This document shows, in pieces, positions 1-56,459 of a stretch of 56,459 nt of DNA. The stretch spans positions 1 to 56,459 of the forward strand of contig CACOYM010000014.1 in the NCBI GenBank assembly GCA_902631395.1, read 5' to 3'. Numbering within the stretch: position 1 is the first letter of the stretch; every line of letters starts with the position of its first letter. Both the position numbers and the translations under genes were made by a program. The notes beneath the pieces are model-generated. The model was given only the letters and a program-made list of their open reading frames with translations. It was not told the origin of the DNA and did not search any database. The stretch comes from Halieaceae bacterium. Its GTDB lineage: Bacteria > Pseudomonadota > Gammaproteobacteria > Pseudomonadales > Halieaceae.

Positions 1-128
1 CGCTGCGAAAAAAGCTCAGGCAATACGGCTTGCTCTCCAAGCTTGAGAGGCCGAGGCGAAAACAAGGCGAGCAGTGTGCACGAGCTGCGACGAAACGGAC
101 ACCAATCAAAGGAAGCGATAAATCATGA
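1..128 (+). CDS. fis: C-terminal end of Fis (partial, 5' end outside window)
   Basis: Reading from base 3 gives [11 protein letters not shown], which matches the recognition-helix end of the nucleoid protein Fis (family consensus TLRKKLKQYG). Fis is a small DNA-bending protein with a C-terminal helix-turn-helix. The frame stays open for 30 more, mostly basic and polar residues after GLL, and stops at TGA 126-128. Fis normally ends within a few residues of this point, so this is an unusual C-terminal tail. The stop overlaps the purH start as ATGA, which suggests translational coupling. The order fis-purH-purD is common in gammaproteobacteria and supports the call. Only about 41 codons are visible, so the rest of the protein cannot be judged. 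Confidence 0.8.
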
Positions 129-1699
129 ATGATGCCGGACTGGCGCCCATGCGACGCGCCTTGATCAGTGTTTCCGATAAAACCGGCATCGTCGAGCTAG
201 CTCAATCACTCGCGAATCGCGGCGTTGAAGTTCTCTCTACAGGTGGCACCTGTCGTCTCCTCCGCAGCGCAGGTGTCACTGTCGTCGAGGTCTCGGACCA
301 CACAGGATTGCCCGAAATGATGGACGGCAGGGTAAAAACGCTGCATCCTAAAATCCACGGTGGGATATTGGGACGGCGTGGCATCGACGATGAAGTGATG
401 GCCGAACATGACATCCCGCCGATCGATCTCGTAGTGGCAAATTTATATCCCTTTGAAGACATCGTTGCACGACCCCATTGCGGTCTGGAGGACGCAATAG
501 AAAACATTGATATTGGCGGACCCACCATGGTGCGCGCCGCAGCAAAAAATCATCGCGACGTGGCGGTTGTGGTCTCGGCCAGTGACTATGGGCGAGTGTT
601 GGAAGAGCTGGAGACCCACAGGGGACACACTACGCTGGCCACCCGATTTGATTTGGCGATCCGTGCCTATGAACACACCGCCGCCTACGACGGAATGATT
701 GCTAATTATCTTGGCCGTCTGACCTCAGGCGGCTCAGAGCGCTACCCACGCACGTTTAATCTGCAACTCGAGAAGGTGCAGGAAATGCGCTATGGCGAAA
801 ACCCGCATCAAAGCGCCGCCTTCTATAAAGAGGCACGGCAAGCCGAGGTGGGCATAAGCAGCGCCCAGCAGTTACAGGGAAAAGCCCTTTCCTACAACAA
901 TGTAGCCGACACGGACGCCGCTCTGGAGTGCGTAAAAGCCTTCAAGGAACCCGCTTGCGTGATAGTGAAGCATGCCAACCCTTGTGGAGTGGCCGTAGCC
1001 GGTAGCCTGCTGGGCGCTTATGATCTTGCCTTTCATACCGATACCGAATCAGCCTTTGGCGGCATCATCGCGTTTAACAGAGTGTTGGATGGCGCAACCG
1101 CCACGGCCATCGTTGAGCGCCAGTTCGTCGAGGTCATCATCGCACCCGAGATCACTGACGATGCCGTGACGGCGGTCGCGGCAAAACAAAATGTACGTTT
1201 ACTGCAGACAGGCTTATGGTCAGCGGCGCTTCCGGCAAGGGACTTCAAGCGCGTCAACGGAGGCCTATTAGTGCAGGACCGTGATGACGGAAGCGTCAAC
1301 CGCGATGAACTGACCGTGGTCACTAAGCGAGCGCCGACCGAGGCCGAGTGGCTGGATCTATTGTTCGCGTGGAAGGTCGCCAAGTTCGCTAAGAGCAACG
1401 CAATTATCTATGCCCACAACCAGCGAACGATCGGGGTGGGCGCGGGTCAAATGTCGCGGGTCAATTCAGCACGCATCGCCGCCATCAGAGCCGAGCACGC
1501 GGGGCTTAAGGTGAAGGGAGCTGTGATGGCATCTGACGCGTTCTTTCCTTTTAGGGACGGCATCGATAATGCCGCTGAACGTGGTATTGCTGCGGTGATT
1601 CAGCCCGGAGGATCTCTGCGAGACGATGAGGCGATCGTCGCCGCTGATGAAGCGGGTATGGCGATGGTTTTCACCGGTATGCGGCACTTTAGGCACTGA
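125..1699 (+). CDS. purH: Bifunctional AICAR transformylase / IMP cyclohydrolase PurH
   Basis: Catalyses the last two steps of de novo purine synthesis in the cytoplasm: formylation of AICAR with 10-formyl-tetrahydrofolate, then ring closure to IMP. At 524 aa it is the usual length. An N-terminal MGS-like cyclohydrolase domain (about residues 10-145, with [13 protein letters not shown]) is followed by the transformylase domain with RYGENPHQ (222-229) and KHANPCG (281-287), which holds the catalytic Lys-His pair. The ATG at 125 overlaps the fis stop and follows a GGAAG ribosome-binding site. purD begins 25 bases downstream, so the two are probably cotranscribed. Nothing in the reading frame looks broken. 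Confidence 0.97.
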
Positions 1700-1724
1700 T
1701 ACGGCGTTGCCCGGAAACGACGAT

Positions 1725-3002
1725 ATGAACATTCTGGTAGTGGGCAGTGGCGGACGCGAGCATGCTTTGGCATGGAAACTGGCGGAGCCTGATTCGGTGA
1801 ACCGCGTGTTCGTGGCACCCGGTAATGCAGGCACAGCCTTGGAGCCGAAACTCGAAAACGTAGCGCTGGACCCCATAGACATCGAGGGACTGGCAGCCTT
1901 CGCCGCGCGGAATGACTGTGCGCTCACAGTAATTGGGCCCGAAGCGCCCTTGGTTGCAGGCATTGTCGACCACTTCATAGAGAGAGGCCTTGCTTGCTTC
2001 GGGCCTACCGCCGGTGCAGCGCAACTCGAGGGCAGCAAGTCGTTCACCAAGGATTTCCTCGCCCGGCACAACGTCCCAACGGCGTCTTACGCTGTGTTTA
2101 CTGAGGTCGAGGACGCACTCGGCTATGTGAGAGAAAAAGGCGCACCGATTGTGATCAAGGCCGATGGCCTCGCCGCTGGAAAAGGCGTGATTGTTGCGAT
2201 GACCATTGATGAAGCCGAGGCAGCGGTTCAAGACATGCTGGCCGACAACAAGTTTGGGGCAGCAGGCGCGCGGGTCGTCGTTGAAGGCTTTTTAGAAGGT
2301 GAAGAGGCCAGCTTCATCGTCATGGTCGATGGGGAAAACGTACTACCGATGGCTACGTCTCAGGACCACAAACGCATCGGCGACGGAGACACTGGTCCCA
2401 ATACAGGGGGCATGGGTGCTTACTCCCCCGCCCCCGTAGTGACCGATGAGGTACATGCCAAAGTGATGGAGCAGGTGATTTTGCCCACTGTGCGAGGCAT
2501 GGCAGCTGAAGGGCTCCCCTATACAGGGTTTCTTTATGCCGGGCTCATGATCGACGCCGAGGGCAATCCCTCAGTTATCGAATATAACTGTCGCTTTGGT
2601 GATCCGGAAACTCAACCGATCATGCATCGTCTGCGGAGCAATCTGGCGACGCTGTGCCTAGCGGCACTGGATCACACGCTGGATCAGCATACTGTCCAAT
2701 GGGATCCACGGCCCGCTGTGGGCGTTGTATTAGCCGCCGCCGGCTATCCAAGCAGTTTTGAAAAAGGCCACAGGATTTCAGGGCTAGATAGTCCTTGGCC
2801 GGCGTCGATCAAGGTCTTTCACGCTGGCACCCGCTACGATAATGGCGCCGTTACAACGCAAGGGGGGCGCGTGCTCTGCGTGAGCGCACTGGGTGACTCA
2901 GTAAGAGAGGCGATCAATACAGCCTACCGCGGCGTTGACCAAATCAGCTGGGATGGAATGATCTGCCGTCGCGATATTGGTTGGCGAGCCTTAAAACGTT
3001 AA
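1725..3002 (+). CDS. purD: Phosphoribosylamine-glycine ligase PurD (GAR synthetase)
   Basis: ATP-grasp ligase joining phosphoribosylamine and glycine in de novo purine synthesis. The frame is open from 1626, but the family start MNILVVGSGGREHALA is the ATG at 1725, giving 425 aa, the normal size. Visible motifs are the N-terminal GSGGREHA, the ATP-binding KADGLAAGKGV and the metal-binding NCRFGDPETQ. It lies 25 bases after purH, a conserved purHD pair. The upstream 33 codons overlap the purH 3' end and do not look like PurD sequence, so the longer start is rejected. Confidence 0.96.
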   Translation: MNILVVGSGGREHALAWKLAEPDSVNRVFVAPGNAGTALEPKLENVALDPIDIEGLAAFAARNDCALTVIGPEAPLVAGIVDHFIERGLACFGPTAGAAQLEGSKSFTKDFLARHNVPTASYAVFTEVEDALGYVREKGAPIVIKADGLAAGKGVIVAMTIDEAEAAVQDMLADNKFGAAGARVVVEGFLEGEEASFIVMVDGENVLPMATSQDHKRIGDGDTGPNTGGMGAYSPAPVVTDEVHAKVMEQVILPTVRGMAAEGLPYTGFLYAGLMIDAEGNPSVIEYNCRFGDPETQPIMHRLRSNLATLCLAALDHTLDQHTVQWDPRPAVGVVLAAAGYPSSFEKGHRISGLDSPWPASIKVFHAGTRYDNGAVTTQGGRVLCVSALGDSVREAINTAYRGVDQISWDGMICRRDIGWRALKR

Positions 3003-3011
3003 GCTAAGCGC

Positions 3012-3686
3012 ATGAACGACAAGACACTCTCTTCGCGTGGCGAATTATCCGGTCTCGACCGGCTGCTAAGTCGCGTTGACCAGCGACTTCGCCAGTTCGC
3101 AGGCGAAGGCAGTGGTTCCGCACAAAACTTGGCACGACCCTCCCCTGCACATGGCCACGACGAGCCCACCCTAAGTGAACGTGAGCGCGAGCACTCAGCG
3201 GGGCTTATGCGCGTGAACCACACCGGTGAGGTCTGCGCACAAGCCCTATATCAGGGCCAGGCGGTGATGGCACGCAGCAGTGACACCCGCGAAAAGTTGC
3301 TTGGCGCGGCACAGGAAGAGGCCGACCACCTCGCCTGGTGCGAAACGCGTCTGCAGGAACTTGACGCAAAGCCAAGCAAACTAAATCCGCTTTTCTATGC
3401 AGCGTCATTTGCGCTTGGAGCGGCCACCGCAATGGTGAGCGACAAAGTAAGTCTGGGCTTTGTGCACGCCACCGAGGAGCGCGTTGCGAATCACTTGCGT
3501 GCTCACTTAAAATCCTTACCTGGCGAAGACAGAAAGTCGCAGCTTATCCTGCAGCAAATGCTGATTGATGAGGAACACCACGGCCAGGAGGCTCTCGAGC
3601 ATGGCGGGGAGGAGTTTTCTCGGCCCATCAAGGACGCAATGTCGTTGGCAAGTCAGCTCATGACCCGCACCACTTACTGGATTTAG
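3012..3686 (+). CDS. coq7: CoQ7-type ubiquinone hydroxylase (demethoxyubiquinone monooxygenase)
   Basis: Hydroxylates the ring of 2-polyprenyl-3-methyl-6-methoxybenzoquinone late in ubiquinone synthesis, at the inner membrane. The protein (224 aa) has the ferritin-like di-iron carboxylate ligands of the Coq7 family: HTGEV (70-74), EEADH (102-106), EERVANH and DEEHHGQEA near the C terminus. The first 50 residues are a less conserved, charged extension. It starts 9 bases after purD with no obvious strong ribosome-binding site and may be read from the same transcript. Bacteria using Coq7 in place of UbiF are common among Pseudomonas-like lineages. Confidence 0.93.
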   Translation: MNDKTLSSRGELSGLDRLLSRVDQRLRQFAGEGSGSAQNLARPSPAHGHDEPTLSEREREHSAGLMRVNHTGEVCAQALYQGQAVMARSSDTREKLLGAAQEEADHLAWCETRLQELDAKPSKLNPLFYAASFALGAATAMVSDKVSLGFVHATEERVANHLRAHLKSLPGEDRKSQLILQQMLIDEEHHGQEALEHGGEEFSRPIKDAMSLASQLMTRTTYWI

Positions 3687-3858
3687 AGAGAGCAGTGACA
3701 CCGTTGGCCGGGCTTCAATCAAGCCAGTACTCAGAGGCAGCGAGATTTCTCAGCGTATGCAGTCGGCTAAATCAATGCAGTTACGTAACTCAACAAAAAG
3801 CCGAGATAAGTGATCTGGATTTTGCCCGCGGCCGATCAATAGTCTCGGCGGCCTTGTA

Positions 3859-4671
3859 TCAGTCGACGGCGAACATAGCCGCTAGCGCAGTACCCGGGTC
3901 TTTTGCCCGCATAAAGGTCTCGCCAATCAAAAAAGTCTGCACACCACGCCGGCGCATCTCAGCGATCTGGTCGCTGGATCTGAATCCGCTCTCTGTAACC
4001 ACCTGCACACCGGCGGGTATACTCTCAAGCAACCGGTAGGTGGTGTCGAGACTGGTTTCAAAGGTGTGAAGGTCGCGGTTATTGATACCAATGAGATCAC
4101 CTCCGAGAGTGAGCGCTTCGTCTAACTCCTCTTCATCATGGACCTCTACCAAGACGTCGAGACCCAATTCTTTGGCACAGTCATGCAGATCTTTGAGAAG
4201 CGGTAGTTCCAGACAGGCGACGATAAGCAATATGGCATCAGCGCCGAGCGCCCGCGCTTCCCAAATTTGGTAGGGGTCCAGTGTGAAGTCCTTCCGCAAA
4301 ACAGGGAGGGCGCACGCGGCGCGCGCTGCCTGCAAGTAAGCATCCGCACCCTGAAAAAAATCGATGTCGGTCAGTACCGACAAACAGGCGGCACCAGCGG
4401 ATTCATAACTGGCTGCAATGTCGGCGGGATGAAAATCGGCGCGAATGACACCCTTACTCGGACTGGCCTTCTTGACCTCAGCGATCACCGCTACCTCGCA
4501 CCGCTCGACACGGTCGGCAAGCACGCGGCGAAATCCACGCGTACGATCGGCGACCACTACTGCCGCTTCGAGCTCACTCATCGGTCGCAAATCACGGCGC
4601 TGAGCGACCTCTTCTTTTTTACGGTCGAAAATCTTTTTTAAAACGTTGGACGTCGCCAGCCTGGTGCTCAT
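3859..4671 (-). CDS. trpC: Indole-3-glycerol phosphate synthase TrpC
   Basis: Converts carboxyphenylamino-deoxyribulose phosphate to indole-3-glycerol phosphate in tryptophan synthesis. This is a TIM barrel of 270 aa, the monofunctional length, with no fused TrpF. The signature EVKKASPSKG is at 65-74, followed by VLRKDF, LVEVHD, GINNRDL and VTESGF, the usual catalytic and phosphate-binding strands. The start ATG overlaps the trpD stop as ATGA, so the two are translationally coupled. It converges on coq7; the 172 bases between them show no coding signal and no clear terminator. Confidence 0.96.
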   Translation of the reverse strand: MSTRLATSNVLKKIFDRKKEEVAQRRDLRPMSELEAAVVVADRTRGFRRVLADRVERCEVAVIAEVKKASPSKGVIRADFHPADIAASYESAGAACLSVLTDIDFFQGADAYLQAARAACALPVLRKDFTLDPYQIWEARALGADAILLIVACLELPLLKDLHDCAKELGLDVLVEVHDEEELDEALTLGGDLIGINNRDLHTFETSLDTTYRLLESIPAGVQVVTESGFRSSDQIAEMRRRGVQTFLIGETFMRAKDPGTALAAMFAVD

Positions 4672-5726
4672 GCGCGAGATCTCGCATTGGATTCGGATGA
4701 CAGTGCTCGTGTAAAGGACACAAATTCCATCAGCTTTAACGCAGCTCCGCCTGAACTGAGCGCCTCAGAGGCATGAGAGACACCCGCGGCCAAGCTGTCT
4801 GCTCGACCCGAAACATAAATACCTGCGCCGGCGTTGATCGCGATGATAGCTCGAGCCTTTTGATTGTGCTCCTCAGTTGCCCCGTCCAGTGCTGATCGAA
4901 TCAGATTAGCAGAGTCCGCGGCCGCGCTGACCTGCAAGCCGTCGAGTGAATCAAAGTCATGGCCATAATCGCCAGGCTGAATGGTGACGGGCAGAACTTG
5001 ATTGTCTTTCAGTTCAAACCCGTGTGTGGGTGCCGCAATCGAGATCTCATCGAGGCCATCCTCACTATGCAGCACCAACGCGTGGACGCTGCCAAGCTGC
5101 TGAAGTACTTTGGCGAGCGGCTCACAAAGCGCAGAATCGAAGACACCCACTACTTGCCGCCTTACAAGTGCTGGATTGGTGAGCGGGCCAAGCACGTTAA
5201 ATAGCGTGCGCATGCCCAATTCTTTGCGTGGCCTTATGGCATGCTCCATGGCGCTGTGATGGGTGGGCGCGAACATGAAACCCATACCGACCGACTCAAT
5301 GCACTTTGCGATCTGGTCCGGGGTCAGTCTGAGACTAACACCTAACGCCTCCAACACATCGGATGAGCCACTGCTGCTAGAGACCGAGCGATTACCATGC
5401 TTTGCAACGCGAGCACCCCCCGCCGCGGCCACAAACGTTGCGGCAGTCGAGACATTGAAAAGATTAGCGCCGTCACCCCCGGTTCCCACCAGATCAATGG
5501 AATCCTCGCCCGATAACGCGACTGGTGTGACCAGTTCTCGCATAACTTCTGCAGCACCGGTGATTTCATCGATCGCCTCACCTTTCATTCGCAGAGCAAC
5601 CAGCAGAGCGCCGATCTGCGCATCCGAAGCCTCCCCAGTCATGACTGTGGTCATTACCTCGCGCATGGCGTCGCGAGAGAGATCTCTCCCCGCCACTACG
5701 TGTTCAAGTGCTGGCTGCAATGCCAT
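4668..5726 (-). CDS. trpD: Anthranilate phosphoribosyltransferase TrpD
   Basis: Transfers phosphoribose from PRPP to anthranilate, the second step of the tryptophan branch. At 352 aa it has the glycine-rich PRPP loop GTGGDGANLFN (81-91), the KHGNRS segment (109-114) and the SSGSSDVLEALG stretch typical of the family. It is not fused to an amidotransferase domain; that function is the separate trpG 12 bases upstream. The order trpG-trpD-trpC, all on the minus strand with tiny gaps, is the Pseudomonas-like trpGDC operon. Confidence 0.96.
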   Translation of the reverse strand: MALQPALEHVVAGRDLSRDAMREVMTTVMTGEASDAQIGALLVALRMKGEAIDEITGAAEVMRELVTPVALSGEDSIDLVGTGGDGANLFNVSTAATFVAAAGGARVAKHGNRSVSSSSGSSDVLEALGVSLRLTPDQIAKCIESVGMGFMFAPTHHSAMEHAIRPRKELGMRTLFNVLGPLTNPALVRRQVVGVFDSALCEPLAKVLQQLGSVHALVLHSEDGLDEISIAAPTHGFELKDNQVLPVTIQPGDYGHDFDSLDGLQVSAAADSANLIRSALDGATEEHNQKARAIIAINAGAGIYVSGRADSLAAGVSHASEALSSGGAALKLMEFVSFTRALSSESNARSRA

Positions 5727-5738
5727 GCGATGAAATCC

Positions 5739-6332
5739 TTAATCTTGTCTGGCGCATCGTGCCAGAAAACGCTCCAGCATAGCGTGCCCATGCTCGGAAA
5801 GAATGGACTCGGGGTGAAATTGCACTCCCTCAATATCGTACTCACGGTGCCTCAGGCCCATGATGGCCTCTTGCTCGTCCTGCTCGTCCTCTGTCCACGC
5901 TGTAACCTCAAGGCACTCTGGCAGCGTCACGGCATCCACTACCAGGCTGTGGTAGCGCGTCGCTGTAAGCGGGCTGGGAAGATCACGGAAAACGCCCACA
6001 CCATGATGGTGGATTGGGCTGGTTTTGCCGTGCATGACCGCTCTGGCTCGCACGACATGCCCGCCGAACACCGCGCCAATACTCTGTTGCCCCAAACAAA
6101 TACCAAAAATAGGGAGCTGCCCAGCGAAGTGTTCTATCACCGACATCGATACGCCTGCTTCATTGGGTGAGCACGGACCGGGGGAGATGCAAATGCCGGC
6201 AGGAGATTTTTGCTCTATCTCAGCGAGTGTGATCTCGTCATTGCGGTGCACTTCAACCTCGGCGCCTAACGCCCAGAAGTACTGCACGACATTCCAAGTG
6301 AAAGAGTCGTAATTGTCGATCATCAGAATCAT
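5739..6332 (-). CDS. trpG: Anthranilate / aminodeoxychorismate synthase glutamine amidotransferase TrpG (PabA)
   Basis: Class I glutamine amidotransferase that supplies ammonia to anthranilate synthase TrpE, and often also to PabB. The 197-aa protein begins with MIDNYDSF, has the nucleophile elbow GICLGQQ with Cys79, and carries the His/Glu pair in GVQFHPES (His173, Glu175). It leads the trpGDC operon. No trpE is adjacent in this window: the 532 bases upstream are non-coding as far as I can see, and then an unrelated gene points the other way. I see no Trp-rich leader peptide or attenuator upstream. Confidence 0.94.
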
Positions 6333-6864
6333 GAATTAGCATACTCATCCATTGCTGCGAGCAAACCAGCTTTTTACGCGAAAAAGTAGATAAAAATAGC
6401 AAAAATCGAGTAAATAATGGATTAAATGCTCCAAATGCGCCGAAAATCTAGAATCTGCGCAAAACAAGGTATAGCCCCTCTCACCCTCGAGCTCCGATGC
6501 AGTACTATGCAAGATTTCGGGGAGGCACAATTCGAAGTCGCAATGCAATCAACGACATAAACACACTTTTTTTGACGGGCTCAAAGCAGCATGTTAGCTC
6601 TGACTATGCGCCTGCCAGAGCGACGATCAATGATTCAAGCCTTAATACTAGTAGTGAGCACTAACTGCGGCCTGGGGATCCAAATGTGTGGATATCCTAA
6701 AATACAGATAATTACCGCACACATGCGTCCGCAGGATTCATCACGCCGGAATAATGCGCTTAACTGTGGCGTCAATATACACAGGCGACGCACTGGCGAC
6801 CGACAGGATCCGATGCTAGTGTCTCATCCCCCCATTACCAGCTCTTAGGAAAAGCATTCAAAAC
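6333..6864. other. 532-base intergenic region between trpG and the lectin-like gene
   Basis: Divergent region between trpG (minus) and the C-type-lectin-like gene (plus). It is visibly A+T-rich near 6355-6420. The short open frames here (67 aa minus, 85 aa plus) have no recognisable motif and I do not accept them as genes. Both promoters are expected here, but I could not assign -35/-10 boxes with confidence. In Pseudomonas-like relatives gph and trpE lie between rpe and trpG; no trace of either protein is readable here. Confidence 0.6.
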
Positions 6865-7992
6865 ATGCGCCGCTTAACCACCTTATTTGCACCCGTTGCA
6901 AACTTAACCAGATGCCTGAGTGCCTTTGCTGTGTCAGTGTCACTGTTGCCTGCAACGGCTGGTGCAAGCGGGATTTTTGAGTTTGAGGGCCATACCTACC
7001 GCATTGTTGCGGACACTGCAGATTGGGAGACTGCCAGTCTGAAAGCAGCAGAAATGTCACTAAATGGTGGGGCAGGCTATTTGGTAAGAATCGATTCACA
7101 AGAAGAAAACAGAGCTTTGATCGAAGCATTAGCAGCCCACCTAACCGACGAGCAATTGAAGGCGTCGGTGCCAGATGACGGTTCGGACGTTCCCTTCGTG
7201 TGGTTGGGTGGATCAGATATCGCACGAGAGGGCGTATGGACTTGGTCCAATAACGGCGATCAGTTCTGGGAGGGTGACTTCAATGGAACGTCGAAAAACG
7301 GACTTTATTCAAACTGGGGTGTGCAGCCCGATAGCGCGAGTGGCGCTGAAGACGGCGCTGCGATGGGCTTAGGCGACTGGCCTGAACCTTTCTATGACCT
7401 CGGTGCGATGGGGGAGTGGAACGATCTCGATATCGGTACCTCACTAATATATGTCGTGGAGTTCGACAGCATTAGTGATCTCCAAGTGGCGATTGATCAA
7501 CCCATTCGCAACGAAGTGCATTCTGGTATCGGCATGGTGCGAGGCTGGGCAGTATCCAGCGAGCCAATTGAGCGGGTAAAAATTTATATCGATGGCACCT
7601 ATCGGTTCGATGTCCCACATGGTGACCGGCGCAATGAACTGGCAAAGCGGTTTCCAGACAATGAACGGGCCAGCGAATCTGGCTTCTCTAGCGCATTTAA
7701 CTGGAATCAATTGGGTTCAGGGCAACATAAAATCACTGTCCGCGTAATCGACGCTTTTGGGTCGACAGCGGAGCGTACTGCTAATTTCGCAGTAACGACA
7801 TTCGATAAACGCTTCATTAAAGCCAGCGATATTTTTGAGCTGGGTTGGGCATCAATTAGTGGGCTAGGCGATAGCTTTGTGATCCGTGGCGCATTGATAG
7901 ATGGCGCCTACTATGACATCACTTTGCAGTGGCAGCCCCGCTCTCAAAAATTCGAAATAGTCGGCATTCGCAATCTGAGCACCGGCGAATAA
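6865..7992 (+). CDS. Secreted C-type-lectin-like domain protein
   Basis: 375 aa with an N-terminal signal peptide (about residues 1-35, probable cleavage after an Ala near 35). A C-type-lectin-like domain fills about 37-200: it opens with GHTYRIV, has WLGGSD (113-118), the W-T-W pair just after it, QPD and ED (about 154-163) and EWND (184-187), the classical fold landmarks. About 210-310 looks like a bacterial Ig-like domain (GMVRGWAVS, IYIDG, HKITVRVIDAFGS). It is probably an exported ligand-binding or adhesion protein; the ligand is unknown. It stands alone on the plus strand between rpe and trpG. A ribosome-binding site is not obvious: AGGAAAA lies 14 bases upstream. Confidence 0.82.
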   Translation: MRRLTTLFAPVANLTRCLSAFAVSVSLLPATAGASGIFEFEGHTYRIVADTADWETASLKAAEMSLNGGAGYLVRIDSQEENRALIEALAAHLTDEQLKASVPDDGSDVPFVWLGGSDIAREGVWTWSNNGDQFWEGDFNGTSKNGLYSNWGVQPDSASGAEDGAAMGLGDWPEPFYDLGAMGEWNDLDIGTSLIYVVEFDSISDLQVAIDQPIRNEVHSGIGMVRGWAVSSEPIERVKIYIDGTYRFDVPHGDRRNELAKRFPDNERASESGFSSAFNWNQLGSGQHKITVRVIDAFGSTAERTANFAVTTFDKRFIKASDIFELGWASISGLGDSFVIRGALIDGAYYDITLQWQPRSQKFEIVGIRNLSTGE

Positions 7993-8039
7993 CTCGATAT
8001 CGCAGATTGATACGCCCTCCCTGATAGAAAAACGTGCCC

Positions 8040-8717
8040 TCACCCGTAACTAGATGCCATTAGCTCAGCTCGCATCTTTTCAATAACGTCGCGGTAATCG
8101 GGCTGATTGAAAATTGCAGAACCCGCGACGAAGGTATCCGCGCCGGCCTCAGCAATGTCGCGGATATTCGCCGCGCTAACACCGCCATCCACCTGAAGTC
8201 GAATCGGCATACCTGATTCGTTAATCATCGCGCGCGCCTCACGTAATTTGCCCAACGTGGCAGAAATGAAGGACTGACCGCCGAAGCCCGGATTGACCGA
8301 CATCAACAGCACCATGTCGACCTTGTCCATGACGTATTTGAGAGCGTCGAGCCCCGTTGCGGGATTGAATACCAAGCCTGCCTGGCAACCCGCAGCACGA
8401 ATTAGCTGTAAAGACCGATCAACATGCGTCGATGCGTCAGGGTGGAAACTAATCACACTGGCGCCTGCATCGGCGAACATGTCAATCAACATATCAACGG
8501 GCTCAGCCATCAGATGGACGTCGATGGGCGCGGTGACACCAAAATCACGCAAAGCCTTGCACACCATCGGTCCTATTGTCAGATTAGGCACGTAGTGGTT
8601 GTCCATAACATCGAAATGCACCCAATCGGCACCGGCCGCTAATACCTGCTGCACCTCTTCACCCAGGCGGGCAAAGTCAGCAGAAAGTATTGAAGGCGCA
8701 ATAACGAAAGGTTGCAT
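8040..8717 (-). CDS. rpe: Ribulose-phosphate 3-epimerase Rpe
   Basis: Interconverts ribulose 5-phosphate and xylulose 5-phosphate in the pentose phosphate pathway. The TIM barrel of 225 aa starts [18 protein letters not shown] and shows the metal-site segments [12 protein letters not shown] and DVHLM, then NPGFGGQ and VDGGV, all family hallmarks. Length is normal. In many relatives gph and trpE follow rpe; here the downstream neighbour is the convergent lectin-like gene. Confidence 0.96.
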
Positions 8718-8781
8718 GGGATCGTGACCACTTCTGGATGTGGGGCGAGTGTAATGCGAGGCACCCCTCAGCGTGAACCTT

Positions 8782-9474
8782 TCATTCCGTAACGAGTTGG
8801 TGATTTAGCGCTTGTAAGCGCTCAGGCGTCCCCACATCTGCCCAAAGGCCCTGAAAATGCTCTCCGGTGAGCGCGCTATTTTCTACAGCGCGATCGAACA
8901 GCGGCTTAAGCGGTCGCCTGCCCTCGGGCAGACCAGCAAAAAAAGCGGGGTGATAAAGTGCGACACCCGAAAAAGTTAATGGGTCATCTATATTGTCGAA
9001 TTGAGATTCAGGCTGGCGAATACGCGCGCAGTTACGATCAAGTAGAAAATCCCCCGAAAGGTGGTCCGGCGGCTTATCGACCAACACGAGATGCGCACCT
9101 GCCTTTGGCAACAGATAATTGCGCAACCGTTTGAATGGGTAATCGGTATAAATGTCCCCATTCACAACTAAAAATGGGGCAGAAGAGAGCCAGTGGAGCG
9201 CCTTTACAATCCCGCCTGCCGTCTCTAGTGGTCGATCCTCGCGAGAGATTCTGATGGAAACATCCCAGTGACTGCCGTCACCACAGAATTCGGCAATCTG
9301 GTCGCCAAGGTGTGACGCATTGATGACCAGTTCATCAAAACCGGCTGCCTTTAAATTTAGGATGTGATATTCGAGCAGGGGACGGCCATCTACAGTTAGC
9401 AGTGGTTTGGGTATATGATCTGTTAACGGCCGCATCCGGCGACCCTCGCCCGCTGCGAGAATCATCGCCTTCAT
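8782..9474 (-). CDS. murU: N-acetylmuramate alpha-1-phosphate uridylyltransferase MurU
   Basis: Nucleotidyltransferase that makes UDP-MurNAc from MurNAc 1-phosphate in the peptidoglycan recycling shortcut that bypasses de novo UDP-MurNAc synthesis. The 230-aa protein begins with [16 protein letters not shown] followed by PKPLL, the sugar-nucleotidyltransferase signature, and has VVNGDIYTD for metal binding. It overlaps amgK as ATGA. The amgK-murU pair divergent from lptD is the arrangement known from Pseudomonas putida and separates this enzyme from other sugar-1-phosphate transferases. Confidence 0.92.
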
Positions 9475-10583
9475 AAACCAATCTCCAATGGCTGAGGAAC
9501 AAACACGTCTTGGTACCAGGATTGCTGGGTGACACCCGGCATCACTTTAGCGTCCAACCAATCTGAAAAACCTTGGAGCGCGGGAATATCCCTGTAGTTT
9601 GAGAGCATCTCCCGAACGTGATGCAACACCGACGGCAAATGGTTGAGATAGGCCGGCTTTGCATCACGCAAATTCAATCGCGCAAATATCCCAAGAACCC
9701 TAAGGTGACGCTGCAAACCACACATATCGAAGCCAACCTGAAACGCCTGCGTGGTGCCAATCGCCACACCGATCCGCTCGACTTGTTGCCGATATTGCTC
9801 GAGCCACCGCATCTGATCGCTGCGGTGCCAAAGCACGTAGCAATCTTTCAGTAGCGATACCGGGTCATAGGTAATCGGACCCATAACAGCATCCTGAAAA
9901 TCAATGACGCCTAATCTGCCATCGGGCAGGCACATAAGATTTCTGCAATGAAAGTCTCGGTGCACCACACATTGCGGTTGGACAGAAAAAGCATCGATAA
10001 GGTACGCCACTAAGTCGTCAAATACAGCGATGGGTATATCGGAGTCGGGCAGACCCAGGAGACCGCACAAAAACCACTCGGGGAAAACCGAAAGCTCTTC
10101 TGCAATCCGATCGCTATCCATAACTGGAAGTAGGGCGTCACCATGGGAAATTGCAGTGAGCTTAGCAAGCTCCGTCAGTGCCAGTGGGTACCACTTGTCG
10201 ACAGTAGTTTGATCCAGCTGTGAGGCGAGCAGGATGTCACCCAGATCCTCCATCAAAAAAAAGCCCTGCGTCAGGTCGGCAGCAATCTGGTGCGGTACCC
10301 GCAGGCCTGCAGTTTTCATCAAACGTTGGACGGCTAAAAACGCTTCGTTGTTCTCACTGGTCGGGGAAAGCGCCGCGACGAGTGTGGCACCCTGTGAGCC
10401 CTGTGTTAACGCAGAGGAACCAGAGCAAGCGGGTGGCGAGACCATGTCTACCCCGCCGCGTCGTCGACTCACACGAAAATATCGACGAGGACTGGCGTCT
10501 CCTGCTATCTGCGTTAGCGAAATCTGCGGCGTTTCGATCGCGAGTTTCGCGGCCACCCAGTTGTATAAAGGTTCCTGCTGCAA
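9471..10583 (-). CDS. amgK: N-acetylmuramate/N-acetylglucosamine kinase AmgK
   Basis: Anomeric sugar kinase of the aminoglycoside-phosphotransferase fold; phosphorylates MurNAc/GlcNAc at C1 for MurU. The catalytic loop HRDFHCRNL begins at residue 208, and the metal-binding IDFQD is at 227-231. At 370 aa it is longer than the roughly 330-340 aa I expect. The extra sequence is a Gly/Ser-rich stretch around 41-70 in the N-lobe, between YFRV and the SPTSENNEAF segment. The start is TTG: an in-frame stop lies three codons upstream and no ATG precedes the conserved region, while GGGG lies at a plausible distance. Downstream overlap with murU is ATGA. Confidence 0.9.
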   Translation of the reverse strand: MQQEPLYNWVAAKLAIETPQISLTQIAGDASPRRYFRVSRRRGGVDMVSPPACSGSSALTQGSQGATLVAALSPTSENNEAFLAVQRLMKTAGLRVPHQIAADLTQGFFLMEDLGDILLASQLDQTTVDKWYPLALTELAKLTAISHGDALLPVMDSDRIAEELSVFPEWFLCGLLGLPDSDIPIAVFDDLVAYLIDAFSVQPQCVVHRDFHCRNLMCLPDGRLGVIDFQDAVMGPITYDPVSLLKDCYVLWHRSDQMRWLEQYRQQVERIGVAIGTTQAFQVGFDMCGLQRHLRVLGIFARLNLRDAKPAYLNHLPSVLHHVREMLSNYRDIPALQGFSDWLDAKVMPGVTQQSWYQDVFVPQPLEIGL

Positions 10584-10744
10584 GCCTATTCACCCCTGCA
10601 AAAACGGCTCTAACTCAGCGCAACGCTGAAAATCTCCCTCGAAGAATACACCAGAATTCAAAAAAATTTGGTCATGACTGATCAAGCAGACAGAGTCAGC
10701 ATGCTTTATGATTCTCGACCGAAGATTCCGAGCTACCTGTCCCA

Positions 10745-13135
10745 TTGATTTTGTACTCATTACCTTCCGTCGTTGATCGAACTTGGTTGCGCAAACCTCT
10801 TGCCAGCGCGGTGTGTTTTGCAATTGGCGTCGCTGCTCCGGGGGCTGTCGCGAGCGAGCTGTCCGAGCGTATGGTGCTACCCTTGACGGATTGGCAACCA
10901 CTGTTATCAGTGTCCACCGCGTCTGCCAGCAAGCGATGCCGACAGTGCGAGGGGCAGTTCATCGATCCATTAGCCTATATCGACACAAGTATCCCGGCCA
11001 CCGATTATGATCTAGAGGTCAACGCAGATAACAGCGAGGTGACAGAAACCGAATTAACCTTTATTGGCAATGTTCGGGTGCAACAAGGATACCGGCGCGT
11101 GAGCGCCAACCGAGTAACTATCGATCGAGCAGGAGAACGCGCAGTCGCCTCGGGCAACGTCACCTTCCGAGAGCCCGGTGTAGTCATTTCTGGCGACTCA
11201 GTGATCTACGACAGTGTCTCTGAAGTCGCTGAAGTCGAAGCAGCGCAATATCTGCTCCATAAGCGACAGCTCTCGGGCACAGCCGCAACGCTCTTACGCG
11301 ACGCCAATGGTGAGATCAAGGTGACGGACGGCGCTATGACCTATTGCGCGCCTGACGATCCCACATGGATTCTTGAGGCGGATAAGCTGGATATTGATCT
11401 TGGCAGCGGGGATGGTCAGGCCTGGGGGGCAACCCTCAGGATAGCTGACATTCCCATTTTTTATCTGCCGTGGATACGCTTCCCCTTGGACTCACGCAGA
11501 AAAAGCGGCCTACTCTTCCCTGACATTGGCAGCGACAGCCGCGGCGGTGTGGATATCACGCAGCCCATCTACTTCAACCTCGCGCCACATTACGACGCGT
11601 TATATCAGCCACGTCATATACAAGAACGAGGCCTGCTCCATCAGGCGAAGGGCCGATGGCTAGACGAGACCGCAGGGTATTGGGAACTAACCGGCGGCTG
11701 GATCAGTAATGACGAGAAGTACGAGGGCGAAACGCAGGAAGATGGTCAGCGCTGGCTCCTCGCTGCTCAGCACGTTGGTCAACACGGCGATGCCTGGCGC
11801 ACGATCGTCAAGTACACCAGGGTGAGTGACGCGGAGTATGTGCGAGATCTCGAAAATCATCGCCTCAGCGCGCAGCGTGAAACGGCCCTTCAACAGCTAG
11901 GCCGAGTGGAATGGCTAGGTGAAAGCTGGCAGGTGCGACTAGATGTCGAGCAATTCCAGCCTCTGGTTCAGGATATACGGAACGACTATCGGAAGTTGCC
12001 CCAGATGACCGCGCAATGGCGTGGAAAGGCTAGCTGGTTCGGCGTCAAACCCCTGTTTCTGGCTCAACTCTCTCACTTTGATACTGAAGCCGCGCGCGTC
12101 ACCGGGCAGCGACTTTACACGGAGGCCGGCCTGACGTTGCCTAAGAGGTGGCAAGCAGGCTTTTTAACTTCAACTCTAAAATATCGCTCCGTATCTTATG
12201 AGCTCGATAATTTTCCACTCCTCAATGATACCTCTCCTAGAGCAGGGTCACTCATGGCCAGTGTTGATGGCGGCTTGATTTTCGATCGTCAAACCCAGTT
12301 AGGTGGAGCGGGAATGACGCAGACTTTGGAGCCGCGGGCTTACTTTTTGTATTCGCAGTTCAAAGACCAAACAGGGCACCCTGATTTCGACAGCGCGGAG
12401 CTGACATTCACCTACAACCAACTGTACCGCGATACCCGGTTCTCGGGTAACGACCGGATCGATGACGCCAACCAACTGTCACTAGGCGTAACAACGCGCT
12501 TCATAGAAAACGAGACCGGCGAAACCAAGTTGGAGGCGAGCGTCGGGCAAATCTTTTATTTACGCGATCGCGAGGTGAGATTAAATCGGTTTGATCCCGA
12601 TCTCGATGAGACCGTTTCGGCTGTTGCAGCGGAAGCAGCCTGGCACCCCTCGCCTCAGTGGCGTCTCAGGTCAAGCCTACTCTATGACCCCAATGAGAAC
12701 ACCTTTGACGCCGCCTATGCGCAAGTTAACTATCAGCCGGGGAACGGCGCAATTTTCAATCTAGGCTACACGCTTCGTGAGCCACCCCCCTCATTAATCG
12801 ACAGACCGGTAACAGAACAAGCGACTGTGTCGGCTTACTACCCCGTCAACGACACATGGAGTGTCTTTGGCGCCTACGAGTACTCGCTTGAGGCCTCAGA
12901 GGTGGTGGAAAGCATGGTGGGCTTCGAATACGACGACTGCTGCTGGCGAGTGCGCTTGCTGTACATGCGCTACATCGACACTCTAGTTGGGGAGATCCCA
13001 GACTTGACTGCCCCAAACCTCCCCCGCGAGAACTCCTTCCAACTGCAGGTGATGCTCAAAGGTATGGGCGGCTTCGGAGGACGCGTAGACGAGCTATTAA
13101 GCGACATGATCAGGGGTTTCAGGTCCCGACAGTAG
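10745..13135 (+). CDS. lptD: LPS assembly outer-membrane protein LptD
   Basis: Beta-barrel that inserts LPS into the outer leaflet together with LptE. The 796-aa frame has a signal sequence (positive WLRK, then a hydrophobic run to about residue 37), an OstA-type beta-jellyroll at about 90-210 and a C-terminal barrel. The four-cysteine pattern needed for disulfide maturation is present: C65/C68 near the N terminus, C201, and the adjacent pair C732-C733. There is no ATG at the 5' end: an in-frame stop at 10709 leaves TTG at 10745, 10751 or 10787. The last gives a tidy signal peptide (MRKPLASAV...). It is divergent from amgK with about 160 bases between. surA does not follow directly. Confidence 0.93.
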   Translation: MILYSLPSVVDRTWLRKPLASAVCFAIGVAAPGAVASELSERMVLPLTDWQPLLSVSTASASKRCRQCEGQFIDPLAYIDTSIPATDYDLEVNADNSEVTETELTFIGNVRVQQGYRRVSANRVTIDRAGERAVASGNVTFREPGVVISGDSVIYDSVSEVAEVEAAQYLLHKRQLSGTAATLLRDANGEIKVTDGAMTYCAPDDPTWILEADKLDIDLGSGDGQAWGATLRIADIPIFYLPWIRFPLDSRRKSGLLFPDIGSDSRGGVDITQPIYFNLAPHYDALYQPRHIQERGLLHQAKGRWLDETAGYWELTGGWISNDEKYEGETQEDGQRWLLAAQHVGQHGDAWRTIVKYTRVSDAEYVRDLENHRLSAQRETALQQLGRVEWLGESWQVRLDVEQFQPLVQDIRNDYRKLPQMTAQWRGKASWFGVKPLFLAQLSHFDTEAARVTGQRLYTEAGLTLPKRWQAGFLTSTLKYRSVSYELDNFPLLNDTSPRAGSLMASVDGGLIFDRQTQLGGAGMTQTLEPRAYFLYSQFKDQTGHPDFDSAELTFTYNQLYRDTRFSGNDRIDDANQLSLGVTTRFIENETGETKLEASVGQIFYLRDREVRLNRFDPDLDETVSAVAAEAAWHPSPQWRLRSSLLYDPNENTFDAAYAQVNYQPGNGAIFNLGYTLREPPPSLIDRPVTEQATVSAYYPVNDTWSVFGAYEYSLEASEVVESMVGFEYDDCCWRVRLLYMRYIDTLVGEIPDLTAPNLPRENSFQLQVMLKGMGGFGGRVDELLSDMIRGFRSRQ

Positions 13136-13157
13136 ATCAAGCGGCGGCTTTGGGCCT

Positions 13158-16097
13158 CTATTCCGTACCTTGCGTAGCTTGGTACAGCAGCCAAACAGGT
13201 AACCCTGACGCTAGCTCTTCCTCCGGCGTGACCGTTGTGCTCGCCGTCGTTGTCGGAGCTTGGTCGACGCCATTTATGGAAATTACTGTTGTCACAGAAC
13301 AGCTAAGCGTGATCTCTGCATCGATAAACGTCAATGCGCCGCTGAGCGCTTGATTAACCACCTCGGCGCCCGTTTCAGGATTAACGCAAATAACAACACC
13401 CGAGGCCATATCCGCGCTCGGAAGATTGGGATCCGGTGTCCAGCTAAGCCTGATGCCACCGCTGTCAGCAGTAAATGTCGCCGTCGCGGCTTCCACCGCC
13501 CCAGCCGTTGCTGAGGCAGTGGTTTCTGTCGACGAGGTTACGTCATCCCCCACATGTAGGACATTCACTGTTACGCCACAGGTGATCTCAGTACCATCAG
13601 GTCTCTGGAAAATGTAGTCCGTCTCTGAAGCAACATCCGTTTTGGGGCCCCAACCCGAAATAACTTCATCGTCAGCGGTGCAAGACGCGCTATAAGCAAC
13701 CGTCTCTGTTGCCTCAAGATCGGAAGCGCTGAATGACAGAACAGCGCCACCAGCTTTTGCGACCATTGAAACTGTAACAGGCTCTACATCAGCAGGCTCG
13801 GCAGATGCGGAACGTGCACTGGGTGCGTAAAGGGGGGCTGTGCTGTCTCTCCGTGCGACAACAGTGCAAGATACCTCTTCCGCAGAAAAGATAAACTTCG
13901 GCACCTTAGTCTCATTCAAAACACCACCGACTGCATTACTTGCATAAAGTGTGCTGTCCACGAGAGTGACACCGAGACTGTCTTCGCAATCCACGGAGTA
14001 TTCAAACACCTCAGGATCTGCAACGTCGTCTAGCGCTTTATCAAAATCGAGCTCTACTCCGCCCGCTACACCGGTCAAGCTCAGGTTTTGCGACGCGAGC
14101 GGTTCATCGAACAACGTTTTGTCGGCATCGTCATCGAGCGGCGCCACAGCGGCAGGCGCGTTTACTACGCCTACACCGAATATAATATCTGCGCCAGCCG
14201 CACCGGCATCGGTCACGGGGTCCTGCAGTGCCGCGGCCACTTCAGCTGACAGAACCACCGGATCGCTCTCTGCCGCGCCTCTGAACTCCCAATATAGCGC
14301 TGCGATACCGGATGCTACAGCCACGGATGCCGACGTCCCCGTAAAAGTACCATTCGCAAGCGCGCTACCATCCCACAACTCGACGCTCTCAGTACCAATC
14401 GCTGCGACTGAAGGTTTGGCGACAGACAAACCACCCTCTATCTGTTGCCAGTTGGACTCACTATCCATCTGCCAATAAAAACGCGGCGTATCATCTCCCT
14501 CCCCATCAGCCGAGTATGGCGCGATGCTAATTGCGGGGCATGCAGTTTCGTCACTGTAGTTCTGAACCGCATCAACTGTGTCAACGCACAGATCAGCGGC
14601 TGCTATGGTAAGCGCATCGGGGGAATATGCGTGTCCAAGGACATTACCTGAGGTGGTCAGGCTCATCGTTGGCGCAGTGAAAACGAAGCCAGCCGGAGGA
14701 CTCTCGCGCTCTGTTGTTAGCATCACGCGACTACTTCCACCGACAGCGTTGACCAACACTATGATGGAGCTGCCTGCGGCTAACGGCAGCGCGCCCGCTG
14801 GGTCATCCTGTGACAGGCAGCCGAGGCCGTCGACAGACCCAACGAAAGTATCAGTCTCATCGTAAATCCATACAGTGAGTGCAGATGTGGAAAAATCAGG
14901 ATTCTGATCTGAGAACAGACAAACGTCCGCAAGGGATTCATTCACCGTTGTTAACGTAGCGCCGCCGAAATTGTGGATCGTGTCCTGTTCTTGAAGGAAG
15001 GAGTCTAGTTCCTGCGCAGCTGTGCCATTTGCAGATACGCTCTCGATGTCAGCAATGTAAACGCTAGAAGTGGAGTCGGTCTCAGCCTGATGCCCTCCAT
15101 CGCCCGCTGCTGTGAGGTAGAGAGTGCCGAGATCACGCGCGTCGGTTATGGCTTCAGAGATTTCGTCGACTTCGAAAGGGTTCTGGCTGGGATAATATAG
15201 GTCATCAAAAATTATGTTGGCGGCGGGCACACTATTGCCGGTATCACCGGCCACCATTGCAGCGATCAGCGTTGCCATCTCGCCTGGCTCACTGGCGCTG
15301 CCGGGCGAACCAATTACCACCTGGGTACCGGGTGCGATCTGATAAATAACCTGCAGCAGGTTGAGCGCATCAGCAGTCAAGCTTGCACAGGGGTCAGGAT
15401 CTGCAGCCGGATCACATGTCACTTTGGCATCGCCAAGGACAATGAGGTTGCCGCTCGCTTCGGTAGGCACAACCGCGGCCGTCTCAAGGTCGGATAAAAG
15501 ACTCGCGCTGAATGGCAAACTGACCAAACCGATCACAACACCATTACCGGAAAGGTCACCACCCCCCGCCGCATTTCCAGTAGACAGTGCGCTGATGTCG
15601 TGAGCCAGCGAGGCATTGCCCTTGGCTCTGGGACCTATGACTGCGCGGATTCGTATGACGTCATCACTCTCAGCCAATACTTGAATTTGAGCTGCAGTGA
15701 GTTCGACCGTGGCGTAGGGGCGGCGCTTTGAGACGAACTTGGGCGTCACGCCCAGCGTGCCCAAAAGCAATTCAAGTGAGGCGCCACTTTTTGCATCAAC
15801 GCGATAAAGTTCTCGCTCCTCGGGTCCTATTTCTATATCCGTAAAAGGCTGAGAAAATAGTGTGCGCAGGGCATTGAAGGTTTCGGGATCCTTACGCCAT
15901 TGCTGGGCTATTGACACCGGGACTTTACTTTCAACGGCACTTCGCGAGGCTAAAAAGGCCTTGTGCTTGGCGGCAACTCCGGTCGGTGCCGGGCGCCCAG
16001 CTGAACCCCCCTTAGCGTCCGCAATCGCAGAGGAGGGCATTGCCACTGCAAGAGCGATCAGCAAGATGCCGAGCAGATTTAGTCTTAACATGTACAT
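13158..16097 (-). CDS. Secreted subtilase-like protein, probable pseudoprotease
   Basis: 979 aa from ATG 16097, which has AAAGGA five bases upstream; the frame stays open 44 codons further but that part has no ribosome-binding site and precedes the signal peptide (MYMLRLNLLGILLIALAVAM). Residues about 180-600 follow the layout of a subtilisin-related family: GNGVVIGLVS (184-193), a segment ending YQIAPG (252-257), NIIFDDLYYP, LYLTAAGDGG and GTSASVAVASGIAAL with Ser589. However the Asp expected after VIS is replaced (VSLP), and the acidic DEGRAML-type segment reads LTADALNLL, so only the Ser is kept. About 700-960 looks like repeated fibronectin-like modules. The C terminus is SGLPVWLLYQA plus five residues. 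It lies antisense between lptD and surA. Confidence 0.75.
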   Translation of the reverse strand: MYMLRLNLLGILLIALAVAMPSSAIADAKGGSAGRPAPTGVAAKHKAFLASRSAVESKVPVSIAQQWRKDPETFNALRTLFSQPFTDIEIGPEERELYRVDAKSGASLELLLGTLGVTPKFVSKRRPYATVELTAAQIQVLAESDDVIRIRAVIGPRAKGNASLAHDISALSTGNAAGGGDLSGNGVVIGLVSLPFSASLLSDLETAAVVPTEASGNLIVLGDAKVTCDPAADPDPCASLTADALNLLQVIYQIAPGTQVVIGSPGSASEPGEMATLIAAMVAGDTGNSVPAANIIFDDLYYPSQNPFEVDEISEAITDARDLGTLYLTAAGDGGHQAETDSTSSVYIADIESVSANGTAAQELDSFLQEQDTIHNFGGATLTTVNESLADVCLFSDQNPDFSTSALTVWIYDETDTFVGSVDGLGCLSQDDPAGALPLAAGSSIIVLVNAVGGSSRVMLTTERESPPAGFVFTAPTMSLTTSGNVLGHAYSPDALTIAAADLCVDTVDAVQNYSDETACPAISIAPYSADGEGDDTPRFYWQMDSESNWQQIEGGLSVAKPSVAAIGTESVELWDGSALANGTFTGTSASVAVASGIAALYWEFRGAAESDPVVLSAEVAAALQDPVTDAGAAGADIIFGVGVVNAPAAVAPLDDDADKTLFDEPLASQNLSLTGVAGGVELDFDKALDDVADPEVFEYSVDCEDSLGVTLVDSTLYASNAVGGVLNETKVPKFIFSAEEVSCTVVARRDSTAPLYAPSARSASAEPADVEPVTVSMVAKAGGAVLSFSASDLEATETVAYSASCTADDEVISGWGPKTDVASETDYIFQRPDGTEITCGVTVNVLHVGDDVTSSTETTASATAGAVEAATATFTADSGGIRLSWTPDPNLPSADMASGVVICVNPETGAEVVNQALSGALTFIDAEITLSCSVTTVISINGVDQAPTTTASTTVTPEEELASGLPVWLLYQATQGTE

Positions 16098-16402
16098 CAA
16101 TTCCTTTTGCTCCGTTGGGCTCCATGCCCTGCCCGGTGGTTGATCCTGCTTGGCCGATTTCCCGCTTTCTGCGGTGTCACAAATGATGACGTGCTGAGCC
16201 CTAATGATATTCTCGCCAGTTCTCACCAAATTCGGTGAAATTCGTCGTTAGATACCGCATTTTTTAGGAAGTTCCTGCTGGATTAAGTCACCTTTAAGCG
16301 GTAGCACCGCCAACAGGAAAATACGTTAGCGCTTGCGGCTATGTTAACGAGGCGTGTTTTACTTCACAATCACGCACCTCCGGTAAAACTTCGTGCTTCC
16401 TA

Positions 16403-17704
16403 ATGAATACTTTCTGCACCAACAGTCTTTTGGCGATTCTTCAGGCACAGCCCAAGATATGGTTTTTCGTTTTATTTACGCTGCCACTCTCCGCATCAGC
16501 ACAAGTCGAGATGCTGGACCAGGTTGTCGCTATTGTGGACGACGACATTATTCTCGCGAGTGAGTTGCAGGAGCGAGTACAGGGTGTTCGCGCAACGATG
16601 GAGTCCCGTGACGTTGAGATTCCCGAAGACAACATTCTCGTTCGCGAAACGCTTGATCGTTTAATCCTCGATAGTATCCAACTGCAACTGGCCAAACTTT
16701 ACGGAGTCCGAATCCCAGATCAGCAATTAGATGAATCCATGATACGGCTCGCACAGCAAAATGGCCTGACGCTGGAACAGTTCCGTTCGGCCCTTGAGCA
16801 GTCGGGCCAAAGCTACGCCGCCGCGCGGGAAGCGCTTCGGGATGATCTAGCGATCCAGCGCGTGCAGCAAGGCAATGTCATGCGGAACATTAATATCTCC
16901 GAGCAAGAGATCGATAACTTCCTCGCAACCGACGAAGGAGAGGCCATGACTCAGCCGGAATATCGCGTTGTGCAGGCACTGCTCTCATCAGGGCGCAACG
17001 AGGATGCCACCACGGTGACGGCAAAAGAAAAGTTCGTTGATGCCGTGCTAGGCGCCATTCAGGACGGCACAACTTTTGAGGAAGCCGTATCGGCGCCTGG
17101 CCCCTATACTTTTTCGGGTGGTGACTTGGGCTGGCGCAAACTAAGTGACATTCCCAGTATGTTTGCAGACTTCGTTCCGTCTCTACGTGTTGGAGAAGTC
17201 ACCAAAGTCCGCTCTTCGTCAGGCTTCCATCTATTATTACTCGCCGATGCCGTAGGGCGCGAACGACTTGTTCGGCAAACAGATGTTAGGCATATCCTGA
17301 TCAAACCGACTGAGGTGTTGAGCGAAGAAGGCGCCGAAGCACTCGCCAGAGACCTTAAGTATCGCATTGCGGCGGGCGAGAAATTCGGTGATCTGGCAAG
17401 GCAATATTCGGACGATATTGGTTCCGCGGCCGAGGGCGGAGAACTGGGCTGGACCAACCCTGGCCAGATGGTCCCGGAATTTGAGGCCACGATGGCGGCG
17501 ACTTCAAAGGGAACTGTTAGCGAACCCTTCAAAAGCGAGTTTGGCTGGCATATTCTCCAAGTGAAGGACCGACGCGATAAGGACTTTTCATCGCAAGTAC
17601 GCCGAAACCAAGTTGCAGGGTACATCCGGGAACAGAAGTATCAGGAGGAACTCGATGCCTGGCTGCGCAAGATTCGTGAAGAAGCCTTCGTGGACATCAA
17701 ATAA
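16403..17704 (+). CDS. surA: Periplasmic chaperone / peptidyl-prolyl isomerase SurA
   Basis: Escorts outer-membrane proteins, including LptD, across the periplasm. The 433-aa protein has a signal peptide (about 1-33, ending SASA), an N-terminal SurA chaperone domain (about 37-165, opening LDQVVAIVDDDIILASEL), and two parvulin domains at about 176-275 and 287-388. The second carries VRHILIKP and GGELGWTNPGQMVPEFE, the active-looking parvulin signature; in the first the HIL motif reads QALL, so it is probably inactive, as is usual for SurA P1. The ribosome-binding site is weak. pdxA follows after 135 bases. Confidence 0.94.
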   Translation: MNTFCTNSLLAILQAQPKIWFFVLFTLPLSASAQVEMLDQVVAIVDDDIILASELQERVQGVRATMESRDVEIPEDNILVRETLDRLILDSIQLQLAKLYGVRIPDQQLDESMIRLAQQNGLTLEQFRSALEQSGQSYAAAREALRDDLAIQRVQQGNVMRNINISEQEIDNFLATDEGEAMTQPEYRVVQALLSSGRNEDATTVTAKEKFVDAVLGAIQDGTTFEEAVSAPGPYTFSGGDLGWRKLSDIPSMFADFVPSLRVGEVTKVRSSSGFHLLLLADAVGRERLVRQTDVRHILIKPTEVLSEEGAEALARDLKYRIAAGEKFGDLARQYSDDIGSAAEGGELGWTNPGQMVPEFEATMAATSKGTVSEPFKSEFGWHILQVKDRRDKDFSSQVRRNQVAGYIREQKYQEELDAWLRKIREEAFVDIK

Positions 17705-17839
17705 TTTTTGGTAACCCAGCACAGCGAAACCGCAAGCCCGCCCGCTCTGCTAAGCTCAAACAAGACATCCTTCACCAGGACTCTCGCTTAACATTAAGCA
17801 CTAAATTATCCGCAGGGCGGCCATTGGCCTGAGGGCACG

Positions 17840-18895
17840 ATGGCCAGCCACATGCCACTAGAGCACTTTGTAACTCTCTCTATGAGCAATTTCCTACCAA
17901 AACTGATCATTACAACCGGAGAGCCAGCCGGCATCGGGCCCGACATCGTGCTGAAAGCCGCAATGGGCGAATGGACCGGTCACATTGTGGCAGCGGGCAA
18001 CACGGCGCTGTTAGAGGCGAGGGCGATCGCTCTCGGCGTCGACGTAAAGCTCACCTCCTATACCAGTACCGATACCACTAAGGCCCACCGAGCAGGACAC
18101 CTGCCAGTCATCGACATACCGTTGAGCAACCATTGTCAGCCCGGACAGCTTGACTCGCTGAACGCCTCTTACGTGCTGGCCCAACTTGAACTGGCGGCGG
18201 CGCTTTGTTTGGCGGACGAGTTTCAAGGAATGGTCACGGCGCCCGTCCACAAAGCAGTCATAAACGAGGCAGGGACGCCATTTAGTGGACATACCGAGTT
18301 CCTCGCGGAGACCACGGGAGCGCAGCATGTAGTCATGCTGCTGGCAACCGAAGCGCTCAGAGTCGCACTGGCCACCACCCATCTGCCGCTTCGTCACGTA
18401 CCGGAAGCGCTGTCTAATGATGTCATCGAAAAGGCGCTCCGAACTCTGCACGCCGATCTCGTTAACCGATTTGGAATCAGTCAACCGCGGATCGGGGTGC
18501 TGGGGCTCAACCCTCATGCGGGAGAAGGCGGTCACCTGGGCAATGAAGACCAAGCAGTGATAGCGCCCGTGTGTGAGAAGTTGCGCGAGGAAGGCATGAC
18601 AATTTTGGGCCCCCTCCCGGCGGACAGTGCGTTTGTGCCGGCCATTCGCGATACGGTCGATGCCTACCTGGCGATGTATCACGATCAAGGCTTGCCAGTC
18701 CTTAAGGCGCTCGGGTTCCACGGTGCAGTAAACATCACCCTGGGACTTCCGATTATCAGGACGTCAGTGGACCACGGTACTGCACTCGATTTGGCGGGAA
18801 CCGGCAGAGCGGATGCCGGGAGCCTGTATTCAGCAATAGAGACCGCTTTCGAACTCGCTGCAATTGGTCATTCAAGCGTACGAAAGCTGACCTGA
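17840..18895 (+). CDS. pdxA: 4-hydroxythreonine-4-phosphate dehydrogenase PdxA
   Basis: NAD-dependent oxidation of 4-phosphohydroxy-threonine in pyridoxal phosphate synthesis. Core motifs are TTGEPAGIGPDI near the N terminus, SGHTEFLAE with a metal His, LNPHAGEGG, and YHDQGLPVLK with DHGTALD near the C terminus. Two starts are possible: ATG 17840, with GAGG five bases upstream (351 aa), and ATG 17882 (MSNFLPKL, 337 aa), closer to family length but without a ribosome-binding site. I use the first on that ground. Normally rsmA follows directly; here it is 36 kb away. Confidence 0.93.
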   Translation: MASHMPLEHFVTLSMSNFLPKLIITTGEPAGIGPDIVLKAAMGEWTGHIVAAGNTALLEARAIALGVDVKLTSYTSTDTTKAHRAGHLPVIDIPLSNHCQPGQLDSLNASYVLAQLELAAALCLADEFQGMVTAPVHKAVINEAGTPFSGHTEFLAETTGAQHVVMLLATEALRVALATTHLPLRHVPEALSNDVIEKALRTLHADLVNRFGISQPRIGVLGLNPHAGEGGHLGNEDQAVIAPVCEKLREEGMTILGPLPADSAFVPAIRDTVDAYLAMYHDQGLPVLKALGFHGAVNITLGLPIIRTSVDHGTALDLAGTGRADAGSLYSAIETAFELAAIGHSSVRKLT

Positions 18896-18911
18896 GACAC
18901 CGTCATCTCAG
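18892..18911 (+). terminator. Hairpin at the pdxA stop codon, possible weak terminator
   Basis: CTGAGA (18892-18897) and TCTCAG (18906-18911) are perfect inverted repeats around an 8-base loop, overlapping the pdxA TGA. There is no T-run after it, so an intrinsic terminator is only a possibility. It sits between the converging pdxA and lipoprotein genes. Confidence 0.3.
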
Positions 18912-18971
18912 CATAATGGGCCCGAGCGCACCGCGAGTTCGTAGCCATTTGTGCTTCTTGGAAGACTACCG

Positions 18972-19613
18972 TTAATCGCAATCTATAATAGTGAGCGACG
19001 GATTGCGGGCCCACAGCATACCGCCAGCCTGATGTACAAAACCCACGCGGATACTGGTCACCCCCAGTGGGATCTGTTCCTCAATGGCCACGGTCTGCCA
19101 ATCCCAGTGGCCAACATTAGGCTGATGATCCGCCAGTCGCGCCCGCTCCCGACCGGCCTTAATGTAAAGCCCTGCGACGTGGTCAAATCCGTGAAGCAAT
19201 GGCTCGCCTGGTGCGTCGCCTTTGATCTCTGCTGAGTATCTAAGCGTTGTGCCCGACAATGCATCTCTTTGCACAGTCTGGCGATAAAGCATCCATGGTT
19301 CCTCACCGATCCGCTCTATTTTAAGTGTTCCTTCATCAGCCGAAACGTCAAAAGACAAATCTCCCGTATGTTGTGCCATCCGCCAACCGCGCCCCAATGC
19401 CGGGTCGTTAGTAAACAGTGGATCAACAAGCAAGTTGTCTGAACTTCGGCAACTATCCGTTTTGGTTGCATGAAAGACGGCCTCTGCACCTTGGTTCGGC
19501 GCAGTACCGCATGCGGTAAATCCCCATACAAAAAAGAAGCTCAGAAAAACCAGCTGCCATCGCCCCAAGAAGACATTTAACTTAGGCACTGGCGCCTTCT
19601 CGACAATCGTCAT
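18972..19613 (-). CDS. Predicted lipoprotein, carbohydrate-binding-like
   Basis: 213 aa from ATG 19613, chosen because GGGAG stands eight bases upstream; the frame is open to a GTG at 19655. A hydrophobic segment (WQLVFLSFFFVWGFTAC) ends in a lipobox-like GFTAC with Cys35, so it is probably lipid-anchored. The mature part has alternating short strands, with motifs such as GRGWRM, LYRQTV and LRYSAEIKG, that resemble the jelly-roll sugar-binding modules often seen in surface proteins. That likeness is inference. It is divergent from the glycosyltransferase-like gene, with 73 bases between. No enzyme motif is visible. Confidence 0.65.
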   Translation of the reverse strand: MTIVEKAPVPKLNVFLGRWQLVFLSFFFVWGFTACGTAPNQGAEAVFHATKTDSCRSSDNLLVDPLFTNDPALGRGWRMAQHTGDLSFDVSADEGTLKIERIGEEPWMLYRQTVQRDALSGTTLRYSAEIKGDAPGEPLLHGFDHVAGLYIKAGRERARLADHQPNVGHWDWQTVAIEEQIPLGVTSIRVGFVHQAGGMLWARNPSLTIIDCD

Positions 19614-19686
19614 TTCGTTGACTCCCAGAGCAGAAAAAACTTCAACAAGGTACACTGCGCGCCCTTATTAAGCACGTGTGTTATTG

Positions 19687-21540
19687 ATGTCTGACATCAA
19701 CTTTTCTGTGGCCGCTGGCTCGCCACCGGATCTGCAAGGCGATACAGCCCAGCTGTGGAGCTTTCACGGGGTAAAGCAGATTGCAGGACCTGGCGGTGCC
19801 GTGGTGCTTCATAAGCAGGGGTGTGATCGCACCATGCTCGTTCAGCCCGACGTCGCTGAGGCGCTTTTTTTGTGCTCACCGTTTCGCACATTGGCATCGC
19901 ACACTCGGACCGTGATCTCGCTCCTACCTTCCCTAGCAGAACATGCGGAACACACCCTGCAAACACTGACCACCATTGCCGAGGCCGGGCTCTTTGAGAG
20001 CAGCGAAGCAGCGTGGGAGCGGCTCACAGGTGAAGCGCAAGACGACACTCGCACCACCGATCAGCCTAGTGAGTTGGTGCGCGTCTTCATCTTAACGTGC
20101 GATCGACCTGACGCATTGACAAGGCTGTTGGCAGGTCTTGCCGAGAACCCACTGCCGCCAGAAATCGAGAGCGTATGGGTGATCGACGACTCGCGCGATG
20201 TGAAAAATTTTTCTGCCAATGGGAGCGTCATCACAAAATTCGGAAGCGTCCTGAGTAAACCCGTACATCATGTCAACCAGAAAATGACGGCCCGCATGAT
20301 CGAACACATCAGAGGTGAACTGACGGGATCTGGTTCAGCGGTGAACTGGCTACTGGATCACAACCAATGGCCTGACATGGCCACTCATGGGGTTGCCCGC
20401 AATCTCTCGCTGCTCCTGAGCGTGGGATACCGCGCCTTAGTGCTAGATGACGACGTGATCCCGCAAGCGATCACTCCACCGCTGTCCACCACGTCGCTGA
20501 AAGCGGGCACCGCCAATGACCGAGAAAGCATTTTTTACACAAGCACCGAGGAACTTAATCGACACGCGCTCGCTAACCCCAATTCCCCGCTGGCCATGAT
20601 GCTGCAGCACTTAGGTAAACCGCTCGGGCAAATACTCAAAGCAGAGCTAGCATCGCACCGTGATCTGGCCGGCTGGGACGGATCGCTGTTGAGCACCCAT
20701 AACAGCACCTCACCTACCCTACTGAACCAATGCGGCTCTTGGGGCGATTCCGGCACGGGAGGCGCGCAAGGGTTGGTGTATTTGGGGGAGGCATCCATCA
20801 AACGCTTAATGGATACCTCAAGGCCCTTAGAGGAAATACTGGGCGCCCGGGCGAGTTGGTTCGGGTACCGGGGGCCCATGCTCACGCAATATGGCACGAT
20901 GTCTCAGCTCACGGGGTTTGATCATCGCACACTCCTGCCCCCGTACCTGCCCGCCGGTCGCGGCGAGGACATTTTATTTGGCATCATGCTGCAACGGATT
21001 CACCCTGAATCACTCGTGTACAACGAGGGGTGGGCAATCCCCCATGCCCCACTCGAAGAAAGATCGGCGCGCGGCGCGCTATCCCCAATAACCACGCATA
21101 CAGGCACCAGCTTGCTAGCAGATTGGCTGGGCCGAGAGCCCGCAGATCAATGGGGTCTGTCTGCAGAAAGGCGTTTATCAGGCCTTGCGGAGCAGGTCAT
21201 GCGGCTTGCAGAGATGGAGTCGGCAGCGCTCGAGGCCATGATCAAAGAAGAGATGGTTGCGAAACGCACCAACCTCCTCAATCGCTGCATGAGGCATCTT
21301 TCCCAGCTGGGGCCGCTAGAAGATCTGCCCCGCACCGGCGAGTGGCAAGCTTTCCTTGAAGGGAGCCGAAATCAATTAGTTGCTGACATCCAAGCACCCG
21401 AGAACGATGCGCTCGAGGCTGCGGCCAACAAGCTGGGAAGCAATGGCCTCAGTCAACTTAGACAACATGGCCATGCTTTTGCCGAAGCACTAACTTTGTG
21501 GTCACAGATTTGCAAAGTTGCGAGCACATTTGAGGTGTAG
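19687..21540 (+). CDS. Large glycosyltransferase-like protein with an extra N-terminal domain
   Basis: 617 aa from ATG 19687. From about residue 133 it reads like a GT-A glycosyltransferase: VRVFILTCDRPDALTRLL, VWVIDDS (164-170) and ALVLDDDV (250-257), the last being a DxD-type metal site. Residues 1-130 form a separate helical domain (SPFRTLASHTRTV, then LTTIAEAGLFES) that recalls small winged-helix domains of the PqqD type; this is a pattern impression only. The C-terminal 170 residues are helical and glutamate-rich. No signal peptide or membrane segment, so cytoplasmic. It has no ribosome-binding site that I can point to. The donor and acceptor are unknown; the neighbouring polysaccharide island suggests surface glycan work. 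Confidence 0.65.
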   Translation: MSDINFSVAAGSPPDLQGDTAQLWSFHGVKQIAGPGGAVVLHKQGCDRTMLVQPDVAEALFLCSPFRTLASHTRTVISLLPSLAEHAEHTLQTLTTIAEAGLFESSEAAWERLTGEAQDDTRTTDQPSELVRVFILTCDRPDALTRLLAGLAENPLPPEIESVWVIDDSRDVKNFSANGSVITKFGSVLSKPVHHVNQKMTARMIEHIRGELTGSGSAVNWLLDHNQWPDMATHGVARNLSLLLSVGYRALVLDDDVIPQAITPPLSTTSLKAGTANDRESIFYTSTEELNRHALANPNSPLAMMLQHLGKPLGQILKAELASHRDLAGWDGSLLSTHNSTSPTLLNQCGSWGDSGTGGAQGLVYLGEASIKRLMDTSRPLEEILGARASWFGYRGPMLTQYGTMSQLTGFDHRTLLPPYLPAGRGEDILFGIMLQRIHPESLVYNEGWAIPHAPLEERSARGALSPITTHTGTSLLADWLGREPADQWGLSAERRLSGLAEQVMRLAEMESAALEAMIKEEMVAKRTNLLNRCMRHLSQLGPLEDLPRTGEWQAFLEGSRNQLVADIQAPENDALEAAANKLGSNGLSQLRQHGHAFAEALTLWSQICKVASTFEV

Positions 21541-21585
21541 CGTCAGGGTAAATTTTCCGACCAAGAACCGCTAAACAACCACTAA

Positions 21586-21629
21586 CGGCTCTCACCCCGC
21601 ATTCTTTAACTGAATAAAATCGAGAGCCG
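21586..21629. other. Inverted repeat after the glycosyltransferase-like gene
   Basis: CGGCTCTC (21586-21593) and GAGAGCCG (21622-21629) are perfect 8-base arms separated by 28 bases, lying between two converging genes. The loop is long and there is no T-run, so a terminator role is uncertain. It could equally be a remnant of a mobile element end or chance. Confidence 0.3.
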
Positions 21630-21745
21630 GCGTCACACCACTTGGAGAGCAGTCGATATAATCTGGGTCAAGCTCCGGCACTCCTCGGGCCGTCACAAGA
21701 CGGCAGGGAGCTAACTGATCGAAACAGAGCAACAGTTCGTTACTC

Positions 21746-22300
21746 TCACCAATTGAACGGCTCATCAGGGTTCATCGGCTCACCAATGTTGATCACTTCA
21801 GTGGTGTCAGGCTGCGGCCAGATTGAAGGGTCATCCGGATCCATGGGTTCACCAATATTAATCGCCTCGGTGTTCTCGGGCTGCGGCCAAGTTGATGGGT
21901 CATCGGGGTCCATTGGTTCACCAATATTAATCAACTCTGTGTTCTCCGGTTGCGGCCAAGTTGAGGGGTCATCTGGGTCCATGGGCTCACCAATATTGCT
22001 CACTTCATTACTCCCTGGCTGGGGCCAGGTTGACGGATCATCCGGATCCATCGGCTCACCGATATTGATCACGCCGCCATCGGCGGGCTTTGCCTCAAAA
22101 GTAGCCGGCACTTGTGGAGGAGGTACGCTCTCCATTAAAGGCTCACCCTCAAGCTCTGTTTCAGTAAAGGAAGGCAGCCCATCACTGCTTGCAGGTGAGA
22201 GCGGCTCGGACGGCTCAACAACGGGCTCCCGCGAGGTCCAGATGACTACGGCAGCGACCACCGCTGTAGCTGTGAGTAGCCCTCTCATGTTACTAATCAT
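21746..22300 (-). CDS. Small anchored protein with five 23-residue acidic repeats
   Basis: 184 aa. The N terminus (MRGLLTATAVVAAVVIW after an optional MISN) is a signal anchor or signal peptide; then a Pro/Glu/Ser-rich linker to residue 76; then four full repeats of 23 residues and one of 16 built on NIGEPMDPDDPSTWPQP. The repeats are almost identical, acidic and rich in Pro and Asp. No enzymatic motif is present; a periplasmic or surface calcium- or partner-binding role is a guess. The start ATG lies three bases after the stop of the decayed patatin reading frame, with AGAGG between or overlapping, so it was probably the second gene of a patatin operon. Confidence 0.7.
   Translation of the reverse strand: MISNMRGLLTATAVVAAVVIWTSREPVVEPSEPLSPASSDGLPSFTETELEGEPLMESVPPPQVPATFEAKPADGGVINIGEPMDPDDPSTWPQPGSNEVSNIGEPMDPDDPSTWPQPENTELINIGEPMDPDDPSTWPQPENTEAINIGEPMDPDDPSIWPQPDTTEVINIGEPMNPDEPFNW
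21749..22072. repeat. 69-bp tandem repeats, 4.7 copies
   Basis: Four complete 69-base units and a final 48-base partial unit stand head to tail with no spacers, all in frame with the minus-strand gene. Units differ by a few substitutions, mostly at the Pro-Glu-Asn-Thr end of the protein repeat; the last copy (leftmost) is the most diverged. Such arrays usually change copy number by slippage or recombination. Confidence 0.9.
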
Positions 22301-22303
22301 CCT

Positions 22304-22911
22304 CTATTCATCCTCTATCACGGATTGACCGAGCGCCAAGAATCGATGCAGGGCGCCCTCCTCCCTGGCAATGAGTGCTCGTGCCGTCTGCTTCAGGTTG
22401 CGAATATTTCCTTTAAAGGCGTCGTCCATATCATCGCTCGCAAAGTGCAGGGGTGTTTGAAGCCGGAGGTAGTTATCTCCCAAAACAGACGCATCTGGTA
22501 GCCCGCCGCCTTGGACGCACCGTCAAACATGCAATCCAGCGACGACATCACCTAAAGTGCACTGCCCCACGCACAGGCCTTTTCGTAGGGGATGGGTCCG
22601 GTTAACTCTACAGTGCCCTCGCTAAGCAATGCGATAGGCTCGTCCGGAAACAGCTTGCGCGCCTCAGCGTAAGCCAAGTCTGACAGCGAATTCATGAACA
22701 CACCGCCGTCTCCCTCAAGTGATAAAACTAACGCGAGCATGCCACTCGTAGAGGTACCCACCATCAAATCAAACAATTCGCTGGCGGTCTTTTTGGTCTT
22801 GCGCTCCAAATGTGCAACCACCGGAGCAGGGATGATTCCGCGGATGACACCGCCGCCGGTAGATAGCACATGCCTAACTGAGTGCGCTGACCGAACCCTC
22901 TCCGTTAGCAA
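22304..22911 (-). pseudogene. Decayed patatin-like phospholipase
   Basis: The remains of a patatin lipase can be followed across frames. First frame: VLSTGGGVIRGIIPA (the oxyanion-hole region, normally DGGGIRGIIP, here altered by a small insertion), LFDLMVGTSTSGMLAL (normally GTSTGG, the Ser elbow), then directly DGGVFMNS, the catalytic Asp region, which should be over 100 residues further on. So the middle is deleted. PIPYEKACAWGSAL then ends at a TAG near 22550. Past that stop the same frame gives CMFDGASKAAGYQM, and after a frame change SVLGDNYLRLQTPL to the stop at 22304-22306. At least one deletion, one stop and one frameshift make it non-functional. The repeat protein follows at once. 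Confidence 0.85.
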
Positions 22912-23022
22912 TCGGTGTCCTCTCCCCTAAACCTGCACCTGCACCTATGGGAGTTCTCAACGCGAGATGGCTCAGAGAAAACATAAAAGATGAGGTTCAC
23001 ACCCGCGCTCATCGCCACAAAA

Positions 23023-24012
23023 TTATTCATAGTAAGTTCGGTACCATGCTACGAATCGCTCCAAACCTTCCTCAATAGCCGTGCTCGGGGTAAACCCAAC
23101 AAGCACGCGTGCCGCATCGATGTTGGCGGAGGTCTGATACACGTCACCAGGTTGCATATCGACATATTCCTTAACTGCCTCACAGCCTAAGAGCTGCTCC
23201 AGAGTTTCGATGAAATAATCGAGTTTTACCGGGGCATTGTTTCCTAAGTTGAGCAGGCGGTAAGGTACCGAAAGGTCTGTGGGCGGCGCCTCAGAGACAG
23301 CAAGCACCCCGCTAACAATATCATCGATGTACGTAAAATCGCGGGAGAGATTACCGTGGTTATACACGCGAATGGGTTCACCTGCCAAAATCGCCCGTGT
23401 GAAGTCAAAGTACGCCATGTCAGGCCTGCCTGCCGGGCCGTATACTGTGAAGAACCGAAGCCCTGTCATGGGTATGTCATAAAGTTTGGCGTAGCTGTGG
23501 CCCATCACCTCATTTGACTTTTTAGTGGCCGCGTAAAGGCTCACTGGGTCGTCAGTATTATCGGTCTCGGAGAAGGTAGTGTTTTGGTTATTGCCGTACA
23601 CAGAGCTCGATGAAGCGAATACTAGATGCTCTGGTTTGAATGAGCGACAACCCTCCAAGATATTCTGAAACCCTAAAATGTTACTTTGTAGATAAGCGTT
23701 GGGATTTTCGAGTGAGTACCGCACCCCAGCCTGCGCTGCCAAATGGATTACTAGCTTAAACTCACACTCCTCAAACAGGTCGTGTACCGGAGCTTCGTCA
23801 GCCAAATTGATTTGCCGTAATTGGAAACGTGGGTATTGATTAAGCTGAGTCAACCGGTGATGCTTGAGCGCCACGTCGTAATACGCGGTCAGATTATCGA
23901 CCCCAATAACGTGACACCCTATCTCCAACAGGTTGCAACAGACATTGGCTCCGATAAAACCCGCTGCACCGGTCACAAGAATACGGTCTCTATCGGAATC
24001 AAGTAATCGCAT
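23023..24012 (-). CDS. UDP-glucuronate 4-epimerase-like SDR enzyme
   Basis: Extended short-chain dehydrogenase of 329 aa, probably converting UDP-glucuronate to UDP-galacturonate for the polysaccharide. It shows the Rossmann motif TGAAGFIGANV, the strand HLAAQAGVRYS, catalytic Ser in SSSSVYG, the YAATKK Tyr-x-x-x-Lys pair and RFFTVYGPAGRPDMAYFDF, a sequence typical of UDP-glucuronate epimerases. I use ATG 24012 (GCGGA upstream) instead of the TTG at 24027. It follows ugd by 56 bases on the same strand, so substrate supply and use are adjacent. Confidence 0.87.
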   Translation of the reverse strand: MRLLDSDRDRILVTGAAGFIGANVCCNLLEIGCHVIGVDNLTAYYDVALKHHRLTQLNQYPRFQLRQINLADEAPVHDLFEECEFKLVIHLAAQAGVRYSLENPNAYLQSNILGFQNILEGCRSFKPEHLVFASSSSVYGNNQNTTFSETDNTDDPVSLYAATKKSNEVMGHSYAKLYDIPMTGLRFFTVYGPAGRPDMAYFDFTRAILAGEPIRVYNHGNLSRDFTYIDDIVSGVLAVSEAPPTDLSVPYRLLNLGNNAPVKLDYFIETLEQLLGCEAVKEYVDMQPGDVYQTSANIDAARVLVGFTPSTAIEEGLERFVAWYRTYYE

Positions 24013-24068
24013 AATGTGATCCGCCAACGTGTTTTACTGGCAGAGTCCAGCGAATCTGATAGAGCAGA

Positions 24069-25373
24069 CTATCGACCAACAGAATAATATTCGAAGCCAA
24101 CATCGCTCATTTGTTTTAGCTCATAAACATTACGGAGGTCTACGAAAACATTACCTTTCATGGCGTCAATCACCCTAGCCAAGTCCAAGCCTCGATATTG
24201 GTTCCATTCGGTCATGAGGACAACGGCATCAGCACCCCTTATTGCATCGTAGATATCATCGCGATATATCACGCCCGCGGGTAGCAGCGAGGCCGCCGCT
24301 TCTCTGCCCTGAGGATCATGTGCGCAGATAAGGGCGCCTCTCTCCATAAGCGCAGGGAGTATTGTGAGGCTGGGCGCATCACGCATGTCATCTGTTTCAG
24401 GCTTGAAGGTGAGGCCGAGGACTGCGATACGCTTGCCCTGCTCAGCACCCCCCAGAGCCTGTCTAATCTTTTCGGTCATGCGCGCCTTTTGCGCTGAATT
24501 GACCTCAATCACTGCCTGAACGATACGCGAGCTGGCTTGATGTTCCTGCGCAATTTTGACAAGCGCTTGGGTATCTTTCGGGAAACATGAGCCACCATAT
24601 CCGGGGCCAGGGTGGAGAAACTTCTTGCCGATTCGCCCATCAAGGCCCATCCCCTTTGCTACGGCATGAATGTCCGCGCCGACTTTTTCGCACAGCATAG
24701 ACATTTCGTTAATAAAGCTCACCTTAGTGGCGAGAAACGCGTTGGAGGCATATTTTATTAATTCAGCGCTTTCCAAATCCGTTACGACCATCGGCACCTC
24801 AATCAGATTTAACGGACGGTAAAGCTCACGCAATAAGGACTCGGCCCTCCCAGACTCGACGCCAATTACCACCCGATCTGGTCGCATAAAATCAGAAATT
24901 GCTGCGCCCTCTCGCAAGAATTCCGGATTAGACGCCACATCAAATTCTGCCTCGGGATTAATCTCTTTAATAACCCTGTGTATTTGGCGCGCCGTACCAA
25001 CCGGCACAGTGGACTTACCCACAATAACTGTATAGCCGCTCAAGTATCTCCCAACTTCAGAGGCGGCTTCATATACGTAGGTTAAATCTGCGTGGCCATC
25101 ACCTCGACGACTAGGTGTCCCAACAGCAATGAAGACCAAATCAGCATTGGGAAGCACTGACGCAAAGTCGGTTGTAAAATTCAATCGGCCGGCATCGGCA
25201 TTGGTCTTTAGAAGCTCTGTAAGCCCAGGCTCATAGATTGGAGTACGACGCTGAGCCAATGCTTTAATCCGGGCCTCGTCAACGTCAACACATGTCACCG
25301 CTGCTCCAAATTCAGCAAAGCAACAGCCCGATACAAGCCCGACGTAGCCCGCTCCAATGATAACAACTTTCAT
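24069..25373 (-). CDS. ugd: UDP-glucose 6-dehydrogenase Ugd
   Basis: Oxidises UDP-glucose to UDP-glucuronate with two NAD. The 434-aa protein has the N-terminal GAGYVGLVSG dinucleotide motif, VGTPSRRGDGHADL, GKSTVPVGTA, and the catalytic Cys in PGYGGSCFPKDT. The C-terminal domain has LGLTFKPETDDMRDAPS. GGAGGGAC just before the ATG is a strong ribosome-binding site. It differs clearly from the second nucleotide-sugar dehydrogenase in this window (wbp[10 protein letters not shown]), so the two are not duplicates. It leads a pair with the epimerase downstream. Confidence 0.95.
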   Translation of the reverse strand: MKVVIIGAGYVGLVSGCCFAEFGAAVTCVDVDEARIKALAQRRTPIYEPGLTELLKTNADAGRLNFTTDFASVLPNADLVFIAVGTPSRRGDGHADLTYVYEAASEVGRYLSGYTVIVGKSTVPVGTARQIHRVIKEINPEAEFDVASNPEFLREGAAISDFMRPDRVVIGVESGRAESLLRELYRPLNLIEVPMVVTDLESAELIKYASNAFLATKVSFINEMSMLCEKVGADIHAVAKGMGLDGRIGKKFLHPGPGYGGSCFPKDTQALVKIAQEHQASSRIVQAVIEVNSAQKARMTEKIRQALGGAEQGKRIAVLGLTFKPETDDMRDAPSLTILPALMERGALICAHDPQGREAAASLLPAGVIYRDDIYDAIRGADAVVLMTEWNQYRGLDLARVIDAMKGNVFVDLRNVYELKQMSDVGFEYYSVGR

Positions 25374-26127
25374 GTCCCTCCCCCCTGATAGCGATCATAC
25401 CCCCTTAGTGTGAAACCACGGGCACCAAAGTGCCCTCAATTATTTGGTCAACAGATTTATAACATTGCCCCACGGCGGTCGAGAATTACCTCGCGCAGTG
25501 CCATTGGGATTCACACCGCCCCAGCAAAGGGCACGACTAAAACTATTGGTTTCAAAAGGTTTGGGTGCTGCGGAGGCAGCAAAAATAACCCCGACTCAAT
25601 TGCGGAAATATTGTGTTATGTCGACGCGCCCACCGTAAATACTCTGCAGATATCTCCTCGGGGCTTTCTAGGAAATGCCTCCACAAAAGTGCCACACCCG
25701 CGCCAGAGTGATTGCGTGAAGATCTCCCGCCGCGCATTCCGCACAGCCTGTCCACCTGCGTTGTCCAAAGAACGTGGCTCACCATGTTCGCTCCACGGGG
25801 CAAAGTCCAGCCCGATGCGCCCTCGGGTAGCGCGCTGAACATCAGATTGAACATATGACTAATTACCTTTCCCATTCTCTCTAGCGCCAGGATTGCAGCA
25901 TCACGGATTTCGTAAGTGGGCGTCTAACCTCCTTCTATAACACCTCAAGAATGCTAAAGGACTGACCGCTGAATCGATGGCTCTCTTTATGGGCTAACCT
26001 CTAGTTTATTTACATAGAGTCATGGAAAATCCTGCGGATCATAGGGCTTTCAACAGCAGCCCCTCGCTGTGGCCACGGCTGTTTCTATGGCAAACTCGGC
26101 GGATTAACTAATTTTGGGCTATCCATC
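25374..26127. other. 754-base region without a convincing gene
   Basis: Divergent region between ugd (minus) and the Wzz-like gene (plus). Open frames of 142, 107 and 64 aa occur but their translations are Arg/Pro/Cys-rich or unrecognisable and overlap one another. A short plus-strand piece at about 25520-25620 reads like a helical segment (LLVSKGLGAAEAAKI) but has no family I know. The region must hold promoters for both sides; I cannot assign them. A hairpin at 25420-25435 is listed separately. Confidence 0.5.
25420..25435. promoter_or_regulatory. Perfect short hairpin upstream of ugd
   Basis: GGGCAC-CAAA-GTGCCC is a perfect 6-base stem with a 4-base loop, 47 bases before the ugd start. 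No T-run follows on either strand. It could form in the ugd leader or be an operator-like palindrome; no function is known. Confidence 0.25.
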
Positions 26128-27645
26128 ATGTCTGACGCGCCACTTACCCCCTATCCACCAAGTCCTTACGATAACGAAATATCGGTTTCGGAACTTTTGC
26201 TCAGGTTATGGACGAAACGCGGGCTGATCGTCTTCTTGCCGCTAATTTTTGCAGGCATTACAGTTGTCAGCCTGTTGATAGGAAAGACCACCGAAAAGAA
26301 CGAAATTAGCTACTTCCTCGAACTCAATGGCATAACGCTCAGTAAAACAGTAACCCCCGACAAACGCGACTCTAAGGAAGAGGTCCGTTCCCCCGCTAGC
26401 GCCAGTGACATTAATAACACTATTGACAACGGCAGCGTCATCGTCAGTCGCTACCCCAACGGCACCGTTTTCTCACCACAGGACCTGACTAACCCTACCG
26501 TTATCGCCTTGCTGGCAGGCGAGACAGGGTTTAAAGCACAAGATCTAGCGGAACACATTGACGTCCAGTTCGGCACTCCCGTCAGCAATGGAGTACTCGA
26601 AGAATATAAGTCGGCGTTATCAGCGAACAGTAAGGCCTCGGCACAAGACTTAGCCTCACTTAATGAACGCTACGATCTAAAACTCAACGCAGCGGCAAAA
26701 CGTGGGCTGAAGATTGTGGTTGACTACGCCTCCCTTGAGGCTTCGCAAGATGAGGGCGCAGAGATAGCAGTTTTATTGCCCAAACTCTGGAACCAAGTCT
26801 ATACATCTCAGTTCACTACCCAAATGTCAGCCGATATCGCCAGCCTGCGCTGGACTGAACGTGAATTCGATCTAACATCCGCTATTGGTCTACAGGAGGC
26901 GGATGTGCAGCTACGAAATCTCAAACGAGGGGTTGAGTTGATCGCTAAAGACGACCGTCTTAGGGGTATAAAGAGTGCTAATGGCACATTGGCTGCTGAC
27001 CTCGCTGGTTACATTGATGATTTTCGCTCGATTTTTTTTGATCCGCTTTTCTTGGGTGCCTTTAGAAAAAATGACACCCTGGCCCGGGTTTACACGCAGG
27101 ATTTGCAGTTCGGAATCAGCGAGTTAGATCGAGAGATCGAGGAGCTCAATAATAGACTAGAGGACATAAGAGACTTTCAAAACGGAGCCCAAGGTGCTTC
27201 AAATAGAGGTCGCGCAGACAGTCCTCAACTCGACGGCAACGCGCTATCGGCAGTGGTGAATCTCGCCGAGCAAGCCGCACTTTCTAACTATCTCCAAGAC
27301 TCGCTAGATCTACGCTATGAGCTAATTAAGCAACTTGCAGCAAGTACTACACGCCTAGAGCGTATCAACTTAGATACTTCGGATGCGCAAATCGATAACA
27401 ACTTCATTGAACTGGCTAGCACTCGTTACCAATCCATCACCCGCAATTACGCGGATATCCTAAAAAGATCGCAAGCAATTCTGATCGCGAAAACCCCCTC
27501 GTTCTATTCAATAGTCACCCAGCCTGAAACAGAGGGCGAACTGGTAAGTCAGCGTGACCTGTTGTTCATTGCTTTGGCCATCGCAATGGGCGGGGTGTTT
27601 GCCATTATCGCTGCCTTAGTATGGCCGCAACGAACAGACACCTAA
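26128..27645 (+). CDS. Wzz-like polysaccharide chain-length / co-polymerase protein
   Basis: 505 aa with one membrane segment near the N terminus (about 32-51, after the basic WTKRG) and one at the C terminus (about 478-499, ending in WPQR), the two-helix topology of Wzz polysaccharide co-polymerases. The middle is periplasmic and helical, with the long coiled-coil-prone stretch SELDREIEELNNRLED near residues 331-346. It is longer than a classical Wzz (about 330 aa), and has no cytoplasmic Tyr-kinase domain. Such proteins set O-antigen or capsule chain length with Wzy. It stands on the plus strand opposite the main gene run and is followed by another membrane protein after 110 bases. Confidence 0.75.
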   Translation: MSDAPLTPYPPSPYDNEISVSELLLRLWTKRGLIVFLPLIFAGITVVSLLIGKTTEKNEISYFLELNGITLSKTVTPDKRDSKEEVRSPASASDINNTIDNGSVIVSRYPNGTVFSPQDLTNPTVIALLAGETGFKAQDLAEHIDVQFGTPVSNGVLEEYKSALSANSKASAQDLASLNERYDLKLNAAAKRGLKIVVDYASLEASQDEGAEIAVLLPKLWNQVYTSQFTTQMSADIASLRWTEREFDLTSAIGLQEADVQLRNLKRGVELIAKDDRLRGIKSANGTLAADLAGYIDDFRSIFFDPLFLGAFRKNDTLARVYTQDLQFGISELDREIEELNNRLEDIRDFQNGAQGASNRGRADSPQLDGNALSAVVNLAEQAALSNYLQDSLDLRYELIKQLAASTTRLERINLDTSDAQIDNNFIELASTRYQSITRNYADILKRSQAILIAKTPSFYSIVTQPETEGELVSQRDLLFIALAIAMGGVFAIIAALVWPQRTDT

Positions 27646-27755
27646 TTGCCGTTTTTGTGGCATGGGCCCAATAGCACGCAGACACAACGAAGCTCTAGGC
27701 AGCAGGCCTTGCCGAAGAGAGGCAAGATGACTCTGTACCGGCCACAGTTGGCAAC

Positions 27756-28757
27756 ATGAATGATAGCCAGACAAAACCAAGTCACACCAACGCGCGAGAC
27801 AAATGGACAAGTGCACTTAAGGAGGCTGGCTTAGCGTGTTTGGCTGCCACATTACTACTCATCATTTTTTACGTTTTTGCGTTCCGCTGGATACACCCCG
27901 AATTCACACCTTTCATGGATCGAGACGCGACAAAGCTGTCCACTCCCGGTAAGAACCTCATTCCCGTCTCTGTCGGGAAATATGCAGTGGACGGCAACAT
28001 AGCCATCATCGAGGATTTTAATGGTGACGAGGCGATTTTGGCTCTGCCCCACACCTTTCAGGCCGAAGACTACCCATTTATTAAAGTCAATCTTCAGGGC
28101 TTTACTCGTTACAGCAAGTTCAAGGTTCTGTGGCGACAAGCAAATAAGCCCTCACAAACGCATGCACTCGAATTTAATCGAAGTGGTGAGGGGGCGACGC
28201 AAATTGCCATGGCTTATGGCGGTGAAAACTATCGAGGGGAAATTGCCGACATCGCTTTATTATTCTTCGATGGCTCGGATGCCGGATTTGAAAACAATAA
28301 TGATGTCGATATCTCGATCTACAGCGTCGAGTTTAGGCCTTTCTCTCCATTCCACGTAGCGGTGCAAATATTTGAAGATTGGATCAACCCCCCCATGCTC
28401 CAAGGATATTCTAACAACGTTGTCAAAGGCGTCCATGCCCACGGTATGATTTTCCCCAACGCGGCAGCCAACTTAATGACATTAACCGGAGTCGCTATAA
28501 TCTTTACATTACGCCTTGTAAGTAAATATAGGGGCTCTCTATCCACTCCTGTTGGGCTACGCACAACTGTACTGTTTATCTGCCTTTATGCCTGGACATT
28601 TAACGATGCATTAAGATGGCACGCCCGGTTCGAACAGATCATCGATACCCACGATCGGTATGCAGGACTCTCTTTAGAAAAACGCATACGGAATAATGCA
28701 ATTCGCTGTGCGCGGTTCCCACGGGACTGCAAGGCTGAGCTACTCCCGAATTTTTAA
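27756..28757 (+). CDS. Membrane protein of unknown function
   Basis: 333 aa; I do not recognise the family. One membrane helix lies at about 27-47, a large extracytoplasmic part follows (about 50-225) rich in short strands (NIAIIEDFNGDEAIL, FIKVNLQGF), and two more helices are at about 234-255 and 265-285, with a basic tail. The soluble part resembles a beta-sandwich, which may bind sugar. It follows the Wzz-like gene in the same direction, so a joint role in chain export or length control is possible. The codon pattern is like its neighbours. Confidence 0.6.
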   Translation: MNDSQTKPSHTNARDKWTSALKEAGLACLAATLLLIIFYVFAFRWIHPEFTPFMDRDATKLSTPGKNLIPVSVGKYAVDGNIAIIEDFNGDEAILALPHTFQAEDYPFIKVNLQGFTRYSKFKVLWRQANKPSQTHALEFNRSGEGATQIAMAYGGENYRGEIADIALLFFDGSDAGFENNNDVDISIYSVEFRPFSPFHVAVQIFEDWINPPMLQGYSNNVVKGVHAHGMIFPNAAANLMTLTGVAIIFTLRLVSKYRGSLSTPVGLRTTVLFICLYAWTFNDALRWHARFEQIIDTHDRYAGLSLEKRIRNNAIRCARFPRDCKAELLPNF

Positions 28758-29002
28758 ACGTTAGCGTAGATTCGAGCGATCCTTGCATCATTGGGCTTCG
28801 CGAGTTGCTAGAGCTCTATCACCAAGTCGTGTACTTTGATTAGAGCAATAGGTCCAGATATATCGGCCATAAATGGCTATATGAGCGATTACCCTTAATT
28901 CAGCCAGAATAGTGAGTCAACAGAGCGCATAAAACATAACGAGACATCCACGCAGCTCAAGGAGTGCACTTGCTAAAGGGTCCATCTTGTGTGCCTGCCC
29001 AG

Positions 29003-29599
29003 CTACTGCAACGGAATCATAGTTTTTTCTATGACCAGCGTAGTTTCATGTCTCACAGCAAAATAGGTTGCGCTGGCATCCACTATCTCATGCCCATTGT
29101 AGAGTTTGACCGTAGCCTCTGCTGTTTCTTCGCCGACACATGGCATGATACATCCGGACGACTCTCTTATCTCCAAGCCCTCTCGATCCTTGATACGCCA
29201 GCCTCCCAAGCCAGCATTATCCTCATATATACGCAGGTTAGGCTTATTCAAAATCGCGCTTTCTTGTGCTGAACAGCCTGGCTTTTCAGTTTCGACTACC
29301 AATAAAGCACCACATTCCTCGGTCACGACCCTAAGGCGACTACCTTTGCCTTGAATCTTTGAGGAAGGGGTATCGTCAGGCAGCGCTCGGGTAAACTCAG
29401 TTTGCACCCGCGAGGTGTCTCGCCAATTTTGCTGCCCCGTCACCCCCTTCGAACTGTAAGCAAGGGGCGCTGTCTCATCCGACACGTCTGAAGACTCGGT
29501 CCTACGGCCCTGCAAATCTGTGACATCAAGGTTGAACAGCAATAACGAACTGACAACACCAACTAGAACAAGAGTACGCCACATACCTGTTGTGAGCAC
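29003..29599 (-). CDS. Secreted or anchored protein of unknown function
   Basis: 198 aa. The hydrophobic N terminus (MWRTLVLVGVVSSLLLFNL from an inner ATG at 29584) is a signal peptide or anchor. The frame may start at GTG 29599 with AGG four bases before it, or at that ATG. The mature part contains several Cys (EECGALL, KPGCSAQ, SSGCIMPC) that could form disulfides in the periplasm. No known motif. It lies 16 bases after the small secreted gene at 29616-29978, probably in one transcript. Confidence 0.5.
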   Translation of the reverse strand: MLTTGMWRTLVLVGVVSSLLLFNLDVTDLQGRRTESSDVSDETAPLAYSSKGVTGQQNWRDTSRVQTEFTRALPDDTPSSKIQGKGSRLRVVTEECGALLVVETEKPGCSAQESAILNKPNLRIYEDNAGLGGWRIKDREGLEIRESSGCIMPCVGEETAEATVKLYNGHEIVDASATYFAVRHETTLVIEKTMIPLQ

Positions 29600-29615
29600 C
29601 GCGCCTAAAAACTCT

Positions 29616-29978
29616 TTAGGGATTTACCTGAACTTGTTCCGCGTAGCAGTACTGCGTGGTTCCTACGTCAATACGGTTCGTATCGTTGACATAAACAGAT
29701 ATAGGTCTGCTTGTAACGAACGCTAGCTGTGCCAAATTGAAAGATGTGATGCCTTGGGACTTGGACTGAAAATCTCCACTGCAATCGAAGTTAATCCAGC
29801 GGGTATCACAATTCACAAGACCATTGTCCTGCGGGCCAGGTATCACCCAAACCGCGCAAAGTCCTGTATTCGTATCGGTCACTATCTTGTTTATGTCGGC
29901 CTGCCAAAAAGCACCAGCTGCATGCACCCAGTTGCTGCCGAGGATCGTTAACATTGCAACCATTCCATAGATTTTCAT
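29616..29978 (-). CDS. Small secreted protein with conserved-looking cysteines
   Basis: 120 aa from ATG 29978, chosen because AAAGGA stands about eight bases upstream and the next residues form a clear signal peptide (MKIYGMVAMLTILGSNWVHAA). The mature protein is about 99 aa with four Cys (GLCAVW, VNCDTRW, FDCSG, QYCYAE) and a sequence FNLAQLAFVTSRPISVYV near the end. I have an impression of small periplasmic proteins of marine bacteria, but no named family. It heads a two-gene unit with the 198-aa gene, both at the tail of the polysaccharide run. Confidence 0.6.
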   Translation of the reverse strand: MKIYGMVAMLTILGSNWVHAAGAFWQADINKIVTDTNTGLCAVWVIPGPQDNGLVNCDTRWINFDCSGDFQSKSQGITSFNLAQLAFVTSRPISVYVNDTNRIDVGTTQYCYAEQVQVNP

Positions 29979-30056
29979 AACACGATTCCTTTCTTGAAAG
30001 TTGAGAAGCGCCTGCATAAAGCGTTGTAGATCATCAATATAGACTCAATCCCTCGG

Positions 30057-31523
30057 CTAGCTCCGTTTACCGACATGAAGTGGCAGGCTATCACGTTTCT
30101 GAAATTGTAGCATCGCGATCATTATGACCGTAGGTGCAATAGGCATCAAAAACCTAGTCATTCCTCTATCAGATTCGGGCTCTGCGTAAGCAGCGGAATA
30201 AACTGGAGCCAGCTGGGGCAGCATCAGCACTCCTATGAGGGAAATCGCGACCAAAATTAGGTACCGAGCCGCTTTGAGTTCTTTTGGGTCAAGATGCCCT
30301 CGGCACATGACCATAGAGCATACGCAAAAGAGCCCAAGGATCGGGATAGTCGAAAAGCTTAGGTTTACAAAGAAAGCCCAAACGTGGTTTTGGAGCACAT
30401 CCACCAGAGAATACCCCCCAACCTCCATTGTGTACCCTGCGAAGATAACCTCGATACTTCGGCCACGTATCAATGCAAATTGGCTTCCGGCTACAGTGAG
30501 ATTGAATCCAAAATACACCGCACTTGAAATCACCATCATCGCCAACAGCGCCAACCAGATTGCTTGGGCGCGGTTTCTTTTACTGACTAAGACGCTGGAT
30601 AATGGTAAGAGGGTTGCCGTTGCGTATAAAACTCCAGTGTTTTTCATAAGCATGGGCGTCATGGCTAGGGCTGCCCCCCAACAGAGGGCACTTTTAGACT
30701 GTGCCAAAATTGATGTCATCAACATTGCCAACGCAGCGGTCATTCCAACTAAAATCCAATGATCGGCATAGCCCAAAAGGATGGCGTGATTGGTCAGAAG
30801 TGGAGTAGAGCAAAATAAGTATGCGCCTACGAGGCCGATAATTTTATTCCCACTAATAAGTGCTCCAGACCCAAATATTATGATTGCGCCGCATAACCAG
30901 ACGTATGACCACGGAACCAACCATCCCGCCGCGAGTGAGTCTTGCAGGGCATAACCCGAAAACGCCGATATATATATGATGGTCATCGGATGTCGCGGAT
31001 GCCGAATAGGAAACGCGTCACCCTCGGCCCGTAAAGCGTCTCGATAGGCCAAGCCGTGGGCATCGAAGTCCAGAAAAATCCTAGCCCATTCCGTCCACAA
31101 ACCTAGAGAATCCCAACCCGAAACTGGATTTAAAACCGCACTGTATAGAACAGTGAAGAAAAGCAACGCAAGCAGGACCACCACCGGAAGTAAAATCAGA
31201 GCGTTGGGCCCTATCTTAATAGCAAGCGAGATCCGATGGGCCAACAGGTGTATTTGCGACAGTTCTATTCTACTGCCCCAAAATGCGACAGCTGCAAACA
31301 GAACGAGGAGCAAACAAGTAATAAGTTGTGGCGTTAGACTTTGATGCCCAAGTCGGTCCAAGCAGTCGATCAGCACACCAAGCGCTAGATAGCCAAGCAC
31401 ACCGCCTGCGCCTAGAGAAATACTCATAATACCGGCCCGCTGAGGGAGAAAGCGCCTAGCGAGTGCCGCAGAAAAAAGCGACCCTATTAATCCGGGACTC
31501 AAAGCAATTAAGACCGCGAACAT
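30057..31523 (-). CDS. Polytopic membrane protein, GT-C-type glycosyltransferase-like
   Basis: 488 aa with about 11-13 membrane helices. After four helices comes an extracytoplasmic loop with NPVSGWDSLGLWTEWA and a later IRHPRHPMTIIY. A GWD-x-x-x-x-W loop of this kind is seen in GT-C enzymes that use polyprenyl-phosphate sugars. I infer a lipid-linked sugar transferase acting on the periplasmic face; a polymerase or ligase role cannot be excluded. It is 70 bases downstream of a sugar transferase gene, at the end of the main minus-strand run. Confidence 0.55.
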   Translation of the reverse strand: MFAVLIALSPGLIGSLFSAALARRFLPQRAGIMSISLGAGGVLGYLALGVLIDCLDRLGHQSLTPQLITCLLLVLFAAVAFWGSRIELSQIHLLAHRISLAIKIGPNALILLPVVVLLALLFFTVLYSAVLNPVSGWDSLGLWTEWARIFLDFDAHGLAYRDALRAEGDAFPIRHPRHPMTIIYISAFSGYALQDSLAAGWLVPWSYVWLCGAIIIFGSGALISGNKIIGLVGAYLFCSTPLLTNHAILLGYADHWILVGMTAALAMLMTSILAQSKSALCWGAALAMTPMLMKNTGVLYATATLLPLSSVLVSKRNRAQAIWLALLAMMVISSAVYFGFNLTVAGSQFALIRGRSIEVIFAGYTMEVGGYSLVDVLQNHVWAFFVNLSFSTIPILGLFCVCSMVMCRGHLDPKELKAARYLILVAISLIGVLMLPQLAPVYSAAYAEPESDRGMTRFLMPIAPTVIMIAMLQFQKRDSLPLHVGKRS

Positions 31524-31593
31524 AGCTCAGGTGCCAGCGTTACTCGCAAAGTAACCAGCCGAAAAACAAACCACGTAATGATTTTTCTTCATA

Positions 31594-32301
31594 TCAAACA
31601 TCCGGATACCTAAGAAAGTTTTTTAACTCGCCTGGAGGACAAGGAACCTTTGGAAAAACCCTCCAGTGCAACGCAGTGTTCGGCTTCAGGACCACATAAA
31701 CAGTCATGAGTATGCATTTTAGATACAGGGATAAAGAGCGATTGCTCACATACCATTGCTCGAGAAGACCCTTATAGGGCATGAGCACATCGTCATAAAA
31801 GGTTTCAGGGTCGCGCGATTCGCACAACATCTTCTCTTCCTCTCTAAAAAAAATTGAACCTAACCCTGATAAACCCGGACGCACCGATATGATTGCTCTT
31901 CGCAACCGCTCAGGAAACGCATTGAAGCAGCGCGGAGTTTGGGGACGAGGTCCAATGATGCTCATATGACCTATCAGCACGTTATACAACTGGGGCAATT
32001 CATTTATTTTTGTTTTCCGTAGAAACTTACCAACCCTCAACACTCTAGGATCATTCTCAACGGTGACTGTACCGGTGCCCAAATTTGGGCTGTCTTTGAG
32101 CATAGTGGCAAACTTCACCAGTTGGAAAGGCGTTTGGTCTCTCCCCACGCGAAGTTGCTGGAAAAAAACTTCATTCTCACCAGTTAGTCGTAGCACTATC
32201 GTTGTTGGGATCAAGAGCGGCAGAAACGCAACAATTGCAAAGGCCGAAAAAATAACGTCAAGAACGCGAAGCAGTGAATCTCTGAAGCTACATACGCTCA
32301 T
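31594..32301 (-). CDS. Monotopic phosphoglycosyl transferase (WcaJ/PglC type), Asp-to-Asn variant
   Basis: 235 aa from ATG 32301 (GTAGG seven bases before). A single hydrophobic re-entrant segment (about 14-36) is followed by the catalytic domain: VGRDQTPFQLVKFATML, KINELPQLYNV (98-108) and IIGPRP (115-120). The family transfers sugar 1-phosphate to undecaprenyl phosphate and begins a glycan. In characterised members the dyad is Asp-Glu (LDELPQL) with Asp as nucleophile; here it is Asn100-Glu101, confirmed in the bases as AAT GAA. The start overlaps the dehydratase gene by 14 bases. The C-terminal 60 residues (YKGLLEQWYV...) resemble the paralogue at 33539. Confidence 0.8.
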   Translation of the reverse strand: MSVCSFRDSLLRVLDVIFSAFAIVAFLPLLIPTTIVLRLTGENEVFFQQLRVGRDQTPFQLVKFATMLKDSPNLGTGTVTVENDPRVLRVGKFLRKTKINELPQLYNVLIGHMSIIGPRPQTPRCFNAFPERLRRAIISVRPGLSGLGSIFFREEEKMLCESRDPETFYDDVLMPYKGLLEQWYVSNRSLSLYLKCILMTVYVVLKPNTALHWRVFPKVPCPPGELKNFLRYPDV

Positions 32302-33478
32302 CCAAATACCTACCCGTCTCATAATGCTTAAACTCCGGGAGCAGCAATCTAAATAAACTTACCAAAGTTGCTTTGTCCCAAGATCGCGAAGCACGCAGTT
32401 TCTCTATTTCTACAAGAAACTCTGCGAGGGCTTCAGGGGCAGTCTCAACGGCGTTTTTCACGATTCCAATTGATTTAAACCGCTCTAAGTCAAGTTCTTC
32501 ATCGTCAGTGTAGAACTCCTCGGCCTCTTTCTCCCCTGTAGTATCGGAAGTAAAGAAATGTACAGGCCATCTTTTCTCTGCGATCAATGCTTTGGCACTG
32601 CGTCGTGCCTCTTCCTCCGAGCCGCATTCATAGGGCTCAAAACCGTGAAACCTAAGATATCGCGTCGCAATCTCCGGAAACGCGATAAGCTGCAGCCCTT
32701 CACGAAGTTGCGGGAAGAAAATGTCCCGACTAGCCCCAAAAATCGTCGATAAGAGACAGAGCTCACCCGATTCAGAGGGAGTCAAAAAATATCTGCGGAC
32801 GTCAGTCGGAGCAGAAAACGGTTGTTGTCTCAAAAAGCGCTGATTGAAACCATGCAGCAATGAGCCATCGGAAAAAGCCACATTCGCAAACCTTGCCGTA
32901 GAGATGTCTGTACTTCTGCTTTCATTTGTGAGGAACAACTCCATGATCCGTTTACTAGCTCCCATCATATTCACCGGATTGGCAGCTTTATCAGTTGAAA
33001 CACAGAAATATTTTCGTAGACCTGCTTCCCGCGCCAAACGTATGGTGGATAGCGTGTTGATGATATTGACCTGTATCAGGCGCATCAGGGTATAGGGGTC
33101 TTTTTCACTTCGCACATGCTTGAGTGCGGAAAGGTTACAGACGTAATCATAAGGGCCCTCGGCATTGAGAAGCATCTCAAATTCAGCTCCAGCGCAATCC
33201 AGCGCAAAAGTTCGAAAATCGCCATCGCCGTAACCCAGCGAACTACGGATTTCGCGAACGAGCTCGACAAGATTGTTCTCGCTGAGATCAACGACATGCA
33301 AAGCAGAGGGGTTTCGACTAAATATCTCACGAGTTACTGCCTGCCCGATGGTTCCTGCTCCGCCAATAACCAGAAATCGGGATTGTGAGACTGCATCCCG
33401 GAGTAGCTTCTCATGCTCACGGACATCAGACTCAAAAAGAGTAGATGACCTACCTAACAGGGAAAGAGTATCGATCAA
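32288..33478 (-). CDS. FlaA1/CapD-like nucleotide-sugar dehydratase or epimerase
   Basis: 396 aa, soluble: it lacks the four membrane helices of full-length CapD. The dinucleotide motif is GGAGTIGQA (about 39-47), with SALKHVRSEKDPYTLMRLIQ, STDKAANPVNMMG and ASKRIME, the FlaA1/PseB-type arrangement for 4,6-dehydration or 5-epimerisation of UDP-GlcNAc. A charged C-terminal extension of about 60 residues is unusual. The start is TTG with GAGGA eight bases upstream. It is flanked on both sides by phosphoglycosyl transferase genes and overlaps the downstream one by 14 bases. Confidence 0.75.
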   Translation of the reverse strand: MIDTLSLLGRSSTLFESDVREHEKLLRDAVSQSRFLVIGGAGTIGQAVTREIFSRNPSALHVVDLSENNLVELVREIRSSLGYGDGDFRTFALDCAGAEFEMLLNAEGPYDYVCNLSALKHVRSEKDPYTLMRLIQVNIINTLSTIRLAREAGLRKYFCVSTDKAANPVNMMGASKRIMELFLTNESRSTDISTARFANVAFSDGSLLHGFNQRFLRQQPFSAPTDVRRYFLTPSESGELCLLSTIFGASRDIFFPQLREGLQLIAFPEIATRYLRFHGFEPYECGSEEEARRSAKALIAEKRWPVHFFTSDTTGEKEAEEFYTDDEELDLERFKSIGIVKNAVETAPEALAEFLVEIEKLRASRSWDKATLVSLFRLLLPEFKHYETGRYLDERM

Positions 33479-33538
33479 AACGATATTCCTCGTGGAGCCG
33501 CCTCGGACGAATTTCTCTCAATGGGCTCGCGTGACGAC

Positions 33539-34207
33539 CTAAATTACGCGCCGTAGTTCGGGTGGAAGCTCCGGCAGGTTGGGGTAAATTCTATACAACC
33601 ACCCATTGGTTTTCGGAATAAAAACACTTACTCCAGTAAGAAATACCATAGCAATGTAGAGCCGAATATTCATCCGCTCTGCCGCCCATATCTCGAGAGA
33701 GGATTTATAGGGGGCAATAACCTCATCATAAAAAACGCGAGGATTACTGCAAGACTGAAGGATTTTCTCTTCGTCTCTAAAAACAATCGACGCAATTCCT
33801 GTGAGCCCGGGAGCTAGAGCATAAATTCTCTCCAAATCCTGGGCTGGCACGCCACGAAGCTCTCGCGCTACATGTGGTCTGGGGCCTACAAAAGTCATAT
33901 CGCCGACTATGATATTGAATAATTGCGGTAATTCATTAATTTTGGTGGCCCGTAAAACCCTACCCACTGGTAGGACTCGCGAATCATCCGATAAAGTAAT
34001 CGTACCGCTTCCAATATTGGGGCTATCCCTCAACATGGTCGCGAATTTCAAAATCTGAAAAGGATGGCCGTACCTGCCAATCCGCTCCTGCCAGAATAAA
34101 ACTTCTCCTTCGCCAGTCATGCGGAGAACAACCGTAACGGCCACTAGCAGCGGTGAGAGAAGCAGGACAGCCACTAGTGCTAAGGCAATATCTAACAATC
34201 GAATCAT
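33539..34207 (-). CDS. Second monotopic phosphoglycosyl transferase, Asp-to-Asn variant
   Basis: 222 aa from ATG 34207 (a TTG at 34210 precedes it). Same plan as the 31594 gene: hydrophobic re-entrant helix (about 5-28), RYGHPFQILKFATML, ATKINELPQLFN (87-98) and FVGPRP. The dyad position is Asn91-Glu92 (AAT GAA in the bases), as in the paralogue. The two share enough sequence (KFATML, SPN, KINELPQL, YKS/YKG segments) to be paralogues. It could start a different glycan from its twin, or act on a different sugar. A 60-base gap follows before the dehydratase gene. Confidence 0.8.
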   Translation of the reverse strand: MIRLLDIALALVAVLLLSPLLVAVTVVLRMTGEGEVLFWQERIGRYGHPFQILKFATMLRDSPNIGSGTITLSDDSRVLPVGRVLRATKINELPQLFNIIVGDMTFVGPRPHVARELRGVPAQDLERIYALAPGLTGIASIVFRDEEKILQSCSNPRVFYDEVIAPYKSSLEIWAAERMNIRLYIAMVFLTGVSVFIPKTNGWLYRIYPNLPELPPELRRVI

Positions 34208-34262
34208 CAATATGTGCGTTGCAAAGTTGAGATGAATACGGCTGTATGGGTCACTTTTAACT

Positions 34263-35096
34263 TCAGTCTATGTTAACTTTGTCACGGGCTTGCTCCTCTA
34301 TAATCTCCCGAAGATCACGCAGCGCCGCTCCCATGTGATCAGACGACAACGACTTAGCGGCCGCGAATGCCTGCTTCAGCTCAGAGAGAGCCTCGGAGAA
34401 TTGAATTTCGTAACGCCTCCAATCAAGGCGGGGCTCACGCCTGCAAAAAGATCTATTAAGAATCACGCCACTAGACCCCAATTCAGCATGTCTTACGGCA
34501 ATTAGAGCCGGGCTGGGTTCAAACATCCCTATCTTTGCGACACCGCCAATTCCCAACGGAACACCCGCTTCTCGGCACGCTTTTGCAGCCAAGCTTACTT
34601 CCTCAGCCATCAGTGCCTGAAACACAAATGGCAAACCGAGCTGTATAGACATATCGTTCAAACCGATGTGCACGTAATCAATGGGATTATTGGAGAGTAT
34701 GGTGTCAAGGTTACGCGCGGACTCCGGTGTCTCAACAAGGAGAATGCGTTCAGCTCGCGAGCCGACTTGCTCGCAAAACAACCCAACCTCGTCAGTTTTA
34801 AAAAAGAAGGGCAACATTACAGCATCGGCGCCCCGGCCTACTGCCTCGTCTATCTGATCGGCTTCGCGGAACTCGGAAGATTCAACCCTGACTATAATCC
34901 GAGTCTGTGCCAACATTGGCCTAACGGCGCTAACGTCATCTAGATTGTGAGAGGAAATCCAAGCTCCCTCGGGTTGTCTATGTGACTTAGCCTCATTTTC
35001 AAGGTCTATCATCACGTCGGTTACACCCTGACGCTCATAAATCGCTGCCACATCAGGTTCGTTTGTGATAGCGATATAGCGCAAACTAGAACTCAT
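34263..35096 (-). CDS. HpcH/HpaI (CitE-like) aldolase family protein
   Basis: 277 aa TIM barrel of the HpcH/HpaI/citrate-lyase-beta superfamily. Landmarks: VMIDLENEAKSHR (28-40), RIIVRV (66-71), LLVETPESARNLD with metal ligand Glu122, and VHIGLNDMSIQLGL with metal ligand Asp148, then GIGGVAK. Members cleave or form C-C bonds between a ketoacid or acyl-CoA and an aldehyde using a divalent metal. The substrate cannot be read. The gene overlaps the decarboxylase by 11 bases, which points to coupled translation and a shared pathway. The last 40 residues are helical and charged. Enzymes of this fold are unusual in O-antigen clusters. Confidence 0.75.
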   Translation of the reverse strand: MSSSLRYIAITNEPDVAAIYERQGVTDVMIDLENEAKSHRQPEGAWISSHNLDDVSAVRPMLAQTRIIVRVESSEFREADQIDEAVGRGADAVMLPFFFKTDEVGLFCEQVGSRAERILLVETPESARNLDTILSNNPIDYVHIGLNDMSIQLGLPFVFQALMAEEVSLAAKACREAGVPLGIGGVAKIGMFEPSPALIAVRHAELGSSGVILNRSFCRREPRLDWRRYEIQFSEALSELKQAFAAAKSLSSDHMGAALRDLREIIEEQARDKVNID

Positions 35097-36360
35097 AGCT
35101 GTCGAAGGAAAAACCGGAGTCGATTACATCTCGAGCGAGCCTCAATCCATCCCGCTCTGACCTAACGACAACGATTTCGTCCATCCGGATAAATGGTGGC
35201 CTCATAACTAGCGAGTATGCACCGCTATTACGAAATGTTAGGAGGTCACCAACCGAGATGGGCTCCGCGGTCTGCGCAATCAAAATATCTCCTTCCACGC
35301 AGGTATAACCCACCACCTGTGTGAAGGTCTCTGAAATCTGTTGCTGTTCGCTATACGCTTCGGAGTCAGGTGCGTTGGAGTGTAGCGAGTCGGTGCTCAC
35401 TCGACTCCACGCAGGTTCGACACCCTTTGAAATACCACCCCTAGCAAAATTGCTACCGTCAGTCACCGCAATAAAACGACCGCCACCTCGCTGTTTCTTT
35501 GCATGAACACGGCAAAGATACTCCACTGAATCGGCAACAATCGCTGTTCCAGGCTCTAGAAGAAGCTTAGGTAGGTTGCAATGGTCGTAAAGCGCAATCA
35601 CCTCCGCGAAGTAACCTGCGCACCCCGAAGCATATTCCTCATAGCTTGGCGGATTCTTTGCAAACTGTCTGGCGAACGCATCCTCCATAGGCCCACAAAA
35701 GCCCCCACCTATGGAGAGATATTTAAGTGTTCTGAGATCTCTGTCATCAAGGGCCTTCAAAACGTCAACAATGCGCTTGGCTGTCTGTTCAACGACAGCA
35801 CTACTTCGATCGGCGTAATGCGCATGGATTCCAGTCAGGTTTACATGACGGCTTGCTCTTATCAAATTGATGGCGGCATCGAAATCTACTCCTGGATGTT
35901 CAATACCAAACCTGCTTAATCCGAGCACTGGATCGGATTCAAAAGCAAGCCGCAGACCAATACCAAACTGGCACTCTTGCATCTCAGCCATGCGAACCAC
36001 TCGCTCAACTTCTTCGTAGCTATCCGCATTCAGCTGACAACCCAAGGTAACAATTCGTTTTAACTCCTCATCGGTCTTCAACGGACCGTTAAAATAAATT
36101 TCTTCCGCTGAGTGCTCAATTCCCAGCGCCATGTCCATCTCGAACCCTGAAACCACCTCCGCATGTCCGCCCAACTCCTTATTGAGGCTAATCAGTGGTC
36201 TTGCATAGTTAGTCTTGTACGAGTAACCAATCTGCACGTTGGGATATACCGCTTCAAAGGCCGTCATAAAAGCTTGATGGTTACGTCTGAATACGTCCAG
36301 ATCGACAAGATACGCAGGAGTCGGTACGTCGGCCAGGGTATTAAATACGGCCTTTGTCAT
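35086..36360 (-). CDS. PLP-dependent amino-acid decarboxylase (alanine racemase/ODC fold)
   Basis: 424 aa from ATG 36360 (AAGGA nine bases before). It has the fold-III PLP pattern: YSYKTN with the Schiff-base Lys49, the substrate- and PLP-binding HAHYADRS, YLSIGGGF and LLEPGTAIVA, and CVEGD near the C terminus, matching the Cys-x-x-x-Asp segment of diaminopimelate and ornithine decarboxylases. It is therefore a decarboxylase or possibly racemase on an amino acid; substrate unknown. The start overlaps the aminotransferase stop as TGATG, and the 3' end overlaps the aldolase. Not a lysA: context and substrate-end sequence differ and it sits in an accessory operon. Confidence 0.8.
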   Translation of the reverse strand: MTKAVFNTLADVPTPAYLVDLDVFRRNHQAFMTAFEAVYPNVQIGYSYKTNYARPLISLNKELGGHAEVVSGFEMDMALGIEHSAEEIYFNGPLKTDEELKRIVTLGCQLNADSYEEVERVVRMAEMQECQFGIGLRLAFESDPVLGLSRFGIEHPGVDFDAAINLIRASRHVNLTGIHAHYADRSSAVVEQTAKRIVDVLKALDDRDLRTLKYLSIGGGFCGPMEDAFARQFAKNPPSYEEYASGCAGYFAEVIALYDHCNLPKLLLEPGTAIVADSVEYLCRVHAKKQRGGGRFIAVTDGSNFARGGISKGVEPAWSRVSTDSLHSNAPDSEAYSEQQQISETFTQVVGYTCVEGDILIAQTAEPISVGDLLTFRNSGAYSLVMRPPFIRMDEIVVVRSERDGLRLARDVIDSGFSFDSYEF

Positions 36361-37268
36361 CAAACATCATCCTTTGTACGGCCTGCCACGATGTTGGAGC
36401 TCTGCACCGCCTCTCTAAGCGCCTGACGGGCGAAGTCTGACAATGAGGCGTCAGCATGCTCACCGATTCGGCGTCCGTCTATCTCCACAACACTCACTAC
36501 CTCGGCTGTAGTACCAACAAGCAATACCTCATCGCAAATATAGAGCTCAGGCAACGTCATGGGCCTTTGCAAAACGGAGTAATTACCACAAGCAATGGCA
36601 CTGCTTCTAATATGGTCCTGGGTGATACCACGGAGCACCGGTAACTCTGGAGGACAGAAATAAATCTCTCTATCCTTGCGGCAAACCAAATTGGCTCCTG
36701 CCCCCTCCACTACATAGCTGTTGTCATCCAAAAGCAACGGCATATCTGCGCCACAGGATCGCGCTTGCAAAAAGGCATATCTGGAGTTCAAGTAGTTCGC
36801 ACCGCTTTTTACAGACATTGGAATTGCACTAAGTCCAGGGCGACGCCATGAGGAGGTCATAGCGCTTACCTGGCGTCTCTCTGACAATCGGCTTGGTGAC
36901 GAAAAGAAGCGTATCGCCAAGTTTGCCTCTACATCAGTGTTCCATGACTCGCCTGGGCTGCCTACTAACATCAGTGTCATTCGGATTACAACATCTTCTG
37001 GAGGCGCGACTTTGACAAGCGCTAGTAAATGCTCCTTTAAAGAGCGCATACCGTAGGGGTGTTGGATGCCTAAGATCTTAGCCGATTCTAATAGGCGTTG
37101 TAGGTGTAGCTCCGCAAAAGCTAACGCGTGTCCTGACATCTCTGGACGCCAGTATGCCCGCAAGCCTTCAAAGACATTAAGACCATAGGCAGCTGTTGCT
37201 GAAAAAGGGCTGATGCTTAAGTCTTCCTCGGGAATGAGTTCACCGTCCCATAACGCTAATTTTGTCAA
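36360..37268 (-). CDS. Class IV (branched-chain-like) aminotransferase
   Basis: 302 aa PLP enzyme of fold type IV. It has YGLNVFEGLRAY near the N terminus, the Schiff-base Lys154 in MSVKSGANYLNSRYA, VVEGAGANLV and LPVLRGITQDHIR, the usual order of branched-chain and D-amino-acid aminotransferases and of aminodeoxychorismate lyase. A TTG start with GAGG seven bases upstream fits. It opens a three-gene overlapping set with the decarboxylase and the aldolase, so it more likely makes or consumes a special amino acid than serves leucine/valine synthesis. 13 bases separate it from the upstream FAD/NAD-type gene. Confidence 0.78.
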   Translation of the reverse strand: MTKLALWDGELIPEEDLSISPFSATAAYGLNVFEGLRAYWRPEMSGHALAFAELHLQRLLESAKILGIQHPYGMRSLKEHLLALVKVAPPEDVVIRMTLMLVGSPGESWNTDVEANLAIRFFSSPSRLSERRQVSAMTSSWRRPGLSAIPMSVKSGANYLNSRYAFLQARSCGADMPLLLDDNSYVVEGAGANLVCRKDREIYFCPPELPVLRGITQDHIRSSAIACGNYSVLQRPMTLPELYICDEVLLVGTTAEVVSVVEIDGRRIGEHADASLSDFARQALREAVQSSNIVAGRTKDDV

Positions 37269-37281
37269 CTGATTGCCTCGC

Positions 37282-38382
37282 TTATTGATCGGTTTTGAGA
37301 AAACTTAAAAAGTGACGATAGCGATAAATGCCGTCAGCAAGGTTACCTCTTGAATTCCAATATCTCACTTGATTGAAGTTCCCACTCCGGTGACGCGTAA
37401 GGGGGTAAGACCACGCAAGTTCCTCCACCCTCTCGAACATCATTTCGATCACTGTATCGGCATATAAAATTCCAGCCGTAACCAAATAATCCGATACATC
37501 CCCTCTACATTCACGCCAGAGACGACTGGAGGGGAGTTCGATCAGGACAAACACTTTACTTCCGTCTGAACCTACAACGTCCAATAAGCACATTCTTTTC
37601 AGCGGCGCCCTTCCATTAAAGGTAATGTAGGAGAAGACTTTTCTCACACAATCTCTTTGGATCTGCACAAAGACACTGGTTCGCTCTGCGGGCTTACCTG
37701 TCATCGGTACGAGCCGTTTTCCATCATCTCGAAGCGAAACGGACGCAGTTACCTCAAGTCGATGACAGACAAAACTCAGCGGGCCACAATCCAACCATAG
37801 ATGCTCCCCCTCTCTTTCAACAGAAACCAATTCGGCATCCTCGAACTGTGCTCCAGCGGCAATAGCAGCATTCTGCAGTTTCGCCACAAAAGTCGCATAG
37901 CCGGAGACCGGAACCTGCACTTGGCCACCACCGCGTATATAAGCCTTCAGGCTAGCAAGCGCCGCCCAAGCTTTCCCTATTTTTATGTCCATCAAAGGGT
38001 CGCGCTTACCCGCCAGATTCTGGATCAATGAGATCGCCGCGGTCACCAGTAGCGAGGAGAGCGTCAAAGCTCGGTTTGCAGCTCCTTGGTAATCAAGCTG
38101 AAGCTTAACGCCAAGCGAGCGGTAGGGCTGGGGAGATTGTATTACGAAACGCTCACCGCTGTATTGCTCAAGCAATGGGTAGACGTTGGGAATGGGCTCA
38201 ATAAGATGGCAGGCGGCCTCGGCTACCATATCACTGTCCAAGCTCAGCGAACGCCATGCCCCACCTCTCTCCCCCTTCCTCGACAGGACCATTACCGAGA
38301 GGCCGTCAGCGGATAAACGTCGCGCTAGCATTAGCATCAAGGGACTTGAACCAACGATTACGTGATCAAAATGTGCAACCAT
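37282..38382 (-). CDS. FAD/NAD(P)-binding oxidoreductase-like protein
   Basis: 366 aa. It begins with a Rossmann motif variant (DHVIVGSSPLMLMLARRL, then SVMVLSRKGERGGAWRS) typical of amine-oxidase or protoporphyrinogen-oxidase-like flavoproteins, in which GGAW follows a short loop. The normal GxGxxG is altered to GSSPLM, so binding should be checked. A middle section (about 130-260) and a PLTRHRSGN segment near the end have no clear parallel. I infer a redox role in tailoring of the glycan or its amino-acid substituent. It uses ATG 38382, one codon after a GTG. Confidence 0.6.
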   Translation of the reverse strand: MVAHFDHVIVGSSPLMLMLARRLSADGLSVMVLSRKGERGGAWRSLSLDSDMVAEAACHLIEPIPNVYPLLEQYSGERFVIQSPQPYRSLGVKLQLDYQGAANRALTLSSLLVTAAISLIQNLAGKRDPLMDIKIGKAWAALASLKAYIRGGGQVQVPVSGYATFVAKLQNAAIAAGAQFEDAELVSVEREGEHLWLDCGPLSFVCHRLEVTASVSLRDDGKRLVPMTGKPAERTSVFVQIQRDCVRKVFSYITFNGRAPLKRMCLLDVVGSDGSKVFVLIELPSSRLWRECRGDVSDYLVTAGILYADTVIEMMFERVEELAWSYPLTRHRSGNFNQVRYWNSRGNLADGIYRYRHFLSFLKTDQ

Positions 38383-38400
38383 CACTCAAATGAGGCCATA

Positions 38401-39069
38401 TCACTGGCCAGCCAATCCTGGGCTCTTGAATATCTTCCACTGCTCCGCGCTGTACTGACCATTCTTTGCATAGGCCTCAACATAGCCTAACTCCACTAGA
38501 TCGTCGGCAAGAACTGGGTCAACGTAGATTAGGACAAAAGACTTATCTAGAGCCGCTGTAAAAGCCCTTCGGAAGGTCTCTCCTTGAAAGCTGTTGTAGA
38601 AATAAACTACCGACGGGGCCTCAAGGTAATTTGCGAAGTTCTCCCCCGATTCAGCGAGTACAGAGGTTTTTATCGCCTTTACCTTCGCAAGGTTTGCCTC
38701 ACACAGACCAACCAGATTGTGGTCATATTCGATACCAACAAATTCTTTAAAATCATCAGAGAAATACTTTTCACCATAGGTGATAGTTTTTCCTTTCCCA
38801 CAACCAACATCGATAAACTTTACTGGTCCGCAAGCACTGCTGAGAATCTGCAAGGCACGTGAAATTGTTTCTTTGATCACGAAGTCGAGAGAAGCCACAT
38901 AGAGCAAGCCATCTTTGAATGCTGGGTCGTTCACAGCCTGCACGCTCTTCTCGCGGCGAAAAGCAGTATTTGTCCCGTGCCGCAGGTCAAACCATACTGC
39001 GTTCCTAATGTACATGAATACAAAACGTACGCCGCGTTGACGCAGAGACCTGAGAATATGGCGAATCAT
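38401..39069 (-). CDS. SAM-dependent methyltransferase-like protein
   Basis: 222 aa. The motif I sequence KFIDVGCGKGKTITY (about 82-96) and FVGIEYDHNLVGLCEANL (about 107-124, the acidic ribose-binding position) are those of class I SAM methyltransferases. The N terminus is basic (MIRHILRSLRQRG) and may lie against the membrane. Its target is not visible: a sugar hydroxyl or lipid carrier group is most likely in this cluster. Its start overlaps the GT4 gene as ATGA. Confidence 0.7.
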   Translation of the reverse strand: MIRHILRSLRQRGVRFVFMYIRNAVWFDLRHGTNTAFRREKSVQAVNDPAFKDGLLYVASLDFVIKETISRALQILSSACGPVKFIDVGCGKGKTITYGEKYFSDDFKEFVGIEYDHNLVGLCEANLAKVKAIKTSVLAESGENFANYLEAPSVVYFYNSFQGETFRRAFTAALDKSFVLIYVDPVLADDLVELGYVEAYAKNGQYSAEQWKIFKSPGLAGQ

Positions 39070-40334
39070 GCGGTCCCTTCCAGAAAGCTAACTTTACCTC
39101 TCGCCGATTGAGGACACATCGCCTCAAGGTAAGCTACAAAGGTTTCACCAGCTTCTGCGACGCTGAAACGATCTACGAATACTTGATGCGCACGTCGTTT
39201 CGCATCAATAATCCAATCTGGCCGCTGCAAAATTTCCTCAAGGAGGTGCAATAAATTTTCTGGCTGTCCGGCCTGGTAACAAACTCCAATATCCTGCGTG
39301 TTCACGAGGTCAGCCAATTCACCGGGCAAGGAATTAATCAACACTAGCCCCGCTGCCATGTACTCAAAAGGCTTGTTTGGCAGACTTTGCAAGGCTTGCC
39401 CAGCATAAGAACAAAGTCCTGCATCGGATACCCGCAATACCGAATGCAATTCGTCTCGATTCAACCAGCCTAGGTGAACTAAGGTGGAACATTCCTTTGC
39501 TTTCTTGGCAACTTTGGGCGACTCAGAGCCGATTCCAGCCATCAGAATTTGCAGCGGTAAGTTGCGCCTATCTGCCTCTTCTGCAACGGCTAAGATCAGG
39601 TCGATATCATAGGTGGCTTCAAACTGCCCTGCAAAACAGATTAAAAAACAATCCGTTCGGATGCCATGTCGCGACAGCCACTTGGCTTCTGGCTTAGCGT
39701 TAGAAACAGGACTTGATCCTAAATAGATCACCCGATCATTTGCATTTTCCGCTTTTCCCGACAGCATTACTGCCCAATCTAAATACCGTCTGGATACAGC
39801 AATACGACCGCTTGCAGCAGCTAGATAATTACCCATCCGCTTGAAGGACGGGGCTAACAGTCTTCTAGCAAAGACCTTGGCGAAATCGGGGAAAAGATTC
39901 AAATAGACATCAGGCCACAAATCGCGGACATCCAGGACTACGGGGACGCCCCATTGTTTTCCAAGAGCCAAACTCTCCCGACACAGGCCTGAGGTTGGTA
40001 TTCCGCAGACAATGACATCGGGACGTTCTAATCGAGAGGCTCGCTGGGTAAATTTTGCCGCAAGCCGTTGGTAGAACCGAAACCGGGCAAAGCTTCTATG
40101 GTTGCGATACTCGCCAGCGTGCAGCAGTTGCAACTGATAGTCGCTGGAAATTTGCACAGTCATATCAACCTTCGCTCGGAGGCGTTTGGTCGCATGGGCA
40201 AAGGTTGGCGCAAACCTCACGACTTTATGGTTATGTGCCACAAGAGCCTGGGCAAAGTATGAATAGCGAAAAAGTCGCGGATTCTTGTCCACAACAGGCA
40301 ACAGCTCTCCGGGGTGAATTAGCCAAACCCTCAT
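39066..40334 (-). CDS. Glycosyltransferase family 4
   Basis: 422 aa, GT-B fold. The N-terminal half ends at VVLDVRDLWPDVYLNLFP, the segment seen in GT4 enzymes such as WbuB-like GlcNAc/FucNAc transferases. The C-terminal half has CFAGQFEATYDIDLILAVAEEA, LGWLNRDEL and KPFEYMAAGLVLINSLPGELADLV (the nucleotide-binding EX7E region, here with a shifted Glu). Adds a sugar to the growing undecaprenyl-linked unit in the cytoplasm. Coupled with the methyltransferase downstream (ATGA). Confidence 0.85.
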   Translation of the reverse strand: MRVWLIHPGELLPVVDKNPRLFRYSYFAQALVAHNHKVVRFAPTFAHATKRLRAKVDMTVQISSDYQLQLLHAGEYRNHRSFARFRFYQRLAAKFTQRASRLERPDVIVCGIPTSGLCRESLALGKQWGVPVVLDVRDLWPDVYLNLFPDFAKVFARRLLAPSFKRMGNYLAAASGRIAVSRRYLDWAVMLSGKAENANDRVIYLGSSPVSNAKPEAKWLSRHGIRTDCFLICFAGQFEATYDIDLILAVAEEADRRNLPLQILMAGIGSESPKVAKKAKECSTLVHLGWLNRDELHSVLRVSDAGLCSYAGQALQSLPNKPFEYMAAGLVLINSLPGELADLVNTQDIGVCYQAGQPENLLHLLEEILQRPDWIIDAKRRAHQVFVDRFSVAEAGETFVAYLEAMCPQSARGKVSFLEGTA

Positions 40335-40370
40335 ATTTCCACCACTACCACTTGGGACAAAACGGTGGAA

Positions 40371-41318
40371 TTAAACTGAGGATTTACGAGATACAAACCA
40401 GCTTCCAGTCGTGCAGAGAACCTCCTCGCTTTTATCCCGAAACCGATCGTCAAGAGAGAATCCCGGATCTTTCAGTGTCAACACAATCTCTCGATCGACA
40501 TCGGGCTCTGCCATCAAAACAGAATGGCCCCATTGTCGGAAAAGATCCAAGAAGTCATCGTGTCGCAGTCTGTTCATATACATGTATCGATTACCCGCCA
40601 GCATGTCCCACTTCAGCTCGGAAAATTGCAGGAAATTGATTGCGGATATCGAGCTGTCAGAGTGGGAAAAGTGGTCGCTATAGTCGACTCTATGGACAAA
40701 CAATCCATCTTTTTTTACGAGGCGTCCACCTTCGTCAAAAATCTCTCCAAGCGTGCTCTTTGGTATTTGTTCCAATACGGTGTACGACGTGTGGAAATCT
40801 ATGGAGCCGCTAGGCAGCCCAGTCTCTGCGGCATCACATGGCGCTTTGTACTCAATACAGCAAAGACGCATCAGCTTCTCCACATCCGACGGTGAGTCTA
40901 TGGCCAGCCTTTGTAGGGCCGATAGCCGGTCAAGGTCTGCGAGCCCACCGAACAAGGTGGTGACCTGCTCTTTATATCTAAAAAAATTAAGCAGGGCTTC
41001 GCGGCATAGCACTGGCTTGAGATAACGATTTAAGTCTACCGAGATGGTGCGCTTAGCGCCCATCAACCAGTAGGCAATCGGAACTAAGGGCAGTCTGCCG
41101 GTACCTAATTCAAAAAAAGTCTTTCCCTCCAGTGACTCTCCCTGCGCCAATATGCGTTTGCAGGTTTCGATCCCAGCAACGAGTCGACAGGTAGGGTCGA
41201 CATTTCTCAATCCGCCAAATCTTCGTTGAACTGTGTAGTAGGCCTCCAAGGAAAGACGGTTTGGCAGCATAGAAATGGCGTTCTGCAGCACAGATTTTGT
41301 CTTCCAACGCATTTTCAT
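40371..41318 (-). CDS. SAM-dependent methyltransferase-like protein, larger type
   Basis: 315 aa. Motif I is KTFFELGTGRLPLVPIAYWL (about 65-84) and the second strand is RTISVDLNRYL. IDFHTSYTVLEQIPKSTLGEIF, near residue 175, corresponds to the usual VLEHV-type motif IV, followed by KKDGLFVHRVDYSDHF. This is a class I methyltransferase of the kind often found in O-antigen loci. An ATG start; no clear ribosome-binding site stronger than GGAAATGA. Between two glycosyltransferase genes (36 and 48 base gaps). Confidence 0.75.
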   Translation of the reverse strand: MKMRWKTKSVLQNAISMLPNRLSLEAYYTVQRRFGGLRNVDPTCRLVAGIETCKRILAQGESLEGKTFFELGTGRLPLVPIAYWLMGAKRTISVDLNRYLKPVLCREALLNFFRYKEQVTTLFGGLADLDRLSALQRLAIDSPSDVEKLMRLCCIEYKAPCDAAETGLPSGSIDFHTSYTVLEQIPKSTLGEIFDEGGRLVKKDGLFVHRVDYSDHFSHSDSSISAINFLQFSELKWDMLAGNRYMYMNRLRHDDFLDLFRQWGHSVLMAEPDVDREIVLTLKDPGFSLDDRFRDKSEEVLCTTGSWFVSRKSSV

Positions 41319-41366
41319 TTCCTGAACTTATGGTTGAAGGGAATCCCGCTACGTTGGGAAGCGAGA

Positions 41367-42473
41367 TCAGAGTGCGATAACGCATTTATATAGTTTTACG
41401 AGCTTGTCGAATTCGGTACGCCAGTTGTACTTCTTTAAAATTGCACGCTGGCCATTTTCACCCAACTGGCGAGCCCATTGGGGATCTGACACAACTCTAT
41501 CTATCGCTTGAGCAATCTCTGCTGGCCGCAGCGGATCAATACAGATGCCGCATTGGTTCCCCTCGACGATGTCTCGCCAAACAGGAAAGTCGGAAGAGAT
41601 TACGGGAACTCCACAGCTCATATATTCGAACATTTTGACTGGTAAGGCGTCGACATAATTTTTCACAGGATGTAACACCACAAGACCGGCAATACTGCGA
41701 GCAAACATTTCGCCTATTTCCTCACGATCTAGATAACCCAATTCATTGACGCGCTTCCACCCAGCGTAGGAACGAACTTCCTCACTTAGGTCTGACTCTG
41801 TGAATCGCCCGCCGAGTTCTAGTCGCACATCCGCCCGGACATGCTCCATCGCGCGAACCATCTCCTTGACACCGCGGATCGCGCCTAGCCCCCCCACGTA
41901 ACATACGTTTTTTCGAGCCTCACTACTCTTCGCACGGGAAGTCAATTCTCCAACGATCGGGAAGTTGTTAATGTCGACGGAGATTGGATTTACTCGTGAA
42001 AACTTTTCCCTGATGAAGGGCGTGGCCGCGACCACGGCATCCAACCGCGCGCAAGCATACCGCTCATAATATGCCACAGCTAAAGAGAGCACTCTCAGTG
42101 CCACATGGTTTAGATATGGCTTACCCAAAATTTGTTTAGGGACATCCTCATGCGAGTCAAATATAACTCGCTTACCAAGACGCTTGAGCCTTAATCCAAC
42201 AGGAAGCAGCTCAGGATCATGCAAATGAAAAATCTCACAATTTAAATGCAAGGCGGCCTCAAATACTCTCGCTGCGGCATTAATAATTCGGTCGCACCTC
42301 CCATAAGACTCTCCTACATCAACAATAGTTACCCCACGGCAGGCCTCGCCTCCAAAGCCATCGGCAACTACTAATGTCACCTCATGACCTGCGTCCACGA
42401 GTGAAGTGCACATTTTGTGAAAAATGCGGGTGTCATACCGGAAGTGAACAGAAGTTAAGTGCGCTACGTGCAT
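41367..42473 (-). CDS. Glycosyltransferase family 4
   Basis: 368 aa, GT-B fold. It begins HVAHLTSVHFRYDTRIFHKM, continues with FHLHDPELLPVGLRLKRLG and IFDSHEDVPKQI, then VCYVGGLGAIRGVKEMVRA and KMFEYMSCGVPVISSDFPVW, the family donor-binding EX7E region. Similar proteins transfer GlcNAc-type or uronic sugars in O-antigen loci; the donor here may be one of the uronic acids made nearby. Shares little with the other GT4 at 39066, so they probably form different linkages. 19 bases follow to the Wzy gene. Confidence 0.87.
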   Translation of the reverse strand: MHVAHLTSVHFRYDTRIFHKMCTSLVDAGHEVTLVVADGFGGEACRGVTIVDVGESYGRCDRIINAAARVFEAALHLNCEIFHLHDPELLPVGLRLKRLGKRVIFDSHEDVPKQILGKPYLNHVALRVLSLAVAYYERYACARLDAVVAATPFIREKFSRVNPISVDINNFPIVGELTSRAKSSEARKNVCYVGGLGAIRGVKEMVRAMEHVRADVRLELGGRFTESDLSEEVRSYAGWKRVNELGYLDREEIGEMFARSIAGLVVLHPVKNYVDALPVKMFEYMSCGVPVISSDFPVWRDIVEGNQCGICIDPLRPAEIAQAIDRVVSDPQWARQLGENGQRAILKKYNWRTEFDKLVKLYKCVIAL

Positions 42474-42492
42474 GGCTACTGTAGTTACCGCT

Positions 42493-43839
42493 TTAAGAGT
42501 TGACCCTAATCAATGAATTACACCCTGCCCTATTCTGAAATTTCAACTTTCGCGAACCTCTGCGCCGACACAGAAACAACAGTAGAGCTGATACGCCCAT
42601 TCCATGGGTTAGAAAGGCAGTAGGGAGATCAGAACTAATCAAGAGGGATTCACTAGGGACGATCATGACGGCCACCGCAACCCAAGTTGGCACACCTCTA
42701 TTGGCGAAGGAATCGAGTAGCCGAAAGAAGAACCCAACAATAACACCATAAATTGCAATCCCTATTGCACCGGCATGCATGTATCCCGTGGCTAAGAAAG
42801 AATTATTGGCGTGCGCGTTAGTTCCCAGATACTCACCGATCAATTTAGCGGTTCCCACTTCGTAGGGGTATTCAATTACCGTGGATAAAATCGAATTGGA
42901 CCAAAATACCGGTTCATTTTGCGAAAAAAATTCGTAGTACTCGAACGTGAGCATTGAGGGCACGAAGAAAACTCTACGGATGGTCAGGGCGCCAAGCCAA
43001 GTATCGTCGATAGCAAAAAACGCTAGCAGCGAGAACAAAACAGTCGCTGCCATGCCTGCAGCAATGATTGTTAGAGATATCGTAGTCCTGAACCAGAACC
43101 ACACAAATAATACGAGAAATGGATAAAATACGATCCCCTTGTGGGCTGTGACACTAAACCAAAACACGTGCAGCAAAAATATTATTGGCACCAAAATGTA
43201 TTTTCGTTTCCACAACGCCATTGCGAGAAGGAACGGGCCAAAAGCTTTCGTAGCCCAAATATTGAAGTAATTCATTACACCTACATTCAGAAGCGCACTA
43301 GACTGCTCGCGAAACTCGTAGACGCGAGAAAAATCTAAATTGAAGTAACGTAGGCCTCCACTTCCAATCATCCACACTGTAACCACTAAACAAGCGATTG
43401 ATGCGATAGTTACTGCAAGCTGCAACCCACCGTTGACGGTGTAAAAGATAAAGGGCCGGCCGTGACGTACAACCAAGACGCTAACCGCCCCTAGCAACAC
43501 CAAATACAGATGATCTCGATTCTCATTTGCCAAGCCGTAAAAAATAAGGAGTGGCAATAAAAATCCAAATAACATGTAGCTCACCAGGTAGTCTGAAGGT
43601 CTATTTAGACGAGCTGGGAACACAACCAGTAGTAAGAGATAAAGCACCCAACTTTCCAAGTACTTAGCGCTACTAAAATCAATACCAAATCCATAACTGG
43701 CAAAGACCGGATGCACGAAAAAAACGTACCCCAGTTCTAACGAGAGGCGCAAAACAAACGCCCACAGAATGTAGGGTCCCTTGCCGTCAAAAATAAAAGC
43801 ACGAAGCCGTGCCAGGTCTCGACTGATACTAACCCTCAC
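42493..43839 (-). CDS. wzy: O-antigen polymerase-like membrane protein (Wzy)
   Basis: 448 aa with about 11 membrane helices and a larger periplasmic loop (about 300-345, TFEYYEFFSQNEPVFWSNS), the topology expected of Wzy. It lies in the middle of the run, as polymerases often do. Wzy sequences are poorly conserved, so the call rests on topology and context. The GTG start overlaps the deacetylase-like stop (GTGA). LGTNAHANNSFLATGYMHAG (from about residue 341) resembles conserved Wzy or ligase loops. Confidence 0.7.
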   Translation of the reverse strand: MRVSISRDLARLRAFIFDGKGPYILWAFVLRLSLELGYVFFVHPVFASYGFGIDFSSAKYLESWVLYLLLLVVFPARLNRPSDYLVSYMLFGFLLPLLIFYGLANENRDHLYLVLLGAVSVLVVRHGRPFIFYTVNGGLQLAVTIASIACLVVTVWMIGSGGLRYFNLDFSRVYEFREQSSALLNVGVMNYFNIWATKAFGPFLLAMALWKRKYILVPIIFLLHVFWFSVTAHKGIVFYPFLVLFVWFWFRTTISLTIIAAGMAATVLFSLLAFFAIDDTWLGALTIRRVFFVPSMLTFEYYEFFSQNEPVFWSNSILSTVIEYPYEVGTAKLIGEYLGTNAHANNSFLATGYMHAGAIGIAIYGVIVGFFFRLLDSFANRGVPTWVAVAVMIVPSESLLISSDLPTAFLTHGMGVSALLLFLCRRRGSRKLKFQNRAGCNSLIRVNS

Positions 43840-45167
43840 TGATCAAGCACTGCTCGATAAAGGCTCTCTCTTCCACGGAGCTCTGAGTTATGCCAGAGCA
43901 GCGTGAAACATCCACCAACCTTCCGGCACTTTTCTTTCAGGCCTGTAAGGAGCTCTAACGCATCCGCATGATTGCAGCCCATATATTGAGAGCCAAATAC
44001 ACTCACTTCCATAGCCACGAGGGGTCTGACACGTATATTCAGTGATCGCCCTTTTACAGGGTCAAATCCCGGATATTCAAAACAGGTGCCACAACGAAAC
44101 CCCGGGCGGTCAGGATAAGTCAGAGTATTGTCGTAGGTGAGCCCCGCACTATCCAAGTAACGTAAAGTAGCTGGATGAGACCACCTTAGATAGTGCATGC
44201 GACTTCCAGTAGCATGTAATTTTATCCCCTCCCGCTCACAGGTTAAGTAAAGCCTCTCTGCTTCCAACTTTAGCTGGCTCTTACTATCAAAGCTGTTGTA
44301 GCTGGGGTGCAAACCTATCTCATGGCCTCTGTCATAGATTTCTCGCAGCAAATGCCGTATCGCGGGATGCTCAATCACATAGTCAGCATCCAAGTAGCTG
44401 CTTTTCTCGCAAATGAAGTAAAACGAACTCCGTAAACCCCGCTCTTCGGATTGCGACATGAGCCAATCGAAAGTGTTCAACGGATCAAGAGAACTCAAGC
44501 GAGAGCCAATTCTGTACCTAACCCATGGACCTGTAGCGATGCTGCTAAGACGCCCCTTCAACACATCTCGTACGACGCTATAGGCGAATTTTGAAGCGCT
44601 GGAAAAACCATAACGTGAAGGCCTATCCACATCGTGTGACAACTGAAAAGAGAAGACGTTTTGCTTACGCACAAAGGCGGGCCAAAGCTTCACCGCTACT
44701 TGCCCAACGACATCAAACCACTCATCAACCACCGGTCGGTCAAGGTAGCCATGCCTAAATGCATGCGAGTGTCTCGCCATGAACCGGCCGTGCTGGTCAA
44801 CACCGATGCTATCTATTTCTTCTAGCCTGCTCAGTACCCAGTAAAACATATCCAAAATGCCGTAACGGACAAGAAAGCCGTCGGTGTCACGCTGAATAAG
44901 TCGATCGGGTACAAAAGGCAAGCCCGGAGCAGGAAGCGGACCCCCTATGATGCTCCGCCACCCTTCCCGCTCAGCATCCCAGCTGGAGCAGGGTACTTCA
45001 GAATTTGTGACGTCAAAGATACCAGGGGAATTGCTCTTGAACCGTATCCTATTCTCGGATCCAGCCAATCGCAGATCCACTACTCCAGACGCTCTGGACA
45101 ATTGCCAGATACCGCCCAATCGCTCGGTGAGGAGAGCCTCAAGCCAACGATCAACTGCATCAAGCAT
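43836..45167 (-). CDS. Polysaccharide-deacetylase-like protein
   Basis: 443 aa from ATG 45167, which overlaps the ATP-grasp stop by 8 bases. In the middle, FQLSHDVDRPSRYG gives the HDVD pair typical of this deacetylase family (the NodB TFDDG position), and near residue 289 DRGHEIGLHPSYNSF gives the metal His segment. The last part has TLLWHNSEL. The family removes N-acetyl groups from sugars; here the target could be the diacetamido uronic acid. No signal peptide is seen, so action on the lipid-linked or nucleotide sugar in the cytoplasm is more likely than on the finished chain. Confidence 0.7.
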   Translation of the reverse strand: MLDAVDRWLEALLTERLGGIWQLSRASGVVDLRLAGSENRIRFKSNSPGIFDVTNSEVPCSSWDAEREGWRSIIGGPLPAPGLPFVPDRLIQRDTDGFLVRYGILDMFYWVLSRLEEIDSIGVDQHGRFMARHSHAFRHGYLDRPVVDEWFDVVGQVAVKLWPAFVRKQNVFSFQLSHDVDRPSRYGFSSASKFAYSVVRDVLKGRLSSIATGPWVRYRIGSRLSSLDPLNTFDWLMSQSEERGLRSSFYFICEKSSYLDADYVIEHPAIRHLLREIYDRGHEIGLHPSYNSFDSKSQLKLEAERLYLTCEREGIKLHATGSRMHYLRWSHPATLRYLDSAGLTYDNTLTYPDRPGFRCGTCFEYPGFDPVKGRSLNIRVRPLVAMEVSVFGSQYMGCNHADALELLTGLKEKCRKVGGCFTLLWHNSELRGRESLYRAVLDQ

Positions 45168-46410
45168 CAATGCCCACGACACCCAGTGAGAAATGGTTTG
45201 CAATATCAGCAATCTGGTTTATGTCATCTGTTTCTACAATAATTTTTGTCTTAACAGCCCTGTAGTGATTGCGCCTAACAACGAAGGGGATGTTGCTCGT
45301 TTTCATAAACCTCCGCCACTGCTTACTTTCCAAGTCGTCAGAAAAATATTTCACCAACACCTTCCGGTTTTTATTTGGGGTCAGCTTCAAATAGTTCTTA
45401 ACCATCGACTGATAGTAAACAGAAGAAAAGTCGTTACCGGTTGCATCCGAAATAATCGCCTCGAACCCACCTCCCATCCGATTTGCTAAATCTAAAACTT
45501 TGATATTCTGATCTTTGTCAACTCTCATCTCACAATGAAAAGCGCCATGGTTGATACCGCAGGCAGATAAAACCGAAGCGGTGTTGAGGGAAATAATATG
45601 ATGGAGGTCTTCGGGGATAGGGGCGTTGAAGAGATACCAATTGTAATTGAACTCGGGCAGATAACCCTCGTAATTTTCTTGAACGATACACAGTATCGCC
45701 ACCTCGCCGTTGTGAATAACCCCTTCAACGTCGAATTGGGCTCCTTCAACGTATTCTTCTAATAGGAATTTGTTATGGAAAGTAGTCGTGCGCCTTTGCG
45801 CAAGAGCTTGATCACCATACTTGTGTAAGTCAGCATCGTTGGAAAGTAAGTAAACGCCCTCTGATGCAGTCCCGATCGCTGGCTTGAGCACACAGGGGTA
45901 GCGCAAAGGCAGTATGTCATCTCCGATAGCAATCTCCTTATTCTGAAGTACGCTTAGTCCTGCGTTGTTCAAGGTGTGCCTAAGCGTAATCTTATCCAAG
46001 CTGCATTGTCGCGCGAGGACTGAATTAGCTTTACCGTTGCCTAGAAGATCATTGAGACGGTTGTAAGCCGGAACCATAAACGACCCGCACTGAATCAGGA
46101 CGTGGGTCAGCCGGTGCTCCACGCAATATCCATATATTTTTTGAATATTTTCCTCACCATAATCCTCAACATGAAGTAGTCCCTCCGGCTGAGTCCAACC
46201 ACCCTTATAAAATAGTGTCCTATAGGGGAAAGCGGGTGTACAACAGATGTGGAACCCCACTCGCTCCCGCTTGAGAGCAGACAGTAAATGCCCAGAGCCA
46301 ATGTAATCGGTGAGCACCAGTACCTGAGCATCCCTCGCTCGCGTCAACATCGAGGCGCCCACTAAACCCATTGAGATAACGTCAGCTAGTTTACGTAACG
46401 CGGATAACAT
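45160..46410 (-). CDS. ATP-grasp ligase
   Basis: 416 aa from ATG 46410 with GGGAG eight bases upstream (frame open to a TTG at 46446). The ATP-grasp pattern is visible: YPCVLKPAIGTASEGVYLL, FLLEEYVEGAQFDVEGVI and EMRVDKDQNIKVLDLANRMGGG, with metal-binding Glu and Asn near the last motif. Family members join a carboxylate to an amine through an acyl phosphate. In this cluster the carboxylate could be a uronic acid and the amine an amino acid, giving an amide-linked substituent; that is inference. Overlaps the deacetylase-like gene. Confidence 0.75.
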   Translation of the reverse strand: MLSALRKLADVISMGLVGASMLTRARDAQVLVLTDYIGSGHLLSALKRERVGFHICCTPAFPYRTLFYKGGWTQPEGLLHVEDYGEENIQKIYGYCVEHRLTHVLIQCGSFMVPAYNRLNDLLGNGKANSVLARQCSLDKITLRHTLNNAGLSVLQNKEIAIGDDILPLRYPCVLKPAIGTASEGVYLLSNDADLHKYGDQALAQRRTTTFHNKFLLEEYVEGAQFDVEGVIHNGEVAILCIVQENYEGYLPEFNYNWYLFNAPIPEDLHHIISLNTASVLSACGINHGAFHCEMRVDKDQNIKVLDLANRMGGGFEAIISDATGNDFSSVYYQSMVKNYLKLTPNKNRKVLVKYFSDDLESKQWRRFMKTSNIPFVVRRNHYRAVKTKIIVETDDINQIADIANHFSLGVVGIDA

Positions 46411-46504
46411 TTGAGAAACTCCCAGATGCGAACTGGCTAGCGGCAATTTTGTTGACGATCAGATGTGCCCTAGATCCAAAGCAACACGAACTGCTTTCAA
46501 GTTA

Positions 46505-47800
46505 TTATGCCAATCGGCGTTTATGCTCATCAAAATGTACGTAGAAAAGTAGCAGGTGTCCCGCTAGGGAGGCGAGCGATGACGCGAAAACGGCATAAGT
46601 TACATCAAGCCTGAGCTCACTAGACCCGATAAAAGCGATTAACACCATCCCTATCCTTAACGAATCGGCAAGCAACTGCGATGCCTGACGCTCGAGAACC
46701 ACCAAATGGTTTGTGGGTGAAAAAACAAGAGTGCCAACTACCATAGGCGTCATCGCGAACAAGATATATCCGGCTCCAGCCCAATCCTCCTCCCCGAAAA
46801 TAGGACCTATCAAAGTGGGTGCAAAAGCACATCCAATGGTTACAGGAATTGAAGCAACAGCTAATTTCCTCGTCGTCAATAAGAAATGGTCATGGAGCTG
46901 TCGGTACTCGGAAGTCTTTGCAAGAACAGCGGCGTGGGCCCAATAAGCTTGGCTGAGGGCCGTAGTCATTAGCGCAACCGGACCCAGTGCAACGGTATAC
47001 ATAAGTGAATACCAGCCAGCCTCTCTGGCTGAGTAAAAATAGGAGACTAGAACAAGTGGCAGGGACAGGCTCAATGCATTTAACAAAGAGACAGCGACTG
47101 ACCAATACGCCTGCTTCCAAAATCGTCTTAGTGCCAACCGAACCCTGGCGGGGAACCGACGCGGAGCACCAAAATCTTGCCCCTTAATGACGCCGGTCAA
47201 AGTTAGCGCAGCGCCCCACACAGATGCAACGTTAGCACCTACCAATCCAATGGCTCCTAGACCAGCAACGCCGCCCACGATGGCAGAAGCAACTCTCACA
47301 GCACTTTGTAACATCGAGCTTCGCCCCACTGGTAGCAGCTCGTTTTCCCGAACGCACCAACCCTTAAACAACGCCAGAACGCCTGCTCCCAACACAGCCA
47401 AGGGTAAAAGTTGGTAGACCTCTCTAAGCGAATGCGCAACTTTTGGATCAGTAGTCATCAGTGAAACCACCATAGAGTCCGCACCAGTCTGGAGCAGCAA
47501 GACGATCACCAAATCAAAAACAACCAAGGATGCGAGCCCTAAGAAAACAAGTGCTGTGCCAGTGGACTTATTTGGAGCGTTAGGGACACACCAGTCAAAT
47601 CTGCTGGTGGCAACCGCTGACAAAACAGACAACGTGGCTAAAAAAGCCGCCAACACACCAAAATCTTTGGGGTTATAGAGACGGGATAGGACAGGAAGGC
47701 TGGCGAAAGTGAGAATCTGCGCAAACACATTAGCGCGAAAGATGCTGAAAAAATTGCGGCTAAACCTCGAGGCTGATAACCGCTTAAGTGCCCACTTCAT
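46505..47800 (-). CDS. wzx: O-antigen flippase-like membrane protein (Wzx)
   Basis: 431 aa with about 12 membrane helices in the MATE-like Wzx pattern. RANVFAQILTFASLPVLSRLYNPKDFGVLAAF near the N terminus is the typical opening of lipopolysaccharide flippases of this type. It flips the undecaprenyl-linked repeat unit across the inner membrane. It stands 94 bases upstream of the ATP-grasp gene and 51 bases downstream of wbpE. Confidence 0.82.
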   Translation of the reverse strand: MKWALKRLSASRFSRNFFSIFRANVFAQILTFASLPVLSRLYNPKDFGVLAAFLATLSVLSAVATSRFDWCVPNAPNKSTGTALVFLGLASLVVFDLVIVLLLQTGADSMVVSLMTTDPKVAHSLREVYQLLPLAVLGAGVLALFKGWCVRENELLPVGRSSMLQSAVRVASAIVGGVAGLGAIGLVGANVASVWGAALTLTGVIKGQDFGAPRRFPARVRLALRRFWKQAYWSVAVSLLNALSLSLPLVLVSYFYSAREAGWYSLMYTVALGPVALMTTALSQAYWAHAAVLAKTSEYRQLHDHFLLTTRKLAVASIPVTIGCAFAPTLIGPIFGEEDWAGAGYILFAMTPMVVGTLVFSPTNHLVVLERQASQLLADSLRIGMVLIAFIGSSELRLDVTYAVFASSLASLAGHLLLFYVHFDEHKRRLA

Positions 47801-47851
47801 GAACCACGCTTCTTCACACGGACATCTTGCGCTGCAACGGCAAAAAATTCC

Positions 47852-48972
47852 TCATGACGCAACCTGATAGCAGGCATCAACCAAAGCTTCGATGATTCGC
47901 TCCTGAGCGTCCATCTTCAGATAGGGGTGCATAGGTAAGCTCAGGGCAGTAACGCAGGCATTCTCGCTTTGAGGAACCACAACCTGCTCATCGGCTACTG
48001 AATTTTGGCGATTCAGAGGTATTGGATAATAGATATTGCTTGGTATGCCCCGCTGCAGGAGGGATGCTTGTATTGCATCTCTATTTGGCAATCTGAGGGT
48101 ATATTGTGCCCAAGCACTCTCGCTCCAGGTATCAATGAACGGTGGCCTTATGTGCTCGATCCCAGACACACCTCTCTGCTTTTCTCTCAACAACCTTGTA
48201 TATGTGGACGCTACTTCACGGCGGGCCAAGAGTTCAGCATCAAAAATTTTCATCTTCTCCAGCAAAACTGCGGCCTGAATCGTATCCAAGCGGCTATTGA
48301 TCCCCACTAGATCGTGTCTGTAACGGTTCAGCTGACCATGACGAGCGATCTGGCGCATAGAGCTCGCAAGTGTTTCATCATCTGTAAATATTGCTCCACC
48401 GTCTCCGTAACAACCTAGAGGCTTTGCAGGAAAAAAACTGGTGGTTGCAATCGTGCTGACATTACACGATTTCGTACCTTTGTAGGTGGCACCGAAGCTC
48501 TGCGCGGCGTCCTCTATAACGGGTATTCCATATCGAGCTGCCGTCTCGTTAATAGCAGTCATGTCAGCGCACTGCCCAAAGAGACTAACCGGCACGATCG
48601 CCCTCGTTCGGGGAGTTATTACCGCCTCGACCAAGTCAGCGTCAAGATTGAATGTATCCGGTCTGATATCGACATATACTGGCCGGGCTCCGCATACAAC
48701 CGCCATTTCGGCGGCGGCTATGTAGCTAAAAGCTGGCGTGATGATTTCATCGCCCGCGCCGACTCCCAGTGCCATATATGCGATCTGAAGGGCGTCAGTG
48801 CCATTCGCACATGTTATACAAAACTTCGCCCCGGTATATTGTGCTAGCCGCTCCTCCAACTCATATACCTCAGGACCCAAGATATATTTGCCGTGCGAAA
48901 GAACTCTAGCTATAGCCTCCTCTATCTGCGGTCTCAGCCGCTCCAGCTGCAGAGTCAGATCAATAAACTGGA

Positions 48973-48976
<4 letters not shown>
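47852..48976 (-). CDS. wbpE: DegT/DnrJ/EryC1 aminotransferase WbpE-like
   Basis: 374 aa PLP aminotransferase of the sugar-aminotransferase family. It has [27 protein letters not shown], the Schiff-base Lys in [15 protein letters not shown], and [12 protein letters not shown]. With wbpA, wbpB and wbpD it would place the 3-amino group on UDP-2-acetamido-3-oxo-glucuronate. Start ATG overlaps wbpD as ATGA. Normal length and no damage. Confidence 0.9.
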
Positions 48977-51855
<2,879 letters not shown>

Positions 51856-52032
51856 CAACTACCTTGCTTTCGAGCACATTTACCATTTGCGATAGCGGCA
51901 TGCTCAGCTTGATCTATCCATAATCCCTGGCAAGCTCTTACCGTTAGACAAAAATAATTTAAGTACAGACGAAACAATGAGGACAAGACTATATCATCTA
52001 GGCATGTCCGAGCGTGGTAGCTTTACTGTTGC

Positions 52033-53214
52033 ATGCAAATTGAATCTTTCGCCCCTCAAGCAATAGCCGCGTTCTTCGTGACACTCGCATCTATCTGTGC
52101 GCTCGCACCTGTCGCACACGTGCTGAGGTTAACGGACGCGCCATCATCTAGAAAGCACCATGACGGTGAAGTACCGCTGGTTGGCGGCATCGCCGTTTTT
52201 ATAGCGCTTGTGTGTGCTGGCAGTGTCTGGGGTGATGTTAATCAAACCCTTATTACCGTCAATGGCAATGACGCACTATGGATTTTCATGGGCTGTGGCG
52301 CGATCTTAGTGAGCACTGGAATACTTGATGATCGATTTCAGCTCAGCGTTTTCGTGCGAGTGCTGTTAGAAGTCCTCGTTGCTATCGTCGTGATCGAATC
52401 GCTAGATTTAACAGTCGCTCACCTGGGTGACTTATACGGAAGCGGAAACATATTCTTGGACGAGACCACATCGTACGCTTTTACCGTCGTTGCGATTTTC
52501 GGCATCATCAATGCCTTCAATATGCTCGATGGAATAGATGGGTTACTAGCTTCTCTTGTTATCACGAGCCTCCTAGTATTCCACCTTGTTACCGGCATCA
52601 GACCTGGCTTTGCAAGCCTAGCCGTTGGCGCGTCCCTCATGGCGTTTTTGATATCTAACCTCAGCCTCTCGCCAATCATCCCGAAGACTTTCCTGGGTGA
52701 TTCGGGTAGCAAATTACTGGGCTTTATTGTCGTGAGCCTACTGTTGGCGGCGGCGTCAGCTCAAGTTGGCAATGCCAAACTCATCCAACCCGTTACGGCC
52801 TTATTCGTCGTGGCGCTCCCCCTTTATGACATGGTTTTTACGAGTTTGCGGCGCATCATTAAACGGGTGTCGCCCTTCTCTGCAGACCGGTCTCACATCC
52901 ATCATCTAATGAAGGGGCTAGGATTTTCGGATAGGAGAACGCTTGTCATTATTTTGTGCATTCACACTAGCCTGACATTCATAGGTCTTATACTCCACCG
53001 AGCGGAGACTCCAGAGTATTACCAATTCGCCATTTTTTTGGGCTGCTTCGTACTATATAGCTTCCTTTTCAGTCAATTGTGGTTGGCAGCTTTGAGACTC
53101 CAAGTTGACCAATTAGAGCCAGCCAAATTCGATCTAGAAGCACGCGCTCATCAGCCTCCAAATGAAGAACCGAGCGAGACCGGTGTAGACGGCGAGAAGA
53201 ATAACCGCCGCTAG
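52033..53214 (+). CDS. wecA: WecA-type undecaprenyl-phosphate GlcNAc-1-phosphate transferase
   Basis: 393 aa with about 11 membrane helices of the MraY/WecA family. GILDDRF, NAFNMLDGIDGL, FLGDSGSK and SHIHH are the metal- and substrate-binding motifs. It starts undecaprenyl-linked glycans with GlcNAc or a related sugar, and so could start the chain containing the diacetamido uronic acid. It lies on the plus strand, divergent from wbpA, and carries a polar 40-residue C-terminal tail. It has a third way of starting chains alongside the two monotopic transferases. Confidence 0.88.
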   Translation: MQIESFAPQAIAAFFVTLASICALAPVAHVLRLTDAPSSRKHHDGEVPLVGGIAVFIALVCAGSVWGDVNQTLITVNGNDALWIFMGCGAILVSTGILDDRFQLSVFVRVLLEVLVAIVVIESLDLTVAHLGDLYGSGNIFLDETTSYAFTVVAIFGIINAFNMLDGIDGLLASLVITSLLVFHLVTGIRPGFASLAVGASLMAFLISNLSLSPIIPKTFLGDSGSKLLGFIVVSLLLAAASAQVGNAKLIQPVTALFVVALPLYDMVFTSLRRIIKRVSPFSADRSHIHHLMKGLGFSDRRTLVIILCIHTSLTFIGLILHRAETPEYYQFAIFLGCFVLYSFLFSQLWLAALRLQVDQLEPAKFDLEARAHQPPNEEPSETGVDGEKNNRR

Positions 53215-53445
53215 AGCACTTTCCGCGAAGGCTGGAAACGTCGTTAACAGATGTGTTTAAAAAGATCTGCGCAAATCGAATTGGAGATCATCGGTATGCA
53301 ACCAATTGGGTAAATAGCCTAGTCAGCGTCGCCAATGTTTCTTGTGTCGCCCAAATTGAACAATCAGTCATGCCTTTGCGAAACAAGTCCATTATTAGCC
53401 GGGGCCACTGCATCAATATCCATCAGATGCCAGTGGGAGCCTCGA

Positions 53446-54117
53446 TTACTCTACCAAGGCGGGCCCAGTATTTTCTCTCATCACCAAAGAGGTGTCATTT
53501 AGGCTACGGACCGCATTGCACATGTCCCTTAAATGAGTGTCGCTATGGCTGACAAGCACTATCGCTTGCTTGTGCGTTAATTGGTCTTTAAGGGCGATTT
53601 TTGCCTTCTCCCTAAATTCTTTGTCGCCCACGCTGAGCACCTCATCAATGAGCAACACACTCGCGCGATTCAATAGCGCGGAAGCAAATCCCAACCTAGC
53701 CCGCATCCCTAGAGAGTAGGTATTCATTGGTTCATCAAAATATTTTCCTAGCTCACAAAATTCCTCGATTGAGCTTATGCTTTGCTTGGCATCATTCTTA
53801 GTAAGCCCTTGAAGTAGCCCCGCTATGTAAGCATTGTCCCGCCCGCTGAGTTCATTCTTAAAACCCAGGCCCAAACTTAAAAGCGATACCGTCACGCCGG
53901 GCGCCCAGGTCACGGTCCCGGTAGCCGGTGCATAGATTTTGGCCATGATGCGTAGTAGTGTAGATTTACCCGCTCCGTTGCGGCCCACGATCCCCAGGCG
54001 GTCGCCCTCGTTAAGCGTGAAGTTGATACCATCAAACACCGTGTGCTGCCCTGACTCGTGATCAGGACGCACCGCAAAGTGCATGCCTACATTCTCAAGG
54101 GTTAACATCGCGCTCAT
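53446..54117 (-). CDS. wzt: ABC transporter ATP-binding protein, polysaccharide export (Wzt/KpsT)
   Basis: 223 aa from ATG 54117, fixed by the ATGA overlap with the permease gene (the frame is open upstream but that part lies inside it). Walker A GRNGAGKST, signature YSLGMRARLG, Walker B VLLIDEVLSVGD and the His switch SHSD are complete. It lacks the C-terminal sugar-binding domain of O9a-type Wzt, so it is closer to KpsT of capsule exporters. Pairs with the permease at 54114. Confidence 0.9.
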   Translation of the reverse strand: MSAMLTLENVGMHFAVRPDHESGQHTVFDGINFTLNEGDRLGIVGRNGAGKSTLLRIMAKIYAPATGTVTWAPGVTVSLLSLGLGFKNELSGRDNAYIAGLLQGLTKNDAKQSISSIEEFCELGKYFDEPMNTYSLGMRARLGFASALLNRASVLLIDEVLSVGDKEFREKAKIALKDQLTHKQAIVLVSHSDTHLRDMCNAVRSLNDTSLVMRENTGPALVE

Positions 54118-54899
54118 TGAGTTACCACGCGTCGGGCGATCCAGTAATGCAAGACCCGATAAACCCAGGTGAGCAGCAACAATATCGCGATGCTCTCCAG
54201 TAGCACGGTCAGCCATTGGCTGAGTATCTGAGCGCTGCCCTGCATTAAGACAGATCGATACAGATCAATTAGTGATGCCACGGGGTTCAACAGCAGCAGG
54301 TTTTCCCGCAAGGCAGCGTTACCAATGCTGTCGATATCCCAGAAAATGCCTGATATGAACAACAGAAAAACCATGCCCAGTTGCACCAGCAACTGGAAAT
54401 CTCGACGAATACAAACCAGAACTGCTGCGGCCATACCGCACCCCAAAATGAGTAGGTACTGCGTAATGGCCAACGGCACCAGCCACAACCACGCAACGCT
54501 GGGCACATATCCTTGATATAGCAGCAGCGTCATCAAAAGCGCGAAAACCGCCATCTGTTTATAGAGCCCCTCATGGCAAACAGCCAGTGGGAACAGCCAC
54601 TTGGGTGCATCCATCTTGCCAATCAGGCCTCGATTGCCAATCAAGCTGTTAGCGGCCTGAGTCACGCTTTTTGAAAACCAAATAAAGGAGAGCTTGCCAA
54701 CTGCCAGGAAAGCAAGAAAATCCGCTCGGCCGCTACTCAGCAGTACCTCAAAGACCAGATAAAACACGCCCACCCACAGCAAAGGCTCAAAAATCCACCA
54801 TAAGTAGCCTAAGAAATAGCGCTGTGCGTCCGCCTTGAGCGAGAGCCGCGCCATCTCGTTGACCAGGGTCACAGACTGTCGGATCGGTAAATTATTCAA
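54114..54899 (-). CDS. wzm: ABC-2 type polysaccharide export permease (Wzm/KpsM)
   Basis: 261 aa with about six membrane helices. YFLGYLWWIFEPLLWVGVFY and NPVASLIDLYRSVL are features of polysaccharide export permeases. It would carry an undecaprenyl-linked polymer across the inner membrane with the Wzt protein. The start is probably TTG; the ribosome-binding site is weak. No outer-membrane OPX/Wza or Wzc-like gene is present in the window, so the outer export partner must be elsewhere. Confidence 0.87.
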   Translation of the reverse strand: MNNLPIRQSVTLVNEMARLSLKADAQRYFLGYLWWIFEPLLWVGVFYLVFEVLLSSGRADFLAFLAVGKLSFIWFSKSVTQAANSLIGNRGLIGKMDAPKWLFPLAVCHEGLYKQMAVFALLMTLLLYQGYVPSVAWLWLVPLAITQYLLILGCGMAAAVLVCIRRDFQLLVQLGMVFLLFISGIFWDIDSIGNAALRENLLLLNPVASLIDLYRSVLMQGSAQILSQWLTVLLESIAILLLLTWVYRVLHYWIARRVVTQ

Positions 54900-55060
54900 A
54901 AAAAGCCCGTTTGGGTTTTGGATAGTTGCTGATCAATTTGTGATGCTCACATATAGGACCTCAGGTGCTGACAACGCGACTACCGAGCATCGAGAGATAT
55001 TTCATATTATCACTGCTACCCAATCATAATGGCAGGCAAATCATCAAGGATACCTAGAGC

Positions 55061-55834
55061 ATGGGTCACACCCCCCGCAAGCGCTTCGGCCAGAACTTCC
55101 TCCGCGATGAGTCCGTCATCGACGCGATCGCTCGCGCTGTTGCACCCGCGTCAGAAGATCATCTGGTTGAGATCGGCCCTGGCGAGGGAGCACTGACTAA
55201 AGCACTAGTTGGTAGCGGCTGCAGGATGGATGCTATCGAGCTTGATCGTGACCTGCGCACACGGCTGTTGGCAGCCTTCAGCACCCATTCCAGATTCGCA
55301 CTGCATAGTGCTGATGCGCTGGCCTTCGATTTTGGGAGCCTAATCAGAGAGGCTGAACCTCTTCGCATCGTGGGTAACCTGCCCTACAACATCTCCACAC
55401 CACTGATCTTTAGACTGCTAGACCACGCAGAGCTGATCTCGGACATGCACTTCATGCTGCAGTTAGAGGTGGTCGAGAGACTGGCCGCATCGCCAGGGAG
55501 TAAAGATTGGGGTCGCTTGGGCGTGATGGCCCAGTTCCAGTGCCACGTCGAGCATCTTTTTGATGTTCCACCTGAGGCGTTTTATCCCCCGCCCAAGGTG
55601 CAATCGGCCGTTGTGCGTCTTACTCCCCGCACTCAACTACCCCCCGTGGAGCGCGAAGCATTAGCGAAGGTCGTTACACTAGCCTTTGCCCAGCGCCGCA
55701 AAACCCTGCGCAATAATTTCAAGGGTGTGCTTGAAGACAGCGACTTTGAAGCACTCGATATAGACCCCAGCGCCCGGGCAGAGACGCTGCCAATTGAGGA
55801 CTTTATTGCCATCACGACCCACCTGCCTTCCTGA
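55061..55834 (+). CDS. rsmA: 16S rRNA adenine dimethyltransferase RsmA (KsgA)
   Basis: 257 aa. Dimethylates two adjacent adenines near the 3' end of 16S rRNA. Motifs: KRFGQNFL at the N terminus, HLVEIGPGEGALT (SAM motif I), NLPYNIS (catalytic), FYPPPKVQSAVV and FAQRRKTLRNN at the C terminus. Normal length. In relatives it follows pdxA directly; here the polysaccharide island separates them. AAGG lies about 11 bases before the ATG. Confidence 0.96.
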   Translation: MGHTPRKRFGQNFLRDESVIDAIARAVAPASEDHLVEIGPGEGALTKALVGSGCRMDAIELDRDLRTRLLAAFSTHSRFALHSADALAFDFGSLIREAEPLRIVGNLPYNISTPLIFRLLDHAELISDMHFMLQLEVVERLAASPGSKDWGRLGVMAQFQCHVEHLFDVPPEAFYPPPKVQSAVVRLTPRTQLPPVEREALAKVVTLAFAQRRKTLRNNFKGVLEDSDFEALDIDPSARAETLPIEDFIAITTHLPS

Positions 55835-56014
55835 TCGCATATGTTAGTGCCTTAGACACGCAGTAAAGCCGTGAGAGACCGAATTCGAATCCGTGAAAGC
55901 CAGCGCCCAACGCACTACCCAGCCATCGGAAAATAAAAAGTCTTTATCCTTGGATTTAAAGGTGCCTACACTGTCGAACTGACCAAGCGCGAACTGTTTT
56001 CTGATCAACACGCT

Positions 56015-56459
56015 ATGAGTACCTACGTCGTCGGCGACATCCAAGGATGCTTTGAACCATTCCAGTGCTTGCTGGAGCAGGTGAAATTCAATCCAGACAA
56101 GGACCGCCTATGGAGCGTTGGTGACCTGATAAATCGCGGCCCCGCTAACCTGGAAACGTTGCGCTGGTTCTATGCTCACCGCGACAACGTCACCATGGTG
56201 TTAGGCAACCACGATCTTCATTTAATGGCCGTCTCCTGTGGCGCACGGAGCCCCAGCCGAAAAGACAACTTTCACGACATTTTGGGCGCGCCAGACCGCG
56301 AGCAGTTGCTTGAATGGCTGCACCATCAACCTCTCGCTTATTCAGAAGATGGCATCACCATGGTGCATGCAGGCATCCCACCGATCTGGACGGTGCAGGA
56401 CACGCTGGATCGTGCCTGGGAGGTTGAAAACGCCCTGCAAGGCGCCCGGTGTCAGGAGT
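56015..56459 (+). CDS. apaH: Diadenosine tetraphosphatase ApaH (5' part, runs off the window)
   Basis: From ATG 56015 the frame is open to the window end (148 codons). It reads STYVVGDIQGCFEPF, WSVGDLINRGP, LGNHDLHL and VHAGIPPIW, the metallophosphatase motifs of ApaH, which hydrolyses Ap4A to two ADP. Normally apaG lies between rsmA and apaH; the 180 bases here hold no apaG-like frame. The C-terminal half lies outside the window. Confidence 0.93.
   Translation, partial: MSTYVVGDIQGCFEPFQCLLEQVKFNPDKDRLWSVGDLINRGPANLETLRWFYAHRDNVTMVLGNHDLHLMAVSCGARSPSRKDNFHDILGAPDREQLLEWLHHQPLAYSEDGITMVHAGIPPIWTVQDTLDRAWEVENALQGARCQE

Follow-up and report, generated by a model that had tools for sequence, protein, structure and literature searches.

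A divergent copy of a widespread aminotransferase–decarboxylase–aldolase cassette in a Halieaceae polysaccharide operon

The solved structures nearest in fold to a model of the decarboxylase studied here are FslC, an N-citrylornithine decarboxylase, followed by BtrK, an L-glutamyl-carrier-protein decarboxylase; the amino acids that these two enzymes handle are bulky or bound to a carrier, and we take them to belong to siderophore and antibiotic pathways. On the glycan side, the Wbp/Vim pathway of Porphyromonas gingivalis and Tannerella forsythia has as its published end product a sugar carrying an amino acid (a diamino-uronic linking sugar), and it is proposed that VimE exposes an amine, which then receives the amino acid (PMC7468200). 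Here we analyse a polysaccharide operon in a 56,459-nucleotide stretch of a Halieaceae contig, CACOYM010000014.1 (the window), where an earlier note had picked out three overlapping genes for an aminotransferase, a decarboxylase and an aldolase, and had stated that it knew of no described pathway with this trio. Open-licence PMC papers yielded no such pathway, nor any description of the cassette reported below or its product. The genes that concern us are listed here, with L numbers as our locus labels.

31594..32322, minus strand: PGT2, second sugar transferase (PF02397, 164 bits; dyad also N-E)
32288..33478, minus strand: WbpM-like NAD-dependent sugar-nucleotide dehydratase (PF02719, 125.1 bits)
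33539..34210, minus strand: PGT1, sugar transferase adjoining the trio (PF02397, 149.5 bits; motif TKINELPQ, with N-E at the dyad position)
34263..35096, minus strand: ALD, HpcH/HpaI-family protein, probable pyruvate-type aldolase (277 aa; PF03328)
35086..36363, minus strand: DC, type III PLP decarboxylase (425 aa with a TTG start; PF02784 and PF00278)
36360..37268, minus strand: AT4, class IV (BCAT-like) aminotransferase (302 aa; PF01063)
37282..38385, minus strand: FAD-like oxidoreductase (without Pfam match; 28% to a protein of L042)
38401..39069, minus strand: methyltransferase-like protein (without Pfam match; 39% to a protein of L042)
39066..40334, minus strand: GT4b, glycosyltransferase family 4, which occurs with the cassette (PF00534, 43 bits)
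42493..43839, minus strand: hydrophobic multi-span membrane protein without Pfam match, probably a Wzy-type polymerase
43836..45212, minus strand: VimE-like sugar deacetylase (NF053580, 141.7 bits, below the cut-off of 440; PF23019, 83.8 bits)
45160..46446, minus strand: ATP-grasp ligase resembling L-amino acid ligases (PF13535, 73.8 bits; 3vot_A, E 9e-15)
46505..47800, minus strand: Wzx-type flippase (PF13440, 46.1 bits)
47852..51858, minus strand: WbpE-, WbpD-, WbpB- and WbpA-like genes (Pfam and NCBIfam matches)

The trio spans 34263-37268, and its open reading frames and Pfam matches bear out the enzyme families and the overlaps of 1 and 11 bases first noticed in the bare sequence. AT4 scores 118.2 bits with PF01063 (cut-off 28.5), DC 79.8 with PF02784 (cut-off 23.4) and 31.6 with PF00278 (cut-off 23), and ALD 34.6 with PF03328, above the gathering score of 25, which places it in the HpcH/HpaI family. 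DC and ALD share 11 bases, and AT4 and DC share 4 if DC starts at TTG, or 1 if it starts at the following codon, the ATG at 36360, which is likely the true start and gives 424 aa. Lys49 of DC (Lys50 in the TTG numbering used below) is invariant in 38 aligned DCs, as are Glu122 and Asp148 of ALD, together with R70, in 47 aligned ALDs, so that the three residues named at the outset all stand; in AT4, Lys154 and Glu188 are invariant across 39 aligned sequences.

Around the trio lies a Wzx/Wzy-type polysaccharide operon, in keeping with the setting originally proposed, with Wbp-like genes, a deacetylase and an ATP-grasp ligase, the Wzx-, Wzy- and PGT-type names being family-level assignments. The WbpE, WbpD, WbpB and WbpA homologues stand side by side; matched by general family models, they comprise a DegT aminotransferase, a hexapeptide transferase, a Gfo/Idh oxidoreductase and a nucleotide-sugar dehydrogenase, and may constitute a Wbp pathway. 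The WbpM-like dehydratase is 63-65% identical to copies in L047, L048 and L087. No FemAB/VimA-type match was present among the families found for the 20 operon proteins scanned, some of them matchless, in libraries that may lack a VimA model.

A locus scan seeded with DC alone returned 80 loci, in 64 of which both ALD and AT4 are present no more than 6.5 kb away and on the same strand; in 63 loci each lies within 2.5 kb of DC. Taken singly within 6.5 kb on the same strand, ALD accompanies DC in 67 of the 80 loci, AT4 in 64 and a phosphoglycosyl transferase (PGT) in 66. All four genes fall within 6.5 kb on one strand in 60 loci, as the trio and its PGT do in the window, and a GT4b-like match stands alongside ALD, AT4 and PGT in 14 of 80 (PGT, GT2 and GT4b matches were accepted from 60 bits upwards against a handful of representatives, and the counts may include other members of these large families). 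By record titles the 64 trio loci span nine phyla, with Lachnospiraceae and Prevotella among the cassette-bearing taxa. The arrangement ALD-DC-PGT-AT4 is seen repeatedly in Bacillota and Bacteroidota, with other orders in Pseudomonadota and elsewhere, and genes of the cassette are fused in three loci (ALD-DC in L053 and L095, PGT-AT4 in L120). We also counted neighbour families in 16 of 22 cassette loci picked by hand, over 138 of 183 ORFs (plus strand, at least 140 aa, within 6 kb): sugar transferases (17), GT4 (15), sugar dehydratases (13) and GT2 (11) are the commonest, hexapeptide acyltransferases account for five, and no amide-forming ligase family appears among the 25 commonest. The trio is part of a widespread cassette, usually with PGT and often with one glycosyltransferase. 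Rare conservation as a unit, which the earlier note would have counted against its idea, is the opposite of what this genome-neighbourhood search found; the unit it drew was nevertheless incomplete, as a sugar transferase usually belongs to it (60 of 64), and often a glycosyltransferase.

At E ≤ 1e-6, only 8 of 293 genomes from the order and 7 of 398 from the phylum have ALD, and both counts include the genome of the window; that a gene so rare yet adjoins DC in 67 of 80 loci points to an association beyond chance. The trio could nonetheless be an unrelated branched-chain transaminase, lysine-pathway decarboxylase and catabolic aldolase brought together by chance, and the only other cassette AT4 scanned, that of L049, does clear the IlvE cut-offs (288.3 bits against 245.55 and 310.7 against 279), so it could have ordinary branched-chain transaminase specificity. 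We rejected chance neighbours and housekeeping enzymes, and give this account next to no credence, on the strength of the trio's co-occurrence in 64 of 80 loci, the gene fusions, and a separate IlvE (437.9 bits) and LysA (517 bits) elsewhere in the window's genome. On mobile elements, ALD occurs on 2 of 72,556 plasmid records, both Rhodobacterales and sharing one locus. DC matched 135 plasmid records, all below 60% identity; the 30 matches listed include 10 annotated lysA and 6 annotated type III PLP-dependent enzyme. Five stretches of viral contigs fitted a search pattern and none was confirmed.

Judged by its sequences, the window trio is a divergent copy of the cassette. It departs from residues that 90% or more of the other sequences have in common at 25 of 97 sites in DC, 18 of 66 in ALD and 46 of 91 in AT4, DC has a longer loop in place of the usual one after residue 304, and in trees (that of DC covering 51 of the 80 loci) the window sequences sit on very long branches, for which reason their placement was not used; one of the trees, with an intended outgroup in the wrong frame, carries no weight here. 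Such changes would fit a decaying or specificity-changed remnant without a working trio, which we hold to be very improbable, as the three frames are all open and overlapping and retain K50, E270, C355 and D359 in DC, K154 in AT4, and E122 and D148 in ALD. Two added genes set the locus apart. The FAD-like one has relatives in L042 and L055 with weak matches to FAD/NAD-binding families, and the L042 counterpart of the methyltransferase-like protein matches Methyltransf_25 (27.9 bits); counterparts of both occur in the same three Rhodobacteraceae loci, L055, L068 and L086. Together with the divergent sequences, these genes suggest a modified final product.

Cassette models were built from ORFs within length limits, hand-chosen for spread (37 of 71 DC, 38 of 53 AT4 and 41 of 57 ALD), with the genome's own IlvE as the sole control for scoring. 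Window DC reaches 316.4 bits with the cassette model against 142.2 with lysA (TIGR01048), whose cut-off is 297.9, and ALD reaches 233.3 with its own, whereas for AT4 there is little between the cassette model (181.5) and ilvE_I (TIGR01122; 177.7, short of the cut-off of 245.55). We take the marks of LysA to be a Glu directly after the active-site Cys and the Arg of EPGR. The cassette DC consensus instead reads C-I-E and mostly EPG[ST], and window DC C-V-E and EPGT. The FslC model (NF041039) gives window DC 87.3 bits, below both its cut-off of 500 and the lysA score, which itself falls short of its own cut-off. By sequence profile, the DC family lies nearest FslC, with diaminopimelate decarboxylases second, ahead of BtrK. 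ALD E122 and D148, presumably the metal-binding residues of HpcH/HpaI aldolases, pair in alignment with the Glu and Asp of one HpcH/HpaI structure.

We tentatively favour, at a little under even odds, a reading in which the trio forms the core of a polysaccharide-precursor cassette that, by aldol addition, transamination and decarboxylation, would make an amine-bearing unit, more probably on a sugar-bound substrate. ALD would add a pyruvate-type enolate to an aldehyde or ketone to give a 4-hydroxy-2-oxo acid, AT4 would turn the 2-oxo group into an amine, and DC would remove the carboxylate to leave a short hydroxy-alkyl arm bearing a primary amine, with PGT loading the first sugar on a lipid carrier; substrates and step order are, like the sugar attachment, what we infer from this gene set. 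A separate side group would need a ligase to attach it; the window has one, but amide-forming ligases are not common next to the cassette in the 16 sampled loci, which makes a substrate bound to a sugar, at the beginning of the lipid-linked glycan or close to it, seem likelier than a free metabolite. The nearness of the DC fold to FslC and BtrK, with their bulky or carrier-bound substrates, speaks for the favoured reading, as do the conserved gene set, the fusions and the residues retained in ALD. Several observations count against the favoured reading: the diaminopimelate decarboxylases rank second by sequence for the DC family, and lysA outscores the FslC model for window DC; ALD aligned in its C-terminal half only, and its structural model resembles the barrel of pyruvate kinase no less than it does aldolases; ALD homologues without DC and AT4 also exist, adjoining AsnB-like genes; and the AT4 of L049 is IlvE-like while that of the window is divergent, with nearly the same score for the cassette and IlvE models.

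It is possible, if unlikely, that the trio instead makes a free small amino alcohol, amine or hydroxy amino acid (for example from pyruvate and a small aldehyde, then amination, then decarboxylation), which the ATP-grasp ligase would couple either to a uronate carboxyl or to a sugar amine that the VimE-like deacetylase has uncovered. The window operon holds the ligase, the deacetylase and the Wbp-like genes together, L087 and L119 also have VimE-like genes close to the cassette, and the Wbp/Vim proposal has VimE expose an amine for an amino acid (PMC7468200); the five hexapeptide acyltransferases among 138 neighbours, with the window's ligase and deacetylase, are compatible with such a route. 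Against it stand the lack of an amide-forming ligase among the 25 commonest families of the sampled loci, and the chemistry, as an amine that lacks a carboxyl has no acyl group to donate, although linkage to a uronate would still be open to it. The steps might also run in the opposite direction, DC yielding an amine, AT4 acting as an amine transaminase to give an aldehyde, and ALD adding pyruvate or splitting an aldol. Class IV aminotransferases do include amine transaminases, several of them among the PDB matches of AT4, but the best sequence matches, for the window and L049 copies alike, are branched-chain amino acid transaminases, and we consider this order decidedly improbable.

It is also rather improbable, though of wider consequence, that the product of the cassette is a C-branched amino sugar, assembled directly on a sugar nucleotide with ALD, AT4, DC and PGT acting in turn: ALD would add pyruvate to a keto sugar from the WbpM-like dehydratase, AT4 would aminate the branch, DC would leave a 2-aminoethyl branch and PGT would put the product on the lipid carrier. 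If true, bacterial phyla would share a class of branched sugar with an amine group that has escaped recognition. Knowing the product would make sense of a so far unread portion of many polysaccharide loci and offer a further route for putting amines, handy chemical handles, on glycans, and the cassette is directly testable in culturable strains such as Colwellia sp. C1TZA3, Blautia schinkii and Ornithinibacillus halotolerans, which carry it.

Set against known systems, each enzyme has relatives from which it also departs. AT4 and IlvE are both class IV aminotransferases, and the L049 copy meets the NCBI IlvE cut-offs, whereas the window copy misses its cut-off in a genome that encodes a separate IlvE. 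DC has its fold in common with FslC and BtrK, but with 21% identity in structural alignments and the FslC family cut-off far off. It is also related to the XrtA/PEP-CTERM-associated PLP decarboxylase (TIGR03099), with 79.7 bits against a cut-off of 478.45; that model is named for its link to exosortase loci, and the window's genome (88.76% complete) has no match to exosortase PF09721, on which ground a sortase-linked anchor sugar was rejected. A rhombosortase match (49.1 bits) fell below its cut-off, in a search positive in 14 of 14 control genomes and thus reflecting a general rhomboid signal, and a GlyGly-CTERM search was uninformative, as it matched nowhere. ALD shares the Pfam family, the barrel fold and the aligned Glu and Asp with HpcH/HpaI pyruvate aldolases, but its sequence alignment to their structures is confined to the C-terminal half and it forms its own subfamily with an invariant DxE...K..RQ segment. 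Finally, the Wbp/Vim pathway as published does not include the trio and the window's VimE-like protein scores below the VimE cut-off, but the window operon likewise combines WbpA-, WbpB-, WbpD- and WbpE-like genes with a VimE-like deacetylase.

The overlapping aminotransferase-decarboxylase-aldolase trio that the earlier note had read from the sequence is borne out in the window:

34263-37268, minus strand: class IV aminotransferase (AT4, 36360-37268), type III PLP decarboxylase (DC, 35086-36363) and HpcH/HpaI-family protein (ALD, 34263-35096) genes; ALD and DC overlap by 11 bases, AT4 and DC by 4 with the TTG start of DC used here or by 1 with its ATG start

The trio lies in a minus-strand gene run from 51858 to about 31594, together with Wbp-like sugar genes, a flippase, an ATP-grasp ligase, a VimE-like deacetylase, glycosyltransferases, two sugar transferases (phosphoglycosyl transferases, PGTs) and a WbpM-like dehydratase. 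Directly upstream of AT4 are two genes that we call FAD-like and methyltransferase-like after their counterparts in other loci, as neither window protein has a Pfam match. The glycan region (18895-55061) is flanked by pdxA (17840-18895) and a ksgA-like gene (55061-55834), two plus-strand genes downstream of lptD and surA. These two share a contig in 18 of the 41 genus genomes searched, with a gap of 34-42 kb in three (the window's own G000, G028 and G034) and 0.75-4.6 kb in 15, so that the interval is an apparent insertion hotspot. A minus-strand reading frame at 21746-22300 contains units repeated in tandem (NIGEPMDPDDPSTWPQP...), each about 23 residues long as counted by eye.

Using an alignment of three DC sequences, we scanned a genome set with a single representative of each species, kept the best 80 of 271 relatives and located their neighbours by tblastn (within 6.5 kb, same strand). 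ALD was found in 67/80 loci, AT4 in 64/80 and PGT in 66/80; ALD and AT4 occur together in 64, and all four genes in 60. Thus the trio does form a unit, but one that is larger, usually including PGT and often a glycosyltransferase, and wider, spanning nine phyla by record titles, than the earlier note had supposed. At a stricter threshold of 100 bits, 63 loci keep the ALD-AT4 pair, the one dropped (L048) having its AT4 cut by a contig end. Three of the 16 loci lacking the pair (L075, L089, L090) carry ALD and DC close to where the contig stops; in the remaining 13 both ALD and AT4 are absent, and several of these have DC beside an ATP-grasp gene. By submitters' titles, many of them for metagenome bins, the 64 loci comprise 35 Bacillota, 14 Bacteroidota, 8 Pseudomonadota, one each from Acidobacteriota, Mycoplasmatota, Fibrobacterota, Thermodesulfobacteriota, Actinomycetota and Synergistota, and one unassigned; the actinomycetotal L124 and thermodesulfobacteriotal L119 have no PGT within 6.5 kb. 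The commonest gene order is ALD-DC-PGT-AT4. ALD-DC fusions occur in L053 and L095, and a PGT-AT4 fusion in L120, a locus truncated by the contig end. A GT2 resembling the one after AT4 accompanies ALD, AT4 and PGT in 43/80 loci and a family 4 glycosyltransferase (GT4b) in 14/80, with both in two; for the GT2 of L113 the TuaG model gives 288.4 bits, short of its cut-off of 400.

The order GT4b, methyltransferase-like, FAD-like, AT4, DC, ALD is common to the window and the Rhodobacteraceae loci L055, L068 and L086 (the same place as L042), whereas PGT separates AT4 from DC in those three and follows ALD in the window. L047, L048 and L087 resemble the window in their WbpM-like gene, which is 63-65% identical, and in having sugar transferases of the N-E type. 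Scored with family models built without window sequences, DC (316.4 bits) and ALD (233.3 bits) are clear members. Window AT4 reaches 181.5 bits with the cassette model compared to 257.5 for the genome's own IlvE, and therefore its membership is based on gene order, not sequence. The window copies deviate at 25/97 (DC), 18/66 (ALD) and 46/91 (AT4) of the positions shared by at least 90% of the others, and long branches make their position in trees unreliable.

The trio is distinct from the housekeeping enzymes, as G000 (60 contigs, 88.76% complete) encodes a separate IlvE on contig C13 (437.9 bits; window AT4 177.2, under cut-off) and a separate LysA on C8 (517 bits; window DC 140.4, under cut-off). 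A DC search of the other 56 same-genus genomes, many incomplete, gave nothing stronger than E 1.7e-13, against E-values in G000 of 5.3e-12 for the resident LysA and 7.9e-290 for the window copy; judged by these matches, the trio is not a general feature of the genus.

By fold, the nearest solved structures to DC (mean pLDDT 78.4; residues 307-344 under 50) are FslC and then BtrK; by sequence profile FslC comes first, diaminopimelate decarboxylases next and BtrK later. The Glu that comes after Cys in DapDC-type enzymes is absent from DC. The ALD model (pLDDT 92.9) is about as similar to HpcH/HpaI aldolases as to pyruvate kinase barrels (TM-scores 0.55-0.65), and AT4 is BCAT-like. These features are compatible with a chemistry in which aldol addition would be followed by transamination and then decarboxylation, the best-supported inference for the trio.

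A sugar-bound substrate is favoured by neighbouring genes. Among 138 neighbouring ORFs from 16 cassette loci, the 25 families shown of 76 (each with at least three members, so that rare ligases could escape) include no amide-forming ligase family (ATP-grasp, AMP-binding or asparagine synthase), while Polysacc_synt_2 dehydratases, generally frequent in polysaccharide loci of this kind, match 13/138 and DegT 5/138. The single PGT-AT4 fusion also points this way; PMC6133551 describes a sugar transferase that bears an additional aminotransferase domain. Counting against such a substrate, hexapeptide acyltransferases match 5/138.

ALD and DC relatives also occur elsewhere. In 7/11 non-window ALD loci (L019, L035-L038, L041, L043) an AsnB-like gene lies at most a few kb away, with no DC or AT4 found beside ALD (L036 is a short contig); this gene is annotated in L019 and was identified elsewhere by eye from the start of its sequence. 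Thus ALD may be a first step that two or more pathways have in common. Only L042 bears the cassette, and L039 (a short contig), L040 and L044 have neither cassette nor AsnB-like gene. More distant ALD homologues (27% identical) adjoin an NAD-epimerase-like gene (by eye) in L040 and L044, possibly a third context. Distant DC relatives in two genomes of the order (L017, L018) have an ATP-grasp-like gene (by eye) on one side and a membrane-like protein of 740 aa on the other, another, unexplained decarboxylase cluster. Seven DC relatives without ALD or AT4 (L056, L060, L071, L094, L097, L114, L125), from Cyanobacteriota and Bacillota, are paired with ATP-grasp genes that form one sequence cluster, the L097 copy matching a carbamoyl-phosphate-synthase-like model.

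Mono-PGTs have a D-E catalytic dyad (PMC10653937); both window sugar transferases (33539-34210 and 31594-32322) read N-E at this position, as do the PGT motifs of L047, L048 and L087.

No exosortase match was found in G000 (88.76% complete). In the Wbp/Vim pathway, VimE is the proposed deacetylase, and VimA is proposed to attach serine or glycine (PMC7468200). Prevotella intermedia instead has an alanyl-deoxyhexose linker, whose biosynthesis is given as unknown in PMC11969387. The window operon resembles the Wbp/Vim pathway in its Wbp-like genes, matched by general family models, and in a VimE-like gene that scores under the VimE cut-off; for the 20 operon proteins scanned, no VimA-type match is listed.
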